Below, in pieces: positions 1 to 41,310 of a DNA stretch of 41,310 nucleotides. Source of the stretch: a virus. Both the position numbers and the translations under genes were made by a program. The stretch covers positions 1 through 41,310 of IMG/VR virus record IMGVR_UViG_3300022822_000037; one strand, 5' to 3'. A model generated the notes under the pieces. It did not search any database and was not told the origin of the DNA. It was given only the letters and a program-made list of their open reading frames with translations. Position 1 is the first letter of the stretch. The number at the start of each line of letters is the position of its first letter.

Positions 1-107
1 AAGTGTATTAATTCTTCTTGGTATTTTTCTGCTAACAATCTTTTTTGATTATTGAGTGTTAGCATGTAATTAGAAAAGTCTAGTGCTTTTTCTAAACGTT
101 CGTCCAT
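1..107 (-). CDS. Small conserved phage protein, 5' end only (partial)
   Basis: The minus strand has an ATG at 107 and an open frame of 35 codons that runs off the window's left edge. The product begins MDERLEKALDFSNYMLTLNN and is charged and helix-prone, with no signal peptide. Upstream of the ATG is an AGGAG-like ribosome site (reading aggagtataact then ATG) and a full consensus sigma70-type promoter, so this is a real, probably early-expressed gene. The opening pattern resembles a small hypothetical protein seen in marine T4-like phages, from memory only, and its function is unknown. It lies downstream of, and in the same direction as, the late fibre genes, so late read-through could also express it. 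The full length and C-terminus cannot be judged here. Confidence 0.75.
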   Translation of the reverse strand, partial: MDERLEKALDFSNYMLTLNNQKRLLAEKYQEELIH

Positions 108-133
108 AGTTATACTCCTAGTTTATTACTACT

Positions 134-162
134 AGTATATATTGGATTTAATGATTTGTCAA
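134..162 (-). promoter_or_regulatory. Early sigma70-type promoter for the left-edge gene
   Basis: On the minus strand TTGACA (162-157) is followed after exactly 17 nt by TATACT (139-134). The predicted start, near 127, leaves a leader of about 20 nt before the ATG at 107. The same two hexamers with the same spacing occur at three other places in this window, which makes chance unlikely. It sits directly after the stop of the 328-aa fibre gene, with no obvious terminator between. Confidence 0.85.
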
Positions 163-173
163 GTGGAGATTGG

Positions 174-1160
174 TTAGGAAAGTGATCTAACAAGAGAACC
201 AGTAGGCACAGTACTAATAATTACTGCATCGTGTATAGTTCCATTAATTGTAATTTGACTATTTGGTGTTGCTGTTTCTATAATGCTATTAAATGTTCCA
301 AAAACGTCTTCGTCAATGCCGTACGTTAGGTCATTTGGACGACCATCTTCAAACTCTACTTTAAATGTAATAGCTGATGTTGTATTACCTGTTGCTGATT
401 CAGCAGCATATACATTATACCTATTACGAGCATATACAGAACCGCCGGTTCTTGAATAAACTAATTGATAACTTGAAGTAAGGTTGTAATTTCCTATACT
501 AGATCCTGTGCCAACAGCAGCGTTATTAATAGTTTGTGTTGCTTTAAAACTAGTTGACCCCATAGCGTTTAAGATCGACTGCCAGTCAACTGTTTTAGCC
601 TGACTTCCTGTATATCCAACCGAAGCGCTAAATCTTATTTGGCCGCCGGCATTAAAGAAGTGCCGTCTTTCAAGTACAGTATTAAATGTTACAGTAAAAA
701 TATGGGTAATTATTGTAGACCACGTGCCGGCAGTTGCCAGTCGTGTGCTACTTACTGTCGGAAAACTAGATATATCTAAATTAGTAGGAAAAACTGTCAA
801 CTTATCAGTAACTATGTTAGTAGCTAAAGATTCTAACCCTAATACGTATGCTTCTTCAATTTTATCAGCAGTTGCAATATTAGTTTCGTAATCGCCTATT
901 ACAAATTCATTAATTGAAACTGCTGAACCTACCTGGTGCGAGCGTGTTCTAATTAAATCAATATATAAGTCTTCATAATCTTGTGCAGATACTTTATTAG
1001 CAGTAACAGGATCTGTAAGTGATCGCGTACCAACTACACTGTTTGTACTAAAAGATTGCCCGTATCCATGATCAGGAGTTGCCGCAGTAGAAACACCGAG
1101 CACCAAGTTTACTTGGTTACGAAGTGTATTGTATCTGCTTGCTAGTATCGTTGTTGGCAT
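174..1160 (-). CDS. Tail-fibre/virion structural paralogue A (328 aa)
   Basis: The 328-residue protein opens with a helical segment (ASRYNTLRNQVNLVLG) and a GYGQ motif near residue 32. It is then beta-rich and Ser/Thr/Gly-rich, with an RRHFFNAGGQIRFSA-type segment near residues 165-180 and SSIGNYNLTSSYQLVYSR further on. The same landmarks occur in the same order in the neighbouring 307-aa product, so the two genes are clearly duplicates. Similar proteins are found among structural proteins of marine T4-like phages (recalled). The last gene of the fibre block, it is preceded by a late-promoter box at 1185-1192. Likely a fibre or baseplate-peripheral protein; the exact role is not recognisable. 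Confidence 0.75.
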   Translation of the reverse strand: MPTTILASRYNTLRNQVNLVLGVSTAATPDHGYGQSFSTNSVVGTRSLTDPVTANKVSAQDYEDLYIDLIRTRSHQVGSAVSINEFVIGDYETNIATADKIEEAYVLGLESLATNIVTDKLTVFPTNLDISSFPTVSSTRLATAGTWSTIITHIFTVTFNTVLERRHFFNAGGQIRFSASVGYTGSQAKTVDWQSILNAMGSTSFKATQTINNAAVGTGSSIGNYNLTSSYQLVYSRTGGSVYARNRYNVYAAESATGNTTSAITFKVEFEDGRPNDLTYGIDEDVFGTFNSIIETATPNSQITINGTIHDAVIISTVPTGSLVRSLS

Positions 1161-1184
1161 TAATCATCTCTTTACTGTTAAGTA

Positions 1185-1192
1185 TATTTATT
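1185..1192 (-). promoter_or_regulatory. Late promoter box (AATAAATA)
   Basis: The minus strand reads AATAAATA, one mismatch from the T4 late consensus TATAAATA. It ends 25 nt upstream of the ATG at 1160, a distance shared with the boxes before gp6 and the HNH gene. It would be read by RNA polymerase carrying the gp55 sigma encoded at 35971. Confidence 0.6.
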
Positions 1193-1222
1193 TAAAAATA
1201 TTTTGAAAGCTAAAAGGTTTGA

Positions 1223-2146
1223 TTATGCCAGTGTTTGCTGATTAAAATATGTTGGTGCTACTACTGTTACTTCGCCGTTTGCTCGATAATGCTGTAACGT
1301 ACTTTCAAGTCTTCCGTCGACATTATTGTCAATGTTATTGTCAAACACCACATCGTTAAATTCAATTCTAAAAATAATTCGTGTATCAATGTCAGAACGT
1401 GCTTTAACAGTGTAAATGTTACCAGCATATACTGCACTATAAGTACCGCTTCCGATTTTTTGATATATGTTTTGGTAAGCACTTGTTAAATCATAATTAC
1501 CGATCGACGAGCCGCCGCCGGAAGTTGACACAGTTGTTTCTGCGCTAAATTTAATTGTTCCTGCTTGTGAACACAGCTGATTCCAATCTAGTCCTTTAGG
1601 AGTTGTCGCACTAGTGTTATTAGCACTTATTCTAATTTCTCCGCCGGTATTAAAAAAGAATCTCTTTGCATCTGCAGATGAAAATGTAACAGTAACTTCA
1701 TGAAAAATTAGCCCGTTCCACGTGGTGGTTCTAGCACTTGCTATTGCAGGTTCTAATGCAGCCTGTGTAGGATGCATTATCCCTTTATCTACTTGCACTT
1801 GTGATATTAGACTTTCAAAGTCTAAAATACCTTTCTTAAATCCGTCAGGGTCTATACTTGTTACGCCTGCGTTACTAACAAATGCACTTGTTGCTTCGGC
1901 AATTGTATTAAGATTTTGTACAACTTCGGCAATACCAATATCGCCTACACCTACCTGGTGAACTCTTGCTTTAAGGATGTCTGCGTATATTGCATTAATA
2001 TCAGCAGCTTCAACAATGTCACTAGTATTGTTAACTGATAAACTAGTAACAGTTTGCCCGTAACCATTTTGACCCGAGCCGTTACCTAGTATGAGTGCAA
2101 TACTAGATTGTAAGTTGTTAATTCGTGCTGCTGTAATATCTGCCAT
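1223..2146 (-). CDS. Tail-fibre/virion structural paralogue B (307 aa)
   Basis: This 307-residue product is a paralogue of the 328-aa neighbour. It shares an N-terminal ARINNLQSSIALILGNGSG helix with GYGQ, an ILKARVHQVG segment near residue 60, a KRFFFNTGGEIRISA segment near residue 170 and SSIGNYDLTSAYQNIY near residue 215. The remainder is predicted beta-rich. No enzymatic motif is visible. It lies 62 bp before its paralogue and 9 bp after the 492-aa fibre gene, whose end supplies an AAGGA ribosome site. No late box was found directly upstream, so it is probably co-transcribed from the box at 3664-3671. The duplicate pair may form hetero-oligomers or alternative fibre tips (inference). Confidence 0.75.
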   Translation of the reverse strand: MADITAARINNLQSSIALILGNGSGQNGYGQTVTSLSVNNTSDIVEAADINAIYADILKARVHQVGVGDIGIAEVVQNLNTIAEATSAFVSNAGVTSIDPDGFKKGILDFESLISQVQVDKGIMHPTQAALEPAIASARTTTWNGLIFHEVTVTFSSADAKRFFFNTGGEIRISANNTSATTPKGLDWNQLCSQAGTIKFSAETTVSTSGGGSSIGNYDLTSAYQNIYQKIGSGTYSAVYAGNIYTVKARSDIDTRIIFRIEFNDVVFDNNIDNNVDGRLESTLQHYRANGEVTVVAPTYFNQQTLA

Positions 2147-2155
2147 AATGGTTCC

Positions 2156-3634
2156 TTATACCTTAAGTACGCATTCGACTAATTTTTCACCCTCGTCGCT
2201 ATTGCTTTCTAGAGCAATACCTACTAATGCCGTTGTTACCAATGTTGTACATACGCCGTCTGCCATTGCATATACTGCTTGGCCTTTAATAACTGCTCCT
2301 TTAACACGTACAGGAAGACGACCTTTTAGACCAATATATTGACCTTCGCTATCACTGTTCATCATGTACGCCGGATCTGTTGATACTACACCAATACAAT
2401 GATCATTTGCTTTTGCAGGTTCTACATCGTGGTCTTCACAAGCACACACTGCCACTGCGGTACCCGGTGCTAGTTCTTCTGCTGTTGAATATTTTTCTGC
2501 TAAGTCAGCATAGCGAGCACTTGTTGCTGTGCCTTGGAATAGATTTGCAGCAATGTTACCTGTTGCATCTCTAACTACAATAGTGTTGTTAGTTGCACTT
2601 GCACTTGCACTGCGGAAATCACTACCTACTCTTAGTGTAGATGCCTTTGTTGCTTCTCCTGTAAAGGTTGCTGCATAAACATTTGACCATCCAAAACTTG
2701 CACTGCCTAGTGTATATGTGTTATCAGCTGAGGGAATAATACCTGTTGAGGTAACAGTACCTACGTGTGTTAGCACGCCTGCGCCGCTGGTAACTTTTAA
2801 TTGGATTGTACCATTGTTAGTAACGTTTTGAATTACGCCGTCATAGCCGTTTGTGTCAATTTTAACTTGCAAATCATTAGAATCGCCAATTAATATACCT
2901 GCATCCGGAGTTTCAATTGTGCTTACGAATATTGTATTGCCTACGCCTGTTTGTACAAAGTTTGCAGCGGATATGCCGCCTAACTTATCAGCGTTTGTTG
3001 CTGTTCCGTAGAATCTATCAGCTGAAGTTGTAACGCCTGTTGTAGTAGGAGTATTCCTTAATGTAATACCCTTATTTATTATGTCAAATCCCTGTGCTTT
3101 TAATGCAGTTTGACTAGCATTTAGAGTAAATTGATTTGGGCTCACAACATACAAAGTTTCGTCTTCAATAACAGCAGCAATTAGTCCTCTTATAGCACTC
3201 GTAGTGTCAAGTACTTCGAGGCTTTGCATTTGGGTTACACCCTCGCCTGCATTCTGAGGACCTATAAGTACAAAACTAGTGCCGTTATATACATATAACT
3301 GATCGTTTCCAGTGTCCCACCAAAAATCAGCAGTAGCTAATCCAATTGGTTGTGTTGTACCAACTTCAGCGCCTCCTGTTGTGCGCCATTTTGTTCCATC
3401 ATAAAACTTTAATTTACTTGTGCCACTGTCAAACCAAACTTGGCCGCTAATTGGTCTACTTGGTTGATTAGCTCCACTAAAGTTTTCAAGTAAAAACAAA
3501 AAGTTTTCATTTTGTATTTCGCCGTATCCTGCGTAGTTTTTTCCGATGAATTTAAGATCAGTTGTTTGGTCAACTGTTCCATCTTCCACTGTAGTTAACA
3601 GTGTGTTATTATATCTATCTATTGCATATGCCAT
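2156..3634 (-). CDS. Tail-fibre protein with shared N-terminal module and a cap-like C-terminal domain (492 aa)
   Basis: The N-terminal ~130 residues carry the module shared with the 635- and 684-aa genes: GKNYAGYGEIQNENFLFLLE, then GQVWFDSGTSKLKFYDGTKW, then DFWWDTGNDQLYVYNGT and VLIGPQNAGEG. A long beta-rich middle resembles a trimeric fibre shaft. The last ~120 residues (from about 375) start SARYADLAEKYSTAEE and include CACEDHD and GLKGRLPVRVKGAVIKG. This C-terminal domain recurs at the ends of fibre proteins in marine T4-like phages (recalled) and probably caps or folds the trimer. A late box lies 30 nt upstream of the start. The receptor is unknown. Confidence 0.8.
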   Translation of the reverse strand: MAYAIDRYNNTLLTTVEDGTVDQTTDLKFIGKNYAGYGEIQNENFLFLLENFSGANQPSRPISGQVWFDSGTSKLKFYDGTKWRTTGGAEVGTTQPIGLATADFWWDTGNDQLYVYNGTSFVLIGPQNAGEGVTQMQSLEVLDTTSAIRGLIAAVIEDETLYVVSPNQFTLNASQTALKAQGFDIINKGITLRNTPTTTGVTTSADRFYGTATNADKLGGISAANFVQTGVGNTIFVSTIETPDAGILIGDSNDLQVKIDTNGYDGVIQNVTNNGTIQLKVTSGAGVLTHVGTVTSTGIIPSADNTYTLGSASFGWSNVYAATFTGEATKASTLRVGSDFRSASASATNNTIVVRDATGNIAANLFQGTATSARYADLAEKYSTAEELAPGTAVAVCACEDHDVEPAKANDHCIGVVSTDPAYMMNSDSEGQYIGLKGRLPVRVKGAVIKGQAVYAMADGVCTTLVTTALVGIALESNSDEGEKLVECVLKV

Positions 3635-3663
3635 TCTTGTGTAACCCCTAGTGCTATTAGTAT

Positions 3664-3671
3664 TATTTATC
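3664..3671 (-). promoter_or_regulatory. Late promoter box (GATAAATA)
   Basis: The minus-strand octamer GATAAATA matches seven of eight positions of TATAAATA. It ends 30 nt upstream of the ATG at 3634, in the 42-bp gap after the 635-aa gene. It would add late transcription of the three distal fibre genes. Confidence 0.55.
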
Positions 3672-3676
3672 GTTTA

Positions 3677-5584
3677 TTAGTAGGCAACTGTTGTTTGGTG
3701 TACCCAACTAGCTCCGGTAGATTTATATGTCATTATTGCTCTTGACGGTGTAAGAATAACAATTCCACTAGCGCCGCCGGCGTCAAACACAATGTCTTGT
3801 ACCACTGATTCATTTTGTGTTCCGTTGCTATCAACAGAAATATAACTTACATTTTTTGCACTTTCGACATCTACTCCTTGTACTGTTGCTCCGGCATATG
3901 ATGTTGTGTGTATACGAGCAATTTTATTAGTAGTTAGTGTTACTGCTGGATATAAATCATTTAAGTATCCTGCTACTGCATTTTGTAGTGTTGAATCAGT
4001 TCCAAGTCCAGTAATGTCCATACTGAATACTATAGTTTCTGTAGAAATTTCTTCATCTACATACGCTTTAGTGGTAACTGTACCGGCTGTTGATTCTGTT
4101 ACAGATAGTTCTGCTGCTTTTCTAGCACTAACTGCTTTTCCTACACCAGTAATCTTTTGAGAATCAGTTATATTAATGTCTGCACCAGCTGTTATAGCAA
4201 TACCATTAGTTGACGTAATTGCCATATCATTAGTAGAACTAATGATCTTACCGTTAATGTTAATTTCATCAACTTGTAATATAGTTAGTGTACCAATTTG
4301 AGTTAAGTCTAGTGCGGTAGTAATGTTTACTAGAGATGTATTTGTTAGCTTATCAACACCGCCAATTTTATATGTCGAACTGCTGTTTAATAAATCAAAG
4401 TTTACATTTGAAGTAAATGCATTAGTAACAGTTTTCCAAAGAATGTCTTTACTACCTGCACTGCTGTTAACACTAATTCCTGACGAATCTGCCTGAGCAT
4501 TAGTTAGTTCAGTGCTATCGTTTAATACTCCAATTTCAATAACCTTATCTTGAACTCTTAGTGTCTGAACATCTAATGCAACTCGTGAGCCTTCGACAAT
4601 TAAGTCTCCCGTAACACGCAAATCGCCTTCAACATCTAGTGTATATTCCGGAAGTCGATTAGTTGTAAAAATACCAACCCTAGCTGTGCTAGCATCAATA
4701 TATATTGCATCAACTGAAATAGCACCAAAAGTACTTGACTTAACACGTAAACTTAGATCGTGATCAGTAAGTTGATTCTCAATATAAAAACGAGGTCCAA
4801 CAACTTTTTGTACATTGTTTTGTGATAGACCAATTGTTAAGCCACCCGAGTTTTGAATTGTTAGTGTACCGGTTGTAATGCCGTTAGCAGTTGACGGAAG
4901 GAAACTGTCAGCAGCCCTAACTACGCCGGCTGCTGTAACTAATGAGTTTGCAGAGTCTGCTGTTCCTCTAAATTTAAAGTTAGCAGTGTCAATTACATTA
5001 TAGCCTACTTTAATAATACCATTAGGGTTTGAAGCGGTAACTAACCCTAAAATACGTTGTGCATAAATTGGTGTAAATTCAATGTTACTAATCACCGCTG
5101 ATAATATGCTACCTACGTACAAATATGCAACAGTGCGTGAACGGCTTTGTGAATCAAGAATACTACCTATTTCAAACCCACTTTTACCTTGAGTTTCTGT
5201 ATACTGAGGACCCATAAGCATCAAGTCAGTACCGTCAAATGCGTATACTTGATTGTTTAGATTATCAATCCATACATCACCTGCAACCATTTGTGGGCGA
5301 GTATTTTGTACAATTGGTCCTCCACTAGCCTTCCACTGTGTTCCGTCATAAACTTTTAAACGTTGATCTGAACTGTCCCACCAAAGTTGTCCTGTTATAG
5401 GATTACTTGGTGCAGCACTATTATTAAAATTTTCTAATAGCCTAATAAAATTTTCGTTAAAATATTCACCGTACCCTGAATAATTTCTACCAACTAATGT
5501 AAGGTTTGTACTAGTGGTGTCAATTTGTCCGTCAATTAGATCTAGTAATAATGTACCGTCTGTTTTGTTTAGTTGATAACTCAT
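3677..5584 (-). CDS. Tail-fibre protein with shared N-terminal module (635 aa)
   Basis: Residues 1 to ~135 repeat the fibre module: GRNYSGYGEYFNENFIRLLE, GQLWWDSSDQRLKVYDGTQW, GDVWIDNLNNQVYAFDGTDL and LMGPQYTETQGKSG. Residues ~310-400 hold a fibre-shaft segment around YTLDVEGDLRVTGDLIVEGS and LRVQDKVIEIG, a pattern familiar from phage fibres. The C-terminal ~100 residues (GLGTDSTLQNAVAGYLNDLY onward) are beta-rich and differ from the ends of the other two module genes, so the tip is probably the variable, receptor-facing part. The start lies 1 nt after the stop of the 684-aa gene, whose 3' end supplies GGAGAG as ribosome site. Role: fibre or baseplate appendage. Confidence 0.8.
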   Translation of the reverse strand: MSYQLNKTDGTLLLDLIDGQIDTTSTNLTLVGRNYSGYGEYFNENFIRLLENFNNSAAPSNPITGQLWWDSSDQRLKVYDGTQWKASGGPIVQNTRPQMVAGDVWIDNLNNQVYAFDGTDLMLMGPQYTETQGKSGFEIGSILDSQSRSRTVAYLYVGSILSAVISNIEFTPIYAQRILGLVTASNPNGIIKVGYNVIDTANFKFRGTADSANSLVTAAGVVRAADSFLPSTANGITTGTLTIQNSGGLTIGLSQNNVQKVVGPRFYIENQLTDHDLSLRVKSSTFGAISVDAIYIDASTARVGIFTTNRLPEYTLDVEGDLRVTGDLIVEGSRVALDVQTLRVQDKVIEIGVLNDSTELTNAQADSSGISVNSSAGSKDILWKTVTNAFTSNVNFDLLNSSSTYKIGGVDKLTNTSLVNITTALDLTQIGTLTILQVDEININGKIISSTNDMAITSTNGIAITAGADINITDSQKITGVGKAVSARKAAELSVTESTAGTVTTKAYVDEEISTETIVFSMDITGLGTDSTLQNAVAGYLNDLYPAVTLTTNKIARIHTTSYAGATVQGVDVESAKNVSYISVDSNGTQNESVVQDIVFDAGGASGIVILTPSRAIMTYKSTGASWVHQTTVAY

Positions 5585-5585
5585 G

Positions 5586-7640
5586 TTACTCTCCAGTGTA
5601 GATAATGTAATTGACTGCTAAGAAAGGATTCATAACATTTAATGGTGTTCCTAAGGTTGCATCTGTTTTGATACCGCCACTTGCAGCAATACCTTGAGTG
5701 CCGCCTAGTCCGGGTTCAATAGGTAATGTAATAGCGTTTTCGTCGACAGGTTCGCCGGCACCTACTCTAATTCCGTAGAACTGTGTGCCGCTTGCGCCTT
5801 CTAAATCATGCTCGTGTTCTGGTAAGTTGTCAGTTGCTACTGTAGTAGATTCTAGACCAGCATTTCCGCCAATTGCATCTGCTGCAATATTTGTAACTCT
5901 ATTTGCACTTGGGCCGCCCATGTTATCAAGACCTAGTGCGAATCTGCCTCTGAAATCTGGTAGTGTAAACAATGCAACACCGTTATCTGATACTAAACTA
6001 GGATCTTTAAAGTTGTGTTGTATAGCTATCCATAGTGCGTTGAAATCAGATTTTTTAATTTCACCACCGTCACATAATAGCCATCCAGCCGGTGCTTCTT
6101 CCCCACCATAAGGCATCATTGCTCCTGCCGGTACAAGCGGTATTGATTTTAAGAAGTTACGTTTTGTAATTCTATAAACACCAGTTGTTCCCGTAGTTAC
6201 ATTTAGTAGTAATTCGTCTGCATTGCCTGCATCATAAGTAACAGTTTTATTACTAATAAAACTGTTAGCAATATTTACTGCAAAAGTTTTTGTACTGCCG
6301 CCAATTTGTCCATCAAATTCAAAACTATTTGGTTCTACATCACCGCTTAGTGCAAAAGTCGTAGCACTTGCTAGTCTGTCGGCACTGCCTGCTCTACCGC
6401 TAACTGTACCACTTACGTTTCCTTGGACATTACCAAAGAATGTTGTAGCAAACACTTGGTCATATTTGTTATTTGTAGCTCCGATATTTCTTGCACTAGG
6501 AGTGTCGGGTGCAATATTACCAGTTTGTAATATGCCGCCTACATCTACATCGCCGCCAATGTATGCATTAAGCGCAATACCAATGCCGCCAGTTGTGATA
6601 ATACTACCAGTTCCAATTGACGTAGAATTAATTGTACTTGTAAGTTGTAGCACTCCAGTTTCTGCTTGGCCTGATTTAGGGGAAAGTTTAATATTTCCCC
6701 TAACGTCAATTGACTCTTCTGGTGCTGCATTATTAAATCCAACATTACCTTCGCTGTTTATACTTACAACAGTTGGCGTTAGGTTTCCGTTACGCATTCT
6801 AATGTCAATACTTGATCCACTAGTGTTATGTTGTATAATACCTGTTTCGCCATCAATACCTAAACTTAATTGACCACCAGTGCCTATTTTAATACCAGCG
6901 TTGCTTTTAACACTTAACTGAAAGTCTGTACTACTTGCTGCATTTCCTCTTAAGAAATTACTTGCCGGAATTGATATTCCACCTATAACTAGTGCTTCTG
7001 CCTTTTCAGCTGTTCCGTAATATTTTAATACCTGTGTACCTACAATTGCTTCATTTGCAATGTTCATACCAGGATTAATGCCTGTTCTAAACCCTTTAAT
7101 AGATGTTTTTGGTGTAAACGATTGGCTGCTTATAATAATCACTGGCTGATCTTCGATTTTAATTGCTAATACATTATAAGTTATATCGTCAATACCAACA
7201 ATTGCTTGTGATTGTGCGCCTGTAAGTAGTCCGTCACTAAAATCTGGACCTACAAGTACCCATGCTGAACCTGTAAACAAATATAACTGCTGACTATCTG
7301 TATTAACCCATAAGTCACCTGCACTTGAGTTTGCTACTGCTGGCGCAGCACTGGCTTTTTTAAGGCCGCCGCTAGCAACCCAATTAGTACCGTCATACAC
7401 TTTAAGCTGATCAACTCCGGATGTTGTATCATACCAAAGTTGGCCTTCTACTGGTCTAGCAGGCGCTGTTGTGTTTGCAAAATTTTCTAATATGTGAAGA
7501 AAATTTTCGTTAACTGCTTGTCCGTATGCAGTAGTTCCTCTACCTGGAAAACTTAATGTAGTTTCCTTATTAAGAGTATTGTCCTCAACTATTATCGAAC
7601 CTTTATTAACAGTGTTAGTGTAACTTATTGTATATGGCAT
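5586..7640 (-). CDS. Short-tail-fibre-like protein with tail-collar domain (684 aa)
   Basis: The N-terminal module (to ~140) is the same as in the two downstream genes (AYGQAVNENFLHILENFANT, GQLWYDTTSGVDQLKVYDGT, GDLWVNTDSQQLYLFTGSAW). A beta-rich shaft follows. From about residue 500 to the end is a phage tail-collar domain: PAGAMMPYGGEEAPAGWLLC, then LPDFRGRFALGLDNMGG, LPEHEHDLEG and the terminal NPFLAVNYIIYTGE. The collar domain is known from T4 gp12 (short tail fibre) and many other fibres. This is the best gp12 counterpart in the window, although the N-terminus is unrelated to gp12. The HEH motif matches the histidines that bind metal in collar domains (family knowledge). An AAGGAG ribosome site precedes the ATG. 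Confidence 0.85.
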   Translation of the reverse strand: MPYTISYTNTVNKGSIIVEDNTLNKETTLSFPGRGTTAYGQAVNENFLHILENFANTTAPARPVEGQLWYDTTSGVDQLKVYDGTNWVASGGLKKASAAPAVANSSAGDLWVNTDSQQLYLFTGSAWVLVGPDFSDGLLTGAQSQAIVGIDDITYNVLAIKIEDQPVIIISSQSFTPKTSIKGFRTGINPGMNIANEAIVGTQVLKYYGTAEKAEALVIGGISIPASNFLRGNAASSTDFQLSVKSNAGIKIGTGGQLSLGIDGETGIIQHNTSGSSIDIRMRNGNLTPTVVSINSEGNVGFNNAAPEESIDVRGNIKLSPKSGQAETGVLQLTSTINSTSIGTGSIITTGGIGIALNAYIGGDVDVGGILQTGNIAPDTPSARNIGATNNKYDQVFATTFFGNVQGNVSGTVSGRAGSADRLASATTFALSGDVEPNSFEFDGQIGGSTKTFAVNIANSFISNKTVTYDAGNADELLLNVTTGTTGVYRITKRNFLKSIPLVPAGAMMPYGGEEAPAGWLLCDGGEIKKSDFNALWIAIQHNFKDPSLVSDNGVALFTLPDFRGRFALGLDNMGGPSANRVTNIAADAIGGNAGLESTTVATDNLPEHEHDLEGASGTQFYGIRVGAGEPVDENAITLPIEPGLGGTQGIAASGGIKTDATLGTPLNVMNPFLAVNYIIYTGE

Positions 7641-7650
7641 AATTTACTCC

Positions 7651-8253
7651 TTAACCTGCTAAACTCTGTACACGTACTGTATAGTCAATTTGAATTAATC
7701 TATTAAGTGACTTTTGTACAGGGTGAAAAATAACGTGTGTAATTAGTCTACCAGTTCCGGCAGCACTATAACTACGTAACCCTAGTTCGTCAAACACATA
7801 CGGACTATCTGTTGCACTTGCAGTATCAAATGCATCTTGACCGTTAGGCTCGCCGTAATCAAGTAAACAACTTACAACAATATCAGTATAGTTTGTACCA
7901 CTAACATGCCTAGTTTCTAATTTGTTTCTTGCAGGATCAGTGTTGTTTACACTTCTGTCATCAACCACCTTGGTATAAGTTTGATTGTATAGACTTGCAT
8001 TTGTTCCTGTGCTGTTAGGTGTTAGATATGTAATAATACCTGTTGGATCAACGCTTGTGCCGCCGTTGCCAAAGCTCATTTCATATATAAAACCTGCACC
8101 GGCGTTAGATAAACTCTCAGCAAGTGCAATACTCATATTTTCATAGTGAATTGCATTGCGCTTGTTAATGTATACTTTTTGTGATTCAGGGTCAAATATT
8201 TTAATATGTCCCTGAACCAGTACTCCGTTTGTGTCTTGCATGTTATCGCTCAT
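7651..8253 (-). CDS. Conserved virion structural protein (200 aa)
   Basis: This 200-residue protein opens with VLVQGHIKIFDPESQKVYIN and continues ENMSIALAESL, EMSFGNGGTSVDPTGIITYL, YVFDELGLRSYS and ends THVIFHPVQKSLNRLIQIDY. These landmarks match a conserved hypothetical structural protein of marine T4-like phages as I remember it; I cannot assign a T4 number. Its place between the giant baseplate gene and the collar fibre suggests an adaptor between baseplate and fibres, as T4 gp9 and gp11 are by position (inference). The start is fixed by an AGGAAA ribosome site just upstream and a late box at 8271-8278. No membrane segment, signal peptide or catalytic motif is seen. Confidence 0.75.
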   Translation of the reverse strand: MSDNMQDTNGVLVQGHIKIFDPESQKVYINKRNAIHYENMSIALAESLSNAGAGFIYEMSFGNGGTSVDPTGIITYLTPNSTGTNASLYNQTYTKVVDDRSVNNTDPARNKLETRHVSGTNYTDIVVSCLLDYGEPNGQDAFDTASATDSPYVFDELGLRSYSAAGTGRLITHVIFHPVQKSLNRLIQIDYTVRVQSLAG

Positions 8254-8270
8254 TTATTTTTCCTATACTG

Positions 8271-8278
8271 TATTTATT
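8271..8278 (-). promoter_or_regulatory. Late promoter box (AATAAATA)
   Basis: The minus-strand octamer AATAAATA lies across the end of the giant gene, 18 nt upstream of the ATG at 8253. The predicted leader is only about 11 nt but still includes the AGGAAA ribosome site. It would give the fibre block a transcript independent of the 15-kb gene upstream. Confidence 0.5.
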
Positions 8279-11200
8279 CAGGTAGCGCAGATGTTCCGGC
8301 ACGTAAGAATCTTGCAATACTATTTTCTGTATCGCCTAGTGATACACCGTTTGTAGTCCAACTTTGACCCACTTTTTTCACAACTGTTACTCTAATATTT
8401 TCTGTTGGAGCAGTAAGTAGCGTAATTGAATTAGTGCCTACATCAAAAGTAAAGTCTGCGGTAACAGTAGTATCGCCTTCTGGACTATCTAGTGCAGTTA
8501 ACGGATTAAACACATCTAGCGTAGTCTTACGCTTGCGTGTACCTGCCACAAACACTTCAATCTCATTTATTGATGTTACTGGGTATCCAATTTCAAATAC
8601 GCTTGTAGCACCGTCTGCTGTAGCGTTAAACACCATTGTTTGATCTTTGTACGGAACTGTTTTACTTATGTTTTGATCGTAAACATCAGTACCAACTGCA
8701 TATGTATTTTTAACGCCAGTACCTAATGTTCCTCTACGTAGTTGACGCAGTGTATTACTTTCTTTTACAAAGTACTCAATGCGCTCGCCGGCAATAAAGA
8801 TTACACCAGGTAAATTTTGTCCCTTGTTTGGTTCTGACAACTCACTTGCATCATCTAATTCAATTCTTAAATCATAATAATTTAATGCTTGTGCTAGTTT
8901 AGCAGGTGCAATGTCAAGACGCTTAAAGTGTGTCCTGTTTAGCATATCTTTAAACTGCCTGAACGCAAACTTAGCTTTGCTAACTGGTGCAGTAAAATGG
9001 ATAATATCTATAACATCATTAGCCGCTGGCTGTCTAACTAACTGAACTTTTAGTTTATCATCAGTAACATAATAATCTACACTTGGTGTTAATAGTTCGC
9101 CGTTTACACTTACCCATACATACTGTGCATCAACTGCAGGCGCACGTAGTGTAATTTCTCCAACTGTTAATCTGTTGTAAGTAATATAATCTACATCTTC
9201 TGGTATTAGTGTAGTTCTTGCAACTACTTCGTAGTTGATACGTTCTAGACCTAATAAATTATGATTAGTAAATTGTAGTACTTCTACAACTGCTCCATTA
9301 GTAGGTGCAGTATCCAGCGTAACTGTAGTTCCGTTGATTCTGTAATCACCATCTGTAATTACATACATCTCAACCAAATCACCGGGTACGCCGATTTCGT
9401 CTGCAAGAGTAATACTACTGTTAGCAATTTCAAAACGCCATTGTGTCGGAGTAGAGATTTCAACGCTGTTTACAAATACCTTAACATCTGCAACATCCAA
9501 AGTGCCTTGCGGCATTTGGAATATTTCTAATGCATATTCTCTTTGATTACTTGCAGGAATAGTGTATTGTATATTGTATCCTGCATTTAGAATAGCGTTG
9601 TCTACTTTAACAATTACGTTATGCTCTGACGGTATAGCATACAATGGTGCTGCTGCTAATGTAAACACAGTATCAGTTCCGTTGCCAGTGAATGTATCTT
9701 TAGTAATTTGACTATAGTTAACTTCAGTATCTGCTGCAAATACAGTATAATTAATTACTGCATTAGTAGCAACAACTTGGTCGAATCTAATTACAGTTTT
9801 AGCAGTAGTGTCCGAAGCAAATGCTGAAACTGTTTGTTGCACACCATTAATGCTTGCATATACGCTTGCGCCCATTATCCAGTCAACAGTAGTTTCAAAT
9901 GCAGTTGTAGAACCGTCACCAATTAACTGCCCAAAATCTAATATATTTTGGGCACCTTGTGCAACTGACACAATACTAAGTTCTGCGCCTACTGTTGCAG
10001 AAGTTAGTGTAATTGTATTTTCTGCCCAATCAATTGTATAACCAGTTTGTGGCAATATAACATTAGCAACTTTTACAATTATTGCATCTTTGCTGCTTGG
10101 TGTAACACCTAAATCGTAAGCTAATGTACCATCCATAATATAGCTTTGACTATTAATAACGCCTTGTCCGGCACTATCTCTTGTATAAACTTTAATGTCA
10201 AGCGTATCAAGAACTTGTCCTGGAACAAGTTCTTCAGGTCCGCTGCTTGTTGTAGCAGTAACAAATCCGTCACCGTCTACAATAATTTCTTCTGCTGCAA
10301 TACCACGTGCTGATGTGTAAGCTAAATTGCCGCCGCTGAGCGCAGTATCATAACTATTTGCATCAGGAATAACACTTCCGTCACTTGTAGTTTTTCTTAC
10401 AACAAACACATCGCCGTCTAATAATTCTATACCCAGATCCTGTACATAAATTATATCAGTTATGCCGTCACCGGTAATACTATTTGTAATAGCATTTACG
10501 TTAGTTGGAGTAGCTGCATCAAAATTAGTATCATCAATTCTTACACCGTTTTTATAAAGATTATAAACAACGCCAGTTTCTAAAGCTGCACTTAACTGTA
10601 CTGCAATTGTTGAACCGTCTGCTGTAAAAATTTCATCTTCAAACGTGTTGTCAAACTCGTCCCAGTTATCAGTATACCATCCGGCAGTATCGAACCCAGC
10701 AGGACCGTCAAAATCAAAGCCGCGAACTTCAACGCCGCCGTAATCAACACCGGTCATTAGCTGTGATAATTCGTTACCGTACATTCCTGCAATTGGAGTG
10801 TATGCTAAATTAATTCTGTCTGCTGCATTTAACATACTTAGTGGAATATTATATTCTATACGGACAACTGAATTTAATTTAGGAGCTGTAGTAAATAGTA
10901 TCTTGCCCTGTTCTCTAACATAAGTTGTATCTAAATTTTCAATATTTCTAAATATGTACTTGCTACGCAGTTGCAATATGTTATCTACATATATTTTTAC
11001 TTTCTTAATATTAAGATCCATTGGCCACTCTAAGAAAAAGCGTGACTCAAATCCTGTTCCTGTAAATGTTTCAGTTTTAGCTAGCGAAGTAAACGTAAGT
11101 GTTCCGCTAATTCTATCAAACTTAATTTTAACACGAGGTGTTCTTACAAGACCGTTACCTAGTACTGCTGTTGCCGTTGGTAGTGTGCCTGTTTCTAACT

Positions 11201-14200
11201 GCGAACCTGAAATAACAACTACAGGAGCACTAGTATATCCGCTACCTGGATTAGTAACTTTAATACTAGTAATTTTGCCGTAACCCAAATATGCTTTTGC
11301 AGTGGCGCCCGTGCCGTTGCCGCCTGTTAGTCTAACAATAGGCTCATACGTATATCCACTGCCGCCGTCACTTAACATAATTTCAGTTATTTGATAACCA
11401 TGATTATCTTTCCAGTTTTTACGCGGATATGTAGTAGTGTCAAGATTTTCATTTATAATTTGACCATTTAGTATAATTGCGTTACTTGGCTGAATAGTAC
11501 CTGTAGTTTTATTGTATGCCGGCGGCAGATCAAAATCACTAATACTACTATTTGTGAGCTCTAACGAAGTGTACTCACTAACAAATTCTCGTACTTTGGT
11601 TGAATAGGGTTTAAACTCTTCAACAAAGTCTTGATAACTTGTTAGATTATCATTATTAAATGTTATGTCTTGCGTATTTAAAGATTCTCTATTATGCTTT
11701 GCTTTTACAAAACTAGTTTTAAACATCCAATCAACTGATGGCTGTTCTGACATTACATAACGTAATGCAGCCATGAATAGTTGATTGTATTCAATTTCTA
11801 GTTCGCCAACAAAAATATAATCCCTAATAGTTTCAAGTATAATTCTTAACTCAACACTAGGATTATTATCATAAAAGCTACTGTCAAAGCTTCTATTATC
11901 AAACCCAACTGTGTTTTTACTATAGTCATACAGCGCATCTTTAAATTGTATTGTACCACGTTGACGACCAATAGTGTTATAATTAATTGTATAATCTTCA
12001 GTATCTTGGTTGTCCACTTTTTGAAGCAATAGCCAGCCGCCTGAGCCAACTGTTTCAATCTTCACAATATTACCAATGTTGTTAGCTAAACTAGGTAGCT
12101 GATAAGAACCTGCAATTGTATTATTGATATTTGTAAACTGATTAAAGCCTGTAGCATACCAGTCTATATAATCCCAATATCCGTCTACGTTATAACTCTG
12201 TAACTTTCTTCTATACCAAGCATTGCCATTCCATGAATACATTGCCCACTTATTTTGAATACTTTCGTCGGCATTAACTAATACAGTAACCGGTCTAACT
12301 GAAATCGTAGTGGTCGCATCGTACCCCTTGCCAGCGTTGGTAATTGTAACTGAAGTAAGTTGCCCTAAATTGTTAATACTAATTGTAAATTCGGCATCAG
12401 TGCCGCTACCATTAATCTTAAAAGTAGGAGGAACTTTATAACCTCTGCCAGGCTCAGTAATATTAATTCTAGAAATTCTACCATTAGTAATTACCGGTGT
12501 TAATATAGCAGGCGAAATTTTATTTGTACTTACAAATACAATTTCAGATAGAGTATCTGTTGTTAAATCATACTCTTGAGATATTAAAGTAGGCTTAGAG
12601 TCTTGTTGCATTAGTGGCAAAATATTGTATTCATCAACTATAAGATTTTCTATTAGCTTTAAGTTGACTCGTTCAATGGTCTGTTTTAGTGCTTCAAACT
12701 TGTTGATAAACATACTTTGTCTTGGACGATTTTGCACGCCGTAACGGTTTTTTACACTTATAGTTGGATCTGGTACAATTCTATTGTTATCGTCAAATCC
12801 TATTAAACTGTCAAACCATTTACGCTCAATATCAGGATCTGGTCTACTTGTGCTTAACCCATCTGATATTAATTTGTATTGACTATGTACATTCTGTGTC
12901 TTTTTAGCACCAGTTGAATACTTAATATTTAATACTAAATCATCACTATCAATAAATGTATCAAAATTATTAAGAACAAACTTATTATTAGAAAGTAAAC
13001 TTACAAATGGATAGCCCTGCGTTCTTGGATTTTCAATTAACGCTGAAATATCCCTAATGCTTAGTTTTCTGTTTTCCATTACTGGAACAGTAATTTTATT
13101 AATTACCCAGAAATAATATCTGTTAGCAAATGTTTTACTAATATTGTCGTATGTTATTTTAGTTGAGTATCTAGCATCTCCAAACAAACTAATACCGCTA
13201 ATGCCAGCGGCTATTCCGTCAGGAGTATCAGCAACGCTATCCCATATGCTCGGGATATAGTTACTCTCAATCCATTCAAATACATCAATTCTTGCGCCCG
13301 GTGTTAGTTTATTCCAGTTATTTTTTTGGAATGTTGTTGAACCTTGATAAGCATGTGCAAATTTAGCACTTGATATATTCCACCAAACTTGTCCTACGTG
13401 TTTTTCTGTCCATGCCCTGTTAGGATCAACTGAGCTATCTGAAGTATTTCCTGTGTTATATACTGCAGGGTCAAATGGTGTCTTGAATGTAATTTCCTGA
13501 TCAGCCGGACCAGCAATTTTGCCTTGTACAGGGTCAATATAATCAATATAACTTACAATGCGGTTTTCACGTTTGTTGTACAAGAACATGCCGCGCATAT
13601 TCTCAACATCTACAGGCGTAGTGCCTTCGCTAATTACACTCCAAGCAAATTTACGTTCATTCTTTCTAAAGTCAAGCAGTATACCTTTACTATCGCTGTT
13701 AACTTGATCTGGCATACCAATATAAACGTGATTGTTTTTAGTATAAATACTTTCGCCAAAAGTAGTTTGGGTTAATGGATACACAAACTGTTCTGAATAT
13801 ATTAAGTTATTGTTAATATTTTCATAAACGTATACCACACCTTTGTCAAGTTTAATATTTCTAAAGTTTGTAAACTGGTTATCAAATGTAGTTGCAGTGT
13901 CCTCCGTAGCATTAAACGCAGTAACGTCAAACGTAGTTGGTATTGTCTGATCACCGTTTAAGCTTGACACTACTAAGTTATCAGTACCGTAAGATAACCC
14001 AAAGCCAAAGCCTTCGCTTTCTTCATTATTTGGCGGCATTAGTGTCTGTGTTAAAGTAAATGTTCCAGATGTTTGTGTATAAACATATACAACGCCTTGA
14101 TTAACTTTATTAGAATCATTTAGCATTGAACTTACAGCAATTTGTGTTCCTGCAGGATTCATACTAACTTTATCGCCCCACGCATCGACATTATTAGGAG

Positions 14201-17200
14201 CAGTAATTATTTGATCTAATACAAATTTGTCTTCAATTGCACGATAAATTGCAAGTTTTGTATTTGATGTACTAGTAGCATCAGTTTGTGTACTTGTTAC
14301 AACTAATACTTGTGCATCATCACTAATATCAAAACTCTTGCTAAATTCTAATATGTTTTCAATAGGATCAAATACTGTTTCATCGTAGAACGCATTTGCA
14401 GTTAGATTTGGCAAGTAACCTAAGTAATCTACATCTGTAGTAATTTCTATCCAAGAGTTATTTGAGACGCTAGGAATTACTGCACCTACTGAAATATTTG
14501 TTAGTGCTTTCCATAGTGCATTATTTTGTACAACTATATTATCTTTCTTATATGAATAAGTGTTGTCAAATGTGCCGCGGAAATTTGAATCTTTGCCGTG
14601 CTTCCAACTAATTTTATTCCAATAAGTTGTATCAACTATAACATTTTGGGCAGCAGTTGTATTTTTAAGTGCAATATAGTAATCATCTTTATATACTACA
14701 ATATCGCCTATTAAATATGCTATTAGTTGATATTCACCTTTAAATGCATCAGATAGTTTAGTGCCATGACGGAATATTTCAATTGCGCCAGGTTGCACTC
14801 TTCTGCCTGTACTATCAGTTTCACCGGAACTAGCAATACTATCACTAGCAACTAATAATGTATAATAATTTCCAGTTTGCACTATTGCAACTTTAGAACC
14901 AAAATTTCTATTTGCTGCTCTGTACTCTGATGCAAATACAGTTTGGAATCTATAACTACCGTCGCGTAATTTTCTGTATATAGCAATTGCGCCTTCGTTT
15001 TCCATTGAAGGACTAGATCCTGTTTTTTCTGCAGGAATATTGTAGATTTGTATATAATCTTTATTCAAACTGTACGGAGGGTTTGGCAATCTCTGAATTC
15101 CTGATTCAATTGTTTCATCAAAGAACCAATATTCTTCGTCAACAATAGTTGGATTAGAAACAATGTCAAAATTACTTACATTTTCAAATACCACTAGTTT
15201 ACCAATTAAAGAAGTTCCTAATACTATTTGGTTGTTTACATCTGAAATTGTACCAATTGTACGAGCAACATCTCCTGCTCTTAAATTCAAGTTTGCTCTT
15301 CTACGAATTTGGAAACGTCCAATATTTGTTTCTTGTGTCCAAGTTCCTGTAGTGCCATTTAAATTTGCAACAATCTTTACATAGACTCTAACACTAGTAA
15401 AGTTACGTTGCATAAACATTACTTCAGCACTACTGGTTGTAATTGAAGTTAGTGCTAGTCCGCCTTGGCCGTCTCTAGGAATTTGAACGTCTTCAAGAAT
15501 GTCTCCCACTTGAGGTTCGAATGCAAATCCTTGGAAGTCAAATTCACTAAGGGTAAAGTCAATATATCCATCCCATAAGTCAACAACTGTTTGTTCTTTG
15601 TTTAAAATATTGTATGTAAATCCTGCACTAGCAACGTCAATAATTCTATTATTAAGATCATACAATCTAAATTCAGCAGTAGACCCAATAGTTAAATTAT
15701 CAGTAAACGATGTTCCTGCTCGGGCTACCCATTTGTTGCTAGGTAAATCTCTCTCAACTCCGTCAGCAGCGTCTTGATTTGCAGGGTCGCCGCGATATGA
15801 TAACTGTTCAAGGTAGCTTGCTTGATTTCTGTTAGTTACATAAGCACCAATAACAGCTACAGTATTTTGAATATTGTAGTAACGATTAAAGTCTCTTACC
15901 GATCCCTGTAGTCTAACATCTGCATAAACTAAGCCACGTCCAATATCATAATATGTACTATTATTTGAATACGTAGGCGTAGCAATCATCCAGAAGCCGT
16001 CAACCGCAGTTGTTGTGCTAAATGTTGACTCTTCAGTGTAACTCCCTACAAAGTCCAGTTCTTCTATAAACAATTCTCCAGTAATATTAAAAACACCATT
16101 AGTGTTTTTAATATATATTACTGCACTATCGTTGCGGGTGCTAACATATGCTACTGTTGCACTACCGGTATCTGTTGTTACAACATTGCCTATTATCGGC
16201 AATGTTACAAATGTCTCAACAAAAAATACATGGTCAATCTTTTCAATAATAGTGTGAGCTTGGCTTAAAAAATCTGCTGTAATTTGCGGTATTGCATTAT
16301 CAAAAGGAAGATAGTTGTCTAATGTTGGATATGCAAAACTACGACGATTCCAGAACAAGTTTACCGTATCGCCAGCGGCTGTACCAATATACATGTCTTT
16401 AGGAGCACGCACTAATAGGTGACTAACTATGTTATTAGGTAATCCTAGATCGCCTGTAACTAATAAGGTTAATGTTGTACTATCAGCATCTGCTGCACTG
16501 GCAATGTTTACATAAGTATCAAATGTACTAAATGGTTGGTTAGCAATTTGAGGTAGTATTTGTCTGTTAGCTTTCCATAGACTTTCTCTATAACGTACAA
16601 TATCATTTTTAATATACGCTGCATCTGGTTGGAAATCAAATGTACTTAATCCTGTATCAGCATCTGTTTTATATGATAGTCGAGTTTTAACATTGCTAGC
16701 TTGCGGAATACCTACAATAAGATACTCGCCGTCTGGCGATACTGCAATACTTTTTCCAAAAGCAGAATTATCACGAGTAAACAAGTCGTCATTTTCTATA
16801 ATAATTTCTTGATCTAATAATAAATTTGAAACTTCCCTAGTTCTTCTGTATACTGATACTTTGCCGTTAGCATCATTAGGTGCCGACACAAAAACATTAG
16901 TGTTATTTTTTGTTATTGCAACACTATTACTAAAGCCCTGATCTGTGCTATCATACAACGACGGATTTGTAATTGCTTGAGAATTTAAATAAACTGCGTT
17001 ATTTTCTAATACTGCCCATTCGCTATTATAGGTATCAATCCATAATCGTTGTTTGCTATAAATGTCTTGATTAGTTGCAGCATTAATTTCAGTAACATTG
17101 CTAACTCTTATAGTTCTTAACTTAGATACTGTAAACTTTTCTTCTTCAAAGTCCGAGATGTCGTTAACTAATGGAACTCTTATTTGAACAGTATTAAGAC

Positions 17201-20200
17201 TTATATTATCAATTTCGTACAATCCATTAATTGAATATTCTGTTGCTCCGCGAATACCAATATAGTCGCCTACTTCTAGTGTTCCAGCTGCCCACTTATC
17301 TAATGTTATTTCAACTAAGTTTAGTCCGTTGGTTGCTACACCTTGAATAAGCGTACTTACGCCAAGTGCATTTACGTTTGCTCGTACTAATTGCATTACT
17401 GTCCATGATTTATTATCTGTATCAGTTATCCAAATAGTATCACCTAATTTAATTTGGTTAGTGTCTACTGCTGACAGATCTATCATATTACCTACAACAA
17501 AATCAACATCGTCCGCATTTGTATAACCAGCAGTTTTAATATATTCTCTAGTTATTGTTTTAGTTGGAAACGGTGCGTGATTATATCCTGCAGGCTTATC
17601 AAATACTTCGTTTGGTAAAATTCTATAAACCTTATCAAAATTAGTTATAGGCAATGACATGACAAGTTCAACTGCTTGAGGAGACTCTTGCATTTTATCT
17701 TGTTTTAAATTGTATTCAACCTGTTGAACGTCCTCAGTTGCTCCATAACGACCAACTTGTATTGCCCACTCTTCGTAGAACTCTAAATTATCAGTAGTAT
17801 TACCAAGTGCATTAAACAACTTAGTAAACACATTCATTGTGCCCTTGTCTGCAATTGCACCTCTGTAGAATTTAAACTGACTTACATCATCATTAATAAT
17901 GTTAGCAAGGTACTGGCGCTTTTGATAACCTATTAAATGCTGTGCCATTTTTTGCTGTTCAGTATCAAAACTATCTGAATCTAAGTCGTAAAAATCAGTA
18001 AACTGTGTAACTCTATAATCAAAGTTAGTAATTAGTTGTGATACTGGTTTTTCGTTTAGTCGATACCATAATGCAGAATCAAAGTTCTGTGATCCAGTAA
18101 CATTACTAGTTGCAACATAATAATATTGTTTGTATTTTACAATATCACCAATAACATAATCTTTCCATTGTGCCCAGTCAGTATATTTTGCATCATCATA
18201 GACAAACCCCGGAATGTTTAGGCCGCCGTTCCAATTATCTGATCTATAACCGTTAACACGAATTCGTTCTTGTCTGTATCCAGTACTCGGATTGTAAATT
18301 GTATCATTAAAATCTGTTGTGTTGTCTAATAACACAACATGCTCTTTTTGTACTAATGGAAGCGATACGTGATACAATCCCTCGTCGGTACCAACTGTTT
18401 GAATACCAAAACTATTTTGATCTCTTAATAGACTGTTAAATTCCGAAGATAAAAACTGTCCGTCGGCTTTAAAAATACTATAGCCGTAGAACTCGTCTTT
18501 AATGTTATCAACTACACAATAATCTCGTTGGAATTCTAATAAGTTTGCTGCTGGACTTAGTGCAATTAACGAGTTATTTGCCCAACCTTGAGTTGTCCAG
18601 AATAGAAATTCTTTTGCACTTTGGTTCCAGTTTTCAACTGAATTAGTTCTGTCAATAACATTTTCAAAACTGAATCCAATTTCTTTTTGTCTTATACTAT
18701 AACCTAAAATAAAGTCAACAACTTCTTGTGCAGTGTTAAGCCGACTGCCGTACTGTAAAGTTTTAAGTTCAACAGTGTCAAAATCTTTCTTAAACTGTGC
18801 GGTTCTGCCTCCGCTTACTGGAAGTGCAGGAAGCTTAACTATATCATTAGTATCAAATGATAGTGTAGTAGTAAAGGAATTAATTACTCTATAATATGCA
18901 TTATTATGTTGTATTACTTCGCCGCTGATATAAGACGTGTTCGTTTCCCAAGGAGATACTTTTTCGGAAATACCGCCGACAGTAACTGTTGAAGATGTTG
19001 ACCCTTCCCTAGCTGCATAATATTCAAAATACGGCTTTTCTAGATTATACCCTCTTATTACATATCCTAGTTCGGTGCGTTCTGCAATAATACCACTAAA
19101 CACTGCTAGTTCACTAGGACTACTTGTGTTTAAAAACACTTGATAATTTTCTTGAGGAACAAAAATTCCATCTTGTGTAAGAGATTGCGCAGGTGATCTA
19201 CTGTCAAGAATTATATTAAATTTTTCTTTACTTGTAAATCCAGCAATCTTAACACCTAGCTGATTATTAATTGTAGCTAAATCAGTTTTGTATCCTTCGT
19301 ATACTGTTAGAATATCACTTGCTACAAGGTTATAAATGTAATTTACTAAACCTGCTGTATTAGTTCTAACATCTGATTGATACGTATTTGGTAATGTTAA
19401 ATCTTTAATAACTACTGGTTTATTTGTACCTATGTCTACCCATTGGTTAGCCAAGTTCTTTAGTACTCTTGAAACGTCAAACCCTAATCCCATTGTTTTA
19501 GCAGGCTTGTTTAGTAACATTGCAGTTAGTATAGCAAATGGATAGTCTGAACTTCTGCGCCATGCATTTTCAACTGGAGCGTAATCGCCAAATTTAAAGT
19601 TTCTAGTAGCACTTTGTATCTGGAAATTTCTAGTATACTTACTGTTCAACGGCGATAATAATTTACCGTTACTATCAACTGGAATAAATCTAGTTAGACC
19701 AGGACGAGCATAATTTAAGTCAATTCTAGCATTTGCAGGATCTGCAATGCGGCCAATTTCTAGGTCTTTCCAAAGTACTAAGTTATCACCTGTATAAGGC
19801 GCAGGACCGTATACTGTATTCCACCAGCTTGGCTTAGTTGTTAAGCCTAACATTTCCCAAGGGTGACTGTGCGGGCGATCTGTATCAAATGCTCTTACAT
19901 ACATTCCTCTCCAGAAGCCTGCGTTTTCATTGCCGTCTGGTGAAGTAGTGTCTGAATAATTAAATGTCCAGTTGTTGTTTCTGTTGTAAAAAGTATTGTT
20001 AGTATATGTTTGATTGTTTAAATTTTCTTGTAACCACTTTTGAAAATCTCCAAGGAGTGAATTATCAATTTCAATTTTTGTAAATTCGTTAGTTCTAAAT
20101 TCGCCGCCCATGAATGTGTTGACATCTAATCTATCAGTTGAATACTGTGCCTTAATATTGTTAAAGATACGCTTTTCTAATTCTAACAGTAATTCGTCTC

Positions 20201-23200
20201 TAAAGTCTTTATATGCTTTAATGTAACTACCGTCGTGTCCTCTAATAAATGCAACGCCAATTGGGTATTCATCAATTTCAATGTCATCATTGCCAGCAAG
20301 TGTCGCGCCTGTTGTAGGAATGTAAAATATTTTATTCATTCCTACAAAGGTGTAAGACTTTGAAGTTGCACCTGTGCCTGCTACACCCTTAGTTGTATAA
20401 ACAGGATAGAACCAACCTCTAGTACCAGTAGCACTGTCTTCGCCGTAAACTTTAAACGGACCAGTAGATACTGGCTCGTCGGCCAGCACAGTATCGTCAA
20501 TTGTTAATTCAGGATAATATTTTGGAAATAGTCCTAATTTTGTAGGAGTAGGTGCAATGAAGCTGCCGTCTGTGGTTGCATACTCGTGTATTTCAATTTT
20601 ATCATCTTCTATTTGGCCGGCGTTGATTGATATATAACCTGCTACATTAAAGTTATAATCTTTAATGTGTGTTAGCTGGATTCCATTTAAATAAACCGTT
20701 ATGCTTGTTGAACTTAGAGTTAAAAGATTATAGGTAGTAGTGAGTGGATAATCTTGTACTCTTGAATCTAATACTTTATATACAATTTTGTTAGACGATC
20801 CCGATGCAAGCATATCCGAAAAGTAAAACGGCTGTGACGTTACTTTATCACTATTAACAGTTTTTAAAATAAGGTCAACGTGCGTTTTAACTGGGCCGTC
20901 ATATCCTAAACTAGCAGCAGTGTCTAAGAATGTTTTCTTAAATCTTGAATACTCTTTTTTAGAATACTTTAATGCTTTTACAATATTATAGCTTTTATTT
21001 GTTATGTGATATAACGGTAAATTTATTGGTCCACTGTGTTTAACAAATCTTTTACCATAACGATCTAAGTCACCTAAATCACGTAGGTTGCTTGATCCAA
21101 GGTATGTTCCGATATAGCCAGGTATATCTTCCAGCATACTATCAACATGATCAATTACTTCACCTAATGTGAATTGATTAACATCGTCATTTAGCGGATT
21201 ACGTTCTAAATTGTAGGGGAACTCATAATATCCATTAGAATTTTTAATAGTTTTACTATTTGTTTTAATTTTAATAACATCATTAATTGTTAAATTGCTA
21301 TTAAAAACAATAACTGCATTTGGTTTAGTTTTATCAATTGTGTAATCAGTATTAACTAACTTTAATTTGTTGTTTACAAATACTACTACTTTTATATCAG
21401 TTACACTGCTTGAATTTTTATAAACATCAATTTTAAAGTTATTAACTTGAATATCAGTTGCTGCGTATTCTCTTATAACATACTGCTTACTGATAGTAGG
21501 AGTGCTACTAAATCCGTTTACATAATTAAAAGAAGTAAGTGATTTAAACTTCTTTAAATAACCGCTGTTAATAGCTTGTGAAAATAAGTCTGTCTCGGTT
21601 TGATATGTAAAAGTATCGTTTAATAAATTAAAATCAAAGACAATATCGCCTGAATTTTCAATTGATTTATAGCTTAACACAAATCCTAATTCAGTATCAA
21701 AGCGTGTTCCGTCGCCTACTGCATATGAAAATAATTTAGATCCTTTGAAAGTAGATGAACCGTAATATGCTTCATCACTAAAACTATTTCCAGTTACATC
21801 AAATACTTCAAACATTGGTGCTTGATTACGTGTTGTTTTTTCTTGCGCAGCTACCCATTTGCCGCCTTGGTAGTGATAACTTTTTCCTGCATTTTTTACA
21901 CCTTGTGTAACTAATACAGTTTCAAGATCAATAGGAGTAGTATCAATAGTTTCTACTAAACTAATTTGCCTAGAATTATTAATTGTAACAAATTTAACTT
22001 GATAAATTTTACCGCTTACTAGTATATCAGTGTCGGCTGCAAACAAAATGCGCATGTTGTCAGCAAGATTAATTCCGTCAATATTATAACCTAGTTGGCC
22101 TTCAATTGTACTAAACACATCAGTAGTATATGTGTCAATTAAGTCAACATCAGTTTTAGCATATGCACCAAAATTATTTAATTTTAACCCTGCTTCAAAT
22201 TCTATAATAGGGCGTTTAGCACGAGCCGATTCGTCAACATCTCTTGGAAGGTTATTGAAACGGAAACTTTTTAAAATTACATCTTTGTGATGCCATCTAT
22301 TATAACGACTCCAGGCATTTCTATCAGGCGATGCTCTGTTAACTATAATATAATCTTTTTCAGTTGCATAAGCACTTGCATCAGCAAATGGTAGTGTATC
22401 AAACTCATCGCTATCAAACGGAATAAGTTTATTATCGCTGTATGCTGCTGGAATAATTAAATCTTGATCTTTAATTAAAGTTATTTTAGTGCCAACGCCT
22501 TCAACATACCAATCATGAGTTTCATATGCAGCCGGTGTCACGTCGCCCTGGAATCTAATTTTCATTCCGTTTGACAATTCTATACCGTTTGCACTTTTAT
22601 ATGTTTTCTTACCTAAAATATCTTCAGCTACATCTAAGAAGGCGTTTTCTTCGATGTCATAAATTTTAATAAGACCGCTAGTATCTACTGCGTTTTTGCT
22701 AACGTAATAAAGTTTGCCAGGTGCATTAAAAGGAATAGTAAATTGTATTGTGCCCTTTTCAATATATGCAATTGCAACTTCTTCGCCTTCTTCGCCTAGC
22801 TTACGGATGCCGTCTGGATATAATGTCGAAACGTTATCATCAGCAGCAAATGTTACGCTACCGCCGCTTGGAAGAATAATATATTCACCTTGGTCATATT
22901 CATTGCCGTAGAGTACTGCGTCAAATAATCCTACAGCGCGTAATCCTTCTGTTCCGGCTGTCAAAATAGCAGTACCGGGAGTAAATGATCTACTGATAGC
23001 AATAGCCATCGGGTGGCCAGGAGTATCAATATCAAAGCGATATGTCTGGCCTCGGTATAATTTTAATTTAGGATTACGTGTTAGACCGTCGTTAAATACA
23101 TAAGCAACACTGTCGCCCTGATCTTCTACTGTAACAGCGTAAGTACTAACAACTTCTCTACTTTGACCACTGACTGTAACACTTAGAGGACCGTTAGGTA

Positions 23201-23651
23201 ACCAGTAATATTCACGGAAGTTTACAAATTTATCCCAGTCAATGTTAGGATTCCATGCATAGGTTTCCTGACTGTTTAGACGGCTATGATTATCAGTGTT
23301 TGCACCAAAGACGCCCAGCTGTCCTATATAATCATTGTAGTCTTTATAAAAAGTTACATTGTTATAATTGTCTTTAATAACAGTAGCAGGTTCTAGTTGA
23401 TAATTAGTTCTATCATTAGTTACATCATCGTTATAATTGTCCGATGTCTTATATGCCTTAGCTGTTGTTCTGCCGTAGTATCCATTGATTTTTTCAGCAA
23501 CACCAGGTTGTATAAGTTGATCAAGTGTACCTTGTAAAAACTTTTTATTTGCTTGTGTTCTAAAGAACTTAGGTAAAAAATCACTTGCAGTAATTTTATT
23601 ATTCTGACCTGGGACAGGCAGAGCGCTCTCGTTTTGATCATTCTTAGCCAT
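8274..23651 (-). CDS. Giant multidomain baseplate/tail structural protein (5125 aa)
   Basis: One uninterrupted frame of 15,378 bp follows gp6, joined by a TAATG stop/start overlap. In T4 this place holds gp7-gp11, so a baseplate-wedge role is likely. Visible parts, with approximate residues: an N-terminal region (DFLPKFFRTQANKKFLQGTL, near 25); a cupredoxin-like segment (170-340, YRGQTYRFDIDTPGHP); a YNRWHHKDVIL / RAKRPIIEFEA stretch (450-500) also recalled from marine phages; five CBM5/12-like WxxGxxxxYxxxYY segments (1575, 1825, 2345, 2980, 3030); about seven FG-GAP-like blades (2240-2310 and 2920-3310); paired G-x-GY repeats (3735-3785, 4095-4150); and GDGST-type beta modules to the end. 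There is no protease or lysozyme motif and no internal stop. Homologues probably exist in marine T4-like phages; the gp7 equivalence is inferred from position. Confidence 0.85.
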   Translation of the reverse strand: MAKNDQNESALPVPGQNNKITASDFLPKFFRTQANKKFLQGTLDQLIQPGVAEKINGYYGRTTAKAYKTSDNYNDDVTNDRTNYQLEPATVIKDNYNNVTFYKDYNDYIGQLGVFGANTDNHSRLNSQETYAWNPNIDWDKFVNFREYYWLPNGPLSVTVSGQSREVVSTYAVTVEDQGDSVAYVFNDGLTRNPKLKLYRGQTYRFDIDTPGHPMAIAISRSFTPGTAILTAGTEGLRAVGLFDAVLYGNEYDQGEYIILPSGGSVTFAADDNVSTLYPDGIRKLGEEGEEVAIAYIEKGTIQFTIPFNAPGKLYYVSKNAVDTSGLIKIYDIEENAFLDVAEDILGKKTYKSANGIELSNGMKIRFQGDVTPAAYETHDWYVEGVGTKITLIKDQDLIIPAAYSDNKLIPFDSDEFDTLPFADASAYATEKDYIIVNRASPDRNAWSRYNRWHHKDVILKSFRFNNLPRDVDESARAKRPIIEFEAGLKLNNFGAYAKTDVDLIDTYTTDVFSTIEGQLGYNIDGINLADNMRILFAADTDILVSGKIYQVKFVTINNSRQISLVETIDTTPIDLETVLVTQGVKNAGKSYHYQGGKWVAAQEKTTRNQAPMFEVFDVTGNSFSDEAYYGSSTFKGSKLFSYAVGDGTRFDTELGFVLSYKSIENSGDIVFDFNLLNDTFTYQTETDLFSQAINSGYLKKFKSLTSFNYVNGFSSTPTISKQYVIREYAATDIQVNNFKIDVYKNSSSVTDIKVVVFVNNKLKLVNTDYTIDKTKPNAVIVFNSNLTINDVIKIKTNSKTIKNSNGYYEFPYNLERNPLNDDVNQFTLGEVIDHVDSMLEDIPGYIGTYLGSSNLRDLGDLDRYGKRFVKHSGPINLPLYHITNKSYNIVKALKYSKKEYSRFKKTFLDTAASLGYDGPVKTHVDLILKTVNSDKVTSQPFYFSDMLASGSSNKIVYKVLDSRVQDYPLTTTYNLLTLSSTSITVYLNGIQLTHIKDYNFNVAGYISINAGQIEDDKIEIHEYATTDGSFIAPTPTKLGLFPKYYPELTIDDTVLADEPVSTGPFKVYGEDSATGTRGWFYPVYTTKGVAGTGATSKSYTFVGMNKIFYIPTTGATLAGNDDIEIDEYPIGVAFIRGHDGSYIKAYKDFRDELLLELEKRIFNNIKAQYSTDRLDVNTFMGGEFRTNEFTKIEIDNSLLGDFQKWLQENLNNQTYTNNTFYNRNNNWTFNYSDTTSPDGNENAGFWRGMYVRAFDTDRPHSHPWEMLGLTTKPSWWNTVYGPAPYTGDNLVLWKDLEIGRIADPANARIDLNYARPGLTRFIPVDSNGKLLSPLNSKYTRNFQIQSATRNFKFGDYAPVENAWRRSSDYPFAILTAMLLNKPAKTMGLGFDVSRVLKNLANQWVDIGTNKPVVIKDLTLPNTYQSDVRTNTAGLVNYIYNLVASDILTVYEGYKTDLATINNQLGVKIAGFTSKEKFNIILDSRSPAQSLTQDGIFVPQENYQVFLNTSSPSELAVFSGIIAERTELGYVIRGYNLEKPYFEYYAAREGSTSSTVTVGGISEKVSPWETNTSYISGEVIQHNNAYYRVINSFTTTLSFDTNDIVKLPALPVSGGRTAQFKKDFDTVELKTLQYGSRLNTAQEVVDFILGYSIRQKEIGFSFENVIDRTNSVENWNQSAKEFLFWTTQGWANNSLIALSPAANLLEFQRDYCVVDNIKDEFYGYSIFKADGQFLSSEFNSLLRDQNSFGIQTVGTDEGLYHVSLPLVQKEHVVLLDNTTDFNDTIYNPSTGYRQERIRVNGYRSDNWNGGLNIPGFVYDDAKYTDWAQWKDYVIGDIVKYKQYYYVATSNVTGSQNFDSALWYRLNEKPVSQLITNFDYRVTQFTDFYDLDSDSFDTEQQKMAQHLIGYQKRQYLANIINDDVSQFKFYRGAIADKGTMNVFTKLFNALGNTTDNLEFYEEWAIQVGRYGATEDVQQVEYNLKQDKMQESPQAVELVMSLPITNFDKVYRILPNEVFDKPAGYNHAPFPTKTITREYIKTAGYTNADDVDFVVGNMIDLSAVDTNQIKLGDTIWITDTDNKSWTVMQLVRANVNALGVSTLIQGVATNGLNLVEITLDKWAAGTLEVGDYIGIRGATEYSINGLYEIDNISLNTVQIRVPLVNDISDFEEEKFTVSKLRTIRVSNVTEINAATNQDIYSKQRLWIDTYNSEWAVLENNAVYLNSQAITNPSLYDSTDQGFSNSVAITKNNTNVFVSAPNDANGKVSVYRRTREVSNLLLDQEIIIENDDLFTRDNSAFGKSIAVSPDGEYLIVGIPQASNVKTRLSYKTDADTGLSTFDFQPDAAYIKNDIVRYRESLWKANRQILPQIANQPFSTFDTYVNIASAADADSTTLTLLVTGDLGLPNNIVSHLLVRAPKDMYIGTAAGDTVNLFWNRRSFAYPTLDNYLPFDNAIPQITADFLSQAHTIIEKIDHVFFVETFVTLPIIGNVVTTDTGSATVAYVSTRNDSAVIYIKNTNGVFNITGELFIEELDFVGSYTEESTFSTTTAVDGFWMIATPTYSNNSTYYDIGRGLVYADVRLQGSVRDFNRYYNIQNTVAVIGAYVTNRNQASYLEQLSYRGDPANQDAADGVERDLPSNKWVARAGTSFTDNLTIGSTAEFRLYDLNNRIIDVASAGFTYNILNKEQTVVDLWDGYIDFTLSEFDFQGFAFEPQVGDILEDVQIPRDGQGGLALTSITTSSAEVMFMQRNFTSVRVYVKIVANLNGTTGTWTQETNIGRFQIRRRANLNLRAGDVARTIGTISDVNNQIVLGTSLIGKLVVFENVSNFDIVSNPTIVDEEYWFFDETIESGIQRLPNPPYSLNKDYIQIYNIPAEKTGSSPSMENEGAIAIYRKLRDGSYRFQTVFASEYRAANRNFGSKVAIVQTGNYYTLLVASDSIASSGETDSTGRRVQPGAIEIFRHGTKLSDAFKGEYQLIAYLIGDIVVYKDDYYIALKNTTAAQNVIVDTTYWNKISWKHGKDSNFRGTFDNTYSYKKDNIVVQNNALWKALTNISVGAVIPSVSNNSWIEITTDVDYLGYLPNLTANAFYDETVFDPIENILEFSKSFDISDDAQVLVVTSTQTDATSTSNTKLAIYRAIEDKFVLDQIITAPNNVDAWGDKVSMNPAGTQIAVSSMLNDSNKVNQGVVYVYTQTSGTFTLTQTLMPPNNEESEGFGFGLSYGTDNLVVSSLNGDQTIPTTFDVTAFNATEDTATTFDNQFTNFRNIKLDKGVVYVYENINNNLIYSEQFVYPLTQTTFGESIYTKNNHVYIGMPDQVNSDSKGILLDFRKNERKFAWSVISEGTTPVDVENMRGMFLYNKRENRIVSYIDYIDPVQGKIAGPADQEITFKTPFDPAVYNTGNTSDSSVDPNRAWTEKHVGQVWWNISSAKFAHAYQGSTTFQKNNWNKLTPGARIDVFEWIESNYIPSIWDSVADTPDGIAAGISGISLFGDARYSTKITYDNISKTFANRYYFWVINKITVPVMENRKLSIRDISALIENPRTQGYPFVSLLSNNKFVLNNFDTFIDSDDLVLNIKYSTGAKKTQNVHSQYKLISDGLSTSRPDPDIERKWFDSLIGFDDNNRIVPDPTISVKNRYGVQNRPRQSMFINKFEALKQTIERVNLKLIENLIVDEYNILPLMQQDSKPTLISQEYDLTTDTLSEIVFVSTNKISPAILTPVITNGRISRINITEPGRGYKVPPTFKINGSGTDAEFTISINNLGQLTSVTITNAGKGYDATTTISVRPVTVLVNADESIQNKWAMYSWNGNAWYRRKLQSYNVDGYWDYIDWYATGFNQFTNINNTIAGSYQLPSLANNIGNIVKIETVGSGGWLLLQKVDNQDTEDYTINYNTIGRQRGTIQFKDALYDYSKNTVGFDNRSFDSSFYDNNPSVELRIILETIRDYIFVGELEIEYNQLFMAALRYVMSEQPSVDWMFKTSFVKAKHNRESLNTQDITFNNDNLTSYQDFVEEFKPYSTKVREFVSEYTSLELTNSSISDFDLPPAYNKTTGTIQPSNAIILNGQIINENLDTTTYPRKNWKDNHGYQITEIMLSDGGSGYTYEPIVRLTGGNGTGATAKAYLGYGKITSIKVTNPGSGYTSAPVVVISGSQLETGTLPTATAVLGNGLVRTPRVKIKFDRISGTLTFTSLAKTETFTGTGFESRFFLEWPMDLNIKKVKIYVDNILQLRSKYIFRNIENLDTTYVREQGKILFTTAPKLNSVVRIEYNIPLSMLNAADRINLAYTPIAGMYGNELSQLMTGVDYGGVEVRGFDFDGPAGFDTAGWYTDNWDEFDNTFEDEIFTADGSTIAVQLSAALETGVVYNLYKNGVRIDDTNFDAATPTNVNAITNSITGDGITDIIYVQDLGIELLDGDVFVVRKTTSDGSVIPDANSYDTALSGGNLAYTSARGIAAEEIIVDGDGFVTATTSSGPEELVPGQVLDTLDIKVYTRDSAGQGVINSQSYIMDGTLAYDLGVTPSSKDAIIVKVANVILPQTGYTIDWAENTITLTSATVGAELSIVSVAQGAQNILDFGQLIGDGSTTAFETTVDWIMGASVYASINGVQQTVSAFASDTTAKTVIRFDQVVATNAVINYTVFAADTEVNYSQITKDTFTGNGTDTVFTLAAAPLYAIPSEHNVIVKVDNAILNAGYNIQYTIPASNQREYALEIFQMPQGTLDVADVKVFVNSVEISTPTQWRFEIANSSITLADEIGVPGDLVEMYVITDGDYRINGTTVTLDTAPTNGAVVEVLQFTNHNLLGLERINYEVVARTTLIPEDVDYITYNRLTVGEITLRAPAVDAQYVWVSVNGELLTPSVDYYVTDDKLKVQLVRQPAANDVIDIIHFTAPVSKAKFAFRQFKDMLNRTHFKRLDIAPAKLAQALNYYDLRIELDDASELSEPNKGQNLPGVIFIAGERIEYFVKESNTLRQLRRGTLGTGVKNTYAVGTDVYDQNISKTVPYKDQTMVFNATADGATSVFEIGYPVTSINEIEVFVAGTRKRKTTLDVFNPLTALDSPEGDTTVTADFTFDVGTNSITLLTAPTENIRVTVVKKVGQSWTTNGVSLGDTENSIARFLRAGTSALPE
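10209..10234. repeat. Perfect 10-bp inverted repeat inside the giant gene
   Basis: AAGAACTTGT (10209-10218) is followed by a 6-nt loop and ACAAGTTCTT (10225-10234). It lies in coding sequence. About one such repeat is expected by chance in a window this AT-rich, so function is uncertain. Confidence 0.6.
16084..16114. repeat. Perfect 13-bp inverted repeat inside the giant gene
   Basis: ATATTAAAAACAC (16084-16096) and GTGTTTTTAATAT (16102-16114) are exact reverse complements around a 5-nt loop. On the minus strand the transcript would form a long A/U-rich stem in mid-gene. A 13-bp perfect stem is unlikely by chance here. A weak attenuator or an mRNA-stability element is possible; no following T-run is seen. 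Confidence 0.7.
20312..20347. repeat. 11-bp inverted repeat with palindromic loop inside the giant gene
   Basis: TTGTAGGAATG (20312-20322) and CATTCCTACAA (20337-20347) are exact reverse complements. The 14 nt between them contain TAAAATATTTTA, itself a palindrome, so the whole could fold as one long, nearly continuous stem. It is coding sequence, and regulatory meaning is unproven. Confidence 0.6.
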
Positions 23652-26600
23652 TAGTAACTATAGCCTCCACTTGTTGTGTTAGTTGTTGTTGTTGTTGCAC
23701 TGCTTGATATTCCTGCGGTTGTACTAGTTGATATTGACGTTGCACTGCTTGATATTCCTGCGGTTGTACTAGTTGATATTGACGTTGCACTGCTTGTTAT
23801 TCCTGCGGTTGTACTAGTTGATACACTATTAATTACTGTACCACTAGCTTGTAAATTAGTAGCTGTTATTTGATCAATTGTTTCAATATCACTTACTTTA
23901 GCAGCACTTGCAAATATTTCATCTGGTTCACATTTAATTTCAAATAAGCTACCAAATGATTGTGTTGTCTGCCTCGGAACTATCAATATACTTACCAATT
24001 TAGGCGACAGCTGGTTTATAATATAGGCACTAAGTTCTTGGAAGTAAAATGTCTCTCCAAAGTCCCAATTTTCAATATCAAAAAACTGATTAATTGCGTC
24101 AACAATCCCTGATTTAAGTTCATTGTCATTGATAACTACATTAGCATTTTTAACAATTTTAAATTTAACTTGCAAATCCGGAGTTGCTTTATCTCCAAAC
24201 AATACTTTATATTTTGCAGGATGATAAATTATTTCGTCGCTTATACTTTTTATTTTATTAATCGCGGTTCCATAACTTCTAAATAATTCATCGTTACTGG
24301 GCGGCTTAGGCTTTGTTAAAATTGTTCCAGCAATATATTGCTTTACTTGTATATCATAAGACTTTGATAACACATATGTATCAATAATATTACTTGCACT
24401 TGGGTCAATTCTATATCCACTATCAGCAACATGGATATAATGAAATTTTAACCCTGAACGGCCAAAATATGCTTTATAGTCTGTATTAATTACAGTGTTG
24501 TTTAGTACTTTATTAAGCTTTCTAAAAATACCTTCATCAATTAGATAAAATATCTGCCCTTCTAATCGTGCGCTGTAGGGAGATATTGCTGCTTCGTTTT
24601 GTACTATAATTATTTCAGCAGTTATATTTGCAAAATATTTAAAGTCTTCTACACCGTCGGTTGTTGTATATTTCTTTTGGAATATTAATTTGTCTGCGGT
24701 TGCAATTGCAGTATTTTCTTCACCAACAATTTGTTCAAATATATCTGGATCATCGACTACTCCGTCATCGTCAAGATCAATAAACTGAACTTGAATTTTA
24801 CGGCTGTCTAGATATCCTTCTACATCTCTATATGCATCAGTGATCGTCCAGTTAAAGTCTGTTGTAAGCGGTGTTAGCGCACCGGGTTTACGATTAATAT
24901 TTAAGATATTAATCTTATCTCTAACTATTTGACCGGTTGCAGGATCATAAATTTTATCAGCAGCATCAAAGAAGAATCTAATCTCATCTGCACTTTCCAT
25001 TATGTATCTTAAATTACGATAGGTAATTGTGTATTTTTCACCATCTGTTTTAAAGTATAACATCCAACTTGCATCAAGATTCTCACCGCTAATATCGCCT
25101 GCTTTACCAGTTGCAAAAGCGCCAAGTGTATTAATGTCTTCTGCTAACACAATCTTCCATTGTCTATTATACTGATCGTATCGTAGTGCAAAGTCTCTGT
25201 ATTCAAATGTTTGGTCAATTAATTCTACTTTTACATCGTTAATTAATACTTTAGAATAATTAGAAATTAATTGCTGTAATATTGCACCAGTTGGAATAAT
25301 ATCATTTAGCGCGATAGGCGCAATTCCGTCTTCATCTATAGTTGTTCCTGCACCAGAAACAGACACTATTTTAGACCACTTATAATTTGTTTTTCCTAAA
25401 TGATCTACATCATTGTCATCCATTAGGGTGCCGTCTGGCATAAAATGCTTGCCGACAGGAGCAACAAATTTTAACATTGTTCCTGCTTCTACCAACCGCA
25501 AACTATTAGCAGTAAAACTACCTACTGAATATGCATTGCTATCAATATCTTGAAGCAGGCCTAATGACTGGTTTGTACTTGTGCTTGACTGCAACCAAGT
25601 TGCATTAAGGTCACTAACAATAATTTTTGGATATTTTGCAAGATAGAAATTTTGTGTGCTTACACTTCCTAAAATTTCTTCAATAGTGTTGTATATAACA
25701 CCTTCAATATCTGTTTGCGTAGCAAACGTAAACGACTGCTTTTCAACAAACTCTTCTTTGTAAATTACGCCGTCGTCTGCAAATAAACTAGTATTTGAAT
25801 ACTTTCCGCTGGCATCTTTTAAATCAAAAAATCTGCTTATCCCGCTTGATATTCTGTTTGTACTTTTAGTTTTAATAATATCTTGACTAATAGCAAGCGG
25901 ACCAATGTTATAATCTTCACCTGTAATTAAACGATTTTGTGTATAGTATGTAGTAGGTGCATTTTGTTTAATTTCAGCATTAGTTTCAGTAGCAGTACCG
26001 TTACTAACTGTATAATTTAATTTAAGACCAATAGTAAGTGTTTGCACTGATCCGTTTCTTGCTTGGTAAGGAATCTCAATGCTTACAGTATTAATTGCAC
26101 CGGGCGTTATTACACTGCGTATATTATTACTAGTTCTATAGTATGATCTAAAATTGCCAGCTGGTAAATTTCCAAATACTCCGTCACTAAAGTTTAAATT
26201 AATTCTGTCACCAATACGAGTAGTTACTGCAAATACATCTCTAGTTTTATTGAACAAACTATTATAGATAACATTATTACCTTCAGTTGAATCAATTTTT
26301 GTCCATTGGTTACTCTCAAACCCTGCGCTATTTAGTGCAAATAGCCAAACATCAGAGTCATTAATATTTTCAGCATCAATTTGAACTGCTTGGTTGGGTG
26401 TAGGGTTAGTTACTGCAAAATTTCCTGTTTCAAGTTTGCCTTGACGGAAATGCATAAAGAATCCAGTGTTAGCACTTCCAGCGCCTTGGCCGTCATCACG
26501 GAATAAGAATGCAGGACTATTGCCTGGTAGCGGAGCTTCTTCTATAATATCTTCCGCTGATAAGTCAGTACTTACAATTTCAAAACGTGTACTTATACCT

Positions 26601-27217
26601 TCAATACGCTTAGTAAAAGGATAAATTGCTTGCCCAGTATTTGTGGCATTTAAGCGATATTTCTGTGTTTGTACATCTGCAATTAGTGCAGACTTTAACG
26701 GATTACCAATTGAGTTAGACAACGGCAATGCTGAATTCATAATCTTGACAAACTGTTCAAAGTAATTTGAATTAGTTTGATCATTCCACTTAATAGTAAT
26801 GCCTGCTAAATTTAATCCATTACTATCTAAAAGATTTTCAGTTGTCTTAATTGTATCAAACTTTAGTAAACCGTTCGCTGCTTGATTACGTCTTGGATTG
26901 TAAGACAGCATACGTGCAAGTCGTAATACGCTTTCTCTGCGTTCTGCTGTTTCAAGAAAGTTTTCTCTAGCATTCAAGTCAATACGGAATGACAGATTTT
27001 GCCCAAGGAAAGCAATCATATCAATTAGTGCAAGATATTCACTTGACTCAATATAATCGTTAAAATCCTCTGGGTAATTTTGACGCAGATAATTAATCAT
27101 TGTACGACGAAGATTATCAAAGTCATAACTCTGGAAATCAGCGTTTCTAAATGATTGGTAAATTCTTTTCCAGTCTTCAGCTACTAATAACCTTGACTGT
27201 CTATCGCTTGAAGACAT
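23651..27217 (-). CDS. 6: Baseplate wedge protein gp6
   Basis: gp6 forms the continuous ring of the T4 baseplate wedges. The N-terminal 110 residues carry the family pattern: LVAEDWKRIYQSF, NYLRQNYPEDFNDYIESSEY, LALIDMIAFLGQNLSFRIDL, ARENFLETAERRESVLRLAR. Near residues 1040-1100 is another conserved block (NQFFDIENWDFGETFYFQEL, then SAYIINQLSPKLVSILIVP). At 1188 aa it is much longer than T4 gp6 (about 660 aa). The last ~70 residues are a Ser/Thr/Ala/Gly tail made of a 15-residue tandem repeat. The stop overlaps the start of the giant gene (TAATG). A late box lies 25 nt upstream of the start. The assignment is strong from motifs and from position next to gp25. Confidence 0.93.
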   Translation of the reverse strand: MSSSDRQSRLLVAEDWKRIYQSFRNADFQSYDFDNLRRTMINYLRQNYPEDFNDYIESSEYLALIDMIAFLGQNLSFRIDLNARENFLETAERRESVLRLARMLSYNPRRNQAANGLLKFDTIKTTENLLDSNGLNLAGITIKWNDQTNSNYFEQFVKIMNSALPLSNSIGNPLKSALIADVQTQKYRLNATNTGQAIYPFTKRIEGISTRFEIVSTDLSAEDIIEEAPLPGNSPAFLFRDDGQGAGSANTGFFMHFRQGKLETGNFAVTNPTPNQAVQIDAENINDSDVWLFALNSAGFESNQWTKIDSTEGNNVIYNSLFNKTRDVFAVTTRIGDRINLNFSDGVFGNLPAGNFRSYYRTSNNIRSVITPGAINTVSIEIPYQARNGSVQTLTIGLKLNYTVSNGTATETNAEIKQNAPTTYYTQNRLITGEDYNIGPLAISQDIIKTKSTNRISSGISRFFDLKDASGKYSNTSLFADDGVIYKEEFVEKQSFTFATQTDIEGVIYNTIEEILGSVSTQNFYLAKYPKIIVSDLNATWLQSSTSTNQSLGLLQDIDSNAYSVGSFTANSLRLVEAGTMLKFVAPVGKHFMPDGTLMDDNDVDHLGKTNYKWSKIVSVSGAGTTIDEDGIAPIALNDIIPTGAILQQLISNYSKVLINDVKVELIDQTFEYRDFALRYDQYNRQWKIVLAEDINTLGAFATGKAGDISGENLDASWMLYFKTDGEKYTITYRNLRYIMESADEIRFFFDAADKIYDPATGQIVRDKINILNINRKPGALTPLTTDFNWTITDAYRDVEGYLDSRKIQVQFIDLDDDGVVDDPDIFEQIVGEENTAIATADKLIFQKKYTTTDGVEDFKYFANITAEIIIVQNEAAISPYSARLEGQIFYLIDEGIFRKLNKVLNNTVINTDYKAYFGRSGLKFHYIHVADSGYRIDPSASNIIDTYVLSKSYDIQVKQYIAGTILTKPKPPSNDELFRSYGTAINKIKSISDEIIYHPAKYKVLFGDKATPDLQVKFKIVKNANVVINDNELKSGIVDAINQFFDIENWDFGETFYFQELSAYIINQLSPKLVSILIVPRQTTQSFGSLFEIKCEPDEIFASAAKVSDIETIDQITATNLQASGTVINSVSTSTTAGITSSATSISTSTTAGISSSATSISTSTTAGISSSATTTTTNTTSGGYSY
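23697..23823. repeat. 45-bp tandem repeat, about 2.8 copies, at the 3' end of gp6
   Basis: Two full copies (23697-23741, 23742-23786), almost identical, and a partial third with a GTTATT variant encode the repeated peptide TTAGISSSATSISTS in frame. The unit is a multiple of three, so copy number can change without breaking gp6. The low divergence points to recent expansion. Confidence 0.9.
24892..24914. repeat. 9-bp inverted repeat inside gp6
   Basis: GATTAATAT and ATATTAATC flank a 5-nt loop. A few repeats of this size are expected by chance in AT-rich DNA, so no function is claimed. Confidence 0.4.
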
Positions 27218-27241
27218 GTACGTTTCCTTGTTTACTAATAA

Positions 27242-27249
27242 TATTTATC
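27242..27249 (-). promoter_or_regulatory. Late promoter box (GATAAATA) for gp6
   Basis: GATAAATA on the minus strand lies in the 65-bp gap between gp25 and gp6 and ends 25 nt before the gp6 ATG. It would drive gp6 and, by coupling, the giant gene. This is one of the best placed late boxes in the window. Confidence 0.65.
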
Positions 27250-27282
27250 TTATAAGGAAAAGTACGTATTTAATTCTTAGCG

Positions 27283-27717
27283 TTAAAGTAGTCCGTTTTC
27301 TTTATCAAATTTAAAGCGTAATTGGTCAGTTACTCCAAACGGCAGCACAGTTATTGTACAATCAATCTGTATACCTTGTTCGTAAGTATCTATTACAATG
27401 TCTTCAGCTCTTATTCTAGGATCGTAGTTAATAATACGAGTAACATCTTCAATTATTGCTTCTTGTACTTCAATGGTAAATGGCTCGTATAATATATCCC
27501 ATATTATTGTGCCAAATGTAGGATCACTTAATTTTTCAGTTTGACGTATATGAAAATGATTTATTAAATCTTGTTTAATAAGTTCAAAGTCATACAAACT
27601 AAAACTTTTAGCATCTGCAACTGTAGAAAATCCTCTATATTTTCTACCTACTGTAGATTTTTGTACAGGCTGACTTACAGTTACTCTTTTATACAGATTT
27701 TTTTCTAATTGACTCAT
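27283..27717 (-). CDS. 25: Baseplate wedge protein gp25
   Basis: This 144-residue protein (T4 gp25 is 132 aa) belongs to the gp25/GPW family, present in the baseplates of contractile tails and in type VI secretion (TssE). Visible pattern: an AKSFSLYDFELIKQDLINHF segment, TFGTIIWDILYEPFT near residues 72-86 with the family's hallmark EP, then ITRIINYDPRI-like text (VTRIINYDPRIRAEDIVI) and a C-terminal beta hairpin. It sits between gp5 and gp6, consistent with wedge assembly in which gp25 joins gp6 and gp53. The start is 14 nt after the gp5 stop. Family membership gives no expectation of real lysozyme activity despite the historical name. Confidence 0.92.
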   Translation of the reverse strand: MSQLEKNLYKRVTVSQPVQKSTVGRKYRGFSTVADAKSFSLYDFELIKQDLINHFHIRQTEKLSDPTFGTIIWDILYEPFTIEVQEAIIEDVTRIINYDPRIRAEDIVIDTYEQGIQIDCTITVLPFGVTDQLRFKFDKENGLL

Positions 27718-27730
27718 ACTATATTTACCC

Positions 27731-30211
27731 TTATTGTGCAGATGATCGATGTAGTGCTACTGTTGCAGTAGCTGCACTGTTATCTGTCGGATCTTGTGTC
27801 GGCGGATTAGCTTGTGCTTTAGCAATCTCTTGTTCTAAACTTCTAAGAGCATCTGCTTCTTCGTTATGGAATCTGTTAACAACACTATCCCTAACACCTT
27901 GTGTACTACTTTTAAAATATCGTGCGCCATTTTCTGCGCGGCGTTCTGCATAAACTGCTCTAATTAATGCCGAATCAGTGGGCTCAGTTGTAGTAGGAGG
28001 GCTTGGCGGATAACTTAAACTAGCAAGTGCTCTTTCATAGACGTTGCGTGCGCCGCCTGGACCGTGTTGTATAGCAGCAGACCATACAGTATTTTGTAAT
28101 GTTAGTGATCTTTGATTTACATCAATCTCTGATTTATTTTTAATTAGTTTTGCAGCAGGTACATAATATGCAATTACTGCATACTGGTGCTGTGCTTCTT
28201 TACCTGCTGCTGTTGACATTACTTGTGCCCATGCAGCTTTGTATGCTTCGGTACCTGCTCTAGCTGCTGACGCGCCGCCGGCTGCTGCCAATTGCGATTC
28301 TAAGCTAGGGTATGCCTTAGTCAGCCAAGCATGGAATTCATTCATTACACCTCGGTTTGCTGCAAGCTGGTATGTTCCGTAACTAAATCCGCCGGTGCTA
28401 TCCCATCCAATAGTTGCAGGATTTCCTCTTGATTCGTATCTTGCACTTAGTGATCCTAATTCTAGATCAAAGTTAAAGTCACTGTTATAATCACCAGGCG
28501 GTACAGGTGTTTGTCCGTTGCCGGGACCTCTTGATATATACCCTGTGCTGATGTTACCGCCGCTTCCTGATACAAATGCACTAGACGTTCTACCTTGTAA
28601 ATTTTTATCAAACGTATCGGGAGTAAGCACCCGATCCGAACTAGGCAGCGCTCCGGGCGCGTCTCTATCTGTTTCTATTTTCTTAAACGATAACGGATCT
28701 AAGTTTTCATGATGCGGCCACGGTTCGTGTTGCGGCGCCCTTGCTAATATACTTTCGTATCCACTTATTGAGCCACCTGGTCTAACACGAGGTAATGTAA
28801 TTGTACTCAACTGTTCAACTTGTCGTGCAGGGTTAGCTTGAGCTGCATTTGGTCCATTCATATGCACATATGTTGCAGTTTCTCTATGTTCTTTTGCACT
28901 GTTAATGTGTGTAGATCCCCCGGCAGTGAGACGATTGTCTTGTCCTGATTTAACGTGTAATGATTTAGCTGTATCAATATATTGCGACTGTTTTACGGCA
29001 ATATGTTGATTGTTTCCTACAGTAATTTTACTGTTTGCGCCGACATACAAATTAAAATCTTGCTTAGATTCAATTTGTACTCTACCGCTAGCTGCACCCC
29101 TTGCTCTGCCAGTAGCCTTAATATTGACATTTCTGCCTGCTTCCATGTTTATATCACGTTCAGCAGTAATGTTTAAATCATTTTCAGTCATGATACTAAC
29201 GCTATCTTGTGCATGAATATCAATTTTACCGTCGCTGGACATTTCAATCCAAGTAGTGCCGCGGGCATTTCCAATATAAATTAAATCTTCACTGTTGTGC
29301 ATTAATATCTGATGCCCGGTTCTAGTTCGAAAACGCATTAGCTCGTTTTGTAGAATAGTTCTATCGCCGCCGGTTTCGTTAGCACCTTTATTTTTATAAA
29401 TTGGAGGGCCATCTTCTGCATGAGTTGAACGAACAAATCTTTCATCACCGTCATCCATTACAAAACTACTACCGCCTAATCTGTTTGAAGGAACTGCAAC
29501 TTTGTTTCCTGCTGTGCCTATTTCTACAGTTGGCGAGCCGTCTCTGCGATCTTTAGGACCCGGTGTGCTTATACCAAATACCATACTAGGAATTTCTCTG
29601 CGAGCACTAGTTGTAGTAGTGCCGCGGATTTCGTCATTGTGTAACCCTTGGATTTCTAAAGATTCTGTAAAATCTTTGTTATACGGTTTAGCAAATAAAG
29701 TAGGATCAACTTTAGATCCACTTTCAATTGATTTATTATATTCGCCGGTTGGAAGCTTTCTTCCCTTTAGTGGAGGAGGAGTAATTCCAGTTGTGTTTTC
29801 AGTTGAGGCTCTCCCGTCAGGAACCATGAAATTCATATAGTCTGCGGGAATACATCCAATCCAATAACCAAAGTTTGCATTACCTTCTGCAAATATTACA
29901 AGGACTTTAGTACCTACATCAGGCGGCACCATCCACATACCATATGACTTTTGTGTATGTTCATAACCATCGTTTGCAGTAAGTGCAGCATTAGGAGTAA
30001 CACCGTAAAACGGACTTAAATATCTTACATTTAATAATTGGCCGCTACGTTCAGGCGTGCCACCAGAGCTAGTATATCTTAATAATTCAACAACAAGGCC
30101 GCCCATATATTTTGTATCTAAATTATTAACAATGATAGCTTCATACGGTCCTGCATTTTTAAAATCAGCATTATTATTAGACGTTGTTCTTGTATAATTT
30201 CCGTTTGCCAT
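27731..30211 (-). CDS. 5: Baseplate hub spike gp5 with C-terminal muralytic domain
   Basis: gp5 is the membrane-puncturing spike under the tail tube. Residues ~20-140 form the OB-type N-terminal domain (GGLVVELLRY, SPFYGVTPNAA, MWMVPPDVGTKVLVIFAEGN, GYWIGCIPADYMNFMVPDG). Residues ~310-470 show the short-period repeats of a gp5/VgrG triple beta-helix (GKIDIHAQDSVSIMTENDLN, ITAERDINMEAGRNVNI). Residues ~578-780 look like a peptidoglycan-degrading domain: SARYESRGNPATIGWDSTGG, FSYGTYQLA, then a helical part with VWSAAIQHGPGGA. The ESRGN glutamate near residue 592 is the likely catalytic acid. T4 gp5 (575 aa) has its lysozyme between OB and helix; here nothing muralytic is seen there, so the order is changed. 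The ribosome site is AGGAAC. Confidence 0.9.
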   Translation of the reverse strand: MANGNYTRTTSNNNADFKNAGPYEAIIVNNLDTKYMGGLVVELLRYTSSGGTPERSGQLLNVRYLSPFYGVTPNAALTANDGYEHTQKSYGMWMVPPDVGTKVLVIFAEGNANFGYWIGCIPADYMNFMVPDGRASTENTTGITPPPLKGRKLPTGEYNKSIESGSKVDPTLFAKPYNKDFTESLEIQGLHNDEIRGTTTTSARREIPSMVFGISTPGPKDRRDGSPTVEIGTAGNKVAVPSNRLGGSSFVMDDGDERFVRSTHAEDGPPIYKNKGANETGGDRTILQNELMRFRTRTGHQILMHNSEDLIYIGNARGTTWIEMSSDGKIDIHAQDSVSIMTENDLNITAERDINMEAGRNVNIKATGRARGAASGRVQIESKQDFNLYVGANSKITVGNNQHIAVKQSQYIDTAKSLHVKSGQDNRLTAGGSTHINSAKEHRETATYVHMNGPNAAQANPARQVEQLSTITLPRVRPGGSISGYESILARAPQHEPWPHHENLDPLSFKKIETDRDAPGALPSSDRVLTPDTFDKNLQGRTSSAFVSGSGGNISTGYISRGPGNGQTPVPPGDYNSDFNFDLELGSLSARYESRGNPATIGWDSTGGFSYGTYQLAANRGVMNEFHAWLTKAYPSLESQLAAAGGASAARAGTEAYKAAWAQVMSTAAGKEAQHQYAVIAYYVPAAKLIKNKSEIDVNQRSLTLQNTVWSAAIQHGPGGARNVYERALASLSYPPSPPTTTEPTDSALIRAVYAERRAENGARYFKSSTQGVRDSVVNRFHNEEADALRSLEQEIAKAQANPPTQDPTDNSAATATVALHRSSAQ

Positions 30212-30238
30212 TAGTAGTTAGTTCCTGTTATTCTTTTA

Positions 30239-30246
30239 AATTTATT
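30239..30246 (-). promoter_or_regulatory. Possible weak late box (AATAAATT) before gp5
   Basis: The minus-strand octamer AATAAATT differs from TATAAATA at both ends. It is well placed, 28 nt upstream of the gp5 ATG, in the 37-bp gap after the 441-aa gene. Confidence 0.3.
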
Positions 30247-30248
30247 GA

Positions 30249-31574
30249 TTATTGCGGTCTTATTACTCTTTGAGCAATAGCAGATGTTGTTGCGTTGTTT
30301 AATGTCGGACTTGTAACCCCCAGATCATTTGCAGTTGAAGGCACTCTTGGTGTAAGTTGAGGAACAACTGGTTGCGATGATACAGTTCTGCTTGGTCCTG
30401 CATCTGGTGTATAAACTTTTTTACCAGTATTAAAATCGTATCTATCAAACCCCGGTGTTAGCGGCTCGTATACATATACGTTAGGCGGGCGAAGCGTAGC
30501 CGATGTATTTGCAGTTGTAGGTGTAGAAGGTGATTGTGTTACTGTTGTAGGCGCAGTAACAGTTGTATTAGCAGCACGTTGAGCAACTTCAGCTGCGCCA
30601 TTTCCTCTGCCAGCGCCAGCAGTTAGTGCAGCCACTGTTGATTTTGGAGCAGCAGCAGCAGCTCTAGCTTGTCTTAAAATAGCATCTTGATACGGCACAG
30701 ATCTTGGAGGAGTTGATCCTGCTCCGCTTACTCCTGCGCCTGCAGGGGGATTATTAGGAAAGGAAGGAATGTTTCCTGACAATACATTAGCTGCTGAAGT
30801 TTTTGCTATTGTTGATAATGCAGCTAGGCGTTGTAACCCTCCAAATAGGTCAGTTACTTTTCCAAAAATAGATGGAGTTGCTCCGGTAGCAGCTTTCATA
30901 CGAGCGAGAATATACGGATCAGTAGGATCGGCACCGCCTAACCATTTTCTTTCTGCATCAGTTAAGTTTGTGGGTGCTGCAACTTCTGCAGGAACAGTTT
31001 CACTTACTGTTACACCGCCTGCAGTATTTGGTTTTACGGTAGTAGTTGTTATAACTGTTGCGCCTGTAGCTGCACCAGTGGTAGCACTTATTTGTGTTTC
31101 AGGCCTGCTATAATCTAGTAAAGGATCAGGCAAGTAAACCGGCACGCCTTGATACGTAGACACTTGCACAGAACCCGCTGGTTTAACATCAGCTGTTATA
31201 TCTTGTTCAGCCCATTCTACCATTTTTTCATAAAGTGGGACACACTCTATTTCAAGACTACGATCTGGATTTTCGGCGGCAACTGTTGGATCTAACGCAA
31301 ATTTTTCAATTACCCAATAATGTGGCTGACTTGGATATAATAATTTGCTCCAGCCACTATTATCAATAACTATAACAATTTGATAAGAGCGTTGATAATT
31401 TAAAATAATGTCTTCGCCATATTTAAACAAGTCGTCAATATTTTCAAATATTTGTCGATTTGTGTTAAGCTCAGGTTTAGTCCAAGGCCCAACCCCTTCT
31501 ACAGGAACAGCATTCGATTGTTCTAATTTTCCTTGGCTTTCTTCTGGTAAGCCGCTGTCGTCTGCTTCTGACAT
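30249..31574 (-). CDS. Unrecognised hub-region protein with low-complexity C-terminal half (441 aa)
   Basis: I do not recognise this protein. Residues ~30-150 look folded: PWTKPELNTNRQIFENIDDL, FKYGEDIILNYQRSYQIVIV, SQPHYWVIEKFALDP, LEIECVPLYEKMVEWAEQD. After about residue 160 it becomes rich in Ala, Thr, Pro, Val and Ser, with few charged residues, and looks flexible. Its start overlaps the stop of the 1052-aa hub protein (TAATG), and gp5 follows 37 bp later, so its job is probably in the hub or spike. It could be a linker or chaperone for gp5, or a small tail-tip component (inference). There is no signal peptide, membrane segment or enzyme motif. Confidence 0.75.
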   Translation of the reverse strand: MSEADDSGLPEESQGKLEQSNAVPVEGVGPWTKPELNTNRQIFENIDDLFKYGEDIILNYQRSYQIVIVIDNSGWSKLLYPSQPHYWVIEKFALDPTVAAENPDRSLEIECVPLYEKMVEWAEQDITADVKPAGSVQVSTYQGVPVYLPDPLLDYSRPETQISATTGAATGATVITTTTVKPNTAGGVTVSETVPAEVAAPTNLTDAERKWLGGADPTDPYILARMKAATGATPSIFGKVTDLFGGLQRLAALSTIAKTSAANVLSGNIPSFPNNPPAGAGVSGAGSTPPRSVPYQDAILRQARAAAAAPKSTVAALTAGAGRGNGAAEVAQRAANTTVTAPTTVTQSPSTPTTANTSATLRPPNVYVYEPLTPGFDRYDFNTGKKVYTPDAGPSRTVSSQPVVPQLTPRVPSTANDLGVTSPTLNNATTSAIAQRVIRPQ

Positions 31575-34500
31575 TATTGTGGTCCTATCAAATTTCTAAC
31601 TTTAGATGTTGCTGCGCCTGAGACTGCTGCAATGCTTTGATTAGTAGCAGTATTTACAGTCGGTAGACCTAATCTTGCTCTAATAATGGGATCACTGCCT
31701 GTATAAGGAGGAGCATTTGGATCTCCTAAAGAGTTTACTGCTGAATTAAGAGTTCCTCCTAAACCGTTTAATCCGCTAGTAAGAGATCCTGTTACGCCGC
31801 CAAAGCCGCTAGTAAGAGAACCTAGTTGCGATCCAAGTACTGCTCCGGTAACTGCTCCTAACTTTCCGCCGAGAGCATTTCCTATTAGGCCGCCGAGAGC
31901 ACCTGTTGCAATTCGAGGAATAACTTTAGTTAAATCAGGAACACTTGCAATGCCAAAATCAACACCTTTTACTAATTCTCCTATATTAAGTATTTCTGTT
32001 TTAAGTGCTATTTCTAGTTGTTTAAATGGGCCAGCTAACTGTGCAGCTACATCGGCACCTATTGCTGGTAGTAAATTTCGAATATCGTCAGCCATTGGTC
32101 CTGGCATACTATTAGTCGCAGGCATACAGCTTTGTCCAACAGTGCCATCAGATTGTGTAGTTGTTTTAGCCATTGCTACTTCGTTTTTAACTTGAATAAA
32201 GTTAGTGTTTCCGGTACTTGCTTTGTCGTCTTGTCCTCTAAGGCGAATCATTTTAAGAAGCTGTGTAAATTTGCCGGCTGCAAAAATATTGGTAACTGCC
32301 CATACTTGGAATAATCCACTAAATCCCGGAACAGCTAATGGCATTTCCATTGTTGCTCCATCTATTTGATAATCAAACGGTGTTCTAAAATTAACATCAA
32401 CTAAAACAGGACCAGTTGAATACGGCATAGTACCGTCTTCTGTTATACCTGGTTTGCCTGCAACACGCTTTGATACATAATTTCCAGTGTCTTGCGGAAG
32501 ATAATAGGGATCCCCTATTATTTCCATTTCAGCTGTGACCATATCTACTATCATGTTTGTAATTCTGTCATGAAACATCTCAGCAATTTGACGGCGTACA
32601 TCGTTACTTTGGGTGCCGGCTGCTCCTTTTGGGCCGGTACCCATTTCTGTCCCGCCTGTCTGGTCGTCTGTAGTTGCAGCATCGCTTGGTTCTGCAGGAG
32701 CAGCGCCCGATGGTGTATTTGTTTGTGCAGTAGCAACTTTACTTGCGTCAGGATCACTTTGAGATCCTGTTGTCATTCCAAAATCTGCGTTTGCTGTTAG
32801 CATAAATGCATTATTAAAATTAATATCAAAGTTTAATACATCTTCATTTTTGCCTGTATAAATGTAATTGTATCCTTTGACAGCAACTCGTTTTAAACCT
32901 TGAATATTACTTGCTCTAGCGTTGCTAGCCATAGTAACTGTTTCAGGAACTTCGTAAGGCATAACACTGTATACATAAACTTTTGGACGACGGCCCATTT
33001 GTGCTTCTGTTACAGGGCTTTCATCTATAAAAACATGTGTATTAATTTTAAACCATTTGTGTAATCCATTTTTAGCTTTAATAGTTGAATTTTCTGCACA
33101 AAATGTAGACTGTACTACTATTTTTTCAATAATACTAGTAATATTTTCGTTTTGATTAAATTGGAAATCTCTTGCTTTATCTGCAGGCTGTACCGCTTTT
33201 GAAGTAGTGTCAACTAGTCCAGTTTGAGGGTTAGTTGCAGCAGCAGCGTCTGCTTCGCTAGAATTTCCCGGAGCATTAGTATCTTCATTAAGAGTACTTA
33301 ACCCAATTTCATTCATTAGACCAGTGTTTTCAGCAAACGACTTGAGTATAGAATATGTACGAGACGGTGGAGTAATTGTTATCGTTGTTGGACTAAAAGA
33401 ATTACGTAACTCTGGATTTGCTGCAACTGTTCCTCTACGCTGTTCCTCACGTTCCTCGGGCGAAGTAGTAAATGCAGTGTCATCAATATTGCCTGCTTGT
33501 AGCGCCGAAAGCAGCGTGGATCTATCTTTTGGAAATACTATAACATATCTATCATATGGTGTAAGTGCGCCGGCTTTTTCCAACGCTTGAATTTGACCAT
33601 TAATTGCTGATGTTATTGATGCGTCATTTGTTTCAAGTACTTGGTGAAGTAATAGTCCTGTTGCTTTAATTGATGTTTTAATCTTATTAATATTATCATC
33701 TAGCCCAGACTCACTCATAGGAATCGCTTTAACTGCATAGGTACTTCCTGTACCAGTAACGTTAAAGTCCATATTAATAAACTTTATAGGAATAAAGATA
33801 GGACGGCTTATAAAGTTTGCATCCGTGGATCCATCTAGATTCCATCCTTTAAAATCAATTTTTAAACAAAATGGTGCCTGGTTGTAACTTTTATATCCAG
33901 CAGTAGCTGCTGCTCCAATAATTGCTTGAATAAAATTACCCATGCTATACGGCTCTGTTACATTAAATGATATAGCAGTTCCGGTTGTTACTCTAGTATT
34001 TGGATTAGGAGCAACAACTCCTTCTATCTCAAGATCATCAATGTAGTATTCAGCGTGTTCAGATCTTCCGGTGCCCTTTTCGTCAAAAATTTGATAACGT
34101 TTATCTAAGTTTCCGCCGCTGCTTTGTATTATGTAATTTTTAAATCCGCCTGCACTTCTATATTTTTCTGGATTGTTATATTCTGCAGCGTCAAGCACGC
34201 CTAATGAAATTACATAATTATAACTATTATGACTTCTTAACGGATTTGGAATTTTGCTTGCTAAAGTATCATCGCCTTGATAAGGAGACTTATAACCGGT
34301 ATCAATAAAATCATTAAACGCACTTCTTTCATTTAGTTCACGATATTGAGCTTGTACTAATCCATATTCTTCGCCAGTTATTCCTGCAAGATCTGCAATT
34401 CCTCTTTCTACAAGTTTTAACGGATTGTTAGCTAGGCCCTGTAATTCTTCAGCAGCACTAATTAGTCCACTAAGTTTGTTTTTAACTTGTCCTAGTAAAT

Positions 34501-34732
34501 CGCCTGCTCCGCCGCCGCCGAGTATTCCGCCTGCTAATGCACCAAGTGCAGCGCCTTGGCCTCCTCTTAAAAGTCCGCCAACAGTTCCTCCTAGCAGTGC
34601 TGAATTTATTTTCTGAGTACTTACTCCGGTAGCCGTACTGATGTTTTGACTAACAGTACTGACTGATGTCTTTACAGTATTTACTGCTGATGTTAAACTA
34701 CCTTTAAGAGATGCACTTAGATTAAACGCCAT
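31574..34732 (-). CDS. Large baseplate hub protein, possible gp27 counterpart (1052 aa)
   Basis: This protein lies between gp53 and the gp5 module, where a hub partner for gp5 is expected. Residues ~120-330 hold PNPLRSHNSYNYVISLGVL, SEHAEYYIDDLEIEGVV, ISFNVTEPYSMGNFIQAIIG and FISRPIFIPIKFINMDF. The FxVTEPYxMxxFIxAI pattern occurs in hub-type tail proteins of marine myoviruses (recalled). Residues ~560-700 include HKWFKINTHVFID, KVYVYSVMPYEV and GYNYIYTGKNEDVLNFDINF. Two Gly/Ala/Leu glycine-zipper stretches lie at ~47-80 and ~940-970, both able to bury in a membrane or a helical bundle. T4 gp27 is only about 390 aa, so the gp27 call is tentative and rests on position and hub-like motifs. It is coupled by TAATG to the next gene. 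Confidence 0.75.
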   Translation of the reverse strand: MAFNLSASLKGSLTSAVNTVKTSVSTVSQNISTATGVSTQKINSALLGGTVGGLLRGGQGAALGALAGGILGGGGAGDLLGQVKNKLSGLISAAEELQGLANNPLKLVERGIADLAGITGEEYGLVQAQYRELNERSAFNDFIDTGYKSPYQGDDTLASKIPNPLRSHNSYNYVISLGVLDAAEYNNPEKYRSAGGFKNYIIQSSGGNLDKRYQIFDEKGTGRSEHAEYYIDDLEIEGVVAPNPNTRVTTGTAISFNVTEPYSMGNFIQAIIGAAATAGYKSYNQAPFCLKIDFKGWNLDGSTDANFISRPIFIPIKFINMDFNVTGTGSTYAVKAIPMSESGLDDNINKIKTSIKATGLLLHQVLETNDASITSAINGQIQALEKAGALTPYDRYVIVFPKDRSTLLSALQAGNIDDTAFTTSPEEREEQRRGTVAANPELRNSFSPTTITITPPSRTYSILKSFAENTGLMNEIGLSTLNEDTNAPGNSSEADAAAATNPQTGLVDTTSKAVQPADKARDFQFNQNENITSIIEKIVVQSTFCAENSTIKAKNGLHKWFKINTHVFIDESPVTEAQMGRRPKVYVYSVMPYEVPETVTMASNARASNIQGLKRVAVKGYNYIYTGKNEDVLNFDINFNNAFMLTANADFGMTTGSQSDPDASKVATAQTNTPSGAAPAEPSDAATTDDQTGGTEMGTGPKGAAGTQSNDVRRQIAEMFHDRITNMIVDMVTAEMEIIGDPYYLPQDTGNYVSKRVAGKPGITEDGTMPYSTGPVLVDVNFRTPFDYQIDGATMEMPLAVPGFSGLFQVWAVTNIFAAGKFTQLLKMIRLRGQDDKASTGNTNFIQVKNEVAMAKTTTQSDGTVGQSCMPATNSMPGPMADDIRNLLPAIGADVAAQLAGPFKQLEIALKTEILNIGELVKGVDFGIASVPDLTKVIPRIATGALGGLIGNALGGKLGAVTGAVLGSQLGSLTSGFGGVTGSLTSGLNGLGGTLNSAVNSLGDPNAPPYTGSDPIIRARLGLPTVNTATNQSIAAVSGAATSKVRNLIGPQ
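32501..32521. repeat. 9-bp inverted repeat with 3-nt loop inside the hub gene
   Basis: ATAATAGGG and CCCTATTAT flank ATC, and the centre contains GGATCC. The tight loop would give a stable stem in the mRNA, but repeats of this length are expected by chance. Confidence 0.45.
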
Positions 34733-34733
34733 A

Positions 34734-35036
34734 TTATACTCCTAGGGTATTTTTTAAAGCCGACGGATCAGGTAAATAAATCTTAGTGCCAGCAACAAAG
34801 TCAAACACTGGATCTTTAAGAATGTCTAAATTACGTTGTGCAAACACCCACCAAAGCTCTTGTTTTCCGTAAGTAATATATGCAAGTAAATCAGGGCGAT
34901 ACGTATATTCAGGTGTTATTTCAAACAATATATCATCTCTGTTTATAGGAACTGGACGAGGTTTTAAAATATCTAAATATCCACTTGCGGTAATTTCTGT
35001 TCTTCCGTATGGACTTAAATTATTATCAGCAGTCAT
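34734..35036 (-). CDS. 53: Baseplate wedge protein gp53
   Basis: This 100-residue protein is a short version of T4 gp53 (196 aa). The conserved core is visible: PINRDDILFEITPEYTYRPD, LLAYITYGKQELWWVFAQRN, then LKDPVFDFVAGTKIYLPDP. The DLLAYxxYGxxxLWWVF and DPxxDFxxGxxIxxP patterns are typical of gp53 and resemble the LysM-like fold also used in other contractile-tail baseplates. gp53 helps join wedges around the hub. It starts in a TAATG overlap with the gp48 stop and ends 1 nt before the hub gene. The N-terminus is reduced to about 15 residues before the first conserved segment. Confidence 0.88.
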   Translation of the reverse strand: MTADNNLSPYGRTEITASGYLDILKPRPVPINRDDILFEITPEYTYRPDLLAYITYGKQELWWVFAQRNLDILKDPVFDFVAGTKIYLPDPSALKNTLGV

Positions 35037-35887
35037 TATACAAATCCTTCTTTACCATTAATATGTCCGCCAGCGGCATATTGATTTAAGCTAAAGCCCG
35101 ATTGCGAACGTCTTGCGTATTGTGGTTGTAGTGTAACTGTAATTGAACTTTGTGTAGGAACATAGTTTACTTGTCCATTAATTGTACACTGTATATAATC
35201 AACATCAACTGGTAAATCAGTTGTAAAGTTAGTTATTACAACAGGAATATTATTCATAACATGTTTACCATATCCGTTTAATCTACATACCACAGGCGGA
35301 TTGCCTAACGGCTGACTGTTGCCATAAAACATCTTAGTTGCGCTTCTTAAAAAGTGCAAACATGCAACCCAATACTTTGCATCGTTTTCATTTTCTTGAT
35401 AAAATTCACCAGTAATTGTAATTGCATCTACTTGGCTATTTTCATATGCATTATACGCATAATTTGTATGTGTAGGATGAACCGAAGAATAGGTTGCACT
35501 ATGACTTAACAACACTGAAGGGTTAAACGGAAATATCATTCTATTTCCGGTATTAAATGCACTCGATCCACTAGCTTCTCTTAGAGGCGCTAATATATCA
35601 CCCTCGTTTCTAAGTATGTCTGGCACACTAATGCTAACACGCCAATCACTTGCATCAGATACTGAATTGTTAGACGATATTATTGCTCTTGATATTGTTC
35701 TATTATTAATTGAAGATCCAAAACCGCCTGTTTGATTAATAAAATTTGCAGCAAGTTTTCCTAGCGGCCCTAGACTGCCTAGCTTTTGATTAATAGTACT
35801 GCCGATTGCGCCTTTAACAGCGCTAGTTGCATCAGATACAATACTGCTAACAAAGTTGCTTGCATTAAAATTGATTTGAAAGGCCAT
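35036..35887 (-). CDS. 48: Baseplate tail-tube cap protein, gp48-like (283 aa)
   Basis: The N-terminal ~70 residues are Ser/Gly/Ala-rich and helical. The folded part begins with DWRVSISVPDILRNEGDIL and continues MIFPFNPSVLLSHSATYSSV, YAYNAYENSQVDAITITGEF, AKYWVACLHFLRSATKMFYG, VCRLNGYGKHVMNNIPVVIT, NFTTDLPVDVDYI and SSITVTLQPQYARR. This matches the tail-tube cap (gp48) of T4-like phages, especially marine ones, as I recall them; gp54 is the related alternative. It would sit on the hub and start tube polymerisation. It is the first gene of the minus-strand operon, with an AGGAG ribosome site about 12 nt upstream and a variant late box 25 nt upstream. Confidence 0.82.
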   Translation of the reverse strand: MAFQINFNASNFVSSIVSDATSAVKGAIGSTINQKLGSLGPLGKLAANFINQTGGFGSSINNRTISRAIISSNNSVSDASDWRVSISVPDILRNEGDILAPLREASGSSAFNTGNRMIFPFNPSVLLSHSATYSSVHPTHTNYAYNAYENSQVDAITITGEFYQENENDAKYWVACLHFLRSATKMFYGNSQPLGNPPVVCRLNGYGKHVMNNIPVVITNFTTDLPVDVDYIQCTINGQVNYVPTQSSITVTLQPQYARRSQSGFSLNQYAAGGHINGKEGFV

Positions 35888-35911
35888 AATTTATTTTGTC
35901 TCCTCTACTAC

Positions 35912-35919
35912 TATTTAGT
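35912..35919 (-). promoter_or_regulatory. Variant late promoter box (ACTAAATA) for the baseplate operon
   Basis: The minus strand has ACTAAATA, matching the last six positions of TATAAATA. It ends 25 nt upstream of the gp48 ATG, the same distance as the boxes for gp6 and the 328-aa gene. It abuts the -35 hexamer of the divergent gp55 promoter. Confidence 0.5.
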
Positions 35920-35947
35920 TGACAAAATTATGTTAGTAGTTTATACT
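35919..35947 (+). promoter_or_regulatory. Early sigma70-type promoter for gp55
   Basis: TTGACA (35919-35924), a 17-nt spacer and TATACT (35942-35947) precede the gp55 ATG at 35971. The predicted leader is about 17-18 nt and contains AGGA as a weak ribosome site. Confidence 0.88.
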
Positions 35948-35970
35948 ATATATAACTACAGGAAAACCTC

Positions 35971-36816
35971 ATGCGACCTAAGAATTACCTTAACAATAAA
36001 GATATACTTAAAGAAATACATAGATCAAAAAATGCGTTTAATAGCTACACTGCTCCCGAATACGGCGACTATGATATTATTTTATCAAGCGTAGACAAAA
36101 TTGATCCATTAATTGTTGCCGAAGCAAAACAAAATAAAGCAAAAAAACTTAGTTCGGCAGAATACGAGCGTCGTAAAGAGCTTGGTGAAAAAGTTAAGCA
36201 AGCAGAATGCGAAACATTAGCATCTGAAATTACTAAAGAAGAATTAATCTTCCGTGTAATGACATTTGAACACATTCCAGAAGAGCCAGGACGTAAGAAA
36301 AATCCTAAATCCGTAGCCGATACAAAAGTTAAGCTTCCGTTTCCTCCTTTCCACCATTACAAATACAACGACGAAGGCGAAATTGTGTTAGTTGGAAAAA
36401 GTCACTGGAAAGGCGGCATGGACAACGGACACTTTGACAAAGATCACGGAATAGCAACGAACAAACTTGCCATGATGTGGTTAAAACTTGTTGATCGATA
36501 TGCTACTCGGGGTAACGTTCGCGGATATACATACAACGACGAAATGAAGGGGCAAGCAATCTTACAACTTGCACAGATCGGACTACAATTTGACGAGTCT
36601 AAGTCGGATAATCCGTTTGCTTACTACACAGCAGCAGTAACTAATAGTTTTGTGCGTGTTATTAATATTGAAAAACGTAATCAAAACATTCGCGACGATA
36701 TTCTCGAAATGAATGCGTTGGATCCTAGCTACACAAGACAAAGTCAAGGCGAATGGGAAGCTGCTGTTAAGCGCAACGAAGAAGCTCCTCCTACACAGTT
36801 CACAGATACCAAATAA
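35971..36816 (+). CDS. 55: Late-transcription sigma factor gp55
   Basis: gp55 is the divergent sigma that lets host core polymerase read late promoters. The N-terminus (KNYLNNKDILKEIHRSKNAF) aligns with the start of T4 gp55, which supports the ATG at 35971. The sigma core follows at ~162-242: NKLAMMWLKLVDRYATRGNV, RGYTYNDEMKGQAILQLAQI, GLQFDESKSDNPFAYYTAAV, TNSFVRVINIEKRNQNIRDD. At 281 aa it is longer than T4 gp55 (185 aa). The extra ~100 residues lie between the N-terminal helix and the core and include PFPPFHHYKYNDEGE and KSHWKGGMDNGHFDKDHG. The T4 C-terminal clamp-binding tail (SLDFLYE-like) is not recognisable; the protein ends EEAPPTQFTDTK. It has its own early promoter, divergent from the late operon it would activate. 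Confidence 0.93.
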   Translation: MRPKNYLNNKDILKEIHRSKNAFNSYTAPEYGDYDIILSSVDKIDPLIVAEAKQNKAKKLSSAEYERRKELGEKVKQAECETLASEITKEELIFRVMTFEHIPEEPGRKKNPKSVADTKVKLPFPPFHHYKYNDEGEIVLVGKSHWKGGMDNGHFDKDHGIATNKLAMMWLKLVDRYATRGNVRGYTYNDEMKGQAILQLAQIGLQFDESKSDNPFAYYTAAVTNSFVRVINIEKRNQNIRDDILEMNALDPSYTRQSQGEWEAAVKRNEEAPPTQFTDTK

Positions 36817-36820
36817 GTGG

Positions 36821-36849
36821 TTGACAGGTGTTAATATTTACTATATACT
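36821..36849 (+). promoter_or_regulatory. Early sigma70-type promoter for gp47-gp46
   Basis: TTGACA (36821-36826), a 17-nt spacer and TATACT (36844-36849) lie just after the gp55 stop. The predicted start near 36856 leaves a leader of about 21 nt, with GGAG at 36865-36868 in front of the TTG start of gp47. Confidence 0.88.
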
Positions 36850-36876
36850 GTAACATGTACATATGGAGAACTAATC

Positions 36877-37893
36877 TTGTTTAAAAAAGCTGCGGTGTTT
36901 ACAGACATCCATTTCGGACTTAAAGGTAATAGTCGCGTTCATAATGACGATTGCGAAGAATTCATTGATTGGTTTATACAAACTGCAAAAGATAACGGTT
37001 GCGAGACCGGAATCTTCTGTGGTGACTGGCATCACAATCGAAATTCACTAAATCTTACTACTATGGATGCTACAATTAGAAGCATGGAGAAGCTAGGTGC
37101 TGCATTTGAGAAGTTTTACTTCTTTGATGGTAATCACGATTTGTATTATAGAGACAAACGTTCTGTAAACAGCACTGCATTTGCAAAGCACATTCCTGGA
37201 ATTACATTTATAGACGAAATCTTCATCGAAGATGATGTTGCACTTGTTCCATGGCTCGTCGGGGACGAATGGAAGACGATGGGTGATATTAAAACAAAGT
37301 ATTTGTTTGGTCATTTTGAACTTCCTAGCTTCTATATGAACGCTTTAGTTAGAATGCCAGATCACGGCGACCTTAAGTCTGAGCATTTTAAGCATCAAGA
37401 GTATGTGTTTAGTGGACACTTCCACAAACGACAGAAGCAAGGTGCTATTCATTACATAGGTAATGCGTTTCCCCACAATTATGCTGATGTTGGCGATGAT
37501 GATCGAGGTATGATGATACTTGATAAGGAGAACAATAAAGAACCAGAGTTTGTTAACTGGCCTAATTGCCCTAAGTACCGTACTGTAACACTTAGCAACT
37601 TAATTGATAATGCAGATACGTTTATTAAGGATAAAATGTATCTACGAGTAACGCTTGACCTTCCTATTAGCTATGAAGAAGCAAGTTTTATCAAAGAAAC
37701 ATTCATTAATCAATACAACTGTCGTGAGATCACACTAATACCACAAAAGCAGTTAGAAGAAATGAGTACAGAGCTTGATATTGCACAGTTTGAAAGTGTG
37801 GACCAGATCGTAAGTAATGAAATTGCAGCGCTTGACACTAACAACTATGATAAGAGCATGCTTTTGCAGATATACAACGGATTAGAACACTAA
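36877..37893 (+). CDS. 47: Recombination endonuclease subunit gp47 (Mre11/SbcD-like)
   Basis: gp47 is the nuclease partner of gp46. The five metallophosphoesterase motifs are in order: VFTDIHFG (D10, H12), CGDWHHNRNS (D50), DGNHDLYY (N86, H87), FGHFELPS (H146) and SGHFHKRQ (H181, H183). Its length, 338 aa, equals the T4 protein's usual size. The start codon is TTG at 36877, supported by GGAG 8 nt upstream; the nearby ATGs are out of frame. The stop is 1 nt before the gp46 start, so the two subunits are translationally linked. The complex trims DNA ends to make 3' overhangs for recombination-dependent replication (established for T4). An early promoter lies immediately upstream. Confidence 0.95.
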   Translation: MFKKAAVFTDIHFGLKGNSRVHNDDCEEFIDWFIQTAKDNGCETGIFCGDWHHNRNSLNLTTMDATIRSMEKLGAAFEKFYFFDGNHDLYYRDKRSVNSTAFAKHIPGITFIDEIFIEDDVALVPWLVGDEWKTMGDIKTKYLFGHFELPSFYMNALVRMPDHGDLKSEHFKHQEYVFSGHFHKRQKQGAIHYIGNAFPHNYADVGDDDRGMMILDKENNKEPEFVNWPNCPKYRTVTLSNLIDNADTFIKDKMYLRVTLDLPISYEEASFIKETFINQYNCREITLIPQKQLEEMSTELDIAQFESVDQIVSNEIAALDTNNYDKSMLLQIYNGLEH

Positions 37894-37894
37894 T

Positions 37895-39670
37895 ATGATA
37901 AAAATTAAAGACCTAACAGTTAAAAACTTCATGAGTGTGGGTAATCAGACTCAGGCAGTTGACTTTGATAATGAACAACTTACTCTAGTACTTGGTGAAA
38001 ACTTAGATCAAGGTGGTGACGACAGCGGATCACGTAATGGTACTGGAAAAACGACCATTATCAACGCTCTATCCTATGCACTGTATGGTCAAGCACTTAC
38101 AAACATCAAAAGAAACAACTTAATTAACAAGACCAACAGCAAAGGCATGTTGGTTACCCTACAATTTGAAAAAGATAATAACAACTACCGTATTGAACGC
38201 GGTCGTAGTCCTAATATCTTTAAATTCTATATTAATAATCAAGAAACTCTAGTAGACGAGTCACAAGGCGACAGTAGACAGACACAAGACGATGTAAACA
38301 CCCTGTTGGGCATGAGTCATGATATGTTTAAACATATTGTTGCACTGAATACCTATACTGAACCGTTCTTGAGTATGAGAGTAAATGATCAACGTGTTAT
38401 CATTGAGCAGTTGTTAGGCATTACTATTCTTTCTGAGAAGGCAGATGCACTTAAAGAACAGACTCGACAGTCTAAAGATGCCATTACTGAAGAAACGCTA
38501 AAGATCAATGCTATTCAAACTGCTAATGAGAAGATCGAAACAAGTATCGAAGGATTAAAGCGTACTCAACGTGCTTGGCAAGCTAAACATACTCAAGATC
38601 AAGATAAACTTGCTGCCGCCATTGAAGAGTTAGAGAAGCTGGATATTGAAACTGAACTTGAGTCACACGAGAAACTAGCAAACTGGACCAAACATAACAA
38701 TACCATCTTAGCGCTTAGGAAAGAACTAAGCACACTCGAGCCAGCTCTACAACGTGCTGATAAAACTGTTGAAAAGGTTACTAAGGATGTTGCAGAACTT
38801 GAAGACGCAACATGTTATACCTGCGGTCAAGCACTTCATCTAGATAAGAAAGCAGAAATTGCCGAGCGTAAAGAAACCGAACTGCTGGATGCAATAGCTT
38901 ATCAAGCAGAAATTGCAGGTAAGGTAGTTGATGTAATGGCTGCACTTAAAGAAATTGGTGACATTAATGGTAAACCTACTACCTTCTATGAAAATGCTAA
39001 AGATGCATACGAACATAGAAGTAATGTAGACAATTTGAAACAGACGCTTGCTAACAAGCACGACGATGTTAACCCATACACTGCACAAATTAACGAGTTA
39101 AATGAAACTGCTATCCAAAAAGTTGATTGGGGTGTTGTTAACGAGCTTACAAGTTATAAAGAGCATCAAGAGTTTTTACTAAAGCTACTTACGAACAAAG
39201 ACAGCTTTATTCGCAAGAAGATCATTGATCAAAACTTAGCATATCTTAACAACAGACTTACATATTATCTTGATAAGATTGGCTTGCCGCATCGGGTGGT
39301 GTTCTTAAACGATTTGAATGTTGAAATTACGCAGCTTGGTCAAGATCTAGACTTTGATAATTTAAGTCGAGGAGAACGTAACAGACTTATCTTAGGATTA
39401 AGCTTTGCATTCCGTGATGTTTGGGAAAGCCTGTATCAAAATATCAACTTGTTGTTTATTGACGAGCTGATTGATAGCGGTATGGACACTGCTGGAGTTG
39501 AGAACAGTTTGAGTATTCTTAAAAAGATGGCTCGCGAACGTAATAAAAATATCTATCTTATCTCACACAAAGATGAATTAATTGGTAGGGTTAATCGAGT
39601 GCTGCGAGTAGTAAAAGAAAATGGCTTCACCTCATACGAACCAGATTTAGATATTACTAGTATCGTATAA
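37895..39670 (+). CDS. 46: Recombination ATPase subunit gp46 (Rad50/SbcC-like)
   Basis: This SMC-type ATPase pairs with gp47. Walker A is GSRNGTGKT (45-53). A coiled-coil arm spans ~180-450 around a zinc hook CYTCGQ (C307, C310). The signature LSRGERNRLILGL starts at ~490 and Walker B is LLFIDE (519-524, with D523/E524), followed by the D-loop DSGMDT and a SHKDE switch histidine near 565. At 591 aa it is close to T4 gp46 (560 aa). All motifs for ATP binding, hydrolysis and hook dimerisation are present. The start follows the gp47 stop by 1 nt. Its stop codon lies inside a perfect late-promoter box belonging to the next gene. Confidence 0.95.
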   Translation: MIKIKDLTVKNFMSVGNQTQAVDFDNEQLTLVLGENLDQGGDDSGSRNGTGKTTIINALSYALYGQALTNIKRNNLINKTNSKGMLVTLQFEKDNNNYRIERGRSPNIFKFYINNQETLVDESQGDSRQTQDDVNTLLGMSHDMFKHIVALNTYTEPFLSMRVNDQRVIIEQLLGITILSEKADALKEQTRQSKDAITEETLKINAIQTANEKIETSIEGLKRTQRAWQAKHTQDQDKLAAAIEELEKLDIETELESHEKLANWTKHNNTILALRKELSTLEPALQRADKTVEKVTKDVAELEDATCYTCGQALHLDKKAEIAERKETELLDAIAYQAEIAGKVVDVMAALKEIGDINGKPTTFYENAKDAYEHRSNVDNLKQTLANKHDDVNPYTAQINELNETAIQKVDWGVVNELTSYKEHQEFLLKLLTNKDSFIRKKIIDQNLAYLNNRLTYYLDKIGLPHRVVFLNDLNVEITQLGQDLDFDNLSRGERNRLILGLSFAFRDVWESLYQNINLLFIDELIDSGMDTAGVENSLSILKKMARERNKNIYLISHKDELIGRVNRVLRVVKENGFTSYEPDLDITSIV

Positions 39671-39673
39671 ATA
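39666..39673 (+). promoter_or_regulatory. Perfect late promoter box (TATAAATA) for the HNH gene
   Basis: TATAAATA matches the T4 late consensus exactly and overlaps the gp46 stop codon (39668-39670). It ends 26 nt before the ATG at 39699. Between them is AAAGGAG, a strong ribosome site. This is the only exact late box seen, and it serves a gene inside an early operon. Confidence 0.75.
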
Positions 39674-39698
39674 CTAAGTAAATTCTAAAGGAGATATA

Positions 39699-40460
39699 AT
39701 GTTTACGCAAAATAATTATTTAAAAGAATATTATGATATTATAAAAAATAACAAAGTACTAGATCCAAAATCTCAATATTGTGAAAGACATCATATCATT
39801 CCTAAATCACTGAATGGATCTAATAAAAGAGACAACGTTGTGTGCCTTAGTGCTGAAGATCATTTTTTGTGTCACAAGTTATTAGTTAAATTTACAACAG
39901 GAGTCGACAATCAGAAGATGTGGAGCGCTTTATGGAGAATGATGAATAAACAAAGTCGTTCGCAGCAAAGAGAGTACACATTTACAGAAAAAGACTATGA
40001 AGAGGCAAGAATCAAACATTCAATTGCGCAATCTAAAAGAATGAGCAAAGAAAACAATCCTTTTTTTGGAAAAAATCACAGCGAAGAAACTAAGAAAAAA
40101 ATGTCAGAAGCAAAAAAAGGAAAGTCATATGAAGAAATCTTTGGAGACGAATATGCTTCTGTTATGCGAGAAAAGCGTAAGAATGAAACTACTGGAAAAA
40201 AGAGAAGTGATTCTACAAAAGAAAAAATTAGACAAAATAAGTTAGGAAAATCTAGAGATCCTGAGCTAATGAAAAGAATAGGCGAAAAACTTAAAGGCAG
40301 AAAGCAATCACAAGAAACTATAGAGAGAAAAAAATTAGCACGAATAAACGGACAGAAAACTTGCGAGTTTTGTGGAAAAACTACAATGCTTACGAATTAC
40401 AAAAGATGGCACGGACAAAATTGTAAATCATATGCTAACGATTTGGAAGTAACTGACTAA
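39699..40460 (+). CDS. HNH homing-type endonuclease with NUMOD3 repeats and zinc finger
   Basis: This 253-residue protein looks like a free-standing homing endonuclease. The HNH core is at the N-terminus: CERHHIIPKSLNG (H31, H32), NKRDNVVCLS (N46) and EDHFLCHKLL (H55, H59). NUMOD3-type DNA-binding motifs follow: NNPFFGKNHSEETKKKMSEA near 119-138, and shorter copies near 165-184 and 195-215. The C-terminus is a CEFCG...RWHGQNC zinc finger (C222, C225, H238, C242). Lysine is very abundant and AAA/ATA codons dominate, unlike gp46, suggesting separate origin. It has its own perfect late promoter and ribosome site, and its stop overlaps the next start (TAATG). It probably inserted after gp46. The cleavage target is unknown; homologous phages lacking the gene should carry it. 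Confidence 0.85.
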   Translation: MFTQNNYLKEYYDIIKNNKVLDPKSQYCERHHIIPKSLNGSNKRDNVVCLSAEDHFLCHKLLVKFTTGVDNQKMWSALWRMMNKQSRSQQREYTFTEKDYEEARIKHSIAQSKRMSKENNPFFGKNHSEETKKKMSEAKKGKSYEEIFGDEYASVMREKRKNETTGKKRSDSTKEKIRQNKLGKSRDPELMKRIGEKLKGRKQSQETIERKKLARINGQKTCEFCGKTTMLTNYKRWHGQNCKSYANDLEVTD

Positions 40461-40657
40461 TGCAAGACGACGCACATGATTTACTAGTCAAGGCATATCT
40501 TGACTATTTTAAAGCAAATGAGAAATTTGAAAGACAAAATAGTGTACGCACACATCGTATTGTACGCAAGTGTCTACGAGATATTCGTACACTAGCAAAA
40601 GAACGTGCAGACAACATACACGAAAAACATGTAACAACTAGACAAACCAGAACTTAG
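40460..40657 (+). CDS. Small conserved charged protein (65 aa)
   Basis: This 65-residue, strongly basic, helix-prone protein (QDDAHDLLVKAYLDYFKANE, then RIVRKCLRDIRTLAKERAD) resembles a small protein family of marine T4-like phages that I recall without a function. It starts in a TAATG overlap with the HNH gene. The phage gene pre-dates the HNH insertion more plausibly than the reverse, since the family is recalled without an HNH neighbour. The many Arg/Lys residues would allow nucleic-acid binding, but no motif shows it. No other function can be suggested. Confidence 0.7.
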   Translation: MQDDAHDLLVKAYLDYFKANEKFERQNSVRTHRIVRKCLRDIRTLAKERADNIHEKHVTTRQTRT

Positions 40658-40689
40658 GTAGCCTACTCCATATACCGGTAAGTATACTC

Positions 40690-41118
40690 ATGCAGTGGAC
40701 TTATCAAGGAAAAGAAATTAACGAACTACCTATCGGGTGCGAAGCGTTTGTTTACTTGATAACAAACAAGTCCAATTGCATGATGTATATAGGCAAGAAA
40801 CTAGCAAAGTTTAAAGTAACTAAACCCCCGCTTAAAGGCAAGAAGAATAAAAGACGTAGCACTAAAGAAAGTGACTGGAGAGAATATTATGGCTCCAGTG
40901 ATAGACTTAATGCAGACGTTTTAGAGTTAGGCTCAGAAAATTTCACACGTGAAATATTACATTTTTGTCCCAGCAGAGGCATAGCAAGTTACTTAGAGGC
41001 ACGTGAACAGTTTGAACGCAGAGTACTTGAAACAGATGAATACTACAACGGTATTATTAATGTTAGAGTTGGTGGATCAAATATTCTCAAAGAACATCTT
41101 AAAAACAATCCATTATAA
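40690..41118 (+). CDS. GIY-YIG-like nuclease-domain protein (142 aa)
   Basis: This 142-residue protein carries the outline of a GIY-YIG domain: CEAFVYLITNK (VYL at 21-23 in place of GIY), MMYIGKKLAKFK (YIG at 33-35), SDWREYYGSSDRLNADVLEL (R64 as the likely catalytic arginine) and YLEAREQFERRV (E103 as the likely metal ligand). Small proteins of this type recur in marine T4-like phages (recalled) and are often called seg-like or plain endonucleases. No separate DNA-binding domain is seen, so it may be a repair or host-DNA nuclease rather than a homing enzyme (inference). No clear ribosome site precedes the ATG; the 32-bp gap before it holds TATACT directly next to the start, with no -35 partner. 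Confidence 0.72.
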   Translation: MQWTYQGKEINELPIGCEAFVYLITNKSNCMMYIGKKLAKFKVTKPPLKGKKNKRRSTKESDWREYYGSSDRLNADVLELGSENFTREILHFCPSRGIASYLEAREQFERRVLETDEYYNGIINVRVGGSNILKEHLKNNPL

Positions 41119-41130
41119 AATAATTATCGG

Positions 41131-41159
41131 TTGACACTAACAATAATCTCTACTATACT
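41131..41159 (+). promoter_or_regulatory. Early sigma70-type promoter at the right edge
   Basis: TTGACA (41131-41136), 17 nt, then TATACT (41154-41159). It is identical in form to the promoters of gp55, gp47 and the left-edge gene. No open frame starts between it and the window end, so it serves a gene or RNA beyond 41310. In T4-like phages gp45/gp44 replication genes commonly follow gp46 (context only). Confidence 0.85.
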
Positions 41160-41310
41160 AACACATAGGCAGAGACATTATAAACGCTCCTAGAGCACCA
41201 GGCATCCACAAGGCAAATCAATACAGCACATAAGGCTAGCGGGCCAGTTTAATAATACCGCTGTGGAAAAACCGGGGTGATATCCGGACACGTAACATAT
41301 TGATCGACGC
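41160..41310 (+). other. Gene-free, possibly structured leader or small RNA
   Basis: At least 145 nt follow the promoter with no ATG-initiated frame on the plus strand. On the other strand I noted only a 20-codon frame without a ribosome site. It contains several complementary segments: AGCGG (41238-41242) with CCGCT (41258-41262), CCACA (41206-41210) with TGTGG (41262-41266), ACAGC (41223-41227) with GCTGT (41260-41264), and a CCGGG/TCCGG hairpin (41272-41287). Some pairings exclude each other. It is more GC-rich than the other intergenic gaps. It does not fit a tRNA. A long 5' leader or a small RNA are both possible. Confidence 0.45.

Follow-up and report, generated by a model that had tools for sequence, protein, structure and literature searches.

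The window analysed here, a fragment of 41,310 bases held as an IMG/VR record, encodes a protein of 5,125 residues (about 560 kDa), which is a new member, marine judging by its relatives, of a known but unexplained family of giant virion proteins. This giant is probably baseplate wedge protein 3 (BW3, the position of gp7 in T4 and gpI in P2) in an expanded form, in which wedge-core KGT helices would be combined with conserved cores acting as an arm and with accreted docking modules. Databases label such proteins "virion structural protein" or "hypothetical", and a naming of the giant as gp7 was not found in the openly accessible literature; the present analysis proposes gp7/BW3 as the probable identity and maps the domains. 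The genes at the centre of the argument are the following:

27283-27717, minus strand: gp25-like wedge subunit, BW1 (PF04965, E 1.2e-6)
23651-27217, minus strand: gp6-like wedge subunit, BW2, 1,188 aa (phrog_10646, E 4.7e-297; phrog_219, E 2.8e-23)
8274-23651, minus strand: giant gene, proposed expanded BW3 (gp7/gpI-type) wedge protein, 5,125 aa (open reading frame, homologues, phrog_10938 match)
7651-8253, minus strand: conserved 200-aa gene directly downstream of the giant (phrog_11259, profile match)

The frame starts with ATG, contains no N and lies exactly where the earlier note had placed it. On other contigs, 76 homologous frames are complete, with lengths of 4,506-5,345 codons from stop to stop (some contigs being counted twice), and Ka/Ks against one relative (L010) stays within 0.08-0.21 across all full 512-codon stretches; the giant is thus a real, selected gene and neither a chance frame nor a misassembly. 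A near-identical copy is found on a 56-kb contig (L006), and the largest contigs carrying relatives reach 275 kb (L161). The TAA stop of gp6 shares one base with the ATG of the giant (ACTAATG), with GGAGG just upstream. Since such a stop/start overlap is seen in 35 of the 39 giants checked, the translational coupling to gp6 that had been proposed earlier is conserved in this lineage, RaK2 and PA5oct excepted. Just before the coupled start, at 23660-23800 on the minus strand, the C-terminal tail of gp6 is of low complexity, rich in Ser/Thr, with repeated SSATSISTSTTAGI units.

In all nine jumbo phages inspected, a giant of 3,323-4,555 aa is flanked by gp6 on one side and by the fibre genes or the next tail genes on the other: RaK2 (3,326), 121Q (3,323), CBB (3,340), XaC1 (3,332), Vibrio 2.275.O (3,771), SCTP-2 (3,807), PA5oct (3,857), Atu_ph07 (4,449) and Phosso (4,555). 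The order gp25-gp6-giant is common to the window, PA5oct, Atu_ph07, RaK2, 121Q, CBB, XaC1, Phosso and Vibrio 2.275.O. In eight of the nine relatives, the annotation of the gene directly upstream of the giant names gp6, a wedge protein or a CBM protein, and a gene of gp25 size precedes it; in SCTP-2, this neighbour is a large frame without a name. By tblastn, the giant was detected in 84 isolated phages, the matches listed being of the RaK2/121Q/CBB/PA5oct/Atu_ph07/SCTP-2 jumbo type, and the RaK2 query returned 87 records, with the very distant XacN1 and RAS14 added. Searches of IMG/VR viral contigs encoding relatives gave 345, 300 and more than 590 stretches; the PA5oct and SCTP-2 giants as queries found no relatives among viral contigs. 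The phrog_10938 profile matches the window giant with 1012.6 bits over 6 stretches. The giants that the earlier note expected in marine T4-like phages do therefore exist, but their lineage is better named after the jumbo phages RaK2, PA5oct and Atu_ph07, and the family was already known as phrog_10938. The giant is the largest virion protein of this lineage, which infects E. coli, Klebsiella, Pseudomonas and Agrobacterium; the contigs point to many aquatic hosts besides.

Presence in virions has been shown for the giants of three relatives, which does not contradict the reading of the earlier note. The record of PA5oct gp355 is marked ESI-MS/MS. The giant of phAPEC6, gp245 (381.88 kDa), which comes after the wedge protein gp244, gave 17 unique peptides in virion mass spectrometry (PMC7247149), and that of CBB, CBB_236, which adjoins the wedge protein CBB_237, gave 21 (PMC5259590).

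The assignment to BW3, the family of T4 gp7, P2 gpI and TssG, starts from gene position. The giant gene directly follows BW2 (gp6/J), the slot held by gp7 after gp6 in T4, by gpI in P2 (W-J-I) and by gp48 in Mu (46-47-48). A short conserved region within the giant points in the same direction:

17742-17999, minus strand: proposed BW3 core helices, residues 1885-1970, FYxGxIxxKGT (KGT at 1936-1938), LG at x10, then EW (alignments; P2 gpI profile; low pLDDT in isolation)

All giants aligned have FYxGxIxxKG[TS]......[LF][FL] or something close to it around residue 1936. The corresponding motifs are HKGTIGAIRRVVEPLG...EW in P2 gpI, FYSTKGIEASYKFLFKVLY in T4 gp7 and FYKTKGTAEGFRILFRVLY in cyanophage S-SCSM1, and the spacing KG[TI]-x10-L[GY] is identical in these three proteins and in the giant. 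A P2 gpI profile built from 35 gpI proteins was scanned over 250 windows of the giant alignment (125 forward, 125 reversed). It peaked at residues 1841-2060, with scores of 25.9, 25.5 and 24.4 against 19.1 for the next window, and KGT was aligned with KGT. The same profile scores 14.8 on the core of T4 gp7, an accepted homologue, which is below the score of the giant.

The homology to gp7 that we infer from these comparisons is likely, though not proven, because no single score reaches significance (hhalign of the core gave at most 13% probability), the curated models are silent and the T4 gp7 core profile is unspecific. Pfam Tail_P2_I, phrog_964 and the T4 gp7 model match no jumbo relative, Tail_P2_I being a weak test since it is silent on T4 as well; scanned over the giant, the T4 gp7 core scores 19.7 in the KGT window, within background. 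When large blocks of the giant were compared by hhalign with the gp7 proteins of T4 and S-SCSM1, nothing but GGxGY modules was matched. The KGT motif alone is not specific, as a PDB profile search with this region yielded nothing beyond a chance match to the unrelated transporter p37. A barrel resembling gp7 domain V at about 2480-2525 scored 27.3, above the KGT window, but with 15% probability, and was not used.

Structure prediction covered 2,211 of the 5,125 residues (821-2020 and 3290-4300). The AlphaFold2 model of residues 821-2020 (pLDDT 80.3) is confident apart from its N-terminal edge and the KGT helices, for which low confidence is expected if they fold only together with gp6. Fold comparison, a route to gp7, gp8 and gp10 put forward by the earlier note, matched no T4 wedge protein in either block. 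Searches of the whole giant against Pfam, PHROGs and PDB sequences returned its own family and small modules only. The map of the giant is as follows:

17652-23651, minus strand: conserved core A, residues 1-2000 (alignment occupancy and identity; shared with all nine jumbo relatives inspected)
21252-21470, minus strand: jellyroll copy 1 of T7-fibre-N/gp10-D3 type, residues 728-800 (profile self-match, 92%)
20550-20816, minus strand: jellyroll copy 2 of the same type, residues 946-1034 (best place for the gp10 profile; block fold matches)
18816-18974, minus strand: CBM5/12-like module 1, residues 1560-1612 (PF02839, E 2e-8, over cut-off; chitin-binding domain folds)
18045-18188, minus strand: CBM5/12-like module 2, residues 1822-1869 (profile self-match)
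13632-16940, minus strand: FG-GAP beta-propeller of about seven blades, residues 2238-3340 (FG-GAP_2, E 1.5e-6; relative L158, E 1.4e-9; repeat scan)
16560-16649, minus strand: CBM5/12-like module 3, inside the propeller, residues 2335-2364 (profile self-match)
14475-14735, minus strand: CBM5/12-like modules 4 and 5, between propeller blades, residues 2973-3059 (profile self-match)
11412-13634, minus strand: conserved core B, residues 3340-4080 (alignment; predicted model)
12297-12479, minus strand: GGxGY module 1, residues 3725-3785 (profile matches; also in cyanophage wedge proteins)
11130-11399, minus strand: GGxGY module 2, residues 4085-4174 (profile matches)
8352-11084, minus strand: string of T7-fibre-N-type jellyrolls, residues 4190-5100 (Phage_T7_tail; repeats)

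The propeller is predicted from a Pfam match over cut-off and from its repeats. Full blades were traced by the repeat scan at 2238-2288, 3102-3154 and 3155-3212 and half blades at 2296-2323, 2884-2911 and 3266-3293, which amounts to five blades, blade 2 being split by an insert of about 560 aa; placement by eye put blade 3 near residue 2917 and blade 7 near residue 3298. A separate self-repeat scan of the giant covered about half of the window pairs, and repeats in the later windows rest on profile self-matching. As to the jellyrolls, Phage_T7_tail scores 25.5 bits on the 4640-4900 piece, against a cut-off of 25.2, and the 821-2020 block gave short Foldseek matches, reported without query positions, to TSP4 of CBA120 and to the fibre anchors of podophages. 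When a jellyroll module was searched as a profile against the PDB, influenza PA and others came up, which were taken as chance. Domains of the gp10 XD2/XD3 type serve other tail proteins as docking sites in T4 and CBA120 (PMC8825819). The ligands of the propeller and the CBM-like modules may be glycans or fibres.

The site that follows the KGT core is variable: it holds the propeller in the window, an insert of about 1,500 aa in the Agrobacterium/Sinorhizobium phages Atu_ph07 and Phosso, and almost nothing in RaK2, the RaK2-type phages having 265 aa for the stretch from residue 2000 to residue 3400. The Atu_ph07 insert was at first thought, from alignment occupancy, to be a propeller too, which profile comparison ruled out (4.5%); the inserts of Atu_ph07 (L002) and Phosso (L174) match no propeller. 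This pattern suggests that BW3 has a lineage-specific insertion site. A bolder extension, which we consider conceivable but doubtful, would make jumbo BW3 an open platform with an insertion hotspot after the KGT core, receiving unrelated modules of about 1,100-1,500 aa; the propeller and CBM-like modules would then form a host-facing sensor or receptor-binding organ within the wedge, replacing the gp8-gp11 layer.

In the baseplates studied, BW3 joins two gp6 subunits per wedge and carries receptor-binding proteins (PMC10811340). The KGT helices (1885-1970) would likewise associate with a pair of gp6 subunits to form the wedge core bundle, an arrangement known for BW3 from the contractile baseplates examined to date, and conserved cores A and B would build the wedge arm. 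The remainder of the giant is an accretion of binding-type modules (jellyrolls, CBM5/12-like, GGxGY, and the FG-GAP propeller right after the KGT core), which are proposed to dock the fibres encoded next door and to brace neighbouring wedges. They would take over tasks that fall to gp8-gp11 in T4, yet would not be derived from those proteins. With its many docking-type jellyrolls, such a BW3 could hold the adjoining fibres (window 2156-7640) and brace a baseplate which, in RaK2, measures 35 nm (PMC3622015). Such fibre docking is plausible rather than certain, since phage tails generally contain jellyroll and CBM folds. In addition, the docking form of gp10 is a trimer, whereas each wedge contains a single gp7. 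The proposal suggests that a baseplate can become complex through the enlargement of a single wedge protein by modules, without the addition of gp8-gp11.

Three successive fibre-like genes at 2156-7640 (minus strand) share an N-terminal domain of about 130 aa (NENFLxLLENF...GQLWYD...LKVYDG), probably the attachment end, and the one nearest the giant has a tail-collar domain (PF07484) at its end. The 200-aa gene at 7651-8253 is the sole gene between the giant and these fibres, in keeping with the earlier observation that no gp7-gp11 gene stands between gp6 and the fibre genes. A gene of about 200 aa also follows the giant in PA5oct, SCTP-2, Vibrio 2.275.O, Phosso and Atu_ph07; it is absent at this place in RaK2, 121Q, XaC1 and CBB. 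Elsewhere on the minus strand, two genes of 328 and 307 aa (174-2146) are apparent paralogues by eye, and a gp5-like spike (27731-30211) has a VgrG3-like C-terminal domain (PF21277, E 4.7e-27) at a position where T4 has a lysozyme and the relatives GH24. On the plus strand, HNH-type and GIY-YIG-type homing-endonuclease-like genes (39699-41118) were recognised by eye after a gp46-like gene.

The earlier note had left open whether the giant absorbed or replaced gp7-gp11, proteins whose combined length in T4 it rightly put at about 2,500 residues (the sum is 2,475). A true fusion, in which gp7, gp8, gp10 and perhaps gp9 and gp11 became one chain with each segment an orthologue, would account for a total length exceeding that of gp7-gp11. 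It could also draw on the weak local excess of the gp8 profile at about 4042-4085 (28.9 versus 21.7 reversed, over 44 columns, 10% probability) and of the gp10 profile at about 930-1034 (29.7 versus 21.2 reversed), as well as on a Gp10_D3 match in one relative (E 0.016). The gp9 and gp11 profiles, however, stay near background (20.4 versus 18.1 and 20.4 versus 15.7 reversed, at most 1.5% probability each), as does the full-length gp7 profile over the whole giant; the two modelled blocks lack T4 wedge folds, the gp10-like domain is generic, present in many copies and out of the gp7-gp8-gp9-gp10-gp11 order, and S-SCSM1 retains a separate gp8 beside its own giant gp7. A fusion is therefore unlikely. 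The giant does occupy the gp7 slot, and absorption of gp8-gp11 would, by these profile comparisons, be confined to gp10-like modules. Since the window is a fragment, the absence of gp8-gp11 elsewhere is testable in relatives only. In the complete genomes of PA5oct, Atu_ph07, RaK2 and SCTP-2, the T4 gp7, gp9 and gp11 profiles have no match, while T4 itself is readily detected, and nothing credible was found for gp8, so that the proposed lack of separate orthologues was not contradicted. A 28-position gp8 match in Atu_ph07 (E 0.008) was taken as chance, and matches of the cyanophage gp8 profile in jumbo relatives run mainly through the GGxGY repeat. With the gp10 profile, the matches were limited to a C-terminal domain of PA5oct gp358, to small fibre domains and, in one genome (G001), to short N-terminal stretches. 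Module gain together with absence of gp8-gp11 fits better than fusion, and their loss, or their never having been there, is simpler, because these proteins are absent from simple baseplates such as that of P2 as well.

The abundance of adhesion-type modules (propeller, CBM5/12-like, T7-fibre-N-like) and a gp7 score that is never significant would also suit a giant adhesin or fibre scaffold, anchored in the baseplate and merely adjoining gp6, the true BW3 being a small unrecognised protein encoded elsewhere. We hold this to be improbable: cores A and B are kept even in RaK2, 121Q, CBB and XaC1, which are devoid of adhesion modules, the giant directly follows gp6 in the relatives, and the gpI profile picked out the KGT motif blind. 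Less probable still is a polyprotein cleaved after translation into several mature tail proteins, an idea to which the size of the giant, the variable insert between two conserved cores and the 7-8% sequence coverage by mass spectrometry in phAPEC6 and CBB (PMC7247149, PMC5259590) leave room. No protease site or internal start was identified in the giant, it is listed as a single protein for phAPEC6 and for CBB, and separate genes in this slot were seen in no relative inspected, bar a few records with a match in two or three frames.

The closest known systems are the phrog_10938 giants of the RaK2/121Q/CBB/PA5oct/Atu_ph07 type, which occupy the same slot after gp6, are virion components by mass spectrometry and align with the window giant over cores A and B, where conserved stretches have about 15-43% identity per 100 residues. 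The window giant is longer (5,125 versus 3,323-4,555 aa) and has an FG-GAP propeller, which the RaK2 type lacks and to which the insert of Atu_ph07 and Phosso is unrelated. Milano BW3 belongs with T4 gp7 and P2 gpI among the close systems. T4 gp7 and P2 gpI, the two covered by the sequence comparison, resemble the giant in their position after gp6/J and in the KGT motif with the same spacing; they are much smaller (1,032 and 176 aa, respectively), and the surrounding domains are not detectably shared. The jellyrolls have the fold type of CBA120 TSP4, the T4 gp10 XD domains and the N-terminal domain of T7 gp17, but those are parts of trimeric fibres or pins, whereas the giant's are modules of a protein in the wedge position. 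Cyanophage S-SCSM1 has a giant gp7 of its own (PQC12_gp015, phrog_2885; 4,120 aa; 8137-20499 of record L166), which, like the window giant, comes directly after gp25-gp6 and has a KGT core and GGxGY modules. It differs by a core near the N-terminus (residues 194-274), with clear T4 gp7 homology (94.8% probability), and by a separate gp8 of about 520 aa beside it, and the two giants show no overall alignment. S-SCSM1 is a precedent for the giant of the window, a parallel instance of a wedge protein grown to great size but arranged differently.
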